A stretch of 64,000 bases of DNA. Source: Larkinella humicola (GTDB lineage Bacteria; Bacteroidota; Bacteroidia; Cytophagales; Spirosomataceae). The first letter of the stretch is position 1. Every line of letters starts with the position of its first letter. Under the pieces are notes generated by a model. That model saw only the letters and a program-made list of their open reading frames with translations. It did no database searches and was not told the origin of the DNA. The stretch lies in NCBI RefSeq assembly GCF_008727875.1, contig NZ_VTWS01000002.1, positions 620,001 to 684,000 on the forward strand, written 5' to 3'. Both the position numbers and the translations under genes were made by a program. Of the stretch, positions 1-64,000 are shown piece after piece.

Positions 1-1
1 G

Positions 2-643
2 ACGGGGTCGATGGAGTTCAGTGGGACTTATCAGGATGCCAGGGATGGAGCCAATAAGGAGGATGGACCCAGGACAGGAAAGGGCAGTGAAAATAAGTCT
101 AAGTTTTCAGACCTGACGGTTAATGAGCAGGCTGCCTGGAAGAAAGCTTCGATTGGCGAACGCTTCCAGGCATTTGGAGCCGTTGATGGAATTGCCCCTT
201 CGTTTGACCTAGAAGCCGCATTATTGCCGATTGGCAAAGGAATCAATCTGTTAGGAAAAGGGGTTAAGTGGTTAAAATCTTTTCTTAGGGCAGGAGCGGA
301 TGACATTCTTGTTCTAAGTCCAAAAGAAATCCATTTTATGCAAAGTAGTATAAAAAACGTTACAGGGGAATTTACTGTTTTGGGTAATGCTGAAGCACAG
401 AAAACAGGAGCCTTAAACCCCAATGTATTAAAAATGAATGTGTGGAAAGACGCCAATGGAAAGATCTGGACACTTGACCATCGACGTTTAGGAGCATTTA
501 GGCTCTCGGGCTTGGAAAAAGCCCCAGTTCAGTGGGCCTCTCCAGCACAAGTTCAGAACCAAATGTGGAAAATGACAACAAAAAATGGTGGCACCTCCGT
601 GAAACTTAAGTTGGGTGATGGAGACAATATAATAATTAAATAA
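2..643 (+). CDS. 3' end of an RHS-type polymorphic toxin (toxin tip), cut by the window edge
   Basis: The frame is open back to base 2, so the first Met at 11 is probably internal and the gene starts left of the window. The visible part has a charged linker (about residues 1-45), a Gly/Leu-rich hydrophobic stretch (about 65-90, GKGINLLGKGVKWL) and a compact C-terminal domain with the motif LDHRRLGAFR near residues 155-164. That motif, after a segment like DILVLSPKEIHFMQSS, recalls ParB-like-fold nuclease toxins (Tox-ParB type), which is inference from pattern memory. The next gene, 23 bp downstream, is a small acidic protein of an immunity type, and an orphan RHS core follows, so a contact-dependent toxin is the best reading. 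The RHS core itself is not visible here. Base composition is clearly more AT-rich than from 3 kb onward. Confidence 0.6.
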   Translation, partial: TGSMEFSGTYQDARDGANKEDGPRTGKGSENKSKFSDLTVNEQAAWKKASIGERFQAFGAVDGIAPSFDLEAALLPIGKGINLLGKGVKWLKSFLRAGADDILVLSPKEIHFMQSSIKNVTGEFTVLGNAEAQKTGALNPNVLKMNVWKDANGKIWTLDHRRLGAFRLSGLEKAPVQWASPAQVQNQMWKMTTKNGGTSVKLKLGDGDNIIIK

Positions 644-666
644 CTCTAAATTAAATAATTTAAGAC

Positions 667-921
667 ATGAACTTAGAAGAATTGGTTGAATTAATAGATA
701 CTAAAGAGGATTTTATATCTTTTGTTGCCGCTTTAATCAATGATTTAAAAAACAATCCTGATACATGGGGAAATAGGACTCTTTTCAACTACCTCGAAGC
801 CCTTCAAAGTTGGACTGAGGATATGGACGGCTATTATTATAATAAGAACATATCAGTTCCTAAAGATGTTAATTGGAGAGTTTTTGCCAACATACTTATT
901 GCCGCAAAGGTATATGAGTAA
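667..921 (+). CDS. Small acidic DUF7660-like protein, putative immunity protein
   Basis: This 84-residue protein is acidic and has no signal peptide, as expected for a cytoplasmic immunity protein. The arrangement of a WGNRTLFNYLEALQSW segment, a YYYN patch, then W-x-x-x-A-x-x-L and a terminal AAKVYE matches my memory of the DUF7660 family (W-E-N-x-T-L...YLEAL..W...AA..YE). It starts 23 bp after the toxin-tip gene on the same strand, the usual toxin-immunity order. I infer that it neutralises the toxin encoded just upstream. Binding is not shown by sequence, and the family could have other roles. Confidence 0.6.
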   Translation: MNLEELVELIDTKEDFISFVAALINDLKNNPDTWGNRTLFNYLEALQSWTEDMDGYYYNKNISVPKDVNWRVFANILIAAKVYE

Positions 922-1149
922 CATGCTGTTGGTGCCGATCAATGGCGTTTTAAAGTGTATTATTTTATCCGGTAGTTTACAACTTTTCTGACTTTAAACG
1001 ACCAATTCGACATCTACGTTTTTTTGAATTCTGAGACTCGAATAAAACTATAAAATCGGTAGAGATTCGGGGCTGGCGAATTGTTCTTTGATATACGCAA
1101 CAAGCTAACATAATTATAGCAAACGGAGTACTACGGTTTTGGTCTGGCG

Positions 1150-1998
1150 GTGCTGCGGCAAGGCGATGTCAACACCAATAAGTACCTCTACAACGGCAAG
1201 GAGCAGCAGTTGCAAACCCCCTGGCTGGATTATGGGGCCCGGATGTACGATCCGACGATTGGGCGATGGAGTGTGGTCGATCCGCTGGCGGATGAACCAG
1301 CACAAATAGATAAGTCCCCCTATGCCTACGGATGGAACAATCCTATCAAATATACCGACCCCGATGGAAGGTGTCCAGACTGCCCAGGAGAGAATGGCGA
1401 AATAGGTATGATGATAGGGGCGGCTATGTTGAGCCTAAAAAACTCAATTATGACCCTTGGCTATAATGCAGGTGATGCGTTGGGTATTACGCCTACTGCC
1501 CAAGGTATGAAGTGGGAAGCGGTAGAAAGGAGAGTAGGCGAAAAGTACGAAACTGTGATTGAGCAAGTACCACGGCAAGGCTTTTTGAAAGATGCAGGTG
1601 GACACTTATTAGACGGTCTCAATGCCGTAGCGGCTGTATCGCCTACCAGTGGCACAACCAAAGGACTCTTAGCTAAAACCGTACCCAATGGCGTAGTAAC
1701 AAGTTCGGCAGTCAAAGCAGCAAAAGAAACATTAGGTAATCCTTTTAAAGGGAAAACGTTAGAACAGGTGCAACAAGGGTTTGAAAAACAGGTACAATCG
1801 GGTAAATTGAAGGCTGCCTATACCGACCCAGTGAGTGGCTCAAAGTCCTATGTAAATCCCAAGAGTAAATACTCTTACAATGTTGATACTGGATTAAGTG
1901 GCAAAACAGGGGCAAAGGTTGAACCACCTCATGTAGATGTAAATTACCCAAATCCTAAGCCTAAAAATGTAGAACCCAAACGCAAATTTTTCTTTTAA
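1150..1998 (+). CDS. Orphan RHS core tip with C-terminal toxin domain
   Basis: The reading frame opens after a TAG at 1117-1119, and homology to the RHS-associated core begins at once (EYYGFGLAV, encoded from 1126). The protein therefore starts in the middle of a conserved RHS motif and has no proper start of its own; a GTG at 1150 is the first usable codon. Residues about 10-75 carry the core signature (YLYNGKE, LDYGARMYDPTIGRW, VDPLAD, SPYAYGWNNPI, DPDG). A variable linker follows, then a C-terminal toxin of about 100 residues ending EPPHVDVNYPNPKPKN, which resembles polymorphic toxin type 24 (Ntox24), a weak family call. Orphan tips like this are stored downstream of full RHS genes and can be swapped onto them by recombination (known for Rhs systems). 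The next gene, 2 bp away, is its likely immunity gene. Confidence 0.75.
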   Translation: MLRQGDVNTNKYLYNGKEQQLQTPWLDYGARMYDPTIGRWSVVDPLADEPAQIDKSPYAYGWNNPIKYTDPDGRCPDCPGENGEIGMMIGAAMLSLKNSIMTLGYNAGDALGITPTAQGMKWEAVERRVGEKYETVIEQVPRQGFLKDAGGHLLDGLNAVAAVSPTSGTTKGLLAKTVPNGVVTSSAVKAAKETLGNPFKGKTLEQVQQGFEKQVQSGKLKAAYTDPVSGSKSYVNPKSKYSYNVDTGLSGKTGAKVEPPHVDVNYPNPKPKNVEPKRKFFF

Positions 1999-2000
1999 TA

Positions 2001-2222
2001 ATGCTATCATTTATAACATACAAGCAAGTTCCCGAACAGATAGAAATTTTGTTTGACGAAAAGGGTGTAGAAGATTTGATATTATATCTTCAAAGTCTTA
2101 AACAAACCCAAGACCATATGCATTTACTTATTGGTAATGAACTTGATAATTATGAAGTCCTGCCTGAAAGAGATAACATAATTTGTTCGGTTAAACATGT
2201 TCGTCTTGAATTCATAAAATAA
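2001..2222 (+). CDS. Putative immunity protein, Imm32-like
   Basis: A 73-residue protein beginning 2 bp after the orphan RHS tip. A hydrophobic beta strand near the start (IEILFD), a helix (VEDLILYLQSLKQ) and an H-x-H-L pattern (residues about 39-43, HMHLL) fit the small Imm32-type immunity fold as I remember it. The tight coupling to the toxin ORF is the strongest evidence. No signal peptide, so it should act in the cytoplasm. The family assignment is tentative, while the immunity role follows from position. Confidence 0.55.
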   Translation: MLSFITYKQVPEQIEILFDEKGVEDLILYLQSLKQTQDHMHLLIGNELDNYEVLPERDNIICSVKHVRLEFIK

Positions 2223-2243
2223 CCCCCATGATTAGGAGTTATT

Positions 2244-2456
2244 TTATTGAGCGACAGCTAAATTTTGTTGGAAGAAGTTTTTGAATTTTTGTTTGGTAAG
2301 TACCGAGTCAATCAAACGGAATACCATATTTTTATCTTCGGGGTCGAGTTGGGCAATGAATTTAACCTGTTAGAGGGTCGTTTTATATTCTAATGTTACC
2401 TCTTTTGGGGCTTACACTCGTACTTTAGACCCATCACCAGCAATCAAATAAGCTAT
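2244..2456 (-). pseudogene. Remnant of a minus-strand gene, C-terminal part, two in-frame stops
   Basis: On the minus strand one frame reads protein-like from 2456 down to a TAA at 2244-2246. It gives AYLIAGDGSKVRV, stop, APKEVTLEYKTTL, stop, then QVKFIAQLDPEDKNMVF and a lysine-rich end KQKFKNFFQQNLAVAQ. The C-terminal part resembles the end of small helix-turn-helix regulators common in Bacteroidota, but the DNA-binding half is absent. The two internal stops (near 2413 and 2372) and missing 5' part mark it as a decayed fragment, probably left by cassette turnover in the toxin locus. Confidence 0.45.
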
Positions 2457-2763
2457 GTTTGAAAAGAAAGATAAACGAAGACTATATTGGCTAATAGACC
2501 AGTACTTATCAGGCAAAATCACTGAAAGAGTTTTTTGTGATGAGTTTTACTATTCGTACAGTTTAGAGATAAGGGATGACGATTTAACGAAATTGGAGCA
2601 AAAAGTTTTTTCAGAGCTAGATAAGATAGCAAGCCGTTTTTCGGAGTACGAAGAAGATCATGAATTAGACCCTAAAGCGTTTTATACAATAGACCAGTTA
2701 AAGCAAAAAATAAAAGAAACAAAGGAGAAATTAAGCCGAATGGGAAATGATTCGATAGAATAA
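2455..2763 (+). CDS. Colicin-immunity-like protein (self-protective colicin-like immunity family)
   Basis: A 102-residue acidic helical protein. The opening LIDQYLSGKITERVFCDEFYY, followed by L-x-x-LEQKVFSELDKIASRFSEYE and a C-terminal helix after FYTIDQLKQKI, matches the layout of the Pfam Colicin_immun family (colicin D immunity-like) as I know it: a hydrophobic helix ending in SGKI, then E-x-x-F-x-x-L. No matching toxin gene lies next to it, so it is an orphan immunity gene. It could protect against toxins of neighbours or be left over from a lost toxin cassette. AT-rich like the rest of 1-2.8 kb. Confidence 0.65.
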   Translation: MFEKKDKRRLYWLIDQYLSGKITERVFCDEFYYSYSLEIRDDDLTKLEQKVFSELDKIASRFSEYEEDHELDPKAFYTIDQLKQKIKETKEKLSRMGNDSIE

Positions 2764-2844
2764 AGAGCAAGTATATCACTTATAACATTTGTCAATACGT
2801 ACACCGAGAAACCACTTATAGAATGAGTATAATTGCCAAATCAT

Positions 2845-2864
2845 ATTTGCTTGTAAAAGCAAAT
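2845..2864. other. Short perfect inverted repeat after the immunity genes
   Basis: ATTTGCTT-gtaa-AAGCAAAT forms an 8-bp stem with a 4-nt loop. It lies between the last immunity gene and the next gene and could be a weak terminator or operator. There is no T-run after it, so termination is uncertain. Confidence 0.3.
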
Positions 2865-2960
2865 GATACAACTTACAAATTCAAGGACCATACAACATCC
2901 TTTAAAAGCTTTTTTCAACTATCCGCAACACCACAAAACAACATAGAAATCAGATGAACC

Positions 2961-5378
2961 ATGATGAACTATCTATCAACACTGATTTTGCTCCTGTACT
3001 CGTCGGCCCTATCCGCCCAGATTTCGGGGCGGGTTTGGCAGGACGCCAATGCTCTTAACGGGACCAAGGGCACAGAACGCCCGGTAAGCCCGGTGGCAGT
3101 GAAGGCTTACGGGGCAGACGGGCGATTAATCGCCCAAACGACGACGGGGGCCGATGGAACGTACCAATTGGTGGTTCCTCCACAACAGCCCGTCCGGTTG
3201 GAATTTGGCAATCTGGAAAAAGGCTGGCAACCGGTGGCACACACACCCCTGGTGCGGTTTGCCACAACACCCGCCGAGGTCAATCTGGTTGTGCAGCACC
3301 CTGCTAACCAGTTGGGGGCCAATCCACGGCTGGTTCAGACGGTTTATGTGAACGGCGACTACGGCGATGCGGGTGCCGATTCGCTCACGGCGGTGGTCAT
3401 AACCGCGGCCTCCGGCGACCCATCCACGTTGAAACGAATCGCCACACCCCGGCAAGTGGGTTCGCTTTGGGGGCTGGCGTATGACCGAACTTCCCAACGG
3501 CTCTATGCAGCAGCCCTGGCGAAACGGCACGCCGGTTTCGGGCCATTAGGGTCGGGGGGCATCTACCGCCTGTCGCCCGACGACGGAACGGTTTTGCCCT
3601 TCATCAATCTCGATGCATTGGGCTTCGCTACGGCTCCGGCTAATCTGAAACGCGATTTGGGCAGTAGCCTTACGAGTGTCAGCCACGATTCGCTGATGTT
3701 CTCCCTGGTGGGCAAGTGCAGTTTAGGGGGCCTGGATGTAACCGACGACGGGCAGATGCTGTTCGTCATGAACCTTTACGACCGTGCCCTGTATGCCATT
3801 CGTCTGCCTGCTGACGGCGCATTGCCCCAATCCGCGGATGTAAAAAAATTTACACTGCCCCTGACAGCGGGACAATCGGGCGACGCCCGGCCTTTTGCCG
3901 TTAAAATATACAACGACCGGGTCTATGTGGGCGTTGTTGAGGATGCCAGCCATTCGAAGCGCGTTACGGATCTGAGAGCCATTGTCTACCGATTCGATCC
4001 GAATGCCGACACACCTGCTTTTACCGAGGTTTTTAGTACGGCCTTGACTTATCCACGGGGCACGCTCGACTACGGCGTATCCGGGTGGCAACCCTGGACG
4101 GATGATTACCGGCAAGCCAGGGTTTCGTCGGCTCCCGACTGGCTCATCTATCCACAGCCTATCCTGGCTGACATTGAATTTGACACCGACGGGTCGATGA
4201 TTCTCGGCCTGATGGATCGACTCGGACACCAAGCCGGGGGTGGACAACTCTTTCGGCCGAATTCGTCCATGCCCTTGATGCCCTACCGGGGTTTGTCAGG
4301 AGGAGATATTTTGCGGGTCGCTTTTCGGAATGGCCGCTACGACCTCGAACGAAACGGCGGTGTGGGTGACCAACTGTCGGCTGGCCGTAATAACCGACAG
4401 GGACCCACCGGGGGTGAATTTTACCACGACGATCAGTTTCAGGCCGATGGCATCGTTTGGCACTAGGAAACCGCTACGGGAGGGCTTGCCATCCTGCCGG
4501 AGCAAGGGCAACTGGTCGTAGCCGCCCGCGAACCGGTGCCGGGTCAGTATGTGACGGGTGGTTTTCGCTGGTTTGCCAATCAGACCGGAAGTTTTGTTCG
4601 GGGGCAGGCGGCATTTCCGGGCGGGGAGCGGGCCGGTTATTTCTGGAAAACCAACAATGTAGGTGATATCGAAGTCATCGCTGACCCTCCTCCGCTGACC
4701 CTCGGCAACCGGGTCTGGAACGATCGCAACGCCAATGGCCAACAGGATGCCGACGAGCCGGGGCTGCCAGCCATTCAAGTAACGCTCCATCACGCAGGGA
4801 AATTGGCAGGACAAACCCAAACCGATCAGGCGGGTTATTATGCTTTTGATAACCAATCGGTAACTGGTGGTATACAGCCCCTGACGGACTACGAAATCCG
4901 GGTACCCCTGCAACAAACGGCTCATTCGGGCTTGAGCTTGCCCGCACCTGACCGGCGCAAAGCGGTAGCCACCAGCCAGGCTGACCAAATTGACAATGAC
5001 GCCATTCTGGCCGATCAGACGGCGCTGATTCGTTTTACAACCCCACCAGGGGGCAGGTCAATGCCGGGCTTAGACATCGGGCTTCAGTGTGGTTCCTGTG
5101 CGCCCGCCAGCCAGACTGCCGAGCCGGAACGGTTAAGGCTCACGCCCAATCCGGCAGGTGTTCAGACGGCCGTACGCTATCGCGGGTATCAGCAAACCGG
5201 TGCATTGACGCTCACCGTGTTTGACCTACAGGGCAAACCCCTGATGACGACTGCCGGCAATTTAACCGATCATCAGTATACACAGACCCTCAACCTGACC
5301 AGGCTGACCAGTGGTCATTACGTCGTAACCGTCAGGGAGGGCGATCAAATAACAACCGTTCGTTTAGTGAAACACTAA
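2961..5378 (+). pseudogene. SdrD-like surface protein with T9SS sorting domain, interrupted by an in-frame TAG
   Basis: One continuous frame of 806 codons from 2961 (ATG; a second ATG at 2964) to 5378 is broken only by TAG at 4464-4466 (codon 502). The codons on both sides read as coherent protein (ADGIVWH, stop, ETATGGLAILP), so this is a nonsense change within one gene and not two genes. The product has a signal peptide (about 1-19, cleavage after LSA), an SdrD/Cna-B-type beta domain (20-115), a propeller-like central region (about 120-500), a second SdrD-type domain after the stop (LGNRVWNDRNANG, codons about 575-620) and a C-terminal type IX secretion domain (LRLTPNPAG ... GHYVVTV ... RLVKH). 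The stop removes the sorting domain, so without readthrough the protein should not be surface-anchored. An internal restart at 4536 would lack a signal peptide. A sequencing error is possible. Confidence 0.75.
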
Positions 5379-5383
5379 TTTTT

Positions 5384-5893
5384 ATGGGTATGGAACTGCT
5401 TTTCAGGAAGGCCAAATACATGGGGCTGGTTATTTTTCTGGCTTTGGTCGGCAGCACGAGCCGATACCACTCCGGTGCTTTACCCGTAATCTCCGCTCCG
5501 TTGGCAAAAGATTGTTTTTCGGGAAAATGGGGCAACGACTTCGTGCTTTGCGATAAGGAAAAGAGTGGAAAAAAGGGGAAATCCAATCAAAAGAATCGGC
5601 TGGAAGAAGAACTGGTCCTCCAGTTTAAGGGCAAGGACAAAGGGGAACTCAGTTTTTATGATTGCCGGAATACCAAACGAAGTGACCTGTCCATCTCCTT
5701 TCATTACGAAGTAACGAATGAAGTCATTCGCTTCTACTGGGAGGGAAAAGCGGATGAGATTGAAACCTACAAAGCCGCTTTCAACTTTCGGGATACGTTT
5801 CGTTATGACTGTCGCAAGGATACGCTGGTGTTTACGGACGGTTTTCTGAATAATACGCTTTACCAGGGCAGTACGTATTTTGTGCGCCGATAA
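5384..5893 (+). CDS. Small secreted hypothetical protein
   Basis: I do not recognise this family. The 169-residue protein starts 5 bp after the preceding gene (ATG at 5384, alternative at 5390) and has a hydrophobic N-terminal segment (residues about 12-24, MGLVIFLALVGS). The mature part is rich in aromatic and charged residues with alternating strand-like stretches. Four cysteines (CFSGKW, VLCDKE, YDCRNT, YDCRKD) could form two disulfides. The final YQGSTYFVRR looks like a last beta strand. A small secreted beta-barrel or lipocalin-like protein is possible but not demonstrable. It sits between two large secreted proteins on the same strand, 11 bp before the RHS/trefoil gene. Confidence 0.65.
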   Translation: MGMELLFRKAKYMGLVIFLALVGSTSRYHSGALPVISAPLAKDCFSGKWGNDFVLCDKEKSGKKGKSNQKNRLEEELVLQFKGKDKGELSFYDCRNTKRSDLSISFHYEVTNEVIRFYWEGKADEIETYKAAFNFRDTFRYDCRKDTLVFTDGFLNNTLYQGSTYFVRR

Positions 5894-5904
5894 TCCTCCC
5901 TTCC

Positions 5905-8900
5905 ATGAAACGGTTTCTACTCGTTGCATTGCTGCTGTTTACTTCGATCAAGGCAGCAAAAGCACAAGGCCAGGTTCCTACTTTACGGCCTTCGTTGTCG
6001 CCCCAATCGCCCAATGTAGCATCGCTGGGCCGATTCGGTGAACATCCGGTTAGTTTGAATACGGGAATACCGTCGATCACCGTTCCGGTTTTCGACATCT
6101 CGGCGGGCCAAGTGCGGGTTCCGGTCAGTTTCGATTACCATGCCGGAGGGAATAAAGTGACGGATCAGGCGAGTTGGGTTGGCTTGGGCTGGGCTTTAAA
6201 TACCGGTGGAGTCATTTCACGCAGCGTGACGGGTCGGCCGGATGAACAGTCGGAGATTTTGTACTGGCCCGGCGTTCATCCCGCCCTGGATCCCAATGTG
6301 AGTGGAAATACGGCCTGCGACAACATATTCAATTTCTTTGAACAATATAATAACCGGGTCTACGATTCCGGGTATGATGTTTTTAACCTGACTTTTCCAG
6401 GTGGAAGGACCCTTAAATTTGTGCTCATTCCGGACGGTACGGGCAGTGTTGCCACCACCATGCCTTTCGAGCGGGTTAAAATCAGTCTCATACAAGCCCA
6501 AACGGGTAGCATCACAGGCTTTACGGTCACCGACGAAGACGGCATCGTCTATACGTTCGACCAGACCGAATCCGTCGCTTTTAACAATGGCAACGGACAA
6601 CTCAGCTACACCAGTGCCTGGCAGCTCAGCAAAATCCAGGGAAACCGACCGGATGATCTGGTTCAGTTTTATTATACATCGGTCAGTTACAACAGTACCA
6701 CCGACATCGTCGATACGCAAACCATTGTGGATCAGACTTCAGGTGATTGTAGTTTTGCCTTTCTGGGCAATCAGAATTTCACTTCTGCTGCGGTCAGTAC
6801 GTATCATACCACCCGTCAGTTGCAGGAAATCGTTTTTCCGGGCGGGAAACTAGCTTTTTCGCCGGAAGCTGCCAATCGGGCCGACCTACCCGGTCTAAAG
6901 GCGTTGGATTACATCGATGTGTATGGGTTCAACATCACTTCCAACACCTTCCAGCGAATCAAACGGATTGACCTCCAGCAGGGGTACTTTCCAGCAACCC
7001 AACCTCAGAATTACGGTTATCTGAATGCCCCATTGAAACTCAACGCCGTGTTGATGCAGGATATCAATAACGGGATTATCAGTAAATATCTGTTCGAATA
7101 CAACATGACCCAGAACCTGCCGGGGACCCAATCGCGCAGCCGGGATGTCTGGGGCTATTTCAACGGAGCCAACAACCCGACCACGCTTATACCGGCCCAA
7201 ACCGTCAACCTGTACGGCACCGCAGGCTATATGGGTTCGACCACGGTCGGCGGAGCCAATCGCTCGTGCAGCGAGCCCCACATGCAGGCCTGGATCCTGA
7301 ACAAAGTAACCTACCCAACAGGCGGCTATTCCCGTTTTTTCTACGAGTCTAACCGGTATTTTGACGCAGGCATGAACGCCATCCAGTTAGCGGGCGGACT
7401 TCGGGTGAACCGAATCGAGACCCAGGCATCGGCCAATGACCCGCTTAAAGTCAAAACATACCGCTACGGCTCCGGCGAAAATGGGTACGGAACCCTCAAC
7501 GTGACCCTGAACAAAAGCAGTTGGTCCAATGTGTATTCCGAACAGCTTCCCCCCGACTGCCGGCAACAAACCCGCATATTCGGCTCCAATCCCACCTCCA
7601 GCATCAGCCCGTTCGACGGCAGTCCGGTTACGTATCCGGAAGTGGCCGAGTATGAAGGCACTTACAACGGTTCGAATGAAAACGGGAAAACCGTCTACAC
7701 CTTCCGAACCAGTGGTGACGTAACGTTTGGAGTAGGTGGTGGAAATTCCGGGCGAATCTATGTGGCCAGTTATCATTGGGATCGGGGGCAACTGCTCACC
7801 AGAACGGTTTATAATCAGGCCAATCAAATGCTCCATCGGCAGGTCAATACGTATATGAACCCGATAAAAACAGAACTGCCAAAAGCCGGGGTTCTGATTC
7901 TAAAAAACTTGACCTACACGACCGAATGGGCCACCTACTATTCCAATCCCAGAACCCCTCCTCCCTGCGACTACCTGCGCAACCAATACACACCGCCCAC
8001 CTACTATCCCTGGCCCAAAGGAAACATCCGGCTATTCCGAACCGAGGACTACCAGTACCCTGCGGGCAATGGCAATGCCGTCGCAACCAGTACTGAAACC
8101 GTATACAACGCCGATTACCAACCCGCTCAGCAAACAGTCACAGCCGCTGATGGCAGCATCACCGTGCGGCAGATGCGATACCCGTTTGACCTCAGTTTCC
8201 CAACGCCCGCTTCGGGGTCAACACGCGGCATCCAACTCCTGCAGAATCGGGGGCAGCGGAACGTCGTTATTGAAGAATATGCGTACCGCAAAAACCACTC
8301 AGCCGATCCAAATCCGTATTTAACCGGGGGGCAATTGAATCTATTTGAAGAAAACAGCCTCGTTCCGGGGTATGCGCTGCCAAAAGAAACACATCGGCTT
8401 CAGGTAATGGATCGCTGCTGTCTGCTGAGCGGCTACGTCCCGCTATCGCTGACGAACAGCACGGCGAACAAAGACAGCCGATACGGGCTGGAGTTGACTT
8501 ATACGGCCTATGATAGCCGGGGCAATCCGCTGGAATACCTGCTGCGGAATGGTTTGCGTACACGCCTGGAATGGAATGCCTACAATCCTGGACTTGTCCC
8601 TTTTTCGGTTTTCACCAGCGAAACATCCAATTACAATACCGCGGCCAGTTTAACGACCCGTTATGCCTATGATGTTCCACTCCTGGGAGTAAAAACAACC
8701 ACCGATCCAAATGGCTTCGCAACCCGGTATGAATACGACCATTTCGGGCGACTGGATGCCATTCGCGACCACGACCTGAACTTGCTCAAAACCTTCGACT
8801 ACAATTATGCGAACGGCGAACAAAACCCCAAAAAACTCGCTCCATTTTCAACGGTCAACAGTTCGGTCGGAAGCGGTTGTTTCTTGATTTACAATGCTTT

Positions 8901-10458
8901 GTCCGGCAAAGTATTACAGACGATGAACGACAATACCGTTCAGCAGCAGACGCCGGTCGGCGGGCAAACCAACCAGATCTGGCGATTCGATCAGCAACCC
9001 AATGGGGCTTTTAAGTTGACGACCCAGAATGGCAGTGGGCAGGCCCTTCAAACGAATTCGGCCAATCAGGGCGAGTTTCTGCGGATTGGGAACTATACCG
9101 GCACCACCCTTCAACTGTGGAATTTTAACGAAACCGCAGCCAACTCCCGGCAGTACCGGGTCAGTCTGTCGGCGGGTACAACCTGGGACATCGAAGGCGC
9201 AGGAGCCGGTCCTAAAGCTCAATTGTACGGCAGCATGACCAATCCCGGCGATTTTCATTATAGCCAGCCGTACCGTTTTTTCCAGCTTTTATCCGTATCC
9301 TGCCCGGGCTGTTCGGCGCCGATCCCATCCCTGTCAGCCATCCCCTCGTCTATTTGTCCGGGGCAGACAGCGACCATAACCGCCAGTGGCTGCACCGGCG
9401 GAACCGTCACCTGGTCAACAGGAGTCGTCGGCAATACGCTGCTGGTCAACAACAGCGGTACGTATTTAGCAACTTGCACGCTCAATGGCTGCACCAGTTC
9501 GGCCGGGCAGGTAACGGTACAAACCAACGCCAATTGCGCGGGGGGCGATGCCGTCGGAAACGGTTGCTTTGTCATTTCGAGTGTTTATTCCGGCAAAGCC
9601 ATGCAGGTGATGAGCGACAACACCGTTCAACAGCAAACGCAGGTTGTGGGACAGGCCAACCAAATCTGGAAATTCGAACAACAGGGAAACGGTCAGTATA
9701 AACTCACCTCGCAAAACGGGAGCGGTCAGGTGGCGTCCGTCAACGCAGCGGGCAACGGTGAGTTGATTCGTTTGGCTGCTTTTACCAATACGACCCTTCA
9801 ATTCTGGAATTTTTCCCAAACCGCAGCGGGTAGCGGACAGTACCGGGTGCATCAGTCCGCCGGAAATACCTGGGATTTAAGAAGCCGTGGCGTCGACCCG
9901 GAACTTCAATTATGGGGAAGTGTTCAGAACACCTCCGATCCGGACTATGCAGGTACCTACCGAATTTTCAGGCTCACCTCGGTGGGGTGTCCTACCTCTC
10001 CGAACTGCTACTCCATTCGCCTGGTGGCCAACGGGAAACGGTTAACCAACGCGAATGGCACCCTGAAAATACAGGACCCGGACGATAGCCAGAACGGGCA
10101 AATTTGGAAACTTGACCCTGTAGGTTCTTCCACTAAGCTCACGACCATGACCGGCACGGGCCTGGTTATCGGTGCGGCTGGCGGGAATCAAACGCTGGAT
10201 ACCGAGCTGGTCCTTCAATCGTATACCGGTCAGGCGCATCAGCATTGGACGCAGCAGTTGGTTACTGATGGCAATCCGGGAATAAAATACGGTTTTGTCA
10301 GTAACAACGGGAGTTTCGCCTGGTCGAGTGTCTACAATTGGGGGGGAGGAAATCCTTCCGCTCCCGCTGTGAGCGATTTCACCCTGAAACCGGTCGCCGA
10401 TTTACTCATTTATGGAGCCATGAAGTGGTTTTTAGATAGTCGAACCTGTCCCTGGTAA
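5905..10458 (+). CDS. Giant secreted RHS/YD-repeat protein with ricin-type trefoils and an Ig-like domain
   Basis: A 1517-residue protein with a signal peptide (MKRFLLVALLLFTSIKAAKAQG). Residues about 20-860 follow the Bacteroidota secreted RHS-like pattern (FGEHPVSLNTGIPSITVPVF, GLGWALNTGGVISR), and YD-type repeats follow (about 855-975: TRYAYDVPLLGVKTT, TRYEYDHFGRLDAI). Instead of an RHS core and toxin, the C-terminus has a ricin-type beta-trefoil (about 988-1130, with Q-IWRF and LQLWNF), an Ig-like domain rich in Cys (about 1135-1212), a second trefoil nearly repeating the first (about 1215-1365) and a third, degenerate one (about 1366-1450). Trefoils usually bind sugars, so adhesion to glycans is a reasonable inference. 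The last residues do not form a type IX sorting domain, so the end may be truncated or the protein may be released differently. Confidence 0.8.
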   Translation: MKRFLLVALLLFTSIKAAKAQGQVPTLRPSLSPQSPNVASLGRFGEHPVSLNTGIPSITVPVFDISAGQVRVPVSFDYHAGGNKVTDQASWVGLGWALNTGGVISRSVTGRPDEQSEILYWPGVHPALDPNVSGNTACDNIFNFFEQYNNRVYDSGYDVFNLTFPGGRTLKFVLIPDGTGSVATTMPFERVKISLIQAQTGSITGFTVTDEDGIVYTFDQTESVAFNNGNGQLSYTSAWQLSKIQGNRPDDLVQFYYTSVSYNSTTDIVDTQTIVDQTSGDCSFAFLGNQNFTSAAVSTYHTTRQLQEIVFPGGKLAFSPEAANRADLPGLKALDYIDVYGFNITSNTFQRIKRIDLQQGYFPATQPQNYGYLNAPLKLNAVLMQDINNGIISKYLFEYNMTQNLPGTQSRSRDVWGYFNGANNPTTLIPAQTVNLYGTAGYMGSTTVGGANRSCSEPHMQAWILNKVTYPTGGYSRFFYESNRYFDAGMNAIQLAGGLRVNRIETQASANDPLKVKTYRYGSGENGYGTLNVTLNKSSWSNVYSEQLPPDCRQQTRIFGSNPTSSISPFDGSPVTYPEVAEYEGTYNGSNENGKTVYTFRTSGDVTFGVGGGNSGRIYVASYHWDRGQLLTRTVYNQANQMLHRQVNTYMNPIKTELPKAGVLILKNLTYTTEWATYYSNPRTPPPCDYLRNQYTPPTYYPWPKGNIRLFRTEDYQYPAGNGNAVATSTETVYNADYQPAQQTVTAADGSITVRQMRYPFDLSFPTPASGSTRGIQLLQNRGQRNVVIEEYAYRKNHSADPNPYLTGGQLNLFEENSLVPGYALPKETHRLQVMDRCCLLSGYVPLSLTNSTANKDSRYGLELTYTAYDSRGNPLEYLLRNGLRTRLEWNAYNPGLVPFSVFTSETSNYNTAASLTTRYAYDVPLLGVKTTTDPNGFATRYEYDHFGRLDAIRDHDLNLLKTFDYNYANGEQNPKKLAPFSTVNSSVGSGCFLIYNALSGKVLQTMNDNTVQQQTPVGGQTNQIWRFDQQPNGAFKLTTQNGSGQALQTNSANQGEFLRIGNYTGTTLQLWNFNETAANSRQYRVSLSAGTTWDIEGAGAGPKAQLYGSMTNPGDFHYSQPYRFFQLLSVSCPGCSAPIPSLSAIPSSICPGQTATITASGCTGGTVTWSTGVVGNTLLVNNSGTYLATCTLNGCTSSAGQVTVQTNANCAGGDAVGNGCFVISSVYSGKAMQVMSDNTVQQQTQVVGQANQIWKFEQQGNGQYKLTSQNGSGQVASVNAAGNGELIRLAAFTNTTLQFWNFSQTAAGSGQYRVHQSAGNTWDLRSRGVDPELQLWGSVQNTSDPDYAGTYRIFRLTSVGCPTSPNCYSIRLVANGKRLTNANGTLKIQDPDDSQNGQIWKLDPVGSSTKLTTMTGTGLVIGAAGGNQTLDTELVLQSYTGQAHQHWTQQLVTDGNPGIKYGFVSNNGSFAWSSVYNWGGGNPSAPAVSDFTLKPVADLLIYGAMKWFLDSRTCPW

Positions 10459-10462
10459 ATCC

Positions 10463-11494
10463 TCAAACCGCCCTCAAAACCGGCTGCGTCGATTTGCGAA
10501 TCACCAGCGTGGTGTCCAGTGTCTGGGTTTCAGGAACAAAATCAGGTCCCTCCGCCAGTTGCCGCAGCAGAAGCCGGGCGGCCACGCGGCCGATTTCGTT
10601 GGTCGGCTGAACAACCGACGTGAGGGGCGGAGTGACAAACGCACTGTGGGGCGCGTTGGAAAAACCAACCAGCGAAATTTCATCCGGGATCGACAACCCG
10701 TTCTCCTGAATGCAAACCAGGGCTTCGATGGCCGTCGGATCGTTGACGGCAAACAGGGCATCGGGGCGGTCGGGCCGGTTCAACAGTTGCTGGGTGCAAA
10801 ACCGGGCTTTCCCTTCCACAAAATCGCAGGGCATAATGATCGTTTCGTCGATGGGAAAGGCGTGGGCTTTCAGCGCGTCGATGTAGCCGTTCAGGCGGTT
10901 TCGGCTCATGGTCAGGTTTTCGGGGCCGGCGAGGTGGGCAATCCGCCGGCAACCCGTCTGGATCAGGTGTTCGACCGCCCGGAACGCGCCCCGGTAGTCG
11001 TCCACCAGCACCTTTGATCCTTGCAATTCATCCACAATCCGGTTAAAAAATACGACCGGCAACCCCTTCCGTTGGGCCGATTGAATGTGTTCGTATTCAT
11101 TCGTTTCCCGAGTAATTGCCATGATCAGTCCCTCCACCCGGCTCGACAGCATGGCCTGCAAATTGTGCTTTTCAATCTCCAGCGACTCGTTCGACTGCCC
11201 GATCATGACTTTATAACCGGCCGCATTGGCGACCTCCTGCACCCCCAGAATCACATTCGGAAAATAGGCATGTACAAACTCCGGGACCAGCACGCCAATG
11301 ATGTCGGTTTTGTTTTTCCGCAAACTGGTCGCAATCGTATTGGGTTGGTAATCCAGCTCGTGGGCCAGATCCAGAACCGCCTTTTTGGTATCCGGGTTGA
11401 TATCCGGCGCATTCCGCAACGCCCGGGAAACGGTTGATATCGAGACATTTAATTTAATGGCAATATCCCAGATGGTTGGTTGTTTACTTCTCAT
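10463..11494 (-). CDS. LacI/GalR-family transcriptional regulator
   Basis: Start chosen at ATG 11494, because the LacI helix-turn-helix begins right there (TIWDIAIKLNVSISTVSRAL) and the open frame upstream is unrelated. About 343 residues: HTH and hinge (1-60, including YQPNTIATSLR), then a periplasmic-binding-like effector domain (GVLVPEF... VFFNRIVDEL, DDYRGAFRAVEHLI, DALFAVNDPTAIEAL, VGFSNAP). The gene is divergent from the SusC/SusD locus and converges with the RHS/trefoil gene, their stops lying 4 bp apart. It most likely controls the carbohydrate locus at 11.9-20.8 kb in response to a sugar. Candidate operators lie at 11687-11710 between the two units. LacI proteins usually repress and are released by a sugar ligand, which cannot be named here. 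Confidence 0.92.
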   Translation of the reverse strand: MRSKQPTIWDIAIKLNVSISTVSRALRNAPDINPDTKKAVLDLAHELDYQPNTIATSLRKNKTDIIGVLVPEFVHAYFPNVILGVQEVANAAGYKVMIGQSNESLEIEKHNLQAMLSSRVEGLIMAITRETNEYEHIQSAQRKGLPVVFFNRIVDELQGSKVLVDDYRGAFRAVEHLIQTGCRRIAHLAGPENLTMSRNRLNGYIDALKAHAFPIDETIIMPCDFVEGKARFCTQQLLNRPDRPDALFAVNDPTAIEALVCIQENGLSIPDEISLVGFSNAPHSAFVTPPLTSVVQPTNEIGRVAARLLLRQLAEGPDFVPETQTLDTTLVIRKSTQPVLRAV

Positions 11495-11889
11495 ACGGAC
11501 AGGGTCGGATTCACATACTAAAGATAAAATCTCCGCTACGTTACACAAGACGCGTCTTCCTGTTTTTCTACTACCGCGCTCGCCGGGAAATCAATACATC
11601 AATATGATTTTTTATGGATTCCGAACCAATCCGGACTTTCCTGCCCGTCTCAACACTTTTGAAATCAGGCCCGCCAGTTTTCCTTTCCGGCAACGTTACC
11701 GGAAACGTTTTTTTTGATTCTCCTGAAAACTTGACTCCTTTTCGGTTGCCGTTCTCTTTTTACTTCTGTTAAATTCAGAAATAATTCAATAAAAAATGCT
11801 GATTCAGTCCCGACTGTCGAAATCCCGGTAGTCGGGTTATCGACAGAAAAAGAATTGACGATTTGAACTATTCCAATCCATGTACCTGT
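11495..11889. other. Divergent intergenic region with structured susC leader
   Basis: This 395-bp gap separates the LacI gene from susC and holds the operators at 11687-11710. Close to susC, two alternative helices are possible: CCCGACT (11809-11815) with AGTCGGG (11830-11836), and CTGTCGA (11814-11820) with TCGACAG (11840-11846). They share two bases, so both cannot form fully. I saw no clear TAnnTTTG promoter. No ORF here looks real. Confidence 0.4.
11687..11710. promoter_or_regulatory. Two tandem LacI-type operator candidates
   Basis: ccggcaacgttaccgg (11687-11702) is a 16-bp near-palindrome with one mismatched pair, and the overlapping core aaacgttt (11703-11710) is a perfect one. Both share the central CG flanked by AA/TT that is typical of LacI-family operators. 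They sit in the gap between the divergent LacI gene and susC. The association is inferred. Confidence 0.5.
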
Positions 11890-14800
11890 ATGAAAATAAA
11901 TCTAAGAAAGGTTGGCTGGCTGGCACTCCTGCTGCTAGGCCCCACCATCCGGCTGCAAGTCCTGGCTCATCATCCGGCGGTATCCACGCATAGTCCGTCG
12001 GCCCCAAGGGCGGTGTTGCAGATCAGGGGTCTGGTCTCGTCCGAAACCGGCGAAACCCTGCCGGGCGTCACTGTTGCGGTCAAAGGAACGACCATCGGCA
12101 CCACCACCAACGAATCGGGTCAGTACAGCATCAGTGTTCCCGACGACAAGGCCGTGCTGGTTTTCAGTTCGGTGGGCTACGAAAAACAGGAAATACCGGT
12201 CGGCAACCGCATTACGATCAATGCGGTTTTGAAAGGCGACACCAAAGCCCTGGGCGAAGTCGTCGTCATTGGTTACGGCACCCAGCAGCGCCGGGATCTG
12301 ACCGGATCAGTAGCCTCCATCAAAGGAAAAGAACTGGAAAACCTGCCCGTTCAGGGACCACTAGAAGCTTTGCAGGGCCGGGCCGCCGGGGTCGAAATTG
12401 TGCAGAGCAGCGGGTCACCGGGAGGTAGCCCGACGGTTAAAATCCGGGGTATTACGTCGCTCAACGCAGGCAACAGCCCGCTCTATATCGTTGACGGCGT
12501 GCCGATTACGGGCAACATCAACGTGGTCAATCCGAATGACATTCAATCCATGGAAGTGCTGAAAGATGCCTCGGCCTCGGCTATTTACGGTGCAAGGGGA
12601 GCCAACGGGGTTATCATCATCACGACCAAACGCGGCAAGTCGGGCAAAACGTCCATCAATGTCAGTACCTACACCGGTTTTTCGGAAGTCAGAAAGCAGA
12701 TTCCGATGCTGAATGCCGTGCAGGAACGCGATTACATCCTGAATGCCGTCCAGAATGCGGGCGTTGCGGAAGTGCGACTGGGCCTCGATACGCTGTTCAA
12801 CGGCAACACGCCGGTGTATGACACGAATTGGCAGAACGAGCTGTTTCGGAACGCTCCGGTTTCCAACTACGAAGTGTCGCTGCGGGGCGGCAACGACAAA
12901 ACCACGTATGCGGCCAGTTTAGGCCTGTTCGATCAAAAAGGGGTCGTCATCAGTTCGGGCTACAAAACCTACCGCGGCCGGTTCAGCATCGATCACCAGG
13001 CCTCTTCACGCTTTAAAACCGGGGCCAACATTCTGCTGTCGACCGCCAAGCGCGACCAGATTCCCGAGGGCGACGACAACAATGCCGTGCTGACCAACGC
13101 CCTCCGGATGCTGCCCTTTTCGCCGGTGTACAACCCCGACGGTTCCTACACCTTCGTCGATCAGATCCAGCGTCCAAACCCGGTCGCCCTGGCCACCCAG
13201 AGCAGCATCTTTTCCGTTTCCAACCGCCTGCTTGGCAATATTTACGCCGACTATACGATTCTGAAAGACCTGACGCTGCGCTCGACCCTGAACGTCGACT
13301 ACGCCGGCAACCGGAACGAAAACTTCATTCCCAGCACCATCCAGGGCGGAGCCGCCCGACCGGCAACGGCTTCCTACGGCGACGGTTTTAGCTGGATCAG
13401 CGAAAATACCCTGAATTACAGCCGTTCATTCGGTCAGCATGCGGTTTCGGGTCTGCTCGGCTATAGTGTTCAGGAAACCCGGACGTTCAACCTCTCAGCA
13501 GCGGCCAATCAGGGCGCGACGGACAACATTCCGACTCTGAATGCGGCTGCCACGGCAACGGGTGCTTCGAGCAGCAAATCCGCCTGGGGACTGGTTTCAT
13601 ATTATGCCCGACTCAATTACAGTTTCAACGACAAGTATTTGCTGGCGGCCACCCTGCGCCGGGACGGTTCTTCCCGGTTTGGGAAAGACAACCAATACGG
13701 GACATTTCCTTCGGTATCAGCCGGTTGGCGGATTTCGCAGGAACCGTTCATGCAGGGCCTGCCTTTTATCAATGACCTGAAATTGCGGGCCAGCATCGGC
13801 GTGGTCGGCAACCAGTCCATCAGCGATTACGGGGCGCAGGGTCTGTACAGCACGGGACGCAACTACATCGGCAAATCCGGCATTGCGCTGTCGGCGGTTC
13901 CCAACCCAACGCTTAGCTGGGAATCGACTACGCAATCCGACATCGGCATCGATGTGTCGTTTCTGAACGACCGCGTCGCTTTTACCGCCGACGCCTACCT
14001 GAAAAAAACGAACGATCTGCTGCTGTCCGTGAATCTGCCGACGAGTTCGGGCTTTAGCTCTGCCTTGCAAAACGTGGGCGATACGCAGAACAAAGGGCTG
14101 GAATTCAGTGTCTCCAGCCAGAATCTGGTGGGCGCTTTCCGGTGGAGCACCAATTTCAATATTTCTTTCAACCGCAACCAGATTGTCCGGCTTTCCAACA
14201 ACAATGCCGACATCATTCAGGCAAGTGCCGATGCGGTTTTCTACAGCGACCGCCCCGTCGGAATCGGGCGGGTGGGCGAACCCATCGGCGTTTTCTTCGG
14301 CTATGTGTATACGGGTCGGGTGTATGCAACCTCGGAAGAAGCCAAAGCCGCCAACCTGCGGGATGGCAGCAAAACCGGGCCGCTCTATCAGGCCGGTGAC
14401 ATGATTTACGAAGACCTCAACGGCGACGGTGTGATCAATGCCGACGACCGGCGGATCATTGGCAATTCCAACGCCAAACACACCGGCGGTTTAACCAACA
14501 CCTTCTCCTACAAAGGGTTCGACCTGTCGGTTTTCATGCAGTGGTCCTACGGCAACCAGATTTTCAACCAGACCCGCCAGTCATCGAACCGGAGTTTTGT
14601 CTACAACGCGGCCACGACCGAAGTGCTGCGGAGCTGGCGGAAAGAAGGCGATGTGACCGACGTGCCGCGTGGCGCACCCAGCACCATTGGCCGCAACGGT
14701 TTTCCGTCATCCCGCTGGGTTGAAGATGGGTCCTATCTCCGCGTCAAAACCGCCACGCTGGGTTACACCTTTCCATCGACCTTACTCAAACGGATCAAAG

Positions 14801-14973
14801 TTGAAAGCCTGCGCGTGTATGCTTCCGGCCAGAACCTGTTCACATTCACAAACTACCTGGGTCTGGACCCGGAAGTGAATTTCCGGAACAGTCTGCCGTT
14901 GCTCCAGGGCATCGACTTAGGCACGTATCCGCAGGTTCGCACTTTCACGTTTGGCTTAAATCTGGGCTTCTAA
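11890..14973 (+). CDS. SusC/RagA-family TonB-dependent outer membrane transporter
   Basis: The ATG at 11890 is chosen because the signal peptide starts there (MKINLRKVGWLALLLLG); an upstream TTG is not needed. About 1027 residues: signal peptide, carboxypeptidase-D regulatory-like domain (about 45-130, RGLVSSETGETLPGVTV ... SVGYEKQEIPVG), TonB-box/plug region (EVVVIGYGTQQRRDLTGSV; plug with GVIIITTKRG) and a long beta-barrel ending in LNLGF, the usual C-terminal outer-membrane signature. There is no STN domain, in keeping with control by LacI and not by a sigma/anti-sigma pair. It forms the outer-membrane importer for oligosaccharides together with the SusD-type lipoprotein encoded 13 bp downstream. 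The substrate is not readable from sequence. Confidence 0.95.
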   Translation: MKINLRKVGWLALLLLGPTIRLQVLAHHPAVSTHSPSAPRAVLQIRGLVSSETGETLPGVTVAVKGTTIGTTTNESGQYSISVPDDKAVLVFSSVGYEKQEIPVGNRITINAVLKGDTKALGEVVVIGYGTQQRRDLTGSVASIKGKELENLPVQGPLEALQGRAAGVEIVQSSGSPGGSPTVKIRGITSLNAGNSPLYIVDGVPITGNINVVNPNDIQSMEVLKDASASAIYGARGANGVIIITTKRGKSGKTSINVSTYTGFSEVRKQIPMLNAVQERDYILNAVQNAGVAEVRLGLDTLFNGNTPVYDTNWQNELFRNAPVSNYEVSLRGGNDKTTYAASLGLFDQKGVVISSGYKTYRGRFSIDHQASSRFKTGANILLSTAKRDQIPEGDDNNAVLTNALRMLPFSPVYNPDGSYTFVDQIQRPNPVALATQSSIFSVSNRLLGNIYADYTILKDLTLRSTLNVDYAGNRNENFIPSTIQGGAARPATASYGDGFSWISENTLNYSRSFGQHAVSGLLGYSVQETRTFNLSAAANQGATDNIPTLNAAATATGASSSKSAWGLVSYYARLNYSFNDKYLLAATLRRDGSSRFGKDNQYGTFPSVSAGWRISQEPFMQGLPFINDLKLRASIGVVGNQSISDYGAQGLYSTGRNYIGKSGIALSAVPNPTLSWESTTQSDIGIDVSFLNDRVAFTADAYLKKTNDLLLSVNLPTSSGFSSALQNVGDTQNKGLEFSVSSQNLVGAFRWSTNFNISFNRNQIVRLSNNNADIIQASADAVFYSDRPVGIGRVGEPIGVFFGYVYTGRVYATSEEAKAANLRDGSKTGPLYQAGDMIYEDLNGDGVINADDRRIIGNSNAKHTGGLTNTFSYKGFDLSVFMQWSYGNQIFNQTRQSSNRSFVYNAATTEVLRSWRKEGDVTDVPRGAPSTIGRNGFPSSRWVEDGSYLRVKTATLGYTFPSTLLKRIKVESLRVYASGQNLFTFTNYLGLDPEVNFRNSLPLLQGIDLGTYPQVRTFTFGLNLGF

Positions 14974-14986
14974 CCTGACCTCGACC

Positions 14987-16402
14987 ATGAAAAAAATTAG
15001 CTATTTCCTCTTAATCACCGCGCTGCTCAGTCTGGCCAGCGGCTGCACCGATGTTCTGGATCAGGTGCCGGTGAGTGCCCTTACGCAGGGTTCCTTTTTC
15101 CAGAATGCCGCCGATGCCGAAGCCGCCATCATTGCCGCTTATGACGCCTTGCAGGGTGACGATACCCGCCGGGTGGTCTGGGGTGATGCCCGCGCCGACA
15201 ACCTGAAAATACCGATTGAAACGATTGGCGTCACCGATCCGGGCGTACTGGATTTTCAGAATGACAACATCAGCAACAGCAACGGTTTTGCAACCTGGGG
15301 CTCTTTCTATGTGGGCATAAACCGCGTCAATAACGTACTGGCGCAGGTCCCTACCATTCAGAGCCCGACCATCGGCAGCGTCCGCAACCGGATTATGGGC
15401 GAAGCGTATTTTCTGCGGGCCTTCAATTATTTCTTCATGGTACGGCTCTGGGGTGCCGTGCCGCTGGTGCTGGAACCGACCAATTCATTGGATAAAGATC
15501 TCCAGTTGCCGCGAACACCCGCCGACAAAATTCAGGAGCAAATTATTGCGGACCTGATCGAAGCGGAAAAATTACTGCCCGTTACCTACGCATCGAACAT
15601 CGAAACCCGGGGCCGGGCCACGCAGGGAGCCGCGCAGGCCTTGCTGAGTAAGGTCTACCTCTGGCGGAGTTCGTTTAACCAGACGAATGAGTGGCAACTG
15701 GCCGCCGATTATGCCGCCAAAGTCCTCGCCAACCCGACCTACTCGCTGGTTTCCGGGGCCAATTACGGCACGCTTTTTACTGCCAAAAATACGACCGAAT
15801 CCATTTTCGAGCTTCAGTACAGCAACGCCAATCAGGAAACCAACGGTCTTTCGGCCTATTTTCTGCCCCGCAGCAGCAAGGTACAAACCGGTGGAAATCA
15901 GACGCTGATTCCAACCCCGAAACTGGTAGACGCGTTTGAACCGGGTGATTTGCGGAAAACCGCCAGTTTCTTTCTGAGCAACCCGCAAACCGATCAGTTT
16001 GCGAACCTGCCGACGGTTGGGAAATACCTCGGAACGGTGGTCGGCAACGCCCGCTTCGGCGATAGCAACTACATCTTTTTGCGGCTGGCCGACGTCATTC
16101 TCATGCAGGCCGAGGCTCTGACGCAGTTGGGCAAAACCACCGAAGCCATCGCGCTGGTCAACCGCATCCGCAACCGGGCGGGTTTGGCAAATACGGCAGC
16201 CGCGACTAAAGATGCGCTTTTGCTGGCCATCGAACAGGAACGCTTCGTCGAGCTGTGTTTCGAAGGCCATCGCTGGTATGATCTGCTCCGAACCGGGCGC
16301 GCCAAAGCGGTTCTGGGCGTCGATAAAAAACCACTGCTGCCCGTTCCGATAACCGAAATTATGCTCAATCCCAATCTGTTGCCCCAAAATCCGGGGTATT
16401 GA
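14987..16402 (+). CDS. SusD/RagB-family nutrient-binding outer membrane lipoprotein
   Basis: 471 residues with a lipoprotein signal peptide (lipobox LASGC, Cys about 20). The SusD fold is visible in the early ALTQGSFFQNAADAEAAIIAAYDALQG segment, the tetratricopeptide-type helices (RNRIMGEAYFLRAFNYFFMVRLWGAVPLV, read as FLRAFNYF ... LWGAVPLV) and the C-terminal IEQERFVELCFEGHRWYDL and final NPNLLPQNPGY. The protein caps the SusC channel and binds glycan at the cell surface. Start codon 13 bp after susC, so the two are translated from one message. Confidence 0.95.
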   Translation: MKKISYFLLITALLSLASGCTDVLDQVPVSALTQGSFFQNAADAEAAIIAAYDALQGDDTRRVVWGDARADNLKIPIETIGVTDPGVLDFQNDNISNSNGFATWGSFYVGINRVNNVLAQVPTIQSPTIGSVRNRIMGEAYFLRAFNYFFMVRLWGAVPLVLEPTNSLDKDLQLPRTPADKIQEQIIADLIEAEKLLPVTYASNIETRGRATQGAAQALLSKVYLWRSSFNQTNEWQLAADYAAKVLANPTYSLVSGANYGTLFTAKNTTESIFELQYSNANQETNGLSAYFLPRSSKVQTGGNQTLIPTPKLVDAFEPGDLRKTASFFLSNPQTDQFANLPTVGKYLGTVVGNARFGDSNYIFLRLADVILMQAEALTQLGKTTEAIALVNRIRNRAGLANTAAATKDALLLAIEQERFVELCFEGHRWYDLLRTGRAKAVLGVDKKPLLPVPITEIMLNPNLLPQNPGY

Positions 16403-16470
16403 TCCTCTCGTCCAGCCGCTCATCGATAGTCCGGCGGAGCGGCTGGCTTTTAGGTAAAACCGTTGAAACC

Positions 16471-18357
16471 ATGCAAGTCAACTTGAAAAGAATCGTTCTG
16501 TCGCTGAGTCTCGGTTTCGCCCTGACCGGCGTGCTGGTGGCGCAGGATGCCCGCGATATCAAAACCGGGATGGTGATTCCCGACGAAACGTACAGTGATC
16601 AGCCTTACATCGTCAAAACCAACGACGGCGCGTGGCTCTGCGTGCTGACCACCGGAACCGGCCACGAAGGCGCATCGGGCCAGCATCTGATTTCCCAGCG
16701 GAGTCTCGATCAGGGGAAAACCTGGATCGACAAACGCGATGTCGAACCGGGCGACGGGCCGGAAGCGTCGTATGCAGTGCTGTTGAAAGCCCCGTCGGGG
16801 CGGGTTTTTGTTTTCTACAACCACAATACCGACAACATCCGGGCGGTGAAAGGCGACAGTCCGCCGTATGCCGATGGACTGGTCAAGCGCGTGGATAGCC
16901 AGGGGTATTTTGTCTTTAAATACTCGGACGATAACGGCAAAAGCTGGTCGGCCAACCGGGTCGCGATTCCCATGCGGAATTTCGAAATTGACAAAAAGAA
17001 CCCGTACCAGGGCAAAATTCAGTACTTCTGGAACGTGGGCCGGGCGTTTGCCTACAAGGAATCGGCGTATGTTCCGGTCCACAAAGTCGGCGGTTTTGGC
17101 GAAGGCTTTTTCACCAGCAGCGAAGGCGCGTTGTTGCAAAGTCCCGATTTATTCACCGCCACCGATCCCGCCAAGGCGAAGTGGAACACCCTGCCCGACG
17201 GCGAAATCGGCCTGCGGACACCGGCCAAAGACGGCGGTCCCATTGCCGAAGAACAGAATTTTGTGGTGTTGAGCGACGGTTCTTTCTTCTGCGTTTACCG
17301 GACCATCGACGGTTATCCGGCCTATACCTACAGCCGGGATGCCGGTCATACCTGGGAGCCGCCCCAGTACATGCGGTATGGCAACGGCCAGTTGATGAAG
17401 CACCCGCGAGCCGCTAATTTTGTCTGGAAATGCGAGAACGGAAAATACCTCTACTGGTTTCACAACCACGGCGGGCGGTTTATTCGGGAACACAAAAACC
17501 GGCGTAGCATGGCCTACGAAGACCGGAATCCGGCCTGGGTGTCGGGTGGTGTGGAAGTCGATTCGCCCAAGGGGAAAGTCATCAAATGGACGCAGCCCGA
17601 GGTTTTGCTCTACGATGAAGACCCGCTGATTCGGATGAGTTACCCCGATCTGGTCGAAGACAAAGGCTCGTATTACATCACAGAAACGCAGAAAGACGTC
17701 GCCCGCGTCCACAAAATTGACGAGAAGCTGCTGAGCCAACTGTGGAATCAGTTCGACAACGCGAAAAAAGCGCAGGACGGTTTAGTGACCAACTGGTCGT
17801 ATCAATCAGGAAAATTTCCGCAAACCGTGGCCGCCCCAACGCTGCCCGAATTCTACAAACGCGATACGAAGAAACTGGAACAGCCGGGCATGAATGTACC
17901 AAACGGTTTTACCGTCGACCTCAGCTTTAACCTTACCAACCTGTCTGACAACCAGATTCTGCTCGACGCCCGCGACGCCACCGGAAAAGGCTGGTTTGTA
18001 CGAACGACCGACAAAAAAACGGTTGAGTTTGCGATGAACGACGGGCGTACGGAATCCACCTGGTCCTGCGACGAAGGCTTGCTGAAAGCCAATCAAAACC
18101 ACAATGTCAGCATCATTGTCGACGGCGGCCCGCACCTCATCTCCTTCGTAGTCGACGGCAATTTCAACGACGGGGGCGACACGCGACAGTTCGGCTGGGG
18201 GCGGTTCAATCCGTACCTGAAGTCTGTGGCCGGGGCCGCTCAGATCACCCTCGGAACGCAACTCAACGGGCGGATCAGTCAGCTTTCGGTCTACAGCCGG
18301 GCGTTGACGGTGTCGGAAGCCATCGGCAATTACAACGCGCAGAAGAAGATCCCGTAA
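16471..18357 (+). CDS. Sialidase-fold (BNR) protein with C-terminal LamG domain
   Basis: Start chosen at ATG 16471, where the signal peptide begins (MQVNLKRIVLSLSLGFALTG, cleavage near VLVAQ). About 628 residues. A six-bladed propeller of the sialidase superfamily fills residues about 25-440, with Asp-box motifs S-x-D-x-G-x-x-W at SLDQGKTW, SDDNGKSW and SRDAGHTW. Residues about 465-625 form a LamG/concanavalin-like domain (GFTVDLSFNLTNLSDNQ ... NGRISQLSVYSRAL). Such proteins are exo-glycosidases (sialidase-like) or lectin-type propellers. The catalytic Arg triad cannot be assigned with confidence, so the sugar cleaved is unknown. It follows susD by 68 bp and is the only likely glycan-degrading enzyme of the locus. 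Confidence 0.82.
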   Translation: MQVNLKRIVLSLSLGFALTGVLVAQDARDIKTGMVIPDETYSDQPYIVKTNDGAWLCVLTTGTGHEGASGQHLISQRSLDQGKTWIDKRDVEPGDGPEASYAVLLKAPSGRVFVFYNHNTDNIRAVKGDSPPYADGLVKRVDSQGYFVFKYSDDNGKSWSANRVAIPMRNFEIDKKNPYQGKIQYFWNVGRAFAYKESAYVPVHKVGGFGEGFFTSSEGALLQSPDLFTATDPAKAKWNTLPDGEIGLRTPAKDGGPIAEEQNFVVLSDGSFFCVYRTIDGYPAYTYSRDAGHTWEPPQYMRYGNGQLMKHPRAANFVWKCENGKYLYWFHNHGGRFIREHKNRRSMAYEDRNPAWVSGGVEVDSPKGKVIKWTQPEVLLYDEDPLIRMSYPDLVEDKGSYYITETQKDVARVHKIDEKLLSQLWNQFDNAKKAQDGLVTNWSYQSGKFPQTVAAPTLPEFYKRDTKKLEQPGMNVPNGFTVDLSFNLTNLSDNQILLDARDATGKGWFVRTTDKKTVEFAMNDGRTESTWSCDEGLLKANQNHNVSIIVDGGPHLISFVVDGNFNDGGDTRQFGWGRFNPYLKSVAGAAQITLGTQLNGRISQLSVYSRALTVSEAIGNYNAQKKIP

Positions 18358-18370
18358 AACCGTTGCTTTT

Positions 18371-18444
18371 TCCCCTAAAGGCCGGGCGGCCGGAGCCGGA
18401 CTTTCGCATCCGGAAGATGCTTTGTCCAAGTCCCCTTTAGGGGA
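18371..18444. repeat. Inverted repeat TCCCCTAAAGG / CCTTTAGGGGA
   Basis: Arms at 18371-18381 and 18434-18444 are complementary and enclose a GC-rich interior (including gccgggcggccgg). The element begins 14 bp after the stop of the sialidase-fold gene. Relatives with the same CCCCTTTAGGG core lie at 46351-46429 and 63321-63408. Possible terminator or REP-like element. Confidence 0.55.
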
Positions 18445-18460
18445 ACGGGGCAGCAGCCAG

Positions 18461-18620
18461 CCCACGGTTAAAACCGTGGGCCAGGGGATCATTTGGGCAT
18501 TCTCAAACCGTTTCAACGGTTTATTGCTCCTAAAACCGTTGAAACGGTTTCCCGATCCAGATGCGTTTTTCCGGATTCCCCACGGACGGTTAGCCGATGC
18601 GATGAAACTGTGGGCGGGAT
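18461..18620. repeat. Composite nested-palindrome element, copy 1 (right side decayed)
   Basis: Outer palindrome CCCACGGTTaaAACCGTGGG (18461-18480), then two 18-nt arms that are each palindromic and complementary to each other (18505-18522 and 18533-18550, AAACCGTT..AACGGTTT). The right outer palindrome seen in copies at 20807 and 29673 is here interrupted by extra bases (cccacgg at about 18579 to actgtggg ending near 18614). Together with the preceding repeat it fills the 333-bp gap before the isomerase gene, with no other feature seen. Confidence 0.75.
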
Positions 18621-18690
18621 TGTCCACTTCCGGGTTCGTTCCAAATAATTATCTCATTCTTAAAAAACCAAACACATCACCCTGATTCTC

Positions 18691-19419
18691 ATGAACTTGA
18701 AACGATCCGTTGTGAACGCCAGCATCGAAACGGCGAAAGAAGTTATCGCCCATTTCGGATTGTACCTCCCTCCTTTCGCCAACTGGACCCTGGACCAGTG
18801 GCTCGACGCCGGGCCGGAATACAACGAAATCCGCGACTGCATGCTGGGTTGGGACGTCACCGACTTTGGCAGCCAGGATTTTCACACCATCGGGCGGACG
18901 TTGTTTACCGTCCGCAATGGCCGACCTAACCAGCCGAATTATCCGAAACAATACGCCGAAAAGTGGCTGATCGACCCGGAAAACCAACGCGCACCGGCCC
19001 ACTTCCACCTTTCCAAACGCGAAGACATCATCTGCCGCGCGGGTGGTAATGTGCTGGTGCAGCTCACCAAGGCCGACGCCGAAGGCCATCCGTCCAACGA
19101 GACTTTCCTGACGCAGGTGGACGGCTGTACCCGGCGGTTGGGACCGGGCGAGATCGTGCGACTGCGGCCCGGCGAAAGCCTGACGATTCACCCGCGCACC
19201 ATTCACCAGTTCTGGGGTGAAGAAGGCACTGGCTGGCCGATCGACGGCGTTGGCTACACGCTCAGTGCCGAGATTTCGAGCGTCTGTGACGACCTGAACG
19301 ACAACGTTTTCCTGGTCGATTACGGCATCCGGTTTCCCGAAATTGAAGAGGATGAAGCCCGCCGGTATTTCCTCTGCCATGAGTATCCCAGGGCTGGTAT
19401 TGAACTTATTAGCGAATAA
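18691..19419 (+). CDS. D-lyxose/D-mannose ketol-isomerase (cupin-type)
   Basis: 242 residues, no signal peptide, so cytoplasmic. The sequence matches the D-lyxose isomerase family: an N-terminal helical segment, a cupin barrel with metal ligands in APAHFHLSKREDII (two His and a Glu, about residues 108-118) and a later His in TIHPRTIHQFWGEE (about 168-181). Family members interconvert D-lyxose and D-xylulose, or D-mannose and D-fructose, with a divalent metal. Here it probably feeds a released aldose into central metabolism. It follows the sialidase-fold gene after a repeat-filled gap and is 11 bp from the transporter gene. Confidence 0.88.
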   Translation: MNLKRSVVNASIETAKEVIAHFGLYLPPFANWTLDQWLDAGPEYNEIRDCMLGWDVTDFGSQDFHTIGRTLFTVRNGRPNQPNYPKQYAEKWLIDPENQRAPAHFHLSKREDIICRAGGNVLVQLTKADAEGHPSNETFLTQVDGCTRRLGPGEIVRLRPGESLTIHPRTIHQFWGEEGTGWPIDGVGYTLSAEISSVCDDLNDNVFLVDYGIRFPEIEEDEARRYFLCHEYPRAGIELISE

Positions 19420-19430
19420 CCCTAAACCTG

Positions 19431-20783
19431 ATGATGCCACGTCGCTTTTCGATTGCCCTGCTGGTTTTGTCCGGCCTGGCCTTTGCCGGTTCTGCTTTCC
19501 TGTATGCGTCCGATAAACCCGCAGCAACCGGCCCGGTGTTGATGCTCGCCCTGGTTTTGCTGGCGCTGGCGTTCCGGGGCTTTGCCCAACTCAAAGGTTT
19601 TTCCTACACCGTCTGGATTCTGGCGGCTGTCACGGTCGCGATGTTCTACCCCACGTATTTCTTCACCGTCGGCGATTTTCAGTTAAAAAAGCTCATCGTC
19701 CCTTTCGTGCAGCTCACCATGTTCGGCATGGGGTCGCACATGAGTTTTGACGATTTTAAGGGCGTTGTCAAAATGCCGAAGGGCGTTCTGATCGGAATTG
19801 GCTGCCACTTTATGGTGATGCCGCTGGTCGGTTTTTCGCTCTCCCATCTCTTCGATTTTGAGCCCGAAATTGCGGGGGGCGTCATCCTGATCGGCTGCGT
19901 TTCCAGCGCGATGGCGTCCAATGTGATGTCGTATCTATCGGGGGCCAACCTGGCGCTGGCCGTCACGATCGGGGCCTGTTCCACCATCCTGTCGCCGTTC
20001 ATAACGCCTTTTCTGATGAAATGGCTGGGCGGGCAGTACGTCGAAATCGACATCGCCCACATGATGATCGACATCACCAACATGATCATCATCCCGATTG
20101 TGGCCGGTTTTATTTTCAACCTGTTTTATTTCGGCAACGAAACCAGACGCGCCAGAACCGTTCAGTTGCTGGCATTTGCCGGTATCATTCTGGTAACCAA
20201 TCTGGTGATGATGGTAGTCACGATGGCCGACGGCATGGGTTTTCTGATGGCCCTCCTGACCTCGACGTTCTGGTTTTACCTCCTGCCCATGGTGAGCGCG
20301 ATGCTGCTGAGAAATGCAAAGAATATCAACCGGCCCATGATCGAAAGCAGCCTTTCCTTTATCGCCATGCTCGGCATTGTGATCAATACCGTCATCATCA
20401 CGGCGTCCGGGCGCGACAATCTGCTGCAAGTCGGTGGATTGCTGATCATTACCTGCCTGTTGCACAACCTGATCGGCTTGAGCGTCGGTTATTTCACGGC
20501 CTTGCTGTTCGGACTGCCGGAGCGCGACCGCCGGACGATTGCCTTTGAAGTCGGGATGCAAAACGGCGGAGTGGCCACCGGCCTGGCCCTGCAAATGGGG
20601 AAAGTAGCGACCTTGGGGCTGGCGTCGGCCATCTTCGGACCGTTGCAGAACGTGACGGGTTCGGCGCTGGCGAACTGGTTTCGGAAACGACCGACGGGAG
20701 AAAATGCCGCTCCTGAATTCCCAGTTCCATCTGAAAGTCAGAATGTTCCGGCAAGCCTATTCTCGGGAGAACGTTCCGTGTAA
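19431..20783 (+). CDS. Bile acid:Na+ symporter (BASS/SBF) family inner-membrane transporter
   Basis: 450 residues with about ten hydrophobic segments. The SBF fold is visible in LTMFGMGSHMSFDDFKGVVKMP (read as MGSHMSF..F), GGVILIGCVSSAMASNVMSYLSGANLALAV and the late FEVGMQNGGVATGLAL, the family's ion-binding crossover regions. ATG at 19431 or 19434. Family members transport organic anions with sodium, and some act on pantoate or 2-keto acids. Its place 11 bp after a sugar isomerase suggests uptake of a sugar derivative or sugar acid, which is an inference from context. The last about 30 residues are polar and variable. A composite repeat follows 23 bp after the stop. Confidence 0.88.
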   Translation: MMPRRFSIALLVLSGLAFAGSAFLYASDKPAATGPVLMLALVLLALAFRGFAQLKGFSYTVWILAAVTVAMFYPTYFFTVGDFQLKKLIVPFVQLTMFGMGSHMSFDDFKGVVKMPKGVLIGIGCHFMVMPLVGFSLSHLFDFEPEIAGGVILIGCVSSAMASNVMSYLSGANLALAVTIGACSTILSPFITPFLMKWLGGQYVEIDIAHMMIDITNMIIIPIVAGFIFNLFYFGNETRRARTVQLLAFAGIILVTNLVMMVVTMADGMGFLMALLTSTFWFYLLPMVSAMLLRNAKNINRPMIESSLSFIAMLGIVINTVIITASGRDNLLQVGGLLIITCLLHNLIGLSVGYFTALLFGLPERDRRTIAFEVGMQNGGVATGLALQMGKVATLGLASAIFGPLQNVTGSALANWFRKRPTGENAAPEFPVPSESQNVPASLFSGERSV

Positions 20784-20806
20784 AAAGAGGCTATTGTCAA
20801 ATCCAG

Positions 20807-20950
20807 CCCACGGTTTGAACCGTGGGTTTATAAGAAATGCATCGCGTGCGCTGAAACCGTTTCAACGGTTTTGAGATCTCAAAACCGTTGAAACGGTTTC
20901 CCATACCAGATTCGTTTTTATTACCGGATTCCCACGGTTCAAACCGTGGG
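20807..20950. repeat. Composite nested-palindrome element, copy 2 (complete)
   Basis: Four palindromes in symmetrical order: outer CCCACGG..CCGTGGG at 20807-20826 and 20931-20950, inner AAACCGTT..AACGGTTT at 20854-20871 and 20882-20899. The inner two are also complementary to each other, separated by only ten bases that include gagatctc. It fills the convergent gap between the BASS gene and the sigma factor gene, so it may terminate both. Confidence 0.85.
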
Positions 20951-20973
20951 CTGTTTTTTAATTCGTATCGAAA

Positions 20974-21570
20974 TCAATGCAGCAGCAACAGCGTCGATAC
21001 AACCCCGGCCACGTATAACAACTTGACCCGCAGCACCCGCAGGCACTTGCTGATGTGAAATTCGATGGTTTTTTCGGCCAGCCCGAGTTGCTCCGCAATT
21101 TCCTTGTTGGCAAGGCCACTGCGGCTGAGTTCGAACACTTCCCGGCTTTTTTCGGGCAGATTTTGCAATTCCCGCAGGTAGACTTCCTGCACTTCCCGCA
21201 CCTGAATCCACTCCTGCACGACGTTGGCCGAGTGCGAAACCTGAACTTCCGAATACACCTCGTCGAGCGAAACCGATTTGTGCAGGATTTGCTTCCGGAG
21301 GTAGGAAATGATCCGGTTTTTGAGCGCCGAAAACAGATAGACCTGAACGGTTTTGTCGATGGAAAGAGCTTCCCGCTGCACCCAGAGTGTCACAAATAAA
21401 TCCTGCACCAGATCTTCGGCGGCATCCGAATCACCGGTTTTCCGGTAGGCCAATGCATAGAGTTTTCCGGAAAACCGGGCGTGCAGTTCCGCAAAAGCCG
21501 CCGAATCGGCTTTCGTTTTCACCAGTTGCCACAGCGCCTGGGCGTCCATCTCACGGTACGGGTTGTGCAT
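20974..21570 (-). CDS. ECF RNA polymerase sigma factor (Bacteroidota FecI-like)
   Basis: About 198 residues from the ATG at 21570 (an in-frame TTG at 21597 and ATG at 21549 are alternatives). Sigma region 2 is seen in AFAELHARFSGKLYALAYRKTGDSDAAEDLVQDLF (AEDLVQDLF motif, about 50-60) and region 4 in LPEKSREVFELSRSGLANKEIAEQLGLAEKTIEFHI. The C-terminus has a hydrophobic tail (LLYVAGVVSTLLLLH). It is divergent from a FecR-type anti-sigma gene, which precedes an STN-domain SusC. In such systems substrate binding at SusC signals through FecR to release the sigma factor, which then transcribes the susCD genes. Confidence 0.93.
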   Translation of the reverse strand: MHNPYREMDAQALWQLVKTKADSAAFAELHARFSGKLYALAYRKTGDSDAAEDLVQDLFVTLWVQREALSIDKTVQVYLFSALKNRIISYLRKQILHKSVSLDEVYSEVQVSHSANVVQEWIQVREVQEVYLRELQNLPEKSREVFELSRSGLANKEIAEQLGLAEKTIEFHISKCLRVLRVKLLYVAGVVSTLLLLH

Positions 21571-21719
21571 CGATTCTAAAAAGCAGGCCGAATGCAATAC
21601 TACTAAGGTTTCAGATAGTATTCGTTATAAACTTTCTTCAAATCCCACCAGGGTTAGCGTTTTTTTGTGCGTCTTGTAGGTAAAGCAGCCAACCAAGCAG
21701 GAGCTGACCAAACGAACCT

Positions 21720-22736
21720 ATGAACCCAAAAGCCATTTCGCCCGACCTGTTGAAGAAATACCTGGAGGGAAAGTGCAACCCGGACGAAGTTGAACAGGTA
21801 GAGCAATGGTACGCCAGCCTGAACAATGTAACCGCCGAAAGCCGGGACTTTGACCAGCCCCGGCACTTGAAAAAAATTCAGGAACTTATCCGCCACCAAA
21901 CCGACGACGAAATCCAGCCGGAACAACCGGTCAAAATCCGTCCGCTGGTGCCGAATGTCTGGCGATATGCTGCGGCTGCTGTGGTGCTGCTCATCGCGAG
22001 TCTGGGCGTCTACTTCTATCTGAATACGACCCAACCGGCTGCAAACCCGGTCGCCGATGCGGTTTCCATTGTCAACACGCAGAAGCAGGTGGTCCGTCAC
22101 CAGTTGCCGGATGGCAGCAAGGTCTGGTTGAATCCGGCCGCCAAAATTCAGTATACGGCCCGGGCGTTTTCCAAAACGTCGCGGACGGTGAGCGTCGAAG
22201 GCGAAGCGTTTTTTGAAGTAACCAAAGACCCGGCGCGGCCCTTCTTTGTCAAGAGCAATTCGCTGCTGGTGAAAGTGTTGGGAACCAGTTTCAACGTAAA
22301 GTCCAACTCCGATCAGTCGTGGTATGAGGTATCGGTCGTAACGGGCAAGGTGTCGGTGTCGGTTCCGGACCGCCAGGGGAAAGCGAAATCGGTGCTGCTA
22401 TTGCCCCGGCAACAGGCGGTTTTCGAAGTTGCTTCGGGCCTGCTGACGTCCACGGAACTCTCGAAATTCCGGGAAAAAGTCGATACTTGGCAGCCCATTT
22501 CGCTCACGTTTGAGGACGAAAAACTGTCGGAAATTGCGATGCGACTGCAAAAGAAATACGGAATCAAAATCAAACTCGCCAACCCCAATCTGGCCAATTG
22601 CCGCCTGAAAGCCACTTTTGACCACAACCGGCTGGCGGAAATTCTGGAAATAACGACCCAAATGGTGGAAGCGACTTACGAAATGCGGGGCGACAGCATC
22701 GTGATCGACGGCGAAGGCTGTGGTACCGTAGAATGA
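21720..22736 (+). CDS. FecR-family anti-sigma factor
   Basis: 338 residues: a cytoplasmic N-terminal anti-sigma domain (1-90, LLKKYLEGKCNPDEVEQVEQWY), one transmembrane helix (about 82-101, YAAAAVVLLIASLGVYFYL), a FecR beta domain (about 115-215, RHQLPDGSKVWLNPAAKIQY ... GEAFFEVTKDPARPFFV ... GTSFNVKS) and a C-terminal DUF4974-like secretin/STN-type domain (about 255-330, SLTFEDEKLSEIAMRLQKKYG). It should hold the sigma factor encoded divergently (122 bp apart by starts/ATG region) until the STN domain of the downstream SusC signals. 202 bp separate it from susC, with a hairpin at 22834-22858. Confidence 0.93.
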   Translation: MNPKAISPDLLKKYLEGKCNPDEVEQVEQWYASLNNVTAESRDFDQPRHLKKIQELIRHQTDDEIQPEQPVKIRPLVPNVWRYAAAAVVLLIASLGVYFYLNTTQPAANPVADAVSIVNTQKQVVRHQLPDGSKVWLNPAAKIQYTARAFSKTSRTVSVEGEAFFEVTKDPARPFFVKSNSLLVKVLGTSFNVKSNSDQSWYEVSVVTGKVSVSVPDRQGKAKSVLLLPRQQAVFEVASGLLTSTELSKFREKVDTWQPISLTFEDEKLSEIAMRLQKKYGIKIKLANPNLANCRLKATFDHNRLAEILEITTQMVEATYEMRGDSIVIDGEGCGTVE

Positions 22737-22833
22737 ACGCAAAAAACCGGAAGACGAAATGTTAATGATTATCGCTAAACCCCCTCCTATGCTACAACGA
22801 CACTCCCTCTTTTTGCCGGGCTTGTAAAGGAAA

Positions 22834-22858
22834 TCAGGAGTGATTGCGGCACTCCTGA
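22834..22858. promoter_or_regulatory. Hairpin between fecR and susC
   Basis: TCAGGAGTG (22834-22842) and CACTCCTGA (22850-22858) make a 9-bp perfect stem with a 7-nt loop. CATCAC/GTGATG (22883-22901) adds a second small palindrome. No T-run follows, so attenuation or operator function is as likely as termination. A sigma-dependent susC promoter is expected in this gap but not identified. Confidence 0.4.
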
Positions 22859-22938
22859 CTCTGAACAAGCATTCCTGAATCCCATCACTCGGAAGGTGAT
22901 GATCGGCTTTCTATTGTTCAATTTAACCACCCAAACCT

Positions 22939-25900
22939 ATGCATTTTTTTCTAAAAAACAAGACTGTATATGCCCTTATGCGGTTATCGGTGCTTCAAAT
23001 TCTGCTCATTGGACTCCTCACGGCGGTTGCCTACGCCCGGGAATCCGACGCGCAGGATCTTCTCAAACGAAACATTAGCCTGAAGGCTGAAAATATATCA
23101 CTGCAAAAAGCCCTTTCGGAAATCGAAAACCGGGCCAAGGTACGGTTTGCCTACAGCCGGAGCATGATTCCGGTCGACGAAAAAGTGAGCATCTCGGCCC
23201 TCAACGAACCGCTTTCGGCCGTCCTCGACCGGCTTCTGTCACCCTTGCAAATCGAATACAAATCCACCAACGAACAGATCATTCTCAAGCGCAACCGACG
23301 AAAAACGTCCTTCCTGAACGCCCCCGAGATTCTGCGGGACATTACGCCCCTGCCGATCCAGCCCAAAGCTGACATCACGATTTCGGGGAAAGTGACCGAC
23401 GAGAAAAACGAGGCCCTGCCGGGTGTTAGTGTCGTTCTGAAAGGCTCACAGCGTGGAACCACCACCAATGCCGAGGGCCGGTATACGCTCGCAGTTCCAG
23501 ATGAAAAGGCGACGCTGGTTTTCTCGTTTGTGGGCTATTTGCCGGAAGAAATGGTCGTTGGCAATCGGTCCACCGTCGATGTTTTACTCAAAACCGACAC
23601 CAAAGCCCTGGCCGAAGTGGTTGTGGTCGGCTACGGAACGCAGCAAAAAGAAGACATTACCGGCGCGATTTCCACGATTTCCGAACGGCAGATGAAAGAC
23701 GCGCCCGTGGCGCAGGTGGGGCAATTGTTGCAGGGAAAACTGAGCGGGGTGCGCATCGATCAGGTGTCGGGACGGCCCGGCGAAGGCATGAACATCAAAA
23801 TCCGGGGGGCGGTTTCGATCACCGCCGGGGCCGATCCGCTGTATGTGGTGGACGGAATGCCCATTTCCGGCAACATCAACACCATCAACCCCGCTGAAAT
23901 TGAAAGCATTACGGTTCTGAAAGATGCCGCAGCCTCCTCGCTCTACGGTTCCCGGGCGGCCAACGGCGTGGTGCTGATCCAGACCAAATCGGCGATTCCC
24001 GGCAAAACGCAGATCGATTTCGATGCCTATTACGGGTTTGAACAGATCCCGAAATCGCGTCGGCTGACGATGATGAACGCGCAGGAATACGCGCAGTTTC
24101 AGAAAGAAATCGCCGAACTGAACGGCCGCCCGGTGAACGCAGCTTTCCAGAATCCCGAACAATACGCCGGAAAAGGCACCGACTGGTACGACGCCATCAC
24201 CCGAACCGCGCCCATCCAGAGCTACAACCTGACCGTCAACGCGGGCATGAAAAATTTCAGCACCTCGGTCACGGGCGGTTATTTCAGTCAGGAAGGCGTC
24301 ATTGTCGGAACGGGGTATAAGCGGCTTTCGCTGCGGGTCAACTCGATTTTTACGCCCAGCCCGAAGGTGCGAATCGGCTTCAACATCGCCCCGAATTACG
24401 CTACCAACACCAATTTTGCCACCGACGGCGGGCCCTACGGTTCCGAGAACATCGTTTCGGCGGCTCTGGCGACCACCCCGCTGGCGAGTCCGTATAATCC
24501 GGACGGTAGCCTGACGCTGACCGCTTCGGACCCGGCCACGTTTGGCAATCCGAACTGGCTCCGGGTGGCCAAAGAGAAAGTGTATGAGGGGAAGAATCTG
24601 CAACTGCTGGCAAACGCCTTTGTCGAATATAAAATCCTGAAAGGGCTGACGGCCAAGACGACGGTGAACGTTCAGACCAGCAATTCCAACGTGTTCCAGT
24701 TCAATCCGTCGACCATCGGCGTCATGTTTACGCCCCCGCCCCGGATTCCGTTCGGTTCAGACAACTCCAGCCGGTCGTATAACTGGGTGAACGAGAACTC
24801 GTTGATGTACCAAACCGACTTCAACGGGCACAACATCGACGCGCTGGTTGATTTTACGGCGCAGCGGTTTCGGAGTGAAAACACGCTCGTTACGGCCAGC
24901 AACTACGCCGACGACAAGATTCAGGCCGTCAGTGCCGCCGGTCGGGTGGTGGTTACCAGCGGGGTTCAGGAGTGGGCGTTGCTGTCGTATCTGGCGCGGT
25001 TCAATTACAATTACAAGAGCAAATACCTCTTCACGGCGTCGGTTCGGCGCGACGGTTCTTCCCGGTTTGGGCCGGACAACCGCTGGGGAAATTTCCCCTC
25101 CGCTTCCGTGGGCTGGATTGTGTCGAAGGAAGATTTCTGGAAATTCAAACCGGTTTCGTTCCTGAAACTCCGCGCCAGCTACGGCACCACCGGCAATTTT
25201 GACATCGGGAATTACACGTTTCGTTCGACCATCAGCCCGGTGTATTACGGGTTTAACAACGGGCTGTTTCAGGGCCGGGCCACGACCAACCTGGGCGACA
25301 ACACCTTAGGCTGGGAACGCAAAAAGCAACTGAACGTGGGCGCCGACATCTATTTCCTGAACGACCGCATTCAGTTGACGTATAATTATTATTCCACGAA
25401 ATCCAGCGATTTGCTGTTTAACGTTGCGGTTCCCCAATCGTCCGGTTTCAGTAACATTCAGACCAACATCGGCGAGCTGAAACTGTGGGGCCACGAAATC
25501 GGAATCAATACCTATAACATCAACACCAGCCGGTTTTCGTGGAATACCAACTTCAACCTTTCGTTCGACCGCAACAAAACCGTCAGCCTGTCGACCCAAT
25601 CAACCACGGCTTTGTTCCACGGCATCAGCAGCTACGGTTTTTTCAGCCACCGCTCGCAGGTAGGCCAGCCCGTCGGCATGTTCTACGGGGCCGTGCAGGA
25701 TGGGGTCTATGTGAATCAGGCCGACTTCGACCGTTCGCCCAAATACGCTGATTCGCAGGTCGGAACGATCAAATTCCGGGATTTGAACGGCGACGGAAAA
25801 ATCACGTTTCCCGAAGACTACACCGACATCGGCAACCCCTGGCCGGATTTCATTTTCGGGATGACCAACACATTTACGTACGGGAATTTTGACGGCTCGC

Positions 25901-26349
25901 TGACCCTCACCGGCACCTACGGCAACCAGATTCTGACGCAGTATGAAAACTGGACGACCAACCTCGACGGCGTTTTCAACGTTCTGGCCGAAGTAAAAGA
26001 CCGCTGGAAATCGCCGGAAAACCCGGGAGCGGGCAAATACGGCAGCACTAAACAGGGAACAACGTACCTCGAGCGCGACCGCTGGCACACCCGCTACATC
26101 AAGGACGGGAGTTTTCTGTCGTTCAAAAACATCACGCTGGGCTACACGCTACCACTGAAAGCCGGGAGTGTCGTCCGTCGGCTGCGGGTTTACGGAAGCG
26201 TTCAGAACGCGTTTGTGATCACCCGATATCCGGGACCGAATCCGGAAGTAAACACGCGCAATTCGACCAGCGGCAGTTCGCCGGGTATCGATGAAAATTC
26301 GTATCCGGTGCCCCGCACGGTCAGTTTCGGCGTTAACGTCGGTTTCTAA
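22939..26349 (+). CDS. SusC/RagA-family TonB-dependent transporter with STN signalling domain
   Basis: 1136 residues. After a signal peptide (about 1-35) comes an STN (secretin/TonB N-terminal) domain (about 45-118, SLKAENISLQKALSEIENRA ... IEYKSTNEQIILK), then a carboxypeptidase-D-like domain (about 148-225, GKVTDEKNEALPGVSVVLKG), the plug (EVVVVGYGTQQKEDITGAI; ANGVVLIQTKS) and a barrel ending FGVNVGF. The STN domain is the hallmark of transporters that signal to FecR/ECF-sigma pairs, which are encoded directly upstream. It imports a glycan with the downstream SusD. Compared with the SusC at 11.9 kb it has the extra STN domain, in line with the different regulators. Confidence 0.95.
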   Translation: MHFFLKNKTVYALMRLSVLQILLIGLLTAVAYARESDAQDLLKRNISLKAENISLQKALSEIENRAKVRFAYSRSMIPVDEKVSISALNEPLSAVLDRLLSPLQIEYKSTNEQIILKRNRRKTSFLNAPEILRDITPLPIQPKADITISGKVTDEKNEALPGVSVVLKGSQRGTTTNAEGRYTLAVPDEKATLVFSFVGYLPEEMVVGNRSTVDVLLKTDTKALAEVVVVGYGTQQKEDITGAISTISERQMKDAPVAQVGQLLQGKLSGVRIDQVSGRPGEGMNIKIRGAVSITAGADPLYVVDGMPISGNINTINPAEIESITVLKDAAASSLYGSRAANGVVLIQTKSAIPGKTQIDFDAYYGFEQIPKSRRLTMMNAQEYAQFQKEIAELNGRPVNAAFQNPEQYAGKGTDWYDAITRTAPIQSYNLTVNAGMKNFSTSVTGGYFSQEGVIVGTGYKRLSLRVNSIFTPSPKVRIGFNIAPNYATNTNFATDGGPYGSENIVSAALATTPLASPYNPDGSLTLTASDPATFGNPNWLRVAKEKVYEGKNLQLLANAFVEYKILKGLTAKTTVNVQTSNSNVFQFNPSTIGVMFTPPPRIPFGSDNSSRSYNWVNENSLMYQTDFNGHNIDALVDFTAQRFRSENTLVTASNYADDKIQAVSAAGRVVVTSGVQEWALLSYLARFNYNYKSKYLFTASVRRDGSSRFGPDNRWGNFPSASVGWIVSKEDFWKFKPVSFLKLRASYGTTGNFDIGNYTFRSTISPVYYGFNNGLFQGRATTNLGDNTLGWERKKQLNVGADIYFLNDRIQLTYNYYSTKSSDLLFNVAVPQSSGFSNIQTNIGELKLWGHEIGINTYNINTSRFSWNTNFNLSFDRNKTVSLSTQSTTALFHGISSYGFFSHRSQVGQPVGMFYGAVQDGVYVNQADFDRSPKYADSQVGTIKFRDLNGDGKITFPEDYTDIGNPWPDFIFGMTNTFTYGNFDGSLTLTGTYGNQILTQYENWTTNLDGVFNVLAEVKDRWKSPENPGAGKYGSTKQGTTYLERDRWHTRYIKDGSFLSFKNITLGYTLPLKAGSVVRRLRVYGSVQNAFVITRYPGPNPEVNTRNSTSGSSPGIDENSYPVPRTVSFGVNVGF

Positions 26350-26369
26350 ACCCTTCAATTCGACTCACC

Positions 26370-27878
26370 ATGAAAAATAGATTTTTACTCGCGGGACTCC
26401 TGCTTATCCTGGTCAGTGCCTGCAAAGATTTTTTAGATGTTGTTCCAGAAACCGTGCTGACACCGGCCAGTTTCTACCAGTCGAAAGCGGATTTTGAACA
26501 GGCCGTCGGCGGAATTTACGCCCCCCTGCAACCGCTGTATAACCAGGACTGGATTCTGAACGAGATGCGTTCCGACAACACCCATTTTGTGTTCAACATC
26601 GCCCAGCGCGGTCCCAAACCGGAAGAAGATCCTTCGACGTTCACCATCGAAAACAACAACCGCAATACGGCCGGAAAATGGACGAACGACTACCTGATCA
26701 TCGCCCGCGCCAACCAGGTGCTGACTACGATCGACGCGGTCGATTTCGATCAGGCTTCCAAAGACAATCTGAAAGGGCAGGCGTATTTTCTTCGGGCTTT
26801 TGCGTATTTCGATTTGCTGAAAAATTTCGGCGGTGTCCCGGTTTTTCTGGAACCGGCCGGTTCCTACAAAGACACGTTCAAGCCGCGCGCCGACATCGCC
26901 GAGGTCTACAAACAGATCATCGCCGACGCCGAACAGGCGGCCAAACTGCTGCCCGCCAAAACCGCCCAGACGGCTGGACGCGTCGCATCGGGCGCGGCTT
27001 ACACCCTGCTCGGCGACGTGTATATCAACCAGAAACGCTGGCCTGAAGCCGAAGCCTCGTTGAAACTGGTGACAGCCCAGGGTTACGCGCTGGTGGCCGA
27101 ATACGGCGATGTGTTTAAACCGACGAACGAGGGCAATAGCGAGATCATTTTCGATGTGCAGTACGCGGAAGGCACGTCGCAGGCCGTCAGCAATTACATG
27201 CCGTACAAGTTTTTGCCGGTTTTAGCTGATCCATCGGTGATTACCGGCGTAAAACCGTCGTCGTCGAACACGGATGGCTGCTACAACACGCCAACGCCGG
27301 ATTTGCTGGCGGCTTACGAGGATACGCTCAGAGACAAACGGTACAAGGCGTCGATCGGGTTTTATTCCGGCACCTCGCCGTTGGTGGGCGTTACGTATAA
27401 AAATACGCCGTACATCAAGAAGTATCAGTTTCCGCACGCCCGCTACGGCGAAACCGGCGTCAACTGGCCGGTCTACCGGTATGCGGAAGTACTACTGATG
27501 CTGGCCGAAGCGGTCAATGAACAGGGGCGTTCGGCGGATGCGGGCGGTTTTCTGAATCAGGTTCGCACCCGGGCGGGCTTGCCCAATGCCACCGCTCATA
27601 CCCAGACGGCGCTGCGCGACGCCATCCTGCGCGAACGCCGGATCGAGCTGGCTTTTGAGAACAAACGCTGGCATGACCTGGTCCGCAGTGGGCTGGCGGT
27701 CAAGACGATGAGCGAATACGGTGCGCGAATCAAGGCCAATCCGCAGAAATATTATTACCCGCTGGGTAGCGCGCCCGCAGCCGCTGCTTTTAACGTTACC
27801 GAGCGGGATTTGCTGTATCCGATTCCCATCGGCGAGATCATCATCAATCCGGATATGAAACAGAATCCGGGGTATTGA
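26370..27878 (+). CDS. SusD/RagB-family nutrient-binding outer membrane lipoprotein
   Basis: 502 residues, lipoprotein signal with LVSAC lipobox (Cys about 18), 20 bp after susC. Typical SusD elements: LTPASFYQSKADFEQAVGGIYAPLQ, QAYFLRAFAYFDLLKNFGGVPVFLEP, a YRYAEVLLMLAEAVNE TPR-type helix and the final RERRIELAFENKRWHDLVR with IINPDMKQNPGY. It works with the preceding SusC in glycan binding. A long inverted repeat starts 7 bp after its stop. Confidence 0.95.
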   Translation: MKNRFLLAGLLLILVSACKDFLDVVPETVLTPASFYQSKADFEQAVGGIYAPLQPLYNQDWILNEMRSDNTHFVFNIAQRGPKPEEDPSTFTIENNNRNTAGKWTNDYLIIARANQVLTTIDAVDFDQASKDNLKGQAYFLRAFAYFDLLKNFGGVPVFLEPAGSYKDTFKPRADIAEVYKQIIADAEQAAKLLPAKTAQTAGRVASGAAYTLLGDVYINQKRWPEAEASLKLVTAQGYALVAEYGDVFKPTNEGNSEIIFDVQYAEGTSQAVSNYMPYKFLPVLADPSVITGVKPSSSNTDGCYNTPTPDLLAAYEDTLRDKRYKASIGFYSGTSPLVGVTYKNTPYIKKYQFPHARYGETGVNWPVYRYAEVLLMLAEAVNEQGRSADAGGFLNQVRTRAGLPNATAHTQTALRDAILRERRIELAFENKRWHDLVRSGLAVKTMSEYGARIKANPQKYYYPLGSAPAAAAFNVTERDLLYPIPIGEIIINPDMKQNPGY

Positions 27879-27884
27879 AAAAAG

Positions 27885-28094
27885 CCCTGTCAGCGCCGGG
27901 CCGTCGTACGGTCGAAGACCCTGACAGCGGCTATCGCTTATCCAACTCTATTGTTCAACAACGGTCCTAAATCAGCTATTTTTCCAATATGATACGACCT
28001 GAATTTCTCTACGGCAATGCAGAGTGTAACGTCAGCCCAGCGTTGCAACCGCTGACAGGGCCTTCGACCGTACGACGGCCCGGCGCTGTCAGGG
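27885..28094. repeat. Long inverted repeat in the leader of the DUF1080 gene
   Basis: Arms of 46 nt (27885-27930 and 28049-28094) pair at 43 positions. Both carry ccgtcgtacgg cores bordered by ccctgtcagc/gctgacaggg motifs that are themselves repeated inside the arms. The right arm ends two bases before the ATG at 28097. The 118-nt loop has no ORF that looks real. It may act as a terminator for susCD or shape translation of the next gene. Confidence 0.75.
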
Positions 28095-28096
28095 TT

Positions 28097-29644
28097 ATGC
28101 ACCGGTTTTTGCTATTGACTACACTTCTATGGATGTCCTTCTCAACCGGTTTCGCACAACCCCGCCTGGACAAAACCTTCTTCAACGGGAAGGATCTAGT
28201 CGGCTGGTCGGCGACGGACATGACGTATTGGTCGGTGAAAAACGGTGCCATTGTGGGCCGGGCCGACCAGCCGGTGGCCAAAAACCGCTTCCTCTGGTCG
28301 TCGGTCAACGTGAGCGATTTTTATTTGAGCATCGACGTCAAACTCGAACCGGACGACCGCAATGCCGGCATTCAGTTTCGCTCCAAACAGGCCGACGCGA
28401 CGGGGCAAGCCCTAGGTTATCAGGCGGATATGGGCAAGGACGTCTGGGGGCGATTGTACCACGAACACGGTCGGCAGAAACTGGACTGGGGCGACCGGGG
28501 CGAGAAAGCCGTCAAACGCGGACAGTGGAATCATTACGAAATTCTGGCCGTGGGCGACCGGATCTGGACGGCGATCAATGGCAAGCTGGCGGTAGCAATC
28601 AAAGACCCCGGCGGGGATGCCTCGGGGCAGATTGCCCTCCAGATTCACAGCGGTGATCCGCAAACCGTTACCTACAAAATCAACAAGCTGGTCCATCATC
28701 CGAAAGTCGAACTGGCGGGAATGAACGAAGCACAGTTGAACGACCAACTGAAACGCCCGGAGGACAAACGCCAGAGCCGTTTGCCGCTGAAATTCAACCC
28801 GGACGAGGTGATTGCATTTGCGGGCGGCACTAACATCGCCACGATGCGCAAAGACGGTATTCTGGAAACGCTGCTCTTGGCCGCTCACCCCACCACAAAA
28901 CTCCACCTCTGGAACCTGGGCTGGGACGGCGACACGGTGTATGAGCAATTCCGGGATGTCGGTTTCGGGAGCTGGAGCAAGAATCTGGACAGCCTGGGCG
29001 CCGACGTGGTGTTTGTGCAGTTCGGGCAACTAGAGTCGCTGGATGGCGAAAAAGCCCTGCCCGGTTTTGTCAAAGCGTATCAAAAATTGCTGGACAGTAT
29101 TCGGAAAACCGACCGGCGCATCGTGCTGCTTTCGCCGATCCCGTTTGAACCCGCCCGTTCGCACCTGACCCCGGAGGGTAAATCGAATAATCGGTTGACG
29201 AACGCGCCCGTTGAGCAATACACGAATGCGATCCAAAAGCTGGCGGAATCCGACGGGTACAGTTTTGTCGATCTGTTTCATCCGGTTCAGTCGTCGGCTT
29301 CGTTCGGGACTTTGACGACCAACGGGATGCACCTAAACACCGACGGCCAGCAATTGGTGGCGGAATTAATCTTGAAAGCCTTGCATCAGCCGCAGGAATT
29401 TTCCAATCAGTTCGCTCCGCTTCGAAAGGAAGTTCTGACGAAAAACGTCCTGTGGTTCAACTACTGGCGACCGAGCAACTGGGCATTTCTGAACGGCGAC
29501 CGGATCACGCAACCGTTTAGCCACGACTGGAAAGACAAAAACCGGCGGATTTTTCCCGAAGAAATGAAAGCGTTCGAGCCGCTGATCCGGGAAGCCGAAC
29601 AGCGAATTGCGGACGAACAACACAAGCTGGCTCCGGTGCGATGA
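28097..29644 (+). CDS. DUF1080 (3-keto-glycoside hydrolase-like) and SGNH-type fusion protein
   Basis: Start at ATG 28097, where the signal peptide begins (MHRFLLLTTLLWMSFSTGFAQ); the open frame upstream only translates the inverted repeat. About 515 residues. Residues 25-205 form a DUF1080 jelly-roll (FNGKDLVGWS, YWSVKNGAIVGRA, GIQFRSKQAD, WNHYEILAVGDRIWTAINGK), a family with members that cleave 3-keto-glycosides. Residues about 235-450 resemble an SGNH esterase-like domain (IAFAGGTNIA, FVQFGQLES, TTNGMHLNTDG) but the nucleophile Ser of the usual GDS block is not present, so esterase activity is doubtful. The combination is seen next to PVC-type cytochrome proteins, and one is encoded downstream here. 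Probably periplasmic. Confidence 0.8.
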   Translation: MHRFLLLTTLLWMSFSTGFAQPRLDKTFFNGKDLVGWSATDMTYWSVKNGAIVGRADQPVAKNRFLWSSVNVSDFYLSIDVKLEPDDRNAGIQFRSKQADATGQALGYQADMGKDVWGRLYHEHGRQKLDWGDRGEKAVKRGQWNHYEILAVGDRIWTAINGKLAVAIKDPGGDASGQIALQIHSGDPQTVTYKINKLVHHPKVELAGMNEAQLNDQLKRPEDKRQSRLPLKFNPDEVIAFAGGTNIATMRKDGILETLLLAAHPTTKLHLWNLGWDGDTVYEQFRDVGFGSWSKNLDSLGADVVFVQFGQLESLDGEKALPGFVKAYQKLLDSIRKTDRRIVLLSPIPFEPARSHLTPEGKSNNRLTNAPVEQYTNAIQKLAESDGYSFVDLFHPVQSSASFGTLTTNGMHLNTDGQQLVAELILKALHQPQEFSNQFAPLRKEVLTKNVLWFNYWRPSNWAFLNGDRITQPFSHDWKDKNRRIFPEEMKAFEPLIREAEQRIADEQHKLAPVR

Positions 29645-29672
29645 GCACTATTCGTCTATTTTCAAAATATAG

Positions 29673-29812
29673 CCCACGGTTTGAACCGTGGGAATCCGTC
29701 GAAAAAAACACGGCCAGGAAACCGTTTTAACGGTTTTGCAAACCGCCTTAAACCGTTAAAACGGTTTATAAAAATTGCGTTTTTTCTCCAAACCCACGGT
29801 TCAAACCGTGGG
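29673..29812. repeat. Composite nested-palindrome element, copy 3 (complete)
   Basis: Same order as copy 2: outer CCCACGG..CCGTGGG at 29673-29692 and 29793-29812, inner AAACCGTT..AACGGTTT at 29719-29736 and 29750-29767. The inner palindromes use TTAA centres where copy 2 has TTCAA. The outer arms keep the flanking agcccac/gtgggct. It lies between two genes of the same strand. Confidence 0.85.
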
Positions 29813-29868
29813 CTGTATGAACCTGCAAACGCTCAATTCATCATTCCCAAAACCTGATTTTTTGTCAA

Positions 29869-32868
29869 ATGACGCGTACCATTTCTACTTTTCCACCTAA
29901 AATCCCGCTATTGATTGCGCTCATTTTGAGTCTAATCAGCCATTCCAATCGTGGTTTCGGTCAAATCAATCCGATGTCTGTTTCGCCGGCCGAAACTGAC
30001 AATTCAGTGGCCGCCGAACTCAAATCTTTTCAATTGGCCAAAGGCTACAAAATCGAGTTGTTCGCTTCCGAAGACCTCGGCATTGCCGACCCCTGCGCCA
30101 TGCGGTGGGACGAAAAAGGACGGCTCTGGGTGCTGACCATTCCGTCGTATCCGCAACTGGAACCCGGCAAAAAACCGGTCGATAAACTCACCGTTCTGGA
30201 AGACCGCAACGGTGACGGCAAGGCGGATACGTCCTGGGTTTTTGCCGACGGACTCATGATGCCGCTCGGTTTTGAACTCGGCCACGGCGGGGTGTATCTG
30301 GGCGAACAAACCGAACTGGTGTTTCTGAAAGATACCGACGGCGACGGAAAAGCCGACAAACGGCAGGTGCTGATGTCGGGTTTTGGCACGCACGATTCGC
30401 ACCAGACCATCAACTCGTTTATCTGGAGTCCCGGGGGTGAGTTGTTTTTTTCGCAGGGACACAGCATCTACAGCCGCGTCGAAACCGCCTGGGGCATCGA
30501 AAAAGCCGACCGGGCGGCCATCTGGCGGTATCGGCCCCTGCGCCGTCAGCTCGACAATTTTCTGGATGGTTCGATGGCCAGCGTCAATCCGTGGGGCATG
30601 AACTTTGGCGAATGGGGCGAAATGTTTCACAAAGCCAACGACCCCGAATTGTTTTACACCGTTCCCGGTCTGGTCAAAACCGCCCAACGCGCCCTGCTCC
30701 CGCCCATTGGCAAACTCGTCATCAAAGGTTCCATCATCGAAATCATTCGGACCAAACACCTGCCGGACGATTTGAAGGGTGATTTTGTGATTGCGGGATA
30801 TTACAACAACAAAATTGAGCGGATGCGGGTTGCGAACGATTCGTCCGGGTATTCGGCCCGGCTGCTCGACCCGATTCTGAGTTCGAGCAGCCGCAGTTTT
30901 CGGCCCATCGACGTGAAAGTTGGCCCCAACGGCGCATTGTACATTCTGGATTGGTACAACCCGATTATCGGACATTACCAGGCTTCCATGCGACACCCGG
31001 ATCGCGACAAAACCCACGGACGAATCTGGCGGATTACGGCCACCGACCGGCCGCTGGTTCAGCTGCCGAAGCTGGCCGGGCAGCCGGTCCCGGTTTTACT
31101 GGATCATCTGAAATCCGATGAACACTGGGTGCGGTATCAGGTGAAGCGGCTTCTGGCCGAAAAACCGATGCCCGAAGTGCGACCGGATTTAACGGAATGG
31201 GTGGCAAAACAAGACCCAAAAGATCCGAATTACGAACATCACCTGATGGAGGCACTCGGCGTCTTTGAAAGCCACGAACTGGTCTATGAAGACCTGCTTC
31301 GGCAACTTACCAAAGGAAAAGAACCGGGCGCGCGGGCCTATGCCGCCCACGTGGTGGGGCGTTGGTCCGATCGCCTGGCTGATCCGCTGGCGGTGCTGGA
31401 ACCGTTGATCAACGACAAACATGCGCGAGTTCGGCTGGAGGCCCTCGTGGCGGTCAGTTCGGTTCACCGCCCCGAAGCGATGGTTCTGGCGACGCAGGTG
31501 CTGAATCAGCCGATGGACAAATTTCTAACGTATGCGCTGAACAAAACCGCCTATGCCTTGCAGGATTCGTGGGAACCGGCTTTGCAAAACGGGAAGCTGA
31601 CGTTCAAAAAACCGGCGCATCTGGCCTGGCTTGTAAGCGTTTTACCACCGTCGTGGTATGCGCCGGATCAATATCGGAAGCTGATCGGAACCGAAAACCT
31701 TTCGCCAGAGGTTCGGCGGAACCTGCTGCTCAGTCTGGCGAAAACCGGAAAAGCCGCCGACATCGAGTTTGTGTTGAGTCAACCCTCGGCGCAAACCGAT
31801 GCGGTTTTGCTCGAAAACCTGAGCAAACTGGACGTCCGGCCGGTCTCTCCTATCGCGGCCGCTTCGCTCAAAAACAGCCTTTTGCCGACCAAAACCGCCG
31901 AGGTCAACATGGCTGCGATCCATCTGGCGCGGGCCTGGAAAATCAGTTCAACTGCGGCAACGATCAACAACCTGGCGATGAGCAACCCGATCGATCAGCG
32001 GGTCCGGGCCGAAGGGTTGAAAGCATTGGTCGAACTCAGAGGGCGCGCGGCTTTGCCGTTGCTGCAAAAGCTGGTGGGTTCTGCCGAAACGCCCCGCGTG
32101 ATCCGGCTGGCATCGTTGAAGGGCCTCAGTGAGCTGGATGTGGCACTGGCGGCCCGGGTCACCGTGGCCGAAATGCAACGTTCCGGGGCTTCGGTCGACG
32201 CCATGCGGGAAGCCATCGCCCCCCTGATCGATCAGCGTTCCGGGATCAAAGCCCTCACGGCGGAACTGGAAAAAACCGCCCTGTCCAAACCGCAGGCCCG
32301 GCTGGCGCTGGAAGCCCTGGCCACCAAAGGGATCAACGCGCCCGACCTCAGCGCCCGGCTGAATACACTGGCCGAAGAACGGACCATTGTTGCCCGGAAA
32401 TACAGTTCAGATTACGTGGAAAAACTGGCGAAAGCCGTTCAGGAACAGGGTGATGCGAAACGGGGTGAGTTGATTTATCAGGCCAACCCAAGCTGCTCGG
32501 CCTGTCATTCGCTGAACGGCAAAGGCGGCACCATTGGTCCGAACCTGTCGGCCATTGGCCGCGGACTTTCCTCCCGCGAAATCATCACGGAAGTGCTGTG
32601 GCCCAACCAGAACATCAAGGAAGGCTATAACCAGGTGCAGGTGGAAACGAAAAAAGGCGAAATCATTCAAGGTATCAAGGTATTCGAAACCGCCGAGGTG
32701 ATTCACATCAAAACGACGGCTTCTACCAAAAACCGGGTCATCAACAAAAAGGAACTGGCGAGCCAGACCGAAAGCGGTTCGCTAATGCCGACGGGACTGA
32801 TGGATGCGTACTCGGAAGAAGATGTGCGGGATTTGATCCGGTATTTAAGCGAATTGGGGAGTAAGTAA
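29869..32868 (+). CDS. PVC-type membrane-bound dehydrogenase-like protein with HEAT repeats and a c-type heme domain
   Basis: 999 residues with signal peptide (about 1-32). Residues 50-390 form a soluble-glucose-dehydrogenase-like propeller (GYKIELFASEDLGIADPCAMRWDEKGRLWVL, VLEDRNGDGKADTSWVF, PNGALYILDWYNPIIGHYQ). Residues about 400-840 contain HEAT-like repeats. The C-terminal domain binds one heme (CSACH near residue 876, likely axial Met in SLMPTGL), the PVC-type heme-binding domain. Such proteins are common in Planctomycetes and present in Bacteroidota, probably as periplasmic sugar oxidases passing electrons to cytochromes. It follows the DUF1080-SGNH gene, and together they suggest oxidation of a glycoside to a 3-keto form and its cleavage (inference). 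Confidence 0.88.
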   Translation: MTRTISTFPPKIPLLIALILSLISHSNRGFGQINPMSVSPAETDNSVAAELKSFQLAKGYKIELFASEDLGIADPCAMRWDEKGRLWVLTIPSYPQLEPGKKPVDKLTVLEDRNGDGKADTSWVFADGLMMPLGFELGHGGVYLGEQTELVFLKDTDGDGKADKRQVLMSGFGTHDSHQTINSFIWSPGGELFFSQGHSIYSRVETAWGIEKADRAAIWRYRPLRRQLDNFLDGSMASVNPWGMNFGEWGEMFHKANDPELFYTVPGLVKTAQRALLPPIGKLVIKGSIIEIIRTKHLPDDLKGDFVIAGYYNNKIERMRVANDSSGYSARLLDPILSSSSRSFRPIDVKVGPNGALYILDWYNPIIGHYQASMRHPDRDKTHGRIWRITATDRPLVQLPKLAGQPVPVLLDHLKSDEHWVRYQVKRLLAEKPMPEVRPDLTEWVAKQDPKDPNYEHHLMEALGVFESHELVYEDLLRQLTKGKEPGARAYAAHVVGRWSDRLADPLAVLEPLINDKHARVRLEALVAVSSVHRPEAMVLATQVLNQPMDKFLTYALNKTAYALQDSWEPALQNGKLTFKKPAHLAWLVSVLPPSWYAPDQYRKLIGTENLSPEVRRNLLLSLAKTGKAADIEFVLSQPSAQTDAVLLENLSKLDVRPVSPIAAASLKNSLLPTKTAEVNMAAIHLARAWKISSTAATINNLAMSNPIDQRVRAEGLKALVELRGRAALPLLQKLVGSAETPRVIRLASLKGLSELDVALAARVTVAEMQRSGASVDAMREAIAPLIDQRSGIKALTAELEKTALSKPQARLALEALATKGINAPDLSARLNTLAEERTIVARKYSSDYVEKLAKAVQEQGDAKRGELIYQANPSCSACHSLNGKGGTIGPNLSAIGRGLSSREIITEVLWPNQNIKEGYNQVQVETKKGEIIQGIKVFETAEVIHIKTTASTKNRVINKKELASQTESGSLMPTGLMDAYSEEDVRDLIRYLSELGSK

Positions 32869-32929
32869 CGGCAGAAATCCGTACGTTTGCTTATTCAGGT
32901 TATTCAGTTGGCCACACAACAGAAACACC

Positions 32930-33358
32930 ATGATCCGGCAATCCTTCCTTACCACATTTTCACTACTGGGGACGCTTTGGCTTCTCGCGCAATGCCAGCC
33001 CAAAAACCTCGATTCGACGTCCACATTCGACCGCCCGGTTTATTTAGTTGTCGACGATTCACCCACTTTTCCAGGAGGAATGAACAAGTTAGGCGAGTAT
33101 ATTGGGAAGAATCTTCGCTACCCCGAAACCGCCCGGAAAGCCGGACAGGAAGGCAAAGTATTCGTTACCTTCATCGTTAGCGAGCAGGGCCGGATCGAAA
33201 AGGCGGAAATTTTAAAAGGTTTAGGTTCGGAACTGGATGCAGAAGCCATTCGACTCATCGAAACTATGCCAGCCTGGACCCCGGCGAAACACAGGGGGCA
33301 AGTGGTGGCTTGTCGGTATAACCTGCCGATCCATTTCAGCCTCAACGGGAGCCGGTAA
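32930..33358 (+). CDS. TonB C-terminal-domain lipoprotein
   Basis: 142 residues with a lipoprotein-like signal (LLAQC, Cys about 22). Residues about 50-138 match the TonB_C fold: NLRYPETARKAGQEGKVFVTFIVSEQGRIEKAEILKGLG followed by AEAIRLIETMPAWTPAKHRGQVV and a last strand YNLPIHFSL. Unlike true TonB it lacks an inner-membrane anchor and proline linker, so it is a stand-alone TonB_C protein, frequent in Bacteroidota and of unknown exact role. 61 bp after the cytochrome gene. Confidence 0.85.
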   Translation: MIRQSFLTTFSLLGTLWLLAQCQPKNLDSTSTFDRPVYLVVDDSPTFPGGMNKLGEYIGKNLRYPETARKAGQEGKVFVTFIVSEQGRIEKAEILKGLGSELDAEAIRLIETMPAWTPAKHRGQVVACRYNLPIHFSLNGSR

Positions 33359-33369
33359 AGCGAAACCCG

Positions 33370-34206
33370 TTACAAGTGCGTACCGCAGTATTTGCAGAAA
33401 ACCGCATCTACGTCGTGCCCTTCCGCCCCGCACGACGGACACGATTGGGACGAAACAACCTGCTTCAGTTTCTGGGCTGCCTGAGAAAGTTCGACGGTGA
33501 CGATGCCGGTGGGAACCGCAATGATGCCATAGCCCATGATCATGACGAGGGAGGCCAGGGCTTTGCCCAGGGGCGTTTGGGGCGAGAGGTCGCCATAGCC
33601 CACGGTCGTCAGCGTCACAATGGCCCAGTAAATACTGGTCGGGATGCTGTCGAAACCGTTTTCTTCCCCCTCGATGATGTACATTAACGACCCCAGCACG
33701 ACCACCAGCGACAGAACCGTCAGGATAAACACGCTGATTTTGCGACGGCTGGCCCGTAGGGCGCTGGTCAGAATCGTGGCTTCCGAGAGGTATTCCGATA
33801 GCTTCAGGATTCGGAAAATCCGGAGCAGCCGCAGGATACGGATCGTGAACAGGTATTGGGTGCCAGGGACGAACAAACTCAGGTAGGTCGGCAAAATGGC
33901 CAGAATATCGACAATCCCGAAGAAACTCCGCGCATACCGCAACGGCTGCTTCACGCTGATCAGCCGCAGGATGTATTCGAGAGTAAACAGCACCGTGAAA
34001 AACAACTCCGCAAGGTGCAGTTCATCCCCGTACACCGCCCTGACCCGGCCGATGCTTTCCAGCATGACGATGATGACACTGACCAGAATGCTCCCGATCA
34101 GGATGATATCGAAGGTTTTCCCGGCGGGCGTATCGGCTTCGAAGATGATCTCGTGCAGCCGAAGTCGCCAGTGTGTGGAAGGCGGTTTAGGGGTAGACAG
34201 GGACAT
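33370..34206 (-). CDS. Voltage-gated potassium channel with C-terminal zinc ribbon
   Basis: 278 residues and six transmembrane helices in Kv order. S4 is a clear voltage sensor (IRILRLLRIFRILKL, Arg every third residue, about 118-132). The pore loop has the K+ selectivity filter TTVGYGD (about 200). After S6 a short linker (VELSQAAQKLKQ) leads to a C-terminal zinc ribbon with two Cys pairs (CPSCG ... CKYCG), unusual for a channel and perhaps a cytoplasmic sensing or assembly module. Convergent with the TonB_C gene (11 bp between stops). Likely controls membrane potential, and the gating signal is unknown. Confidence 0.92.
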   Translation of the reverse strand: MSLSTPKPPSTHWRLRLHEIIFEADTPAGKTFDIILIGSILVSVIIVMLESIGRVRAVYGDELHLAELFFTVLFTLEYILRLISVKQPLRYARSFFGIVDILAILPTYLSLFVPGTQYLFTIRILRLLRIFRILKLSEYLSEATILTSALRASRRKISVFILTVLSLVVVLGSLMYIIEGEENGFDSIPTSIYWAIVTLTTVGYGDLSPQTPLGKALASLVMIMGYGIIAVPTGIVTVELSQAAQKLKQVVSSQSCPSCGAEGHDVDAVFCKYCGTHL

Positions 34207-34322
34207 AGGCGCGCTGGTTTAAAAGGAATAGTTCGTCCTTCCAATTCCCGAAGCGAATTCATACGAACGAACTACCCATTTCCGGCTCATTTTTATTCCC
34301 GATCAGAGACACCTACCGTGAT

Positions 34323-35213
34323 TTAATACCGAAACTTCTGATTTTCCGGCAAAACCGACACATGCCCCATTTTGCCCTGCCGAAACACCTGGTATAATCC
34401 TTTGATGTCGCTTTCGGTGTCGCCAATGAAAGGCCCGTAGGACACAATCGGATCGTGCTGAGGCTGCCCGGCATACAAAATCACCCGTCCCCCCGTTTCT
34501 CCGGCAGTTAGCTGAAGGTCGCTGAGCGCATCGCCGGAAAATTTGTCCAGCCAGCCTACCTGGTTTTCTTTTAGCAGCTTCCCTTCTTTCCCGATTCCAA
34601 CACTTCCGCCAACTACGTACAAAAACGTGTTAAAAGAAGCCGGTAGCTGTTGCGTGGTGCTGACGCCGGGTTGCAACTGAATATCGGCAATGATAACCGG
34701 AACATGATTCTGAACCGGCGAGGTGATGCCAGCAAACGAACCGCTGTAGAGCCGGATTTCCAGACCGGATTCAGACACGCGGGGAACGGTCTCTACCGTC
34801 AAATCCTGAACGCGGGGCGCAGTCCAACGGTCTTTTTTAGGAAGATTGAGCCATAATTGCAAAAGCCGCATCCTCGTTTTCCGGTCGATGGTTTCCGTAT
34901 GAACAATCCCGCTTCCGGCGGTCATCATCTGGAAATCCCCCGCTTTCATCCGGTGGTCATCATCCCCCAGTTCGCCTTCCAGGATTAGCGTAACCGTTTC
35001 AAAACCGGCATGGGGATGCGGACCGCCCACCGGCTCCCCCCCCTTTTTGTCGAGCACGTCATCCATTAACAGGATAAACGGATCACTTTCCGAAAAGCTC
35101 GTATGAATGACCGCGCGGGCCGTGTGATCGGGTCCCAGAAATCCCGGCTGGGCGGGTGGCGTATAGACATTGACCAGCTTGCGCCGGATCGTCACATCTT
35201 GTTGTGTTTCCAT
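34323..35213 (-). CDS. Pirin-family protein
   Basis: 296 residues, two cupin domains. The N-terminal cupin has the pirin metal site: GPHPHAGFETVTLILEGEL (two His) with a later His and Glu (HTETIDRKTRMRLLQLWLNLP). The C-terminal cupin follows (ITSPVQNHVPVIIADIQL). Pirins are iron-binding proteins, some with quercetinase activity, some co-regulators. The gene is divergent from an HxlR-type regulator with possible operators at 35256-35304, so oxidant- or electrophile-responsive control is likely. Confidence 0.92.
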   Translation of the reverse strand: METQQDVTIRRKLVNVYTPPAQPGFLGPDHTARAVIHTSFSESDPFILLMDDVLDKKGGEPVGGPHPHAGFETVTLILEGELGDDDHRMKAGDFQMMTAGSGIVHTETIDRKTRMRLLQLWLNLPKKDRWTAPRVQDLTVETVPRVSESGLEIRLYSGSFAGITSPVQNHVPVIIADIQLQPGVSTTQQLPASFNTFLYVVGGSVGIGKEGKLLKENQVGWLDKFSGDALSDLQLTAGETGGRVILYAGQPQHDPIVSYGPFIGDTESDIKGLYQVFRQGKMGHVSVLPENQKFRY

Positions 35214-35255
35214 GTATGTATTCTTTTTATTTCGTAAACAAATTTACCTATATTT

Positions 35256-35304
35256 ACTATCCATTTGTAAGCACTATACTTTTTAATAGCACTATCCTTT
35301 TGAA
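35256..35304. promoter_or_regulatory. Direct repeat ACTATCCwTTTGwA between pirin and HxlR genes
   Basis: ACTATCCATTTGTAA (35256-35270) and ACTATCCTTTTGAA (35291-35304) are 35 bp apart, and the second extends to a partial inverted repeat ACTAT...ATAGT. The placement in a 108-bp divergent gap suggests binding sites for the HxlR regulator. Inferred, since no promoter motif was identified. Confidence 0.45.
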
Positions 35305-35321
35305 TAGTAAAACCGGAAATC

Positions 35322-35687
35322 ATGGAAAAACCCATCGAACTAAACCACTCGGAATGCATGGGCATTTTACGACCCATTCGGGACGCCCTGGATGTGCTGA
35401 ATGGCAAGTGGAAATTGCCCATCATTGTAGCGCTAACCTTTGGAGAAAAACGTTTCAGTGAAATTGCGCGGGAGGTTCACGGCATTACCGACCGCGTATT
35501 ATCCAAGGAGTTGCAGGATCTGACGATGAACGGACTGGTGAAACGGACGGTGGAAGACACCTTCCCGGTGAAGGTTACCTACGCCCTGACACCCCACAGC
35601 AAATCGCTGGATGAAGTCATTGAAGCCCTGCGGAAATGGGGCGTTTTGCACCGGGAAATCATCCTGAAAGGTTCGTCCGGCGAGTAA
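35322..35687 (+). CDS. HxlR-family winged-helix transcriptional regulator
   Basis: 121 residues covering one HxlR domain: C-M-G-I-L near residue 12, LDVLNGKWKLPIIVALTFGEKRFSEI, ITDRVLSKELQDLTMNGLVKR and VTYALTPHSKSL (DNA-binding helix and wing). Cys12 corresponds to the redox-reactive cysteine of many HxlR regulators. It is transcribed away from the pirin gene and probably regulates it and itself. No signal peptide, cytoplasmic dimer expected. Confidence 0.93.
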   Translation: MEKPIELNHSECMGILRPIRDALDVLNGKWKLPIIVALTFGEKRFSEIAREVHGITDRVLSKELQDLTMNGLVKRTVEDTFPVKVTYALTPHSKSLDEVIEALRKWGVLHREIILKGSSGE

Positions 35688-35722
35688 CGCCCGACGATCT
35701 CTTTTCAGGAGAAACTTCCGCT

Positions 35723-36808
35723 TTACTTCAACCGATTTCCTAAAAACAAATACGGTTTCAGCAAGTGGTTTTGGAAAAGTTGCTTCGGATCGGCCGGAAA
35801 CTGCTGGAAATACAATTCGTCGGCGTCCAGAACGATGGTTTGCCCGGCCCGCATGAAATGACTGCTCGGGAAGTAAGTCGGCTTCTGGTAATCCGGCAAA
35901 TTCTTCCCGACAGCCTTGCTGATGTAATTTCCCAAAAACCGCTGGTACTGCTTCTGCGCTTTCCGGGACGGTTTATCCATTTTATTGAAAACATAGTTGA
36001 ACATCACCCGGTTGAGAAACTTCTGATTCCGGATGGCTTTGCGAATCGTCGTAACCGGATTGGTCAGGTTGAAATCATCGGTGGTCTGAACCGTCAACGG
36101 AAATTCGGGAACCCAGTCGGCCGAATTGACCACATTAAACGCCCAACCAGCCTGCGTAAGAACCTCGTAATCATACGCATACGAAAGATTGCCCGGCTTA
36201 GGCGCAGCAATGCAATAGGTTTTGAACCGGAGGTCGGCGGGGAGCCGGTTGCTCCGCAAATTGGAGAGATAAGACGTCATTAAAAAGGAAATGGCGCCCC
36301 CCTGACTGATGCCGGTAACGATGAATTCTTTGGTGCCTTTCTGAATACAGGAATCCATTTTCGGCAGGATGTCTTTGGCCAGATACGCCATGCCAATCAG
36401 CCAACCGGCGTGTACAGCCGCCCGGGGATTTTTAGCCAGCTTGTACGAAAACGGCTCGTTGGCGCTCAACTGAATCTGGCCCGTGGCCGGCACCATTGCG
36501 GCATAGAAGTTTTCAATCCAGCCCAGCGGGTCGAGGGTGGTGCCCCGGATGCTGATCACCGCAACGCCGTTGCTCCCCTGCCACAACTCCCAGCGGTTGT
36601 CGAGCCCGACAACGGGCGAGCGATACACTTTCTTGTAGCCTTGCGGAGGATCAATCGTCACCGAGTCAATGTGGCCAGCGCCCACCCGCAGCATTTCCAG
36701 GTATTCAGCTTTTTCAAAACCGGGTTTCAGTTGGTTCGATTGCGCCGAAACACGCCCGAAAAGCAAGCCAACCGATACAATCAGAAGCAGAAGAAATCGT
36801 GTTTTCAT
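35723..36808 (-). CDS. Secreted class 3-type lipase/esterase
   Basis: 361 residues with signal peptide (MKTRFLLLLIVSVGLLFGRVSAQ). An alpha/beta-hydrolase of the fungal-lipase (class 3) type: VAVISIRGTTLDPLGWIENF (oxyanion strand), HAGWLIGMAYLAKDILP (helix before nucleophile) and the nucleophile elbow GISQGG (Ser about residue 170), with Asp in NSADWVPEFP as likely acid. His of the triad is probably near SSHFMRAG. Substrate unknown. Convergent to the HxlR gene (35 bp between stops). Confidence 0.88.
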   Translation of the reverse strand: MKTRFLLLLIVSVGLLFGRVSAQSNQLKPGFEKAEYLEMLRVGAGHIDSVTIDPPQGYKKVYRSPVVGLDNRWELWQGSNGVAVISIRGTTLDPLGWIENFYAAMVPATGQIQLSANEPFSYKLAKNPRAAVHAGWLIGMAYLAKDILPKMDSCIQKGTKEFIVTGISQGGAISFLMTSYLSNLRSNRLPADLRFKTYCIAAPKPGNLSYAYDYEVLTQAGWAFNVVNSADWVPEFPLTVQTTDDFNLTNPVTTIRKAIRNQKFLNRVMFNYVFNKMDKPSRKAQKQYQRFLGNYISKAVGKNLPDYQKPTYFPSSHFMRAGQTIVLDADELYFQQFPADPKQLFQNHLLKPYLFLGNRLK

Positions 36809-36888
36809 ACGGAGCGTAATTGGTTACGACGGTAACGGATTGATCAACCATTTTGATTTACGAACTCCTGCGATTTGTTTCTTCCTGC

Positions 36889-37659
36889 TCAATACGTTGC
36901 CCTGCCGCCCGAAATATCGTAAATAAAACCGGTTGAAAAACTATTTTCGGGAGAAACGATGAAACAGGCCATAGCCGCCACCTCGTCCGTTTCACCCAAA
37001 CGGCCCATCGGGATTCTGGCGGTCATGTAGGCCAGTTGTTCGGGAGCGGTATCGGCGTTCATGGCGGTTCTGATCACGGCCGGAGCCAGCCCGTTGACGG
37101 TGATTCCGGCGGTTGCGTATTCCTTGGCAATGGCTTTCACCAACCCGATGACGCCCGCTTTACTGACCGAATAGCCCACCATGCCGGGGTTGCCTTCTTT
37201 TCCGGCAATGGATGCAATGAGCAGAATCCGGCCATACTGTCGGCTGGCCATGTGCCCGACGGTATATTTGGTAATCAGGAAACTCCCGAACAGATTGACG
37301 GCGAGCAGCTTTTCAAAATCAGCCGTCGCGTAGGCAGTAATGTTGGTGCTGGTTGGGCCAACAATTCCCGCCGAATGCACCACGACATCGAGTTGCCCGA
37401 AATCCGCCACGGCTTGCTCCACGGCTCGTTTGACCTGTTCTTCCTGCGAAATATCCAAGGTATACGTCCGAACAACTACACCTGACACCGTCAGTTCCTC
37501 CGCCGTTCGTTCCAGCAAAACCGCATTCCGGTCGAACAAGGCCAGGGAAGCGCCCTCCGCACCCAGCCGCCGGGCAATGGCTTTTCCTAGGCCGTCTGCG
37601 CCACCGGTAACAATGGCCACCTGGCCCTTGTAGCGGTCGGGAAATACTAAATCACTCAT
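36889..37659 (-). CDS. Short-chain dehydrogenase/reductase (SDR)
   Basis: About 256 residues from ATG 37659 (an upstream in-frame TTG is less likely). NAD(P)-binding Rossmann motif VTGGADGLGKAIARRLG (TGxxxGxG), NSAG-type strand VVHSAGIVG, catalytic Ser in LLIASIAG and Y-S-V-S-K (YxxxK, about 155-159). Fold ending GFIYDISGGRATY is the classical SDR end. Resembles 3-oxoacyl-reductase or sugar/polyol dehydrogenases. Last gene of the minus-strand sugar cluster, separated from the MFS gene by a perfect inverted repeat. A second SDR is encoded upstream. Confidence 0.9.
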   Translation of the reverse strand: MSDLVFPDRYKGQVAIVTGGADGLGKAIARRLGAEGASLALFDRNAVLLERTAEELTVSGVVVRTYTLDISQEEQVKRAVEQAVADFGQLDVVVHSAGIVGPTSTNITAYATADFEKLLAVNLFGSFLITKYTVGHMASRQYGRILLIASIAGKEGNPGMVGYSVSKAGVIGLVKAIAKEYATAGITVNGLAPAVIRTAMNADTAPEQLAYMTARIPMGRLGETDEVAAMACFIVSPENSFSTGFIYDISGGRATY

Positions 37660-37700
37660 ATGCAATGGATTAATAAGTAAACCAGAACAAAACTTTTCAG

Positions 37701-37794
37701 GAATGATAAATGTAAAATGCTGAATGTAAAATGTAAAAGGGACGGTTTGGAAAAACTTTTACATTTTACATTCAGCATTTTACATTTATCATTC
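37701..37794. repeat. Perfect 39-bp inverted repeat, AATGATAAATGTAAAATG family, copy 1
   Basis: Arms 37701-37739 and 37756-37794 are perfectly complementary over 39 nt with a 16-nt loop. They contain repeated gtaaaatg units. The element fills the gap between the MFS and SDR genes of the same transcription unit. A relative with 41-nt arms lies at 47818-47916. Confidence 0.9.
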
Positions 37795-37798
37795 TTTT

Positions 37799-39091
37799 CT
37801 ATCCCCTCCGCTCGATTTTCCCCACCAGAAAAATATACGAACAGGCACCGATCAGACCCAGGGCGCCGATAAAGACCAGAGCCGGTTTGAAATCGCCGTC
37901 TTTGGCCAGATAGCCGATGACGATCGGAACGATGATCGACGCCAGATTGCCCATGAAATTGAAGACACCGCCCGTTAACCCAATCAAGTGTTTCGGTGAC
38001 AACAAAGAGACGAAAACCCACGAAATCAGGGCCATACCGGCTCCGAAAAACGAAAAGGCCATGAAGAAAATGATGTAGGCCGTGTCGGTGCTGTAGTTGG
38101 CACCCACAATGCTGGTCGATAAAATGAGTCCGACGATGATCGGCGTTTTGCGGGCCGCGCTCACCGACCAGCCCTTTTTGACCAGATTATCGGACAGGAA
38201 GCCGGACAATAAAACCCCGGCGCAGGCGGCTAGAAAAGGAATGGAAGCCAGGTAACCGGATTTGATAAAATCCAGGCCCCGGTATTTTACCAGATAGGTG
38301 GGAAACCAGGTCAGAAAAAACCAGAGCGTCGCATTCACGGCAAATTGGGCGATATAGACGCCCCACAACGTGCGGCCCCGAAACACCAGTTTAATGTTTT
38401 CCCAACTCCATACACTGGTGTGCTTCGTTCCCGCTTTTTTTCCCCGGAACAAACCGCCCCCCTCTTCGATATACGCCAGTTCAGCCTCATTGACGCCCTT
38501 GTGCTCCAGCGGATCGCGGTAGGAAAGGTACCAGACAACACCCCAGACCAAACCGACCAACCCGGTGATGACGAACAGCCCTTTCCAGCCCGCGTAATAC
38601 TGAATCGTTACCAGAACCGGCGTCAGAAACGCCAGGCCGATGAATTGGCCCGAAACGTACATGGCCGTTGCAGCCGCCCGCTCATTATCCGGAAACCAAC
38701 TGGTTACGATCCGGTTGTTGATCGGATACGACGGTGCTTCGAACGCCCCGGTGGCCAGCCGCAACGCAAACAGGCTGGCAAAGCCACGTGCAAAGCCCTG
38801 AAATACAGTGGATATCGACCAGGTAATGAGACAGAAGGCGTACAAAATCCGGGGGCCGAAACGGTCGGCAACCAGCCCGCCGGGAATTTGCAACACCGCG
38901 TAGGTCCAGCCAAAAGCGGAAAAAATATACCCCATTTCGACCGGAGACAGGGCCAGGTCTTTGCTCAGCGAAGCCGCAGCCACCGAGAGGTTACTGCGGT
39001 CTAAGTAGTTGATAACGACATTGATGAATACGAGTGCCAGCATCCCGTATCGTACCCGGGTTTTGGGCGCCTTGCCAATGACTTGTTCCAT
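37799..39091 (-). CDS. MFS transporter, anion:cation symporter (ACS) type, sugar-acid uptake
   Basis: 430 residues and 12 hydrophobic segments. Motifs of the ACS family are visible: INYLDRSNLSVAAASLSKDLAL, FSAFGWTYAVLQIPGGLVADRFG, ALRLATGAFEAPSYPINNRIV and the loop SWFPDNERAAATA. Known ACS relatives carry hexuronates, galactonate or glucarate. With SDRs, a TIM-barrel isomerase and a periplasmic heme protein in the same cluster, uptake of a sugar acid or keto-sugar is likely. Cytoplasmic membrane. Confidence 0.92.
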   Translation of the reverse strand: MEQVIGKAPKTRVRYGMLALVFINVVINYLDRSNLSVAAASLSKDLALSPVEMGYIFSAFGWTYAVLQIPGGLVADRFGPRILYAFCLITWSISTVFQGFARGFASLFALRLATGAFEAPSYPINNRIVTSWFPDNERAAATAMYVSGQFIGLAFLTPVLVTIQYYAGWKGLFVITGLVGLVWGVVWYLSYRDPLEHKGVNEAELAYIEEGGGLFRGKKAGTKHTSVWSWENIKLVFRGRTLWGVYIAQFAVNATLWFFLTWFPTYLVKYRGLDFIKSGYLASIPFLAACAGVLLSGFLSDNLVKKGWSVSAARKTPIIVGLILSTSIVGANYSTDTAYIIFFMAFSFFGAGMALISWVFVSLLSPKHLIGLTGGVFNFMGNLASIIVPIVIGYLAKDGDFKPALVFIGALGLIGACSYIFLVGKIERRG

Positions 39092-39266
39092 TTACGGTTT
39101 TGGGTTTAGGGGTTTTCCGTTTTCGGTATACGGTTTTCGGTGCGGTTCCCCGCCGGGACTGACGCCTACTTGCTGGTGCGTTTCTGTTTCAAGCGTCGGC
39201 AAGCTTGCGTCAGTCCCGGCGGGGAACCGCACCGTAAACCGGATACCAAAAACCGTAAACCGTTAA
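39092..39266. repeat. Oriented inverted-repeat element, copy 1 (core arms 39138-39164 and 39206-39232)
   Basis: 27-nt perfect core arms starting GGTGCGGTTCCCCGCCGGG and ending actgacgc, flanked by further imperfect complementarity rich in ggtttac/gtaaacc. The loop (about 39165-39205) matches, as reverse complement, the loop of the copy at 40068-40195, so the two copies have opposite orientation. Lies between the MFS and SDR genes. Confidence 0.85.
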
Positions 39267-39267
39267 A

Positions 39268-40053
39268 CTATTTCGCCGTCCAGCCGCCATCGACGGTGAG
39301 CAGGGAGCCGACCATGTAGGTGGCGGCATCGCTGGCGAGGAAGATTGCGGCTCCCTGAATTTCGCGCAGATGACCCCAGCGACCCAGTGCAGTGGCACCC
39401 ACAACAAACTTCTTGCCTTCTTCCGTGTCGGCAATCGGCACATTCATATCGGTCAGAAACGGTCCGGGGCAAATGGCATTGACGGTGATGTGATGCGACG
39501 CCAGTTCCAGCGCCAGCGCGCGGGTCATCTGCACCACGGCTCCTTTGCTCGATGTATACGGCGTCCGGTTTGCCAGGCCGACCACGCCCAGCGTACTGGC
39601 CAGGTTGATGATGCTGCCCCGCCCGGCTTTTTTCATGTAGGGCGTCACAGCCCGGCAGCATAGCCAGGTGCCGGTAACATTCGCTGTCATGACCTTGCTG
39701 AAATCCTCCAGCGTCACCTCATCGATGGGTCCGCGGATGTTGATCCCGGCGCTGTTGATCAGAATATCGATCCGGCCAAAAGCGTCGATGGCGGCCTGGG
39801 CCATCGCTTCGGTCTGTTCCTGACTCGTAATATCGGCGCTGAACGAGAGGGCTTTTACCCCAAAATCCTGGCTCAGTTCCTCAGCGGCTCTGGCCCCTTC
39901 TTCCGCATTCCGGTTCACCAGCATCACATTCGCCCCCGCCGAAGCAAGCCCGGCCGCCATCGCGAATCCCAGCCCTTTGGAGCCTCCGGTAATGATGGCG
40001 GCTTTCCCGCTCAAATCAAATTGCTTAATTCCAGGTAATGTTTCTTTACTCAT
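39268..40053 (-). CDS. SDR oxidoreductase, gluconate 5-dehydrogenase-like
   Basis: 261 residues: FDLSGKAAIITGGSKGLGFAMA (Rossmann TGGSKGLG), NSAGINIRGPIDEV, the catalytic Ser in IINLASTLG and Y-T-S-S-K (about 160-164), ending LLTVDGGWTAK. The start pattern FDLSGKAAIITG and the overall resemblance suggest a gluconate 5-dehydrogenase or 2-deoxy-gluconate 3-dehydrogenase-type enzyme, acting on keto/aldonic acids with NAD(P). Two different SDRs in one cluster suggest two oxidation/reduction steps. Downstream of a TIM-barrel isomerase, upstream of the MFS transporter. Confidence 0.9.
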   Translation of the reverse strand: MSKETLPGIKQFDLSGKAAIITGGSKGLGFAMAAGLASAGANVMLVNRNAEEGARAAEELSQDFGVKALSFSADITSQEQTEAMAQAAIDAFGRIDILINSAGINIRGPIDEVTLEDFSKVMTANVTGTWLCCRAVTPYMKKAGRGSIINLASTLGVVGLANRTPYTSSKGAVVQMTRALALELASHHITVNAICPGPFLTDMNVPIADTEEGKKFVVGATALGRWGHLREIQGAAIFLASDAATYMVGSLLTVDGGWTAK

Positions 40054-40067
40054 TATCGGTTGATTGG

Positions 40068-40195
40068 TTTACAGTTTTCGGTTTACAGTTTTCGGTGCGG
40101 TTCCCCGCCGGGACTGACGCATGAAACAAAAACGCGCCAGCAAGCATGCGTTAGTCCCGGCGGGGAACCGCACCGAAAACCGTAAACCGTAAACT
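40068..40195. repeat. Oriented inverted-repeat element, copy 2
   Basis: Core arms 40094-40123 and 40145-40174 with one mismatch, and the same GGTGCGGTTCCCCGCCGGG sequence as the copy at 39.1 kb. The loop aaacaaaaacgcgccagc is homologous to the other copy's loop read on the opposite strand. Flanked by gtttacagttttcgg-type repeats. Fills the gap between the TIM-barrel and SDR genes. Confidence 0.85.
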
Positions 40196-41254
40196 CTAGT
40201 TAAGCCCCAGCTTGTTGCTACTGTAGGAAAGGCAGGAAACGATGTTTTTCTCCTCAACCGCCAGTCGTTCTTCGGGAGAAAGTTGGGAAACCTTCGGAAG
40301 GGCCGGTTTGTAGGTATGCTGTTTGACCATGCGCAGCGTCCGGTCCATATCCGTTCGGGGTATGCCGCCAAACGTTTCCCAATAGGCGTCTTTCCGGCAC
40401 GGTATTTCCAGCGGATCGCGGGTGATCATTTCCAGGTTAAAGGTAACCGCCGGGTTGTGTTTTTTGCAGATGGCCACCATTTTTTGCAAATCCAGCATGC
40501 CGCTGCCGAGCGGTACTTCCGACAACAGAAAACCGTCCGCGTATTCGGCCACGCCCATGTCTTTGACGTGGGTCGTAAACACATACGGAGCCAGCGTTTG
40601 CACCACCTCCATCGGTTCTTCCAGCAGGGCAATGCTGTTGCCAAAGTCCAGCGTTACACCAACCCACTCACTGTCAATCTGTTTTAGAATCGCTACCAGT
40701 TCGTCGGCCCGCCAGTCCTTGTGGTTTTCAACCGCCAGTTTGACTTTGTGTTTGCGCAGAACGGGCTCCGACAGTTGCAGCGAAACCAGCGCGTTTTTCT
40801 TCAACGCCTGCCACTCTTCGTTGGAATGGTAGGTTTCATACCGCCGACCGCTCGAGCAAACCGTCCGCAAAACCGTCGCACCCGCTTCTTTCGCGTTGAT
40901 CACATCCTGCTCAAAAGCCGCTACCTGTTCCGCTTTTTTGGGTAACCCGATGGACCCTTCCAGATACAGGCCCGTTTTCTCCCGTTCCAAACGCACTTTT
41001 TTGGCAAACTCGGCCGACCAGTCTTTGACCACCGTCTGAACCCCGCCCGCGCCAATTTCCCTGCAGTGATCGATCAATTCAATTGCGCTCGTAAAACCGG
41101 GGTATTTTTTGCTTTCGACCTTTGAATTCCAGCGACTTCCGTAGGAATGGACGACCACGCCCATCGGCACGTCTTTCAGGAATGCGGGCATTTTAGGCAA
41201 CGAGATCGCCAGGGCACCCAGGGTCGCCTTTTGTATAAAGTCACGTCTGTCCAT
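40196..41254 (-). CDS. Sugar phosphate isomerase/epimerase-family TIM-barrel protein
   Basis: 352 residues, beginning MDRRDFIQKATLGALAISLP, a Tat-like twin-arginine signal, so probably periplasmic. The remainder is an AP-endonuclease-2/xylose-isomerase-type TIM barrel: VGVVVHSYGSRW region, KVKLAVENHKDWRADELV (metal-binding E and H), VGVTLDFGNSIALLEEPMEVV and YVFTTHVKDMGVAEY and FNLEMITRDPLEIPC (later metal ligands). Family members isomerise or epimerise sugars, and some act on 3-keto-glycosides. Its export signal and gene neighbours (CxxCH dehydrogenase-like protein upstream) suggest a periplasmic step on an oxidised sugar, which is an inference. Confidence 0.85.
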   Translation of the reverse strand: MDRRDFIQKATLGALAISLPKMPAFLKDVPMGVVVHSYGSRWNSKVESKKYPGFTSAIELIDHCREIGAGGVQTVVKDWSAEFAKKVRLEREKTGLYLEGSIGLPKKAEQVAAFEQDVINAKEAGATVLRTVCSSGRRYETYHSNEEWQALKKNALVSLQLSEPVLRKHKVKLAVENHKDWRADELVAILKQIDSEWVGVTLDFGNSIALLEEPMEVVQTLAPYVFTTHVKDMGVAEYADGFLLSEVPLGSGMLDLQKMVAICKKHNPAVTFNLEMITRDPLEIPCRKDAYWETFGGIPRTDMDRTLRMVKQHTYKPALPKVSQLSPEERLAVEEKNIVSCLSYSSNKLGLN

Positions 41255-41305
41255 TCGGATTACGGGTTTGGAATAGTCTGTATTCAGTATTGCTTTCGGG
41301 CGAAT

Positions 41306-43843
41306 TTACTTCCCGCCCGCGGCTTTGGCTTCCAGCATATAGCTGTTCAATTCTTTGGCGGTCCAGGGCATAACGCGTCCCTGCGACGTAATGCGGGTCA
41401 TCCCGACGGTTCTCCGGCCAATCGGCCCGGCGTTGTTCCCCCATTCATTGCGGATGTACATCAAAATGGACGTGATCGAGGCATCATCCATCGTGGAGTG
41501 GGCGGGCATCACCGGCAGAATCTCCGGCGCATTGTACACCTTTTTACCCACTTCCACCGGCCCTTCCATGCCGTGCAACAGAATCAATGCCAGTCGTTTT
41601 TCATCGCCCAACACCCAATCCGAGCCCACGAGCGGAGGTCCAAACCGGTTCAGGCCGGCTCCGTCCGTGCCGTGACAACCCGAGCAGGTACTCAGATACA
41701 GTTGCCGTCCCGACGCAAACAGTTTCTGCTCCTCATCGCTCAAGGGGTTCTTTTTGGTCACGCTGCTCTTGACAGCGGTGTGTCCGGGCCATTCAAAAAG
41801 GAGGTTTAACCCTTCCAGACGGAACGGCTCGATTTTCGTGTTGGAATGGGTCAGCAGTGTGGGGGCGGTTTCAAGCCAAATCGGTTTTTTGGTGGTATTA
41901 CCCTGAATCGACAAGCTGGTGAGGACGGCTTTTTCCTGCCATCCCAGCGACTCCCGATCCAGTTGGTTCAACAGGTCGGCGAGTTCAGCCGGATTCCGTT
42001 TTCGAACAATCGATGTGGTCAGCATTTCCAGAAAAATCTCCTTCGAAGGTTCATGCGCCTGCCACTGGGGCGATTTCATCAGGCTTTGCAAAAACGCAAA
42101 CTCCTGATTCTGAAGACTGCTGAGGGCGGCATCCCGAATCAGGGCGGTATGGCCATACCGATTTACAATCCCGGCCAGAAGTTGATGAGACGCATTCGGT
42201 GAGAGAACGCCCGCCGTAAAGGTCATTTGAAGCACCTGCTCGATGGGAGCTTTTTCCCAGGCTCTCAGCAGTTGCGCTTCCAGTTTGGCCCGAACCGCCG
42301 GGTTTGTTTGGACCATCGGTTCCAGCAGCCGCAATGCGGTGGTTTTGACCAGCGTGTTGGGGTCCGCCAGCAGACTCAATAGCAGTTCCGGGTTGCTCAG
42401 TTTCAAGCCATCCAGCGTCCATAACGCGTGAAACCGCCCCAGTTGGCTTTTGCCTTTCAGCACCACCTCGGTAAGTGGTTGCCGCACGGTTTTGTCATTG
42501 CGCTCCACAAGCAGCCGCTGCGCCATATCCCGGTGCCAGCCATCGGGGCTCGACAGTTCGCGAATGAGGTCCTTGGAGGCTGCCTTCGACAGTTTAACGG
42601 GTTTGGTCGGTTTCCAGTTTTCCGGTACAATCCGCCAGATTCGCCCCCGATTGATCGGCATCACCAGCCCCCGCTTGATCGTCTGTTCCCGCAAATAAGG
42701 GGTTACATACGCCTTGTGCTGCACCAGACCCCGGTACATATCCGCTACGTACAGCGCGCCGTCGGGACCCGTTGCCTGATGAACCGGCCGAAAACGTTCG
42801 TCGGTCGAAGCCAGAAACTCGCGGCCCGGATTGGGGTCCTGCGCCGTTATCAGCAGCCCATTGTCTTCGGCGACGTTGCGTTTGATCAGATTGCCCGCGG
42901 GTTCGCAGACAAAAACATTGCCGTAATAAGGGCCTGGCAAAGCCGTTCCCCGGTAGACCAGGGGTGAACAGGCCGCCGTAAATTCCAGCAGTCGACCTTC
43001 TTTATTCAACGTTCCGGGAATGTAACCCCGGTTTACCGCCGGTGTCGGCCGGATCGGATACACCCGGCGGTCGATGGTCAGGCCGTGGTCGATGCCGGTG
43101 GTTGGCGTGTGGTTTTTATTGCGGGAAAGGTAATTGGGCGGCACCAGATCGGCGTGGAGTTGCGACCAGTTGTAGTTGTAATAGAGTCGGCCTTCATCGT
43201 CGTGACTGATGCCCCACTGCCCCCGAAATTCCGTGCTGTCCCGCTCCCATTTTCCGTCGTTCAGCCGGTAGCGAAGGCGCGATTTGGCATTGTAATACCA
43301 GTTGTCCATGCTGCGCCAGAGGCCATTTCCGGCGTGTTCGGGCAAACCGTTGGCGGCATAGGTCGGGTCGATCAGCGTTTTTGTATCGGCTTTCAGGTCG
43401 CCATTGCGGTCGCTGGTCATCCACAGGGCGCCACTTTCAACCACCAAAGCGCCCCCCGGAACCAGTGCCAGCGCCCGGGGCATGACCAGACTGTCGAGGT
43501 AGACTGTACTGACGTCCACCTGCCCGTCGCCGTTCGTATCTTCCAATACCGAAATGCGGCCCACCGGTTTTTCTTCGCCGGTGCCGTCCATGTTGGGCAT
43601 GAATCCCCGCATTTCGACTACCCAGAGCCGACCGTCTGCATCGAAGGTAATCACAACCGGGTCCTGAACCATCGGTTCCGACGCCACCAGTTGAACCTTT
43701 AACCCCGGCTCAACCTGAAAAGTCGCTAACTCTTCGGCGGGTGTTCGAACCGGCGACGGAGACTCCTCCCGGGTCGTTATAAAACCCAACAGGCCCAGCA
43801 GCCCGGCACCGATCAGGTAAAGGTAGTTGACGCGCTTAACCAT
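41306..43843 (-). CDS. PVC-type dehydrogenase-like protein with HEAT repeats and C-terminal heme domain
   Basis: 845 residues with an N-terminal signal or anchor (about 5-22, YLYLIGAGLLGLLGFI). Residues about 35-420 are a propeller like the protein at 29.9 kb (FDADGRLWVVEMRGFMPN, VLEDTNGDGQVDVSTVY, GPDGALYVADMYRGLVQH), residues about 430-700 HEAT-like. The final domain is a cytochrome c module (CSGCHGTDGAGLNRFGPPL, about residue 727, with Met in PVMPAHSTM as likely ligand). It probably oxidises a sugar or alcohol in the periplasm and hands electrons to the respiratory chain. First gene of the minus-strand sugar cluster, 51 bp from the TIM-barrel gene. The second such protein in this window. 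Confidence 0.88.
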   Translation of the reverse strand: MVKRVNYLYLIGAGLLGLLGFITTREESPSPVRTPAEELATFQVEPGLKVQLVASEPMVQDPVVITFDADGRLWVVEMRGFMPNMDGTGEEKPVGRISVLEDTNGDGQVDVSTVYLDSLVMPRALALVPGGALVVESGALWMTSDRNGDLKADTKTLIDPTYAANGLPEHAGNGLWRSMDNWYYNAKSRLRYRLNDGKWERDSTEFRGQWGISHDDEGRLYYNYNWSQLHADLVPPNYLSRNKNHTPTTGIDHGLTIDRRVYPIRPTPAVNRGYIPGTLNKEGRLLEFTAACSPLVYRGTALPGPYYGNVFVCEPAGNLIKRNVAEDNGLLITAQDPNPGREFLASTDERFRPVHQATGPDGALYVADMYRGLVQHKAYVTPYLREQTIKRGLVMPINRGRIWRIVPENWKPTKPVKLSKAASKDLIRELSSPDGWHRDMAQRLLVERNDKTVRQPLTEVVLKGKSQLGRFHALWTLDGLKLSNPELLLSLLADPNTLVKTTALRLLEPMVQTNPAVRAKLEAQLLRAWEKAPIEQVLQMTFTAGVLSPNASHQLLAGIVNRYGHTALIRDAALSSLQNQEFAFLQSLMKSPQWQAHEPSKEIFLEMLTTSIVRKRNPAELADLLNQLDRESLGWQEKAVLTSLSIQGNTTKKPIWLETAPTLLTHSNTKIEPFRLEGLNLLFEWPGHTAVKSSVTKKNPLSDEEQKLFASGRQLYLSTCSGCHGTDGAGLNRFGPPLVGSDWVLGDEKRLALILLHGMEGPVEVGKKVYNAPEILPVMPAHSTMDDASITSILMYIRNEWGNNAGPIGRRTVGMTRITSQGRVMPWTAKELNSYMLEAKAAGGK

Positions 43844-44156
43844 GAGACGCTTTTTGTCATTATTACATAATAAAGAATTTTTAGTAAAATACTACTCATC
43901 AGTTTTGGTGCAATCAGTACCTTTTATCCGTTTTTCAGGAAGATTGTTGACAGGATTGCCGTTCCATTGCAACCAAGTGCCATCCCGGCATTGGTATAGA
44001 AGTAGATGTCGTGATGGCACAATCTATCCCATAGTGATGTAACATTGCAACGTCGGTAGGTCAAGGCAATTCTGCCCAACCGTGTGCCGTGAGGTACACA
44101 ACCCTGTTTGCTGATGCGAATCGTCGTGTGCCTTACGGCAATCGGTTGCGGTCAGG
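43844..44156. repeat. Intergenic region with imperfect inverted repeat (44077-44148)
   Basis: This 313-bp gap lies between two minus-strand genes. It contains an inverted repeat with 23-nt arms (caaccg..gccgt..acac, 44077-44099 and 44126-44148), matching at 19 of 23 positions. Other smaller repeats are visible near 43960-44050 (agtgccatc/gatggcac; cattgcaac twice). The upstream half near 43855-43900 is AT-rich and may hold the cytochrome-gene promoter. No convincing ORF. Confidence 0.5.
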
Positions 44157-45317
44157 TTAAACCCGGAAAACGCGCTTGCGAATCACATCGAAAGCCGCCA
44201 CTGTGAAAGCTCCCAGCGGAACGGTAGTCATGATTTTAAGATCTTCGGCAAATGTCGTGTCTTCATCCAGAAACCGGAAAATCTGCGCGGGCGGGTTGCG
44301 CTGGTACAGGCGGGTGAACACATCGTCGGCCGGATGACGGCGGTGTTGCAGCACATTCAGCAGCACACTGTCCAGAAACCGTTTGAAAACGCGCCGTAGC
44401 CACGGCTTACTGCGTTTGGGTTTGCCGTTTGCCGCCAGATTCTGAACAATTTCACGCAAATACCGCTGCGTTCGCTGAAAGGTGTAGCCAGTCGATGGTT
44501 TCGTGTAGCCACCCGCCGTCCCGATCCGAATGACGTGCTTGCCCGGGCGTTCGGTAGTCGGCTCGTCGGACATTGGGATGATGCCAAATTCCGTTTCCTG
44601 AACCGCGTAACTTCCCGTATCGATAAACCGGTCGATGTAACCAAGAAGTGCATTTTCGTACTGTTCGTCCGACAACAGCCGGTCGTTGAAAATCGTGTAT
44701 TCGACCAGCGCGGTCCGGTCATCAAAGGGAAGCACGTACAAAAACCGGCAATCGCCGTGCTGATCCACCCGGAAATCCATCATGCAGGGCTTGTCGGCAT
44801 CGAAACACGGTTTTTCGGCGGTTATCGTCCAGCCTTTGAAATGTTGCCACAGGTTGTGGTTTTCGGGGCGGTTCAGTTTCAGCAAATGGGTGCTGTCGAA
44901 CACGTAGTCGGCAATGTAGGGTTCGTCGTCGGCAATCACAAAACCGCCCTGGGGCGTGTCCTTAACCCGGTTGACGGTCACCTGCCGAAACTCGATGGAC
45001 GGAAACTGCGCGAGGTGATTCTTCATAAACGTGTAGAAATCAATGCCGCGCAGCATTTTATACTGGTAGGCCCCCATATCGAGCATCCCGTTGAAGGTGG
45101 TCCCGAAAAACTCGACGGTGTCCCATTTTCGAAATAAAATCGACTCAAACGGCCCCTCCTGATCTTCCCAGAAACACCACGTCCGGTCGTTCCGGTGTTT
45201 GGTTTCTTTGTCAAGAATCAGGATGGAACGGTCGCGGAGGGACGACAGGCTCAGGTAATACGCCAGGCTTAACCCAGCCATTCCGCCCCCCGCGATGATG
45301 AAGTCGTATTTTTTCAT
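44157..45317 (-). CDS. crtY: Lycopene cyclase-family flavoprotein (carotenoid biosynthesis)
   Basis: About 386 residues from ATG 45317, since the dinucleotide-binding start of the family (FIIAGGGMAGLSLAYYLS) follows at once; the open frame upstream encodes a low-complexity extension. The FAD-binding GGGMAG, the lycopene-cyclase motif DKETKHRNDRTWCFWED and the FRVDQHGDCRFLYVLPFDDRTALVEYTIF region, plus IPMSDEPTT and IRIGTAGGYTKPSTGYTF later, identify the family. It converts lycopene ends to beta rings. No other carotenoid genes are in view. The symbol is the family's usual one and the exact product (gamma- or beta-carotene) is unproven. Confidence 0.88.
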   Translation of the reverse strand: MKKYDFIIAGGGMAGLSLAYYLSLSSLRDRSILILDKETKHRNDRTWCFWEDQEGPFESILFRKWDTVEFFGTTFNGMLDMGAYQYKMLRGIDFYTFMKNHLAQFPSIEFRQVTVNRVKDTPQGGFVIADDEPYIADYVFDSTHLLKLNRPENHNLWQHFKGWTITAEKPCFDADKPCMMDFRVDQHGDCRFLYVLPFDDRTALVEYTIFNDRLLSDEQYENALLGYIDRFIDTGSYAVQETEFGIIPMSDEPTTERPGKHVIRIGTAGGYTKPSTGYTFQRTQRYLREIVQNLAANGKPKRSKPWLRRVFKRFLDSVLLNVLQHRRHPADDVFTRLYQRNPPAQIFRFLDEDTTFAEDLKIMTTVPLGAFTVAAFDVIRKRVFRV

Positions 45318-45426
45318 TCTGAACAAGAAAGCAAAAAAGGAGCTAAGGAAAAAGGGAGGAGCGGAAAAAGGCTTTAAAAACCTCTTTTCCACTCCTCCCT
45401 CTTCTTTTTAATCCAATTATACGGGA

Positions 45427-46305
45427 TCAGACGTTCACATGCCGCTCGGCATGGTAGGACGAACGGACCAAAGGCCCGGATTCGACGTATTTCAACCCGC
45501 GTTTCAGGCCTTCCTCCCGGTACATTGCAAACGTGTCGGGGTGAATCCATTCGATCACTTCGTGGTGCATTTTGGTCGGTTGCAGATACTGACCCAGCGT
45601 CAGAATGTCCAGTCCGTGTTCGACCAGATCGTCCATCGCCTTCAGCACTTCGTCGACGGTTTCGCCCAGCCCCAGCATAATGCCCGATTTGGTCCGCTGA
45701 CCAAAGTCTTTCGTCCGGCGGATTTGTTCCAGGCTGCGTTCGTACCGGGCCTGAGGACGCACACGACGATACAGGCGCTCGACGGTTTCCATATTGTGTG
45801 AAACCACTTCCTGCCCGGCTTCAATCATGCGGATCAGCGCATCCCAGTTGCCTTTGGTATCCGGAATGAGCGTTTCGATGGTGGTCGTGGGCGACACGTC
45901 TTTCACGGCCCGCACGGTCTGGTACCAGATTTCGGCACCCCGGTCTTTCAGTTCGTCGCGGTTCACCGACGTCAGAACAGCGTGTTTAACTTTCATCAGC
46001 AGAATGGCCTCGGCCACCCGGCGGGGCTCGTCGGTATCGTATTCGTTCGGGCGACCCGTTGCCACGGCGCAGAACGTACAGCTCCGCGTGCAGACGTTGC
46101 CCAAAATCATGAAAGTGGCCGTGCCAGCCCCCCAGCATTCGCCCATGTTTGGGCAATTACCGCTTTCACAAATGGTATGCAGTTTATACGTATCGACTAA
46201 TTTGCGGACTTTGGCATATTCCGGGCCAATGGGCAATTTCACCCGCAGCCAGTCGGGGCGTTTCTTTCGTTGTGTTTCGGAGGGAATTACGGGAAGTTCA
46301 ATCAT
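45427..46305 (-). CDS. lipA: Lipoyl synthase
   Basis: About 292 residues from ATG 46305. The auxiliary Fe-S cluster motif C-x4-C-x5-C ([12 protein letters not shown]) and the radical-SAM CxxxCxxC (CTRSCTFC) are both present, followed by [21 protein letters not shown], the family's [20 protein letters not shown] and the C-terminal RSSYHAE. LipA inserts two sulfurs into octanoyl groups on lipoyl domains of pyruvate and 2-oxoglutarate dehydrogenases. Full length for the family. Confidence 0.97.
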
Positions 46306-46350
46306 GGCAAACCTCAATCCTGTTTTTTACACAAGGAATTTTCGGGCAGT

Positions 46351-46429
46351 AAAGTTCGCTCAACTGCCCCTAACCCCCTAAAGGGGGCTTTAAAATAACG
46401 AACTTTTGCTCCCCTTTAGGGACTGGGGG
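46351..46429. repeat. Inverted repeat with CCCCTAACCCCCTAAAGGGG core
   Basis: Complementary segments aaagttcg (46351-46358)/cgaacttt (46399-46406) and tgcccctaa (about 46365) with the cccctttaggg...gggggca stretch (46411-46431) make a nested imperfect hairpin. Shares the CCCCTTTAGG core with the 18.4-kb element. It lies between lipA (starts 46305) and the end of the next minus-strand gene. Confidence 0.5.
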
Positions 46430-46433
46430 CAAT

Positions 46434-47177
46434 TTATCGCTTGTTACCAAAAAACAGCGTTACGAACCCGGAAGTATACACGCTGCGGTTGTTGGTGTCA
46501 TTCATAATCACCACCTCTTTGGGGAATGCTTCGGCCAGAAAACCGATTTCCAAACCCGTCATGTTGTTCCGAAACGCGCTCAGTTCAAAAGCCACGGCGG
46601 CTTTAAAATTCAGGCCAAAGGTCAGTTTCGACTTGTCAAACCCCTGAAAGAAACTCCCGGCACCCACAATCAGTTCGGGTTGCAAACTGGGATCGAACGG
46701 GCGCGTATCCACATGCCCCGGGCTGGTGGTATACTGGACGTAGTACGGTTTGATAACACCGATCGACGGACCAACCGCCAGAATACCGTTGATGGCAATG
46801 CCTTCGTCAGCGGTCCGGGTAAAGAGCGATATTTCACGCCCGTACTGCGGCCGAACGACAAAGAGATAATTCTGCTTGTTATACACATACCGCGCTCCCG
46901 AATACGGCGTCTGCGACTGCACTTCTTTCGGATGCTTCACATTGACAATTTCCAGGGCCATATACCGAAACTGCCGCTTTCCCTGAAACAGATTCGGCAA
47001 CGCTTTCGAATGCCGGAAAACAAAACCGCCTAAAATACCGGAGTTCGTATTGGTCGTTACGCCGTACGTAGTAACGGTCGTATACTTATCCTCGTCGGTA
47101 TCGGCGGTCTGAGCCTGCACACTGCAAACGGTGAGCAGCAGACCTAAGATGGACACTATCGGTAAAACTCGTGACAC
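46434..47177 (-). CDS. Secreted hypothetical protein, probable outer-membrane beta-barrel
   Basis: 247 residues, GTG start at 47177 (no nearer ATG), with signal peptide (MSRVLPIVSILGLLLTVCSVQAQ). The mature part is rich in alternating aromatic/polar stretches (YTTVTTYGVTTNTNSG, GGFVFRHSK, YVYNKQNYLFVVRPQYGREISLF) and ends TSGFVTLFFGNKR, a typical C-terminal barrel signature. This suggests a small outer-membrane barrel, but I do not recognise the family. 25 kDa product. The nearby genes (lipA and an OsmC-type protein) give no functional hint. Confidence 0.75.
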   Translation of the reverse strand: MSRVLPIVSILGLLLTVCSVQAQTADTDEDKYTTVTTYGVTTNTNSGILGGFVFRHSKALPNLFQGKRQFRYMALEIVNVKHPKEVQSQTPYSGARYVYNKQNYLFVVRPQYGREISLFTRTADEGIAINGILAVGPSIGVIKPYYVQYTTSPGHVDTRPFDPSLQPELIVGAGSFFQGFDKSKLTFGLNFKAAVAFELSAFRNNMTGLEIGFLAEAFPKEVVIMNDTNNRSVYTSGFVTLFFGNKR

Positions 47178-47377
47178 GGTCGTAATGGAAAACTTTTGTA
47201 AGGATAAAAATAACAGTTTACTTTGACACTACGAAATTATCGTCTGCATCAACCAACACGTCTCTTGTAACTCCCTCGTTCTATTGAGTAACGGTCTGAG
47301 TCATTGGATGGTTGCGTGAAGCAATTTATATTTTTCAATTTATAGTTGTACACAAACAGGATTTTAGTTTTTGGATT

Positions 47378-47794
47378 ATGCCCACGGTACAAACAACCTA
47401 CTTAGGAGACTTGCGGACGGAAGCGGTTCACCTCCAGTCCGGCACCCGAATTCTGACCGATGCCCCCACCGACAATACCGGCAAAGGTGAAGCCTTTTCA
47501 CCGACCGACCTGACGGCGACCTCACTGGGAAGCTGCATCATCACTACGATGGGAATTGTGGCCCGGCGCGACGGCATCGAACTGACCAACGGCGAATTGT
47601 CGATTACGAAAGTGATGTCGAAGGACGCTCCCCGGCGGATTGTCCGCATTGAAGTCGACATCATGATGCCGCCATCGGAAGCGCATACGGAAGCGTTTCG
47701 GGCCAAAATGGAGCATACCGCCCACACCTGCCCCGTTGCCCTCAGCCTGCACCCGGATCTGGAGCAGGTGATCCGGTTTGATTGGAAAGAATGA
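47378..47794 (+). CDS. OsmC/Ohr-family protein
   Basis: 138 residues from ATG 47378 (a more upstream frame without homology is ignored). Matches the OsmC fold: LGSCIITTMGIVARRDGIEL (first redox Cys, about 49), then VRIEVDIMMP and HTCPVALSL (second Cys, about 125). These paired cysteines and the LTATSLGSCI context are characteristic of hydroperoxide-reducing OsmC-type proteins. Cytoplasmic. Likely role in organic peroxide resistance. Confidence 0.92.
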   Translation: MPTVQTTYLGDLRTEAVHLQSGTRILTDAPTDNTGKGEAFSPTDLTATSLGSCIITTMGIVARRDGIELTNGELSITKVMSKDAPRRIVRIEVDIMMPPSEAHTEAFRAKMEHTAHTCPVALSLHPDLEQVIRFDWKE

Positions 47795-47817
47795 AAAAGT
47801 GTTGGTGTTTTAAAAGA

Positions 47818-47916
47818 GAATGATAAATGTAAAATGATGAACGCTAAATGTAAAAGTGGGCTGGCGCGTTCCAAACACTTTTACATTTAGCGTTCATCAT
47901 TTTACATTTATCATTC
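47818..47916. repeat. Perfect 41-bp inverted repeat, AATGATAAATGTAAAATG family, copy 2
   Basis: Arms 47818-47858 and 47876-47916 match over all 41 nt with a 17-nt loop (ggctggcgcgttccaaa). They share gaatgataaatgtaaaatg with the copy at 37.7 kb, but the inner part differs (gaacgctaaatg). Sits in the convergent gap between the osmC gene and the LytTR regulator gene, as expected for a two-way terminator. Confidence 0.9.
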
Positions 47917-47937
47917 CTTCGACTTTCGAAACAGATT

Positions 47938-48627
47938 CTATTTCAAAAGCCGGGCTTTAATTTCCGCTAGTTTATCTTCATAGGAAGCGCCAACGGGAAT
48001 TTTAAAACCGGCGATGGTGATTTCGTTCCGGGCAATTTTCTCGATTTTTCGGAGCGAAATACTGTAGGATCGGTGTACGCGGACAAATTGACTTTCCGGC
48101 AAAATTCGCGGAATATCCGACAGGGTCTGGCGGCTCAGAACCTTGCGGTTTTTCAGGACGAACGTTACATAGTTTCCGTCGGATTCCAGGTATAAAATAT
48201 CATCCAGCCAGACCTTTTCTTCTTCGTAGCCGGTTTTGACAAAAATAAATTCTTCGGCCTCACTATCCCGCAAATTCTTGTAATCCAGTGCTTTATTGCA
48301 GGCTTTCAGGAAACGGGCCAACGGAAACGGTTTCAGCAGATAGTCGATGGCATCCAGTTCAAAGCCCTGAACGGCGTAGTCGGAATAAGCCGTGGTAAAA
48401 ACCACCATCGGCACGGTTTGCAGGCAGCGAACAAACTCGATCCCCGAAATATCGGGCATTTTGATATCCAGAAAGATCAGGTCGATTTTGTTTTTTTGGA
48501 GATACGGAATTGCTTCAAACGCATCCGTAAAACTCGCTTTTAAATCGAGAAATGGCACTTTGGCGGCATGCAGCCGGACGACTTCCAAAGCCTGCGGTTC
48601 GTCGTCGATGGCAATGGCGGTTAACAT
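47938..48627 (-). CDS. LytTR-family response regulator
   Basis: 229 residues: CheY-like receiver (about 1-115; acidic pair DDE, phospho-Asp in LIFLDIKMPD, about residue 54; YAVQGFELDAIDYLLKP) and LytTR DNA-binding domain (about 130-229; FIFVKTGYEEEKVWLDDILYLESDGNYV and VRVHRSYSISLRKIEKI). It begins directly next to the stop of the histidine kinase gene (no gap), forming a two-component system in which the kinase is encoded first. Confidence 0.95.
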   Translation of the reverse strand: MLTAIAIDDEPQALEVVRLHAAKVPFLDLKASFTDAFEAIPYLQKNKIDLIFLDIKMPDISGIEFVRCLQTVPMVVFTTAYSDYAVQGFELDAIDYLLKPFPLARFLKACNKALDYKNLRDSEAEEFIFVKTGYEEEKVWLDDILYLESDGNYVTFVLKNRKVLSRQTLSDIPRILPESQFVRVHRSYSISLRKIEKIARNEITIAGFKIPVGASYEDKLAEIKARLLK

Positions 48628-50163
48628 TCAATAGCGAATCGTTAAAGCGACAAAATAATCCTGTTCCGACGCCTGAATCGCCAGCGTATGCCGTCTGGGA
48701 TAAATCAGCTCCAGCCGTTTGCTGACGTTTTCCAGGCCAATGCCGGTATGCTCTCTTTCCGGGTCGTTGACCAGCCCCGGATGGCGTGAATTGTGGACTT
48801 TAAAGTAAATTGTTGTGTGATCGAGGGTCAAGGTAACAAAAATCCAGGATGATTTGCGCAGACTAATCCCGTGTTTGAAGGCATTTTCAACGAACGGAAT
48901 CAGCATCATCGGCGCAATGGATATGTCCCGATCCGGTTCCTGAATGGTTACCCGAATTTCGATTCCGTGCGATTCGTCCAGCCGCATCCGCTGGAGCTCG
49001 ATGTAATTACGCAAATATTCCACCTCTTTTTCCAGCGAAATCCGATCCCGGTTGTTTTCCTGCAACATAAACCGCATCATATCGCCCAGCTTCTGAATCC
49101 CGTCGGCGGTTTTTTCACTGTTTTCTTTCAAAGCCGTGGCATACAAGCTGTTGAGCGCGTTGAACAAAAAATGCGGATTGATCTGGGATTGCAGGCCGGC
49201 CAGCTCAGCGGAGGTGTGGGAAACCTGGGTTTGCAACGCGACCTTTTCTTTAACCGAAGTCCGGCGCAGCAGAGCAATGATGACCGCGCAAAAAAGCGTC
49301 AGTATCGACAACGTATTGTTCAGCCCTGAATTGGGAAATCTGAAATAGGTGCGGGCGCCCCAGAGCATCGCACTGAGCAGAAACCAGATCAGCAAACCGG
49401 CCAGTAAACGGCCCAGAAACTCAGTCGTGCGAAAGCTCCGGATATACGGCAACAGCGACGTATAGATATAGGCCTGTAGAATATACACCTGGATCGGGAT
49501 GGCCAGCAGAAGCAGTATTTCGAAAACCGGACTTTGCCAGAGTTTTTCGGGGAGGTTTCCTCCCAGAACAAAAACCGTCAGGAAGGAATATAACGGCACC
49601 CAGACCAGATAACTGATAAAACGAAAATCCTGGCGGGCTTTTCGATGCAGGTAATACCCCAACTGGCAGAGCAATTCATACCCAACGAGGAAAATCCCCA
49701 TGCCGATGGCATCGGCCAGCACATTCCGTTTCCGGTATAAGGAATACACTTTCAGGCCGATCGTGGTCCCCACTTCGTTCTGCCGGTAATGCACCTGAAG
49801 TTTGGCAACGTAATAAATAGCCACGCTGCTCACAACCAGTAAAACACTCAGGCCGGCATACAACCGGATTTTCTCATCATCTTCTTTGCTGTTCCAGTTC
49901 GGGAGGGTGAGGTAATGAAAAACGTACCAGGCGATCAGAAAAAGCAGAGCACCGGCAATCAGCGGGAAATTGTTGTTGAGGATGTGGTTGTACCCCGCCA
50001 GATCCCGCCAGATGGTCGCCGAAGAGACCCGGTTTTGTTCAACCACCTCAATCATTCCGTCAATCCGGTTTGCTTCTTCCAAAAGCCTTCGGACGACGTA
50101 AATGAAGGTCGCTCCCCCGGCGAACCACAACTCAAAGCGTCGGAAACCCACTAATTCCCGCAT
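48628..50163 (-). CDS. LytS-type membrane sensor histidine kinase
   Basis: 511 residues. Several hydrophobic segments fill residues about 60-320 (e.g. FPLIAGALLFLIAWYVFHYL, IRLYAGLSVLLVVSSVAIYYV, LLLLAIPIQVYILQAYIY). The cytoplasmic end is a His_kinase-type (LytS/YehU) module with INPHFLFNALNSLYATAL (phosphorylated His about 354) and the ATP-binding end MMLIPFVENAFKHGISL and HTGIGLENVSKRLELIYP. No known input domain, so the stimulus is unknown. Co-transcribed with the following LytTR regulator. Confidence 0.93.
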   Translation of the reverse strand: MRELVGFRRFELWFAGGATFIYVVRRLLEEANRIDGMIEVVEQNRVSSATIWRDLAGYNHILNNNFPLIAGALLFLIAWYVFHYLTLPNWNSKEDDEKIRLYAGLSVLLVVSSVAIYYVAKLQVHYRQNEVGTTIGLKVYSLYRKRNVLADAIGMGIFLVGYELLCQLGYYLHRKARQDFRFISYLVWVPLYSFLTVFVLGGNLPEKLWQSPVFEILLLLAIPIQVYILQAYIYTSLLPYIRSFRTTEFLGRLLAGLLIWFLLSAMLWGARTYFRFPNSGLNNTLSILTLFCAVIIALLRRTSVKEKVALQTQVSHTSAELAGLQSQINPHFLFNALNSLYATALKENSEKTADGIQKLGDMMRFMLQENNRDRISLEKEVEYLRNYIELQRMRLDESHGIEIRVTIQEPDRDISIAPMMLIPFVENAFKHGISLRKSSWIFVTLTLDHTTIYFKVHNSRHPGLVNDPEREHTGIGLENVSKRLELIYPRRHTLAIQASEQDYFVALTIRY

Positions 50164-50275
50164 AACTGATCTGTTTTTTCAACAAAACTAGGCCGGGAAT
50201 GGCAATGCGTGGGAGAATTGGGGTGAACTGACACAAAAATGGGCCAAAGAGGGGAAGAGTCAGGAAGATACCAGC

Positions 50276-50659
50276 TTACTGTCGCTGCTTCTTCCGCATT
50301 AAATAGATGAATTGTTTGTATGAATCGCCAGGGTCATGCATTACCTGGAATGAAACCACCTCCCATCCGTTTTTTGCGACATAGTTAACGGCTTGCATAA
50401 TCGTACCGAAACGCTCAGTATACTTACCTAATGAATCGATCTGGCGAAGTTCCCAATAGGCACTTCGCTGGAAATTAACTTGCCCGTAATCAATATAGAT
50501 GTCGATTTTGTCTTTGGTCATCCCGGTACGATGTACACAAACCAACTGACAATATTGAACATCCAGGCTATTGACATCGACCCGGTTGACCATCAGTTGT
50601 GCCGCTGTCTTTGTCGTGAGTACAAACAAAAAAAGCAGTGTGCTTAAAATCCTCATCAT
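50276..50659 (-). CDS. Small secreted hypothetical protein
   Basis: 127 residues, ATG at 50659 (or 50656), with a signal peptide (MMRILSTLLFLFVLTTKTAAQ). The mature part (YCQLVCVHRTGMTKDKIDIYIDYG ... YTERFGTIMQAVNYVAKNGWEVVSFQVM) has the DYG ... AVNYVAKNGWEVV pattern of small Bacteroidota proteins with an alpha-beta fold, but I cannot name a family. Two cysteines lie close together (CQLVC). Downstream of the aminotransferase-like gene region, no operon partner visible. Confidence 0.75.
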   Translation of the reverse strand: MMRILSTLLFLFVLTTKTAAQLMVNRVDVNSLDVQYCQLVCVHRTGMTKDKIDIYIDYGQVNFQRSAYWELRQIDSLGKYTERFGTIMQAVNYVAKNGWEVVSFQVMHDPGDSYKQFIYLMRKKQRQ

Positions 50660-50712
50660 GGCGGTTTAGTTACTTGCTACACCAAAGCAATACCACCGAC
50701 AAAGATAGCGGA

Positions 50713-52026
50713 TCAGCTCTTCTTTTGTTTCGTTGCCAGATTTTGTTTTCCCGCCAGTTCGGTAATGGCCACCACCAGCCGATCGAGGTCTTTGGGCGAT
50801 GTGTAGACGTGGGGCGTCACGCGAACTCCGTCGACGGGTCCGAGGATAATGGGTACCGTATGGATTTTGTACGTTTCCAGAAGCTGTTTCTCCAGTTCGG
50901 GACCAGCCATTCCGCTGATGCCGACAACGGCCAGCGCACCGGCAAATTCCGGTTTGAGCGAGGTGAATAATTTGACGCCGGAAATATCCTTTACTTTTTC
51001 GGCCCAGTAGTTTTTCAGGTAATGCAAACGCGCAAATTTCCGGGCCGCTCCGATGCCCAGTTGAAAATCGACCGCCGTGCCTATGGCCATTTCGGCGGCA
51101 AACGAACGCGTTCCGAGCGACTCGAATTTCCGGATGTCCGGCCCGTCGGGTTCAGGACTGGACAGCAACGCCCAGACGTTTTTGATTTTCTCCTTCTGAA
51201 TATACATCATACCGCTGCCGAAAGGCGCACTGAGCCATTTGTGCAGGCTGGTCGCGTAATAATCGCAGCCCAGTTCCGGGATTTTGTAGTCGAGGTGGGC
51301 AAAGCTGTGGGCGCCGTCGCAAATGACTTCAATGCCCTGCTTGTGCGCCAGATCTGCAATCTTCCGAACCGGCATGATCTGCCCGGTCCAGTTGACGACG
51401 TGGGTGACGTGAACCACTTTGGTTTTGCTGGTAATGGCGCCGGCGTATTGCCGCACCAGGTCCTCATCGTTTTCGGAAGGCAGTTTCAGGTCGAGCCAGA
51501 CGAGTTTGATGCCATCGCGTTTTTCCCGCTGTTTCCAGGCATTCATCATGTTCGGATAATCCTGCTTTGCCAGCACCACCTCGTCGCCCGGTTTCAGCGT
51601 CAGCCCGAAAATGATCGTGTTCAGGCCTTCCGTCGCATTGCGGTTGATGGCCAGTTCGTCCGGTGAGCAACCCGCCAGATCGGCCAGTTTGGCCCGCAGC
51701 GACTCCCGCCCCTGATCCAGAATCCGCCACATGTAATAGCTGGGGGCTTCGTTGCAATACTGATAAAACCGGATGTGGGCGTCCTGAACCGTTTTTGGCT
51801 GCGGACTGACCCCGCCATTGTTCAGGTTCAGAATGTTGGGCGAAACCGTATACTCGGCTTTGATCCACGACCAGTAGTCTTCGTCCTGCGCAATCTGCTG
51901 CGGGCTTCCCGGTTTTTGAAGTCGCTGAAAAGCCGTGCGGGTCGATTCAGTCAGGAAATCAGGTAAAACGAGGGGCGTAGCGGCTGCTGCGCCCAGTTGG
52001 CGGAAGAAGGTACGGCGGGTAGACAC
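50713..52026 (-). CDS. Class V-aminotransferase-fold PLP enzyme with Tat signal (isopenicillin N epimerase-like)
   Basis: About 437 residues from GTG 52026. I choose this start because the Tat-type signal begins there (STRRTFFRQLGAAAATPLVLPDF); an ATG at 52089 would place 21 extra residues before it. The PLP fold is visible: NRNATEGLNTIIFGL, EVVLAKQDYPNMMNAWKQ, VICDGAHSFAHLDYKIPELGCDYYATSLHKWL (the Lys of SLHKWL holds PLP, about 265) and FGSGMMYI. Enzymes of this kind are isopenicillin N epimerase/cysteine desulfurase-like, but the reaction here is unknown. Export via Tat would place it in the periplasm. Confidence 0.85.
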   Translation of the reverse strand: MSTRRTFFRQLGAAAATPLVLPDFLTESTRTAFQRLQKPGSPQQIAQDEDYWSWIKAEYTVSPNILNLNNGGVSPQPKTVQDAHIRFYQYCNEAPSYYMWRILDQGRESLRAKLADLAGCSPDELAINRNATEGLNTIIFGLTLKPGDEVVLAKQDYPNMMNAWKQREKRDGIKLVWLDLKLPSENDEDLVRQYAGAITSKTKVVHVTHVVNWTGQIMPVRKIADLAHKQGIEVICDGAHSFAHLDYKIPELGCDYYATSLHKWLSAPFGSGMMYIQKEKIKNVWALLSSPEPDGPDIRKFESLGTRSFAAEMAIGTAVDFQLGIGAARKFARLHYLKNYWAEKVKDISGVKLFTSLKPEFAGALAVVGISGMAGPELEKQLLETYKIHTVPIILGPVDGVRVTPHVYTSPKDLDRLVVAITELAGKQNLATKQKKS

Positions 52027-52212
52027 TGTGGTCAGGAGGGAATATGGCGTTTGAACCACAAGGTATAAATAAAATTGCCATTTTCGCATTTACACCAAAG
52101 AATATCAAACTAAATCCCCATAATGTCTACTTTTCTTCCGCATGTGTCGATCAAATAGTATACAATCAATGATGAAAGGGTAACTACGCACTTCCGGCAG
52201 AGGGGATGTGGA

Positions 52213-52240
52213 AACTACGCGATTTTCAAATTGCGTAGTT
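52213..52240. promoter_or_regulatory. Inverted repeat AACTACGC..GCGTAGTT, candidate operator
   Basis: AACTACGC (52213-52220) and GCGTAGTT (52233-52240) flank a 12-nt AT-rich spacer, and a further direct AACTACGC copy lies at 52183. They are in the divergent gap between the aminotransferase-like gene and the small secreted-protein gene. Operator function is inferred only from position. Confidence 0.4.
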
Positions 52241-52269
52241 GTGCGCTAAAAGAGCTACCCCGGTCGCCC

Positions 52270-52277
52270 TACCTTTG
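52270..52277 (+). promoter_or_regulatory. Bacteroidota -7 promoter element TACCTTTG
   Basis: TACCTTTG fits the TAnnTTTG -7 consensus and lies 57 bp before the ATG of the gene at 52334. The expected -33 TTTG is not clear at the usual distance, so this is a weak promoter call. Confidence 0.4.
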
Positions 52278-52333
52278 TAAAGTCGAATCTGACATATCCA
52301 CACCATTGATACAATTCTAGTCGCAACAAACTA

Positions 52334-52681
52334 ATGAAAACGGTCTTGATAATCAGTACACTCTGCCTCGCCCTGGCAATCACTTTACGGGCTTCGGGTC
52401 AGAAAAAAATTACGCTCAAACAAACGCTGGAACAACAGATTGCCTCATACGTATTGTATCCGGAGATCTTGCAACAGCTCGACAATGAAGATTTCGTTGT
52501 CATCAAATTCCGGGTCGATGGCGAACAACGGCTGGCCGATTTGCGGATTTCCAGCGGTGACAACAAAAGCCTGAATGCCACGCTGATTAAGCAACTGATG
52601 GGCAAAAAAGTATTTTTAACCGAGCCAAACTCCAACGAAAATCAGGAATACCTGGCCAAGGTTCGCATTCGCCTGATCTAA
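52334..52681 (+). CDS. Small secreted hypothetical protein
   Basis: 115 residues with signal peptide (MKTVLIISTLCLALAITLRASGQ). The mature part starts KKITLKQTLEQQIASYVLYPEILQQLDNEDFV and continues VIKFRVDGEQRLADLRISSGD, a pattern like the small secreted TonB_C-like proteins of Bacteroidota (sequence P-x-x-L followed by VVIKFRVD). Function unknown. Isolated plus-strand gene with two hairpins after it (52709-52807), convergent to the Prc protease gene. Confidence 0.7.
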   Translation: MKTVLIISTLCLALAITLRASGQKKITLKQTLEQQIASYVLYPEILQQLDNEDFVVIKFRVDGEQRLADLRISSGDNKSLNATLIKQLMGKKVFLTEPNSNENQEYLAKVRIRLI

Positions 52682-52708
52682 CACACTACCTGTCCTCTAC
52701 CAAAAACG

Positions 52709-52740
52709 CCGACGGCCCCGGAGAAATCCGGGGTCGTCGG
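52709..52740. terminator. GC-rich hairpin, 14-bp stem
   Basis: ccgacggccccgga - gaaa - tccggggtcgtcgg pairs along 14 bp with one G-T pair. No T-run follows on the plus strand; an A-run precedes it, giving TTTTT on the minus strand. Could help terminate minus-strand transcription or form a stability hairpin. Confidence 0.55.
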
Positions 52741-52772
52741 TTCTACAACTGGGCTGCTGTCTTTTGGCATCA

Positions 52773-52807
52773 AAAAAACCGTATGGAGCTGATCCATACG
52801 GTTTTTT
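52773..52807. terminator. Bidirectional intrinsic terminator
   Basis: aaaaaaccgtatgg (52773-52786) and ccatacggtttttt (52794-52807) form a 14-bp stem with A-run and T-run on opposite sides. It can terminate both the plus-strand gene at 52334 and the minus-strand Prc protease gene at 52827. Confidence 0.85.
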
Positions 52808-52826
52808 ATTAGAGGAGAAGACTCCC

Positions 52827-54905
52827 TTACTGGGGATTCTTCGTAAAGGCAATGTAGTCGGCCAGTAACTTGCCACACTCATCGAGATACAGATCCTTCT
52901 TCGGTGCCTTGGCATCTTTCGAATCTTTGGCCGGTGTGGTCGAATCATTGGTTGCTACGGGTTCACCCGCCGAAGCACTGATCGACTTCCGGCGTTTTTC
53001 CGCTTCGTCGCGTTCTTTCTTGCGTTTCGACTCCTGGAGAGAGACGACCGTTTTCTCTTTGGCGCGTTTCAATTCAGCGAAATCAGCCATCAACTGTTTC
53101 ATGTCCGTATCCGACTTTAAACGCTGTTCGTAGCGTTCGCGGATCTTGGCAATGATCTTGTCGTCCAGGCTGCGGGTTACGTCAAAACGGGCTGAGGCAA
53201 TCTGATCCCAGGGCAACGCGCTGGGTTGTGAGCTTTCGCCGTATTCTTCCGCGCTGAACGCCGATGGCAACTCAATGTCCGGAGTCACGCCCTTGTGCTG
53301 GGTGCTGCTGCCGTTGATGCGGTAGAACTTGGCAATGGTCATTTTAACCTGTCCCACTTTCTCCGATTCTTTCAACCAGGTGTTCAAATCCACCATCGTC
53401 TGAACGGTGCCTTTCCCGTAGGTCTGGCTTCCAACGATCAGCCCGCGTTTGTAATCCTGAATGGCAGCCGCAAAAATTTCCGACGCCGACGCGCTGAAGC
53501 GGTTTACCATGACCGCCAGCGGACCATCATAGATGATCGACGGATCGGGATCGGTCTGTACTTCAATGTCGCCCTGTGCTTCTTTCACCTGCACCACCGG
53601 TCCGCGTGAAATGAACAAACCGGTCAACGTAATGGCTTCGGTCAGCGATCCTCCGCCGTTGTCGCGCAAATCCACCACAACACCGTCTACTTTTTCAGCT
53701 TTCAGCTCGTTCAAAAACTTCTGAACATCGCCGGTCGTGCTGGCAAAGCCTTCTTCGCGTTTGCGGGCCCCTTCAAAATCGCGATAGAAAACCGGAATGG
53801 TAATAACGCCCAGTTTGTATTTCTTCTGGTTCTGCGTGACTTCGATCACTTCCTTCTTCGCCCGTTGCTCTTCCAGTTTGATTTTTTCACGCACCAGCCG
53901 AATCTCTTTCGGGGGAGCACCGGTGATGGCATCATTCGACTGAATTTGCAGACGAACCGTTGTGCCTTTAGGGCCTTTGATCAGCTTAACGGCGTCGTCA
54001 ACCTGATAGCCAACGATGTTGACGACCTGGCCTTCACCCTGCGCCACACCCACAATCTTGTCGCCTTTCGACAACAGCTTGCTTTTGAATGCCGGCCCGC
54101 CGGGAACAATGTCAGAAATCTTGATGTAGTCGCCATCTTCCTGCAACAAGGCACCAATGCCTTCCAGCGATGCGCTCATTTCCTGATTGAAACGGTCGGC
54201 TGAGCGGGGTGACATGTAGTTGGTGTGCGGATCGAGCGATTCGGCAAACGAGTTCATGTAAATCTGAAACACGTCTTCGGCTTTGATCCGGTTCATGTAG
54301 CGGTCGAGGTTTTTATACCGCGACTTCATGCTGTTGACCACCGACGTATCGGCTTTTCCGGTCAGCTTCAGTTCCAGCGACTGGTTTTTCAGCAGTTTGC
54401 GCCACAGATCGTTCTGATCTTCGATGCTTTTGGGCCAGTTGGCTTTTTCGCGATCGGTATTGAAGGTTTCGTCCACCGTAAAATCGAACGGTTTTACGAA
54501 ATTCTCCTGAACAAATTTATTGCGCTCCTGGTAGCGTTTCCGGAACACATTGTAGATGTCGTAAGCGGCCGTTAATTCGCCGTTGATCAACTGATCATCA
54601 ATGTTGTTGCGGTATTTCTCGAATGAATTGACGTCGGAGGCCAGAAAATAGGCTTTGTTTCCGTCCAGTTCCTTGAGGTAATTATCAAAAACGACCGACG
54701 ACAGGGAGTCGTTCAGCCGTACCTTGCGGTAGTGGTGGGTCGTCAGCAAACGCGCGACCAGTTGTTCAACATGTTCCTGCGATACCGACGGTTTTAAATC
54801 ATCAGCGCTTGGGGGGGGCAGCGGTACGGCTGACATCCCTGCTTGTGGACCCGGCTGAAGACTTAGCATCAGCACCGGTACTAACGTAATGAGATACTTT
54901 CTCAT
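52827..54905 (-). CDS. prc: Tail-specific (carboxy-terminal processing) protease, S41 family
   Basis: 692 residues with signal peptide (about 1-25). Order of domains: N-terminal helical domain (LLTTHHYRKVRLNDSLSS ... FSEKYRN-like), a PDZ domain (about 245-325, GIGALLQEDGDYIKISDIVPGGPAFKSKL), the S41 core with the catalytic Ser in NRFSASASEIFAAAIQDY and Lys in TYGKGTVQTMVDL, and a C-terminal DUF3340-type domain rich in Lys/Arg. This is the Prc/Tsp type, a periplasmic protease that degrades or matures proteins from the C-terminus. Full length. Confidence 0.94.
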   Translation of the reverse strand: MRKYLITLVPVLMLSLQPGPQAGMSAVPLPPPSADDLKPSVSQEHVEQLVARLLTTHHYRKVRLNDSLSSVVFDNYLKELDGNKAYFLASDVNSFEKYRNNIDDQLINGELTAAYDIYNVFRKRYQERNKFVQENFVKPFDFTVDETFNTDREKANWPKSIEDQNDLWRKLLKNQSLELKLTGKADTSVVNSMKSRYKNLDRYMNRIKAEDVFQIYMNSFAESLDPHTNYMSPRSADRFNQEMSASLEGIGALLQEDGDYIKISDIVPGGPAFKSKLLSKGDKIVGVAQGEGQVVNIVGYQVDDAVKLIKGPKGTTVRLQIQSNDAITGAPPKEIRLVREKIKLEEQRAKKEVIEVTQNQKKYKLGVITIPVFYRDFEGARKREEGFASTTGDVQKFLNELKAEKVDGVVVDLRDNGGGSLTEAITLTGLFISRGPVVQVKEAQGDIEVQTDPDPSIIYDGPLAVMVNRFSASASEIFAAAIQDYKRGLIVGSQTYGKGTVQTMVDLNTWLKESEKVGQVKMTIAKFYRINGSSTQHKGVTPDIELPSAFSAEEYGESSQPSALPWDQIASARFDVTRSLDDKIIAKIRERYEQRLKSDTDMKQLMADFAELKRAKEKTVVSLQESKRKKERDEAEKRRKSISASAGEPVATNDSTTPAKDSKDAKAPKKDLYLDECGKLLADYIAFTKNPQ

Positions 54906-54949
54906 GTTCCCCTTTTATGATTAATGTAGCACCACTCTTTAACTTAAAA

Positions 54950-55084
54950 GCTGAATGGCTGAAAATGGTTTAGATGGTTCATTAAATGGCTATGCAGTTT
55001 CATCCATTCACCAAGTGATTAACCCTTTTCAGCCCTTGAACCGTCCACCGGCTTCAACCATTTAACAATTTTTAACCATTCAGC
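54950..55084. repeat. Imperfect long inverted repeat GCTGAATGG / CCATTCAGC
   Basis: gctgaatgg (54950-54958) pairs with ccattcagc (55076-55084), and the interior aaaatggtttagatggtt and aaccatttaacaattttt also resemble each other in inverse orientation (about three quarters of positions). It fills the gap between the Prc and FKBP genes (same strand). Confidence 0.5.
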
Positions 55085-55094
55085 CAATCACTGA

Positions 55095-55844
55095 TTACTT
55101 CTTCACAATTTCAAGCAATTCAATATCAAAAACAAGCGTCGAGTTGGGCCCGATCTGGGGGCCGGTTCCCTGGGGGCCATAGGCCAGCGACGAAGGAATA
55201 AACAGTTTCCATTTCGAGCCCACCGGCATCAGCTGAAGCGCTTCGCTCCACCCCTGAATGACCTGATTGACCGGTATTTCGAGGGGTTGCCCCCGTTCAA
55301 CGGAGCTGTCAAAAACCGTTCCGTCGATCAATCGACCCGTGTAATGTGCTTTAACGGTATCGGTGGTCATCGGTTTGGGGCCGGTTCCCTCCTTCACGAT
55401 TTCGTATTGCAACCCGCTGGCCGTCGTCTGTACGCCCGGTTTCTTTTTATTCTCCGTTAAAAACTGTTCGCCTATCTTTTTGTTGGCATCGGCTTTGGCC
55501 GACCGTTCACGCTGGAAAAACGCTCCAATGATCTGGTTAGCCTGCTCCGGTGCAATCTGCATATTCTGCGACTGGAGTGCATCCTGCAACGCTTTCGTAA
55601 TGGCTTTGATGTTCGCATTACCGAGATTCTGCTGTTTCAGACCCAATCCCACATTCACGCCAATGCTATAACTAACGGAGTCGATGGCATTGTTTAATTT
55701 TAGTGGGGAAGAGGCTCCCGCAACGGCAGCCGCCGGTGCTTTGGGTTTGGGCTTAGCGGCCGGCTTTTTCGTTTGAGCCACTACCTGACCCGTTACCAAT
55801 ACAGCCGACAGCAGGCCGGCTAAAGTCCATTGTTTAATCGTCAT
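55095..55844 (-). CDS. FKBP-type peptidyl-prolyl cis-trans isomerase (FkpA/Mip-like)
   Basis: 249 residues with signal peptide (about 1-23). After a Lys/Pro/Ala-rich stretch (KKPAAKPKPKAPAAAVAGA) comes an N-terminal FKBP dimerisation domain (about 45-130, SYSIGVNVGLGLKQQ ... ANQIIGAFFQRE) and the FKBP catalytic domain (about 150-249, VKAHYTGRLIDGTVFDSS, IQGWSEALQLMPVGSKWKLFIPSSLAYG). It assists periplasmic or outer-membrane protein folding. Minus strand, upstream of prc; the two may be co-transcribed across the repeat. Confidence 0.93.
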   Translation of the reverse strand: MTIKQWTLAGLLSAVLVTGQVVAQTKKPAAKPKPKAPAAAVAGASSPLKLNNAIDSVSYSIGVNVGLGLKQQNLGNANIKAITKALQDALQSQNMQIAPEQANQIIGAFFQRERSAKADANKKIGEQFLTENKKKPGVQTTASGLQYEIVKEGTGPKPMTTDTVKAHYTGRLIDGTVFDSSVERGQPLEIPVNQVIQGWSEALQLMPVGSKWKLFIPSSLAYGPQGTGPQIGPNSTLVFDIELLEIVKK

Positions 55845-56300
55845 GTGTAAGAGACAAAAGTTGTATTCAAAAAGTGCTTAAGCTGAAAACGTAAAGATGT
55901 AGGTCAAAAGTTTGGCAATAGCAGGATTTAATGAAACAAATTATTGATGAATGGTGCCAGGCAGGGGTCAGTGGAGACCACCGGGATGGGTAATTCGGTC
56001 CATCCTGGACAGGAGTTTCTGACGACGAATTACTCACAACTCACTAAAGTAAAAAACAAATGGCAGGATCTCAACAAGCGGAGTTCAAATAGTGTACTTT
56101 TTTTCGGGCAACCCCGGCTTTCCGGTTAAAATGCGATTAATACCGGTTCCGTCCACTTTATGAAATAATGAACGCCCGATTCTTAGAAAAGTATAAACTT
56201 TGCCAACGAATTTTCTTGATAACGTCTGTTTTAGTGAAATTTAGTGCGTAACTTTGCACCCGAATTCTTAGAACCATCATAAAACGATTCTTCCACTCAT
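55845..56300. other. 456-bp intergenic region before atpA
   Basis: Divergent gap between the FKBP gene and atpA. It contains the atpA promoter candidate at 56228-56256. Short ORFs in this stretch lack homology and cross the repeats of the region, so I call no gene. No RNA gene was recognised. Confidence 0.5.
56228..56256 (+). promoter_or_regulatory. Candidate atpA promoter (TAACTTTG -7 element)
   Basis: TAACTTTG at 56249-56256 matches the Bacteroidota -7 consensus TAnnTTTG. A T-rich TTTT at about 56229 lies at about the right distance for a -33 element. It is 45 bp before the atpA start codon. A weaker TATAAACTTTG at 56191-56201 lies further upstream. Confidence 0.6.
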
Positions 56301-57878
56301 ATGGTATCAGTTAGACCCGACGAGGTTTCGGCCATTCTCCGGGAACAGCTATCGAACTCCAGAACCACCGCCGAACTCGAGGAAATCGGTACGGTGTTGC
56401 AAATTGGTGACGGAGTAGCCCGCATTTACGGACTGTCAAAAGTCCAGGCCGGTGAATTGCTGGTGTTTGAAAACGGATTGCAGGCATTAGCCCTGAACCT
56501 CGAAGAAGACAACGTCGGAACCGTATTGCTGGGTGACTACAGCGAAATTAAAGAAGGTGCCACGGTGAAGCGTACGAATCAGATTGCCTATGTCAACGTT
56601 GGTGAAGGTATTCTGGGTCGGGTTGTCAACACGCTTGGTATCCCCATCGACGGTTTAGGCCCCATTGTTGGCGAAACGTTTGCTATGCCGCTGGAGCGCA
56701 AAGCCCCGGGGGTTATCTTCCGCCAGCCCGTAACCGAACCGCTGCAAACCGGTATTAAATCCATCGACGCCATGATCCCCATCGGTCGGGGACAGCGCGA
56801 GCTGATCATTGGTGACCGCCAGACGGGTAAAACCGCCGTAGCCATCGACACCATCATCAATCAGAAAGAATTTTACGACAAAGGTCAGCCTGTATTCTGT
56901 ATCTACGTGGCCTGTGGTCAGAAAGCCTCCACCGTTAAGCAGGTGGAAGCCACCCTGCGCCGGGCCGGAGCCATGGACTATACGGTCATTGTAGCCGCTC
57001 CCGCAGCCGATCCGTCGCCGATGCAGTTCTTTGCACCTTTTACCGGTGCCGCCATTGGTGAGTACTTCCGGGATACGGGTCGTCCGGCCCTGGTAGTCTA
57101 TGACGATTTGTCGAAACAAGCCGTTGCCTACCGTGAGGTGTCGCTGCTGCTGCGTCGTCCTCCGGGACGGGAAGCCTATCCGGGTGACGTTTTCTACCTG
57201 CACAGCCGTCTGCTGGAACGGGCCGCCAAAATTATCAATAACGACGCCATTGCCGCCACCATGAACGACCTGCCGCCGTCTCTGACGGGCAAGGTTAAAG
57301 GAGGTGGTTCGCTGACGGCTCTGCCGATCATCGAAACCCAGGCCGGTGACGTTTCTGCCTATATTCCGACGAACGTAATTTCGATTACCGACGGACAGAT
57401 CTTCCTGGAAACCAACCTCTTCAACTCCGGTATCCGCCCCGCCATCAACGTCGGTATCTCGGTATCGCGGGTGGGTGGTAATGCCCAGATCAAGTCGATG
57501 AAGAAAGTGGCCGGTACGTTGAAACTGGATCAGGCGCAGTTCCGCGAACTGGAAGCCTTCGCCAAGTTCGGTTCGGATCTGGATGCGTCGACGAAACTGA
57601 CCATCGAACGGGGTCGGCGGAACCAGGAAATCCTGAAACAACCGCAGTATTCGCCGGTATTGGTAGAGCACCAGGTGGCCATCATCCTGGCCTCAACCAA
57701 CGGTTTCCTCGATAAAGTGCCGGTCAACCGGGTTAAAGAGTTTGAATCCGAATTCACGATGCTATTGACAACGCAATACCAGGATACGCTGGATCTGCTC
57801 CGCGCCGGGAAACTGGACGACAACATCATCGGCGTCATCAAGAAAGTTGCCACGGAATTAGCAGTTCGTTACGCATAA
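56301..57878 (+). CDS. atpA: ATP synthase F1 subunit alpha
   Basis: 525 residues, full length. N-terminal beta-barrel domain (about 1-95), nucleotide-binding domain with Walker A GDRQTGKT (about 172-179) and the family stretch [34 protein letters not shown], plus [13 protein letters not shown] containing the arginine that completes the catalytic site. It is the non-catalytic partner of beta in F1, on the cytoplasmic side of the inner membrane. Followed by atpG, 111 bp downstream. The delta, b, c, a and beta genes are not in view next to it. Confidence 0.97.
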
Positions 57879-57989
57879 CGTTTAGATACTCAGGAGTTCA
57901 GATCGTTGAAAGTGCGGAACTAATCGTCCCGGAGACCCCGGCTGATTATTTCCCGGCTTTCAACGATCACCGCTCCACAACCAAAGACA

Positions 57990-58877
57990 ATGGCCTCACT
58001 AAAAGAAGTACGAAGCCGGATTACCTCTATTATCTCGACGCAGCAGATCACCAAAGCCATGAAAATGGTGGCTGCGGCCAAACTGCGCCGGGCACAGGAC
58101 AACATCATCCAGATGCGGCCGTATGCCCGAAAACTGAGTGAAATGCTCAGCACCGTCGCGGCTGGTGCCGAACTGGCGGGCGAAAGTCCATACAACCAGG
58201 TTCGTCCGATCGAACGGGTCCTGCTGATCGTGGTAACCTCGGATCGGGGTCTGGCGGGAGCCTTTAACACCAACGTTGTCAAGGAAGCGCTGGTTTTGAT
58301 CAATGAACGCTACGCCGAGCAAAACCGCCGGGGTAACGTTGAAATTCTGGCCATTGGTAAAAAAGGAGCCGAAGCTTTTCAACGCCGGGGATATAAGGTC
58401 AATACCAACTTTGTCGATACCTTTCTGTCGCTGAGTTTTGCCAAAGTCCGGGCGGCAGCCGAAGAGGTGATGGCGGCTTTCACGGCGGGTCAGTACGACC
58501 GCGTAGACGTCGTCTTCAACGAGTTCAAAAACGTGGCGACGCAGGTGATCCGCTCCGAGCAGTTTCTGCCCATCGTTTCGGCAGCAACGCATTCCGCTAC
58601 GAAGGCGAACAACGTCAACTATCTTTTTGAGCCTTCGGAAGAAGAAATCATTACGGAGCTGATTCCGAAAACGCTGAAAATTCAGTTGTACAAAGCCGTT
58701 CTGGAATCCAATGCTTCGGAACATGGCGCGCGGATGACGGCCATGGACAAGGCCACGGAAAATGCCGGGGAACTGCTGAAAGAACTCAAGCTGGTTTACA
58801 ACCGGACCCGTCAGGCAGCCATTACAAAAGAAATTCTCGAAATCGTTGGTGGAGCCGAAGCACTGGCACAACAATAG
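57990..58877 (+). CDS. atpG: ATP synthase F1 subunit gamma
   Basis: 295 residues. N-terminal coiled-coil start MASLKEVRSRITSIISTQQITKAMKMVAAAKL, the central SDRGLAGAFNTNV motif (about 82-94) and the C-terminal helix MTAMDKATENAGELLKELKLVYNRTRQAAIT are all typical. Gamma is the rotor shaft linking F1 and Fo. The Rossmann-like region between the helices is somewhat variable, as usual. Terminator directly after. Confidence 0.97.
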   Translation: MASLKEVRSRITSIISTQQITKAMKMVAAAKLRRAQDNIIQMRPYARKLSEMLSTVAAGAELAGESPYNQVRPIERVLLIVVTSDRGLAGAFNTNVVKEALVLINERYAEQNRRGNVEILAIGKKGAEAFQRRGYKVNTNFVDTFLSLSFAKVRAAAEEVMAAFTAGQYDRVDVVFNEFKNVATQVIRSEQFLPIVSAATHSATKANNVNYLFEPSEEEIITELIPKTLKIQLYKAVLESNASEHGARMTAMDKATENAGELLKELKLVYNRTRQAAITKEILEIVGGAEALAQQ

Positions 58878-58897
58878 CAAATAAGAAACCGATACAG

Positions 58898-58928
58898 AAC
58901 CCCCGTTGTGTGATCCGCAACGGGGGTT
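58898..58928 (+). terminator. Intrinsic terminator after atpG
   Basis: AACCCCCGTTG (58898-58908) pairs with CAACGGGGGTT (58918-58928), an 11-bp stem with a 9-nt loop, followed by tcttttttat. A strong Rho-independent terminator of the atpA-atpG unit. Confidence 0.9.
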
Positions 58929-59058
58929 TCTTTTTTATAGCTTCGCAACATTCGAACCGTACCCATACGAAAGAACCGGTTTCATTATTGTGGTAACTTT
59001 ATAAATCCACTCACAGCGACAAATTGCCTTTCTGCCCATAACTCCCTTACGGTTTTCC

Positions 59059-59092
59059 GTGAAAATTTATCTTTAAGCCCGTTAATTTTCAC
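59059..59092. promoter_or_regulatory. Inverted repeat GTGAAAATT..AATTTTCAC before the Zn-ribbon gene
   Basis: Nine-base arms 59059-59067 and 59084-59092 flank TATCTTTA, a near match to the -7 element TAnnTTTG. The start codon follows at 59112. Looks like a promoter overlapped by an operator; low certainty. Confidence 0.35.
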
Positions 59093-59111
59093 ACCACAAA
59101 CCGTATTCTCC

Positions 59112-59387
59112 ATGACCGTTGAACATGAAATTGCCAACCGGTATTCCTGTGCAAAATGCCAAAACCGTGAAGTGTATATCAAGCGGATTGCTACTACCGG
59201 AACGGGCCTGTCCCGTATTTTCGACATCGAGCACAACGTGTTTATAGCGTGTTCGTGTGCAAGATGCAGTTATACCGAGTTTATAACCCGGAAATTCTGG
59301 AGGGAAAAGACAATTTGGGGGCCGTCCTTGATTTACTATTTGGCTGATAACCAAATATTTGCTTATAATCCTACGATCTATTCATGA
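59112..59387 (+). CDS. Small zinc-ribbon nucleic-acid-binding protein
   Basis: 91 residues. Two Cys pairs (CAKC and CARC, about 13-16 and 56-59) make a zinc ribbon, separated by the typical IATTGTGLSRIFDIEHNVFIACSC stretch. This fits the family of single-domain Zn-ribbon proteins with the TTGTGLSRLFDIQ pattern (COG3478/Pfam PF09855 type, as I remember). Their exact function is unknown. Single gene with its own candidate promoter. Confidence 0.85.
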   Translation: MTVEHEIANRYSCAKCQNREVYIKRIATTGTGLSRIFDIEHNVFIACSCARCSYTEFITRKFWREKTIWGPSLIYYLADNQIFAYNPTIYS

Positions 59388-59451
59388 ATTGATCGTCCGG
59401 GAAATCATTCTTTTTCAAAAAAAATCAGGAATCTTGAAACATTTTTCCAAG

Positions 59452-59481
59452 ATTAAATGTATTAACATTAAATGTATTAAC
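59452..59481. repeat. Tandem duplication of a 15-bp AT-rich unit upstream of the YceI gene
   Basis: attaaatgtattaac occurs twice in direct succession (59452-59466, 59467-59481), followed by a partial third copy attattaac. It lies 28 bp before the start codon of the YceI gene at 59510 and overlaps its likely promoter. Confidence 0.7.
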
Positions 59482-59509
59482 ATTATTAACCAAAAATAAA
59501 AAGACAATC

Positions 59510-60055
59510 ATGGCAACTGCTGCTCCCGAAACCATCGTATGGACCATTGATCCATCTCACACCGTCATCCAGTTTAAAGTCCGTCACCTGATGGTTTCGA
59601 ACGTGACCGGTAAATTCAACTCCTTTGATGGAAAAATTGAAACGGTTGGCGACGATTTTGAAAATGCGTCGGTTTCTTTCTCAGCCGATATCGATAGCAT
59701 CACCACCGGCAACGACCAACGCGACGGACACTTGAAATCAGCGGACTTCTTTGATGCTGAAAATCATCCGCAACTGACTTTTGCATCGACGTCCGTCAAG
59801 AAAACCGGCGACGATACCTACGACATCACGGGCGACCTGACCATTCGGGGAACCACCAAATCCATTACCCTGAAAGCGGAACACGGCGGACAAATGGGTG
59901 ATTTCTACGGAAATACCAAAGCCGGTTTCGAAATTACCGGCACCATCAAGCGGAAAGAATTCGGTTTATCATGGGATGCCGTTACCGAAGCCGGTGGCGT
60001 GGTCGTAAGCGACGATGTGAAGCTGCTTCTCGACGTTCAGGTGTCGCACCAGTAA
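59510..60055 (+). CDS. YceI-family lipocalin-fold protein
   Basis: 181 residues with no signal peptide, so a cytoplasmic member. YceI motifs visible: WTIDPSHTVIQFKVRHLMVSNVTGKF, VSFSADIDSITTGNDQRDGHLKSADFFDAENHPQLTF, IRGTTKSITLKAEHGG and a final VKLLLDVQVS. The family forms beta barrels that bind isoprenoid or fatty amide ligands. Role here unknown; other members respond to alkaline or oxidative stress. Strong terminator right after. Confidence 0.93.
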   Translation: MATAAPETIVWTIDPSHTVIQFKVRHLMVSNVTGKFNSFDGKIETVGDDFENASVSFSADIDSITTGNDQRDGHLKSADFFDAENHPQLTFASTSVKKTGDDTYDITGDLTIRGTTKSITLKAEHGGQMGDFYGNTKAGFEITGTIKRKEFGLSWDAVTEAGGVVVSDDVKLLLDVQVSHQ

Positions 60056-60075
60056 AACTTCTTTTAACTATTTTT

Positions 60076-60104
60076 AACCATCCGTCTCCGTTAGGCGGGT
60101 GGTT
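60076..60104 (+). terminator. Intrinsic terminator after the YceI gene
   Basis: aaccatccgtct (60076-60087) pairs with aggcgggtggtt (60093-60104), 12 bp including two G-T pairs, loop ccgtt, followed by ttttat. Confidence 0.85.
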
Positions 60105-60338
60105 TTTTATTGCCTTAGAAAGCAGAGTATCTATAGTCAATCCATTATAAATCAAACCCTTAAAGAATTAATCATCAAACATATATCCTTAAAATGCAAG
60201 GCCAATTCAGCGAACTAACTTTCGTAAAATTTAGTTATTTAAGGGACTAAATACTAATGAGAAATCTGTAAGCGTTAACAAGTAGTTCACTCAAATCTGG
60301 AAGTCGATTACATTAACCCTAATAACGCAAATCAACCG

Positions 60339-60914
60339 ATGAATACCAGGAGCATAATTGCCAGTCTGTTCATGTTGGGTCTGTTGGCAAGTTGTTCGCC
60401 ATCAGTGAATGTCAAATATGACTATGACCCAAAAGTCAATGTTCGCCAGTTCAGCACCTTCCGGGTTGAAGCTGACCAACGCCGTAATGCTGACCCGATT
60501 GCGGGCAGTAACCTGAACCAACGCCGAATTGCCGACGAGATCGAAAAAACAATGCGGGCCAAAGGCTACAAACCGGTCGTGGGCGGAGAAGCCGACCTCG
60601 TCATCCGGTTCTTCTCTGATTCGAAAGACCGCCAGCAAGTGCAGTCCAACAATACCTGGTCGCCTTACTGGATGTGGTATAACCCGGGTTATAACAACGT
60701 GTATACCCGCCAGTACGAAGAAAACCGGGTTGTTGTCAATGTGTACGATACCCGTACGAACGATATCATCTGGCAGGGCTGGGCGTCTGGTCAGCTAAAC
60801 CAGAGTAAAAAGGAAAGCAATCGTGATGTAGCTTACCGCACAACGGTTCAAAGCATTATGAAACAGCTTCCCGAAAGTGCCGGTTCTGATTACGGCTCTA
60901 TAAAAGAGAAATAA
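60339..60914 (+). CDS. DUF4136 lipoprotein
   Basis: 191 residues with lipobox LLASC (Cys about 19). The mature part matches DUF4136: VKYDYDPKVNVRQFSTFRVEAD, QRRIADEIEKTMRAKGYKPV, ADLVIRFFSDSKDRQQV and TNDIIWQGWASGQL. Periplasmic or outer-membrane lipoprotein of unknown function, typical of Bacteroidota. The hairpins after it (60941-61015) end the transcript. Confidence 0.9.
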   Translation: MNTRSIIASLFMLGLLASCSPSVNVKYDYDPKVNVRQFSTFRVEADQRRNADPIAGSNLNQRRIADEIEKTMRAKGYKPVVGGEADLVIRFFSDSKDRQQVQSNNTWSPYWMWYNPGYNNVYTRQYEENRVVVNVYDTRTNDIIWQGWASGQLNQSKKESNRDVAYRTTVQSIMKQLPESAGSDYGSIKEK

Positions 60915-60940
60915 TCAACCCGATACCTGTGAGGTCTTTT

Positions 60941-60973
60941 ACACCTGTAAGGTCTTAAAGACCTTGCAGGTGT
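60941..60973. repeat. Palindromic repeat ACACCTGTAAGGTCTT
   Basis: A near-perfect palindrome of about 16 bp per side (acacctgtaaggtctt then aagaccttgcaggtgt). A tandem partial copy (acctgtgaggtcttt) directly precedes it. REP-like unit in the 3' region of the DUF4136 gene. Confidence 0.6.
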
Positions 60974-60981
60974 AAGTTATC

Positions 60982-61015
60982 AAAACCGCTCATTTCCAAC
61001 GAAATGAGCGGTTTT
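60982..61015. terminator. Strong bidirectional terminator
   Basis: aaaaccgctcatttc (60982-60996) pairs perfectly over 15 bp with gaaatgagcggtttt (61001-61015), loop caac, followed by T-run. The A-run on the other side allows use by the convergent M23 gene (stop at 61023). Confidence 0.9.
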
Positions 61016-61022
61016 TTTGTAT

Positions 61023-62360
61023 TTAGGGTGCTTGCAACAGCCAGCCTGTTAGCCCGGTGGTGTGCCGCACCAGTTGAAAGGAACCAAAGACGCCCAACAC
61101 ATCGACAGTCGTTCCGGAGGGTAATGTTTCGATTACGGCGGCACCCGGACGGGCGGCTTCCAGCAAATCCGTTCCAACCGGCAGGGACGCCCGGCGTAAC
61201 ATCCGGCGGGCCGGTTCAACAACGCTGCTGGCAACATAGCCCGTTACGCCATCCGGCAATTCAACCCGCAACCAGGCTGCTGTTCCACCCGCGATGGTAA
61301 ATGCAGAAGAACGCGGCAAGGTGCGCAGAACGGGCGCATCTCCGTTGGGCGACTGACGGACCATAGCGCGCGGAGATGAAGTTCGAACAGAGTCGCCCAG
61401 CGTTTCGGCGGCAAGGAGTGCCTGACGCGCCGGGCCAGTTCCGCGACGGACAAAAGGCAGCGGATCGACAGCTCCCGTGTTGGCACTATAAATACCAAAG
61501 TGCAGGTGCGGACCGGTTGTTCGGGCGTTGCCAGTATTGCCCACAAAGCCCACGGTGTCGCCCACCGAAACCTTTTGCCCCTGCTGAACGGCCTGCGAAT
61601 CCAGGTGCGCATAATACAGCGTCTGGTTTCGTCGTGAATCCGACACGTAGACCACATTCCCACCCAGATTATTCGTCCCTACGCCCGAAATGTACCCGTC
61701 GGATGCGGCAATGGCGGGAGTGCCACGGGGAGCAAAAATATCGATGCCTTCGTGCCGACGACGACCAGCGTCGCGCGGAACACCGAAATAACTGCTGATC
61801 TGGCGGCTATCGCGCCCAACAACCGGAAAACTCAGAATCGGTTCGCGGGTGATGGAAAGTGTATAGCGGCCACTGCGCAATAATTCGGGTTGAATCCGGA
61901 CGAGGTGGGTGCGCGCTCGGCGGATTTCGAGTTCCAGTACATTGGTATCGGCTTTGGCGGACGATAGCCGGTCGGGGTCCCGGTTGGTTTCGTTCAATTC
62001 AAACACGTCGATAAACACCTGCACCGGCTCCTGCCCCTGCACATCGACTTTGATGATGAACTTGTCGCCCCGCTGCCCGTTCAGGCGATACCCGAGCGCG
62101 AAAGGGCGGGAGGATGAGAAATAACCGCTTTCGCGGTACGGCACCGTGATCAGCACCGAATCTTTCAGAGCCCGGTCGGCTGTCGTCAGCCAGCCGGTGC
62201 CCAAAGCTGTGCGTTCCAGCCGCGCATCCCGCAGCGACTGGGCGTATTGATCGTGGGGTGATGCCGACCGAAACAATTTACCCGGCCCGACACTCGTGCA
62301 GGCTCCCAGCAAACTCAGTACGGCAAAAAAGAGAAGTCGGTTGATGAAAGAAACGTTCAT
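61023..62360 (-). CDS. M23-family metallopeptidase lipoprotein with C-terminal SH3-type domains
   Basis: 445 residues with lipobox LLGAC (Cys about 21). Order: unknown N-terminal beta domain (about 30-190, FIIKVDVQGQEPVQVFIDVFEL), M23/LytM peptidase (about 200-300: HEGIDIFAPRGTPAIAASDGYI, with Zn ligands H..D and HLHFG) and C-terminal SH3-like segments (about 325-440, TLPRSSAFTIAGGTAAWLRVEL, VIETLPSGTTVDVLGVFGSFQL). It hydrolyses or helps remodel peptidoglycan. The metal-binding H-x-x-x-D and H-x-H motifs are present, so it should be active. Divergence with no close partner. Confidence 0.92.
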   Translation of the reverse strand: MNVSFINRLLFFAVLSLLGACTSVGPGKLFRSASPHDQYAQSLRDARLERTALGTGWLTTADRALKDSVLITVPYRESGYFSSSRPFALGYRLNGQRGDKFIIKVDVQGQEPVQVFIDVFELNETNRDPDRLSSAKADTNVLELEIRRARTHLVRIQPELLRSGRYTLSITREPILSFPVVGRDSRQISSYFGVPRDAGRRRHEGIDIFAPRGTPAIAASDGYISGVGTNNLGGNVVYVSDSRRNQTLYYAHLDSQAVQQGQKVSVGDTVGFVGNTGNARTTGPHLHFGIYSANTGAVDPLPFVRRGTGPARQALLAAETLGDSVRTSSPRAMVRQSPNGDAPVLRTLPRSSAFTIAGGTAAWLRVELPDGVTGYVASSVVEPARRMLRRASLPVGTDLLEAARPGAAVIETLPSGTTVDVLGVFGSFQLVRHTTGLTGWLLQAP

Positions 62361-62411
62361 TGATGAGCAGTCGTTTGAATAGTAAACGGCTACCCTGGCT
62401 GCAAGGTTTCT

Positions 62412-63194
62412 TTATTTTCCCATCCAGACCTTGAAATCGCTCACCTTCTCACGGCTGACGATGGCTTCTTTTTCGAATACCGGTTTGAGGGTGAGAGACA
62501 GGCGGTTTCCGAAATACGGTTGAATCTGTTCGACGGTGCTGTGGGTAACGATGACGCCCCGGTTAATCCGGAAAAACATACCCGGATCCAGCGCATCCTC
62601 CAGTTCGTCGAGGGTGTAGTCGATCAGGTATTTCTGGTTATTCCATGTTTTGAAGAAACTGAACCGCTCATCGGTGAAGAAAAAAGCAATGTCCTGCACC
62701 TCGACCGAAAGCAGCCGCTGCCCCAGCCGCACCAGAAACCGTCGCCGGTATTCTTTGGGTTGTTGCAATTGCAGTTCGCGCAGAAGTTTATCCAAATTGA
62801 AGGCCGGGTTGGCCTGGGCACTCGCTTCGTCCCTGCGAACTTTCAAATCCCGGAATTTTTTCAGACTGCGCTGTAAATCATCCTTTTGAATCGGTTTCAG
62901 CAAATAGTCGATGCTGTTGACCTTGAAAGCCTGGAGCGCATATTCGTCGTAGGAAGTTGTAAAAATAACCGTACTGTTCACTTCCACCTGCTCGAATATC
63001 TCGAAGCTCTGCCCGTCGGCCAGTTCAATATCCATGAAAATCAGGTCGGGGGCCGGGTTGTTTTTGAGCCAGGCGACGGTATCTTCAATGCTGGCCGTGA
63101 TGCCCGCCACTTCGAGCGTCGGGTCCACTTCCTGCACCAGTTTCCGCAACTTGCGCACCGCCAGATCCTCATCTTCAACAATCAATACATTCAT
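62412..63194 (-). CDS. LytTR-family response regulator (orphan)
   Basis: 260 residues: receiver domain (about 1-120; EDEDLAV acidic pair, phospho-Asp in LIFMDIELADGQSF, about residue 53; YDEYALQAFKVNSIDYLLKPIQ), linker, LytTR domain (about 150-260; RRRFLVRLGQRLLSVEVQDIAFF and DPGMFFRINRGVIVTHSTVEQI). No kinase gene lies next to it in the window; the kinase could be elsewhere. It is 51 bp upstream of the M23 gene, on the same strand, so cell-wall control is possible but unproven. Confidence 0.93.
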   Translation of the reverse strand: MNVLIVEDEDLAVRKLRKLVQEVDPTLEVAGITASIEDTVAWLKNNPAPDLIFMDIELADGQSFEIFEQVEVNSTVIFTTSYDEYALQAFKVNSIDYLLKPIQKDDLQRSLKKFRDLKVRRDEASAQANPAFNLDKLLRELQLQQPKEYRRRFLVRLGQRLLSVEVQDIAFFFTDERFSFFKTWNNQKYLIDYTLDELEDALDPGMFFRINRGVIVTHSTVEQIQPYFGNRLSLTLKPVFEKEAIVSREKVSDFKVWMGK

Positions 63195-63320
63195 CAGAAT
63201 AATTTTTCAGGAAACAACAGCAAGTAATTGCATTTCGGCCAATTTCCGAAAAGAATCCTGACCGAAATGCGGTATCTGATGGGTGTATTGCGAAAACCGG
63301 TGCCGGAATTGTAAAGTATT

Positions 63321-63408
63321 CTTGCTCCTAAAGCCCGAAGCGTCGGCCCGGCCTAAAGGGGACTTGGACTCAGAAACATACAGAGCCGAAAGCCCCCTTT
63401 AAGAGCAA
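63321..63408. repeat. Imperfect inverted repeat with CCTAAAGGGG core
   Basis: Left cttgctcctaaag (63321-63333) and right ctttaagagcaa (63397-63408) pair with one mismatch, and cctaaagggg (about 63352-63361) pairs with cccccttta (63393-63401) inside. Related by core to the 18.4- and 46.4-kb repeats. Confidence 0.5.
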
Positions 63409-63410
63409 TC

Positions 63411-64000
63411 TTAATTCTTCCGCCCGCGCGATGTCATGAAATAAATTGGGACGCCGAGACCGGCAATCAACAGTCCCATGCCCGTATTGAATGTTTTTTC
63501 TTTCAGCAGTATCAGGCAGATGGTCACCCCGGCCACGATGTAAAGCGCCGGAACCAGCGGATACCCAAAAGCTTTGTAGGGCCGCTCGGCATTGGGTTCC
63601 TTGCGCCGAAGCAGAAAAAGACCGCCGATGGTAATGATGTAGAACACCAGTGAGGTAAAGGTACAGTAGTCCAGCAAATCGCCATACGTCCCTGACAAAC
63701 AAAGAATTGACGCCCAGCCACATTGCAACCAAAGCGCAATACCGGGAACAGAATTCTTGTTGAGTTGGGCAGCGGTTTTCAGAAAAAGACCTTCTTTCGC
63801 CATGGCGTAATAGAGCCGCGCACCCGATAGAATCAGGCCGTTGTTGCAGCCGAATGTCGATACCATGATCAAAACCGCCATGATGGCCACGGCCACATCC
63901 CCGAAAATCAGCGAAACCGAGGCTGTGGCCACACGGTCGTAGGAAGCAAACTGAATGCCCCGGCCCACCACATCGGCGGCATTGGGCGATCCCTGCAAGG
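63411..64000 (-). CDS. APC-family amino acid permease, C-terminal part (N-terminus beyond the window)
   Basis: The frame is open to the window edge, so only about 197 C-terminal residues of a typically 480-residue transporter are seen. Six or so hydrophobic segments (VAVAIMAVLIMVSTFGCNNGLIL, LYYAMAKEGLFLKTAAQLNK, LVFYIITIGGLFLLRRKEPN, VPALYIVAGVTICLILL) with the APC hallmark PNAERPYKAFGYPLVPALYI. Amino acid uptake or exchange in the inner membrane; substrate unknown. Confidence 0.88.
   Translation of the reverse strand, partial: LQGSPNAADVVGRGIQFASYDRVATASVSLIFGDVAVAIMAVLIMVSTFGCNNGLILSGARLYYAMAKEGLFLKTAAQLNKNSVPGIALWLQCGWASILCLSGTYGDLLDYCTFTSLVFYIITIGGLFLLRRKEPNAERPYKAFGYPLVPALYIVAGVTICLILLKEKTFNTGMGLLIAGLGVPIYFMTSRGRKN

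Follow-up and report, generated by a model that had tools for sequence, protein, structure and literature searches.

The nested palindromes found in three copies in the window (the whole stretch of 64,000 nucleotides of Larkinella DNA analysed here) belong to a genome-wide family, which is probably a REPIN-like, non-autonomous miniature element with two hairpins at each end that would be mobilised by a TnpA of subclass 1.2. In the 7.86-Mb genome the outer palindrome has 28 exact matches (none in the reverse-read control), the inner palindrome has 79 at up to one mismatch (control 1), and inner palindromes form 31 pairs (control 0), which excludes chance and shows that the family extends beyond the window. 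Two subfamilies, type A and type B, were found. The type-A unit of ~140 bp reads AG, outer hairpin, inner hairpin, inner hairpin, outer hairpin, CT, and type-B relatives carry an additional ~24 bp terminal inverted repeat (17 loci aligned). The two palindromes occur as an inverted pair that is dispersed in the genome, as in REPs and REPINs.

All three window copies, W1 to W3, are extragenic and lie where the sequence-only reading had placed them, at 18461, 20807 and 29673 (window coordinates, no strand assigned). W1 is a decayed type-A element (18459..18614) with a left AG foot, left outer palindrome CCCACGGTTAAAACCGTGGG (18461..18480), left inner palindrome with a TC centre (18505..18522) and right inner palindrome with a GA centre (18533..18550); as had been noticed, its right outer palindrome (18579..18614) is interrupted by a loop of 22 nt, on either side of which the arms CCCACGG/CTGTGGG are still present, and the CT outside it has been lost. 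W2 (20805..20952) and W3 (29671..29814) are complete type-A elements bounded by AG and CT. The outer palindromes of W2 have TG (20807..20826) and CA (20931..20950) centres and the inner ones TC (20854..20871) and GA (20882..20899), and CTGTTTTTT continues directly from its right hairpin. The same arrangement is seen in W3, with outer TG (29673..29692) and CA (29793..29812) and inner TT (29719..29736) and AA (29750..29767) centres. The neighbouring genes, described for these three copies, encode a BNR/lectin-domain protein and D-lyxose isomerase (W1), an SBF transporter and a sigma factor (W2), and a GDSL hydrolase and a DUF7133 protein (W3). A special link to carbohydrate genes is unsupported because copies are spread over many contigs.

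The element boundary was determined at 21 type-A sites; hairpin ends were picked by eye in the printed sequence, where the flanks could also be seen, and a binomial test was run. The left AG was present at 21/21 and the right CT at 20/21 sites (41/42 ends). These sites are W2, W3 and 19 of 47 further stretches of genome G000, three of the 21 being single hairpins; another 17 stretches are type B, and the 11 left out (L023, L031, L039, L042, L050, L059, L062 and L066-L069) are halves, degenerate copies, inverted pairs, the Y1 locus or stretches with no element. Copies differ in their flanks and the boundary is near-constant. The foot is AG only, usually YAG; the 5' GT[AG]G foot of REPs and REPINs was not found, as GTAG occurs at 0/83 hairpins and GTGG at 0/40 type-A hairpins where visible (the other 43 had been selected with AG).

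The stems covary. In a set of 83 hairpins (38 distinct; 40 type A, 30 type B and 13 from other loci) pairing was 95.0%, and cells changed on both sides numbered 42 as against 10.0 after shuffling, at 6/9 pairs. The type-B hairpins were retrieved by a pattern that included AG and part of the stem, and those from other loci required AG with at most one mismatch; this selection favours pairing and AG feet, so that the AG/CT count above uses only the 21 type-A sites. The idea of a dispersed, REP-like element that preserves its hairpins and has decaying copies is borne out: of the two outcomes named as adverse, confinement to the window and an absence of covariation, neither was observed, the stem being the covarying part. 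The centres behave differently from what had been suggested: their matching in both arms is true of W2 and W3 and is not general, as the centre of the left outer palindrome is the reverse complement of that of the right one in 7/18 two-ended copies with 5.5 expected, and matched centres were rejected as evidence for the hairpin. The mutual complementarity of the inner palindromes is partly trivial, because any palindrome's two copies are complementary; what does hold is their order, with TY first and RA second in 56/57 core pairs among those listed with sequence (79 pairs were counted), and at G007:C2:139572 the inner segment is inverted. A switch in which the outer arm ACGGTT pairs with the inner arm AACCGT was considered and rejected: this pairing is not conserved, because complementarity is missing where the outer palindrome is CCCACACAT or CCCACTGC.

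A Y1 transposase gene, the kind of partner that had been anticipated, is present in Larkinella, and the element's own hairpins adjoin it. The protein (L016; PF01797, 94.5 bits) has 152 aa with the motifs DHVH, WQTG and YIASQEHHH, and has the motifs and length described for TnpAY1 subclass 1.2 (Y---Q--HH, DH[IV]H, WQ, ~148 aa), the class to which it is assigned on these motifs. Y---Q--HH is found in 57/60 homologs, and Y115, Q119, H122 and H123, together with H57 of the HUH motif, are invariant in an alignment of 36 homologs chosen by the authors. A model of the protein matches the hairpin-bound transposases of ISDra2 and IS608. It is not a canonical RAYT or class 2 TnpAREP, having Y---Q rather than Y---NP and scoring 32.5 bits against NF047646, for which the cut-off is 80. 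The several near-identical gene-carrying copies typical of IS200/IS605 were not seen in G000, which has one close Y1, the next among the matches listed being 38% identical. Homologs also occur in records from Planctomycetota, Acidobacteriota and Verrucomicrobiota.

Repeated palindromes lie within 500 bp of the gene at 24/60 homolog loci, where the published description of subclass 1.2 (no REP, generally no IS hairpins nearby) does not apply, and by the strict test at none of the other 36/60. Among loci with both distal stretches they were near the gene in 21/49 as against 0/49 in the distal control and 0/600 shuffles; L076 has an incomplete distal stretch, yet a distal repeat is present. This test took 30/33 loci of one homolog set (L070-L072 were dropped as the same loci as L134-L136), and L084 and L089 share one contig. 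The inner palindrome adjoins the gene in 10/10 of the closest homolog loci (at least 54% identity), its sequence being kept across genera and that of the outer palindrome varying; both gene flanks are complete in only two of these ten. In two other genomes of the bacterial family (L140, L141) the order is outer-inner-gene-inner-outer, and units of this compound-hairpin anatomy adjoin the transposase gene in four genera. No repeated palindromes lie near three genes of the window genome that have the same Y1 motif (L017, L018, L019), and none of the element's palindromes were found within 1.5 kb of the other Y1 loci L017-L020 and L022. Hairpins of another kind, the GGTCGCGATTTGCAATCGCGACC type, belong to L021, the canonical RAYT of this genome. 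A dispersed nested unit in G017 was also considered and rejected, since a single exact two-palindrome unit is present there, located at the Y1 gene. Neither the unusual subclass of the transposase nor a gene-carrying version in another genus had figured in the sequence-only reading.

Element and gene are also linked in their distribution. The exact outer palindrome was found in 10/150 genomes of the bacterial family, eight of them Larkinella, and the exact core is confined to 3/36 genera. The two other genomes, G033 (17 copies) and G073 (one), carry the two Y1 proteins that rank closest outside Larkinella, at 66% and 60% identity (Fisher p 0.001 for outer palindrome against close Y1 outside the genus, genomes being counted regardless of relatedness). 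The association is not complete. Two Larkinella genomes keep elements without a close Y1, so that the gene has to be assumed lost: G004, with 9 outer sites and 6 cores, and G005, with 22 outer sites and 17 cores. In neither does any Y1 exceed about 40% identity, and the locus on the uvrA side gave no match to Y1. G006 has a Y1 at 56%, yet 0 exact outer palindromes and 0 cores, and G120 holds 2 cores, although it is missing from the set of genomes in which a Y1 was matched. Next to its Y1 gene G033 has hairpins of the CCCACCGAT and CCCACGGAT types and its 17 dispersed sites are CCCACGGTT, so that outer sequence and gene are not one-to-one within that genome.

Whole elements collapse to a single hairpin. 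Both flanks were located for 15/21 sites in G004 and 17/21 in G007. At the site orthologous to W2, G004 has a single 20-nt outer hairpin followed by TTTTTT, and at that of W3, G007 has a complete element as well. Overall the 15 sites in G004 comprised 3 complete elements, 3 single hairpins and 9 with none or other sequence (1 of these with a remnant), and the 17 in G007 comprised 6 elements that are complete or almost complete, 2 single or single-like hairpins, 3 truncated or degenerate copies and 6 sites with none. One case of collapse is polarised by an outgroup copy, at L044, on which the polarity rests because gene trees gave no settled species order (one gene was unresolved with support 0.13, another groups G000 with G004). 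No consistent target-site duplication, a classical feature of MITEs, was seen by eye at the 21 type-A sites, and no clean empty site with a definable duplication was found, the best candidate (L037 in G007) being ambiguous at an A-tract. The subfamilies, the AG/CT ends and this collapse are further observations that the initial reading did not contain.

The parent would be an element whose ends are of the same kind and flank a gene encoding an HUH Y1 transposase of 150 aa, from TnpAY1 subclass 1.2. In each end the outer hairpin, abutting the AG guide (CT on the other strand), may be bound by the transposase on single-stranded DNA, the inner hairpin having a conserved sequence; through complementarity of bases the AG foot would pick out C|T at the opposite end, a mechanism that has been suggested for IS608 and for REP systems. 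The strand would be cut and rejoined elsewhere, preferring the 3' sides of genes. Old copies shrink to one outer hairpin, which beside a T-tract resembles an intrinsic terminator.

That resemblance could mean instead that these are immobile host RNA or terminator hairpins selected at the 3' ends of genes, some of which the Y1 gene merely adjoins. The ORFs on either side of 22 type-A sites are tandem at 16, convergent at 5 and divergent at 1 (called mechanically, leaving out ORFs that overlap the element); T5 or longer follows 9/42 ends as against 21/508 in the background (p 4.5e-5), and the G004 ortholog of W2 retains the hairpin and the T-tract. We consider this explanation unlikely, however, as the T-tract is missing at 33/42 ends and a terminator has no need of four palindromes in a set order or of a fixed AG/CT boundary, while a constant inner sequence across genera and same-anatomy units beside a transposase gene in four genera are not what it would lead one to expect.

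Slightly less likely still is mobility through another enzyme, be it the canonical RAYT L021, another Y1 paralog or a MITE-like DDE transposase acting on terminal inverted repeats. The many copies in G004 and G005 without a close subclass 1.2 gene and the extra repeat of type B would suit it, but L021 has hairpins of its own, the loci L017-L020 and L022 lack these palindromes, consistent target duplication was not seen, and the only genomes outside Larkinella that have the exact outer palindrome are the two whose Y1 is closest. Maintenance of the palindromes by mutational mechanisms such as template switching alone, with spread by segmental duplication, is very improbable. Quasi-palindrome correction by template switching can indeed yield paired stem changes, and the palindromes do collapse and can have their inner segment inverted; against this, a near-constant boundary between differing flanks and a core limited to so few genera would be left unaccounted for.

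On the preferred reading of a subclass 1.2 substrate, the elements offer a specific candidate together with its guide and cut-site dinucleotides, and gene-carrying and gene-less versions as well as outer-hairpin variants in four genera are available naturally, so that the function of these proteins can be tested directly. An inner hairpin that stays fixed beside an outer one that changes also makes a comparative system for the coevolution of HUH enzymes and hairpins. The compound-end anatomy is found in Spirosomaceae and, with unrelated sequences, at the Verrucomicrobiota loci L086 and L102. It is conceivable that many subclass 1.2 proteins are non-orphan transposases of a widespread IS/REPIN-like class, with at least two nested hairpins per end in mirror order around the gene, the inner a slow core signal and the outer a fast specificity signal; this is less likely than not, and three same-motif genes of the window genome without such palindromes lower its probability.

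REPINs and BIMEs are inverted REP pairs mobilised by RAYT, a class 2 TnpAREP (PMC3116915, PMC8266576). The element shares with them an inverted palindrome pair with a short 5' foot, decay to single palindromes and hairpins tied to a low-copy HUH Y1 gene, and its ends, AG and CT, agree with the C|T cleavage guided by GTAG that has been proposed; it differs in that its foot is only AG, each end has a second, more conserved hairpin of different sequence, and the Larkinella transposase is class 1 (Y---Q--HH) rather than class 2 (Y---NP). In its transposase fold and motifs, and in L140 and L141 also in having hairpin ends on both sides of the gene, the element is like IS200/IS605 (IS608, ISDra2); it is unlike them in that each end has two hairpins, whose order is inverted and mirror-symmetric, in its low-copy gene and in gene-less copies that far outnumber gene copies. 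The PATEs of Haloquadratum are palindrome-associated, non-autonomous derivatives of IS200/IS605 that likewise lack the gene and retain palindromic ends, but they are archaeal. In length, in the DHVH, WQ and Y---Q--HH motifs, in low copy number and in occurrence in Bacteroidota the protein resembles TnpAY1 subclass 1.2, which Quentin et al. 2018 (PMC6006769) set apart from IS200 transposases, with REP given as 'no' and the remark that it 'does not share IS properties'. Unlike subclass 1.2 as published, hairpins here adjoin the gene and are dispersed in Larkinella, and the elements are most likely mobilised by a small single-strand-DNA transposase of a group previously described without such a DNA partner.

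The palindrome family of Larkinella humicola (G000; assembly of 7.86 Mb in 20 contigs searched) exceeds chance: the exact outer palindrome occurs at 28 sites (reverse-read control, 0), the inner palindrome with at most one mismatch 79 times (control, 1) and inner pairs 31 times (control, 0). All three copies that the sequence-only reading had claimed in the window (G000:C13:620001-684000), W1, W2 and W3, were located, at 18461, 20807 and 29673. A complete type-A unit runs from AG through a 20-nt outer palindrome and, about 27 nt on, an 18-nt inner palindrome to a second inner palindrome some 10 nt further and a second outer one after about 30 nt more, and closes with CT; without AG and CT it measures 134-155 bp in 17 of 18 measured two-ended copies and 104 bp in the remaining one. 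AG abuts the left outer hairpin at 21/21 type-A sites and CT the right at 20/21, counted with the flanking bases forming no part of the search pattern and the hairpin ends placed by eye; the right outer palindrome of W1 has a 22-nt loop and the outside CT is absent. The centres of the inner pair are TY first and RA second in 56 of the 57 pairs listed (79 in total), so the pair has an orientation, though each half is nearly symmetric. The sole listed core pair with its centres in reverse order is G007:C2:139572-139617, where element L044 seems to have its inner segment inverted between the two inner palindromes.

Type B, found at 17 loci in this genome and absent from the window, shares the inner pair of type A. 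Its outer palindrome is typically CCCACTGCTTTAGCTGTGGG with a T-T mismatch, and most copies also have a further terminal inverted repeat of about 24 bp; in G120, from another genus, this core is combined with type-B-like outers. Locus L062 (G000:C16:363600-366000) has a pair of outer hairpins turned the reverse way, with CTGG...CCAG inside, and so do the Y1 loci L070-L072, an arrangement like an end-to-end junction of two joined elements.

Other repeats are present in the window. Immediately adjoining W1 (18370-18453) is a distinct short repeat with CCCTAAAGG/CCTTTAGGGG ends, of which there are many copies in G000 and in the family genome G004; the G004 site corresponding to element L060 holds a similar unit. 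A perfect 39-41-nt inverted repeat (GAATGATAAATGTAAAATG...) is present in two copies about 10 kb apart (37701-37801 and 47811-47919). A palindromic element with GGTGCGGTTCCCCGCCGGGACTGACGC arms and 54-70 nt inverted repeats also has two copies (39098-39268 and 40053-40198). At 27885-28094, 46-nt inverted repeat arms lie 118 nt apart, are 93% complementary and overlap the start of the ORF at 27989.

Standard pairs make up 95.0% of pair cells in 38 distinct outer hairpins, with both-sided changes at 6 of 9 stem pairs and in 42 cells, compared with 10.0 after shuffling, and pairing falls to 33-53% when the partner is shifted by 1-3 columns. Palindromicity was in part a selection criterion for this set, and palindrome arms can also be made alike by template switching, so the covariation shows retention of the hairpin and not its cause. 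The matched centres earlier taken as hairpin evidence did not prove general (7 of 18 copies, 5.5 expected).

W2, L040 and L044 are complete in G000; at their orthologous sites in G004 the matching flanks enclose one 20-nt outer hairpin and no more. L044 is also complete in G007 and in G003, where identity is 91% through the element over 1,144 aligned columns, and G003 falls outside G000, G004 and G007 in both gene trees, so the interior was lost in G004. The single hairpins L061, L063 and L064 of G000 are bordered by AG on one side and CT on the other, the outcome that collapse predicts. Interior loss may occur through slippage or through enzyme action; such collapse to one hairpin is proposed in Quentin et al. 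(PMC6006769) for the 'double foot' REPs of subclass 2.4.

Elements tend to lie on the 3' sides of genes, the neighbouring ORFs of 22 type-A sites being 16 tandem, 5 convergent and 1 divergent by mechanical ORF calling that excluded ORFs overlapping the element; W1 is convergent by this call and tandem by its Pfam-supported neighbours. T-tracts were found at 9 of 42 element ends against a 4% background, and with this bias they suggest that some copies may act as terminators.

A PF01797 profile search of G000 gave seven Y1 matches, one of which, L016 (C13:805081-805536), is followed by the element palindromes and adjoins an ORF that we take, from its sequence, to be uvrA. Larkinella sp. C7, L. 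knui and L. terrae have an ortholog on the same side of a uvrA-like ORF with the same palindromes downstream. Y1 homologs at E 1e-10 or better were found in 109 of 150 family genomes, and ten proteins among the matches listed share at least 54% identity with L016. The inner palindrome adjoins the gene at all ten of these closest listed loci and the outer sequence is not constant: four Larkinella have CCCACGGTT, G033 and G073 have CCCACCGAT (G033 having CCCACGGAT in addition), G006 and G077 have CCCCCGGTT, and G139 and G012 have CCCACACAT. At L140 and L141, both from genus g5, the two halves enclose the gene in a unit of about 600 bp (AG-outer-inner-ATG...stop-inner-outer), and L140 has CT at its far end. 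A unit of this kind is what one expects as the parent of the gene-less element; at the other eight the hairpins are mainly one-sided. The inner hairpin of L140 and L141 stops about 13-16 nt upstream of the gene start, a proximity that makes an additional regulatory role possible.

The exact outer palindrome was found in 10 of 150 family genomes (controls, 0), namely eight of nine Larkinella, G033 (17 copies) and G073 (one copy), and the latter two encode the two closest non-Larkinella Y1 proteins among the matches listed; the exact inner pair was found in eight of the 150. Several genomes count against a simple pairing of element and Y1 gene. G004 and G005 carry many copies, yet have no close Y1 among those listed, and their uvrA-side locus gave no Y1 match; G006 has a 56% identical Y1 and no exact element copies; two cores occur in G120, which is absent from the genomes with a Y1 match; and the hairpins at the Y1 gene of G033 are unlike its dispersed ones.

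Sixty Y1 homolog loci were compared, 30 from a wide search and 30 from the 150-genome family search, and 57 of the proteins have the 1.2 motif. At 24 loci a palindrome recurred, in two copies or more, no further than 500 bp from the gene, and by this strict test the other 36 had nothing of the kind; a dinucleotide-shuffle control gave 0/600. Where both distal stretches were available such repeats occurred near the gene at 21/49 loci versus 0/49 distally, and of the 11 loci whose distal stretches were incomplete one, L076, had a distal repeat. In L086 (Verrucomicrobia) and L102 (Akkermansia) palindromes that differ in sequence flank the gene on each side in mirror order, and the exact two-palindrome unit is present once only in G017. 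The same-motif G000 genes L017-L019 have no repeated palindromes nearby; about 360 bp downstream of the L018 gene (G000:C17:416278-419619, locus positions 1020-1057) is a perfect 38-nt palindrome, ACACTACAGGAATGATG.... A canonical RAYT, L021 (G000:C16:133941-137162; NF047646, 99.5 bits), has its own hairpins of GGTCGCGATTTGCAATCGCGACC type and is with them a second REP-like system of this genome.

The L016 protein scores 78.8 against the NCBIfam IS200 model (cut-off 55) and 32.5 against the RAYT model (below the cut-off of 80). Its predicted structure (pLDDT 86) matches those of the ISDra2 and IS608 transposases determined in complex with hairpin DNA; the match to the REP transposase 4er8 is weaker. 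Its motif, YIASQEHHH, fits Y---Q--HH, the subclass 1.2 signature of Quentin et al. 2018 (PMC6006769), where Table 1 enters REP as 'no' for this subclass and the conclusions state that it 'does not share IS properties'. The open-access titles and abstract openings listed (a set without subscription papers and preprints) report neither hairpins tied to subclass 1.2 nor such elements in Larkinella. TnpAREP of E. coli and Stenotrophomonas is described as cutting between C and T, and for a Marinomonas system it is proposed that complementarity lets the final two bases of the GTAG foot choose CT (PMC8266576). AG are the sole near-constant foot bases of the Larkinella elements and their far end is CT, the pair demanded by that model, which suggests that the subclass 1.2 protein would excise and insert the element as a single strand.
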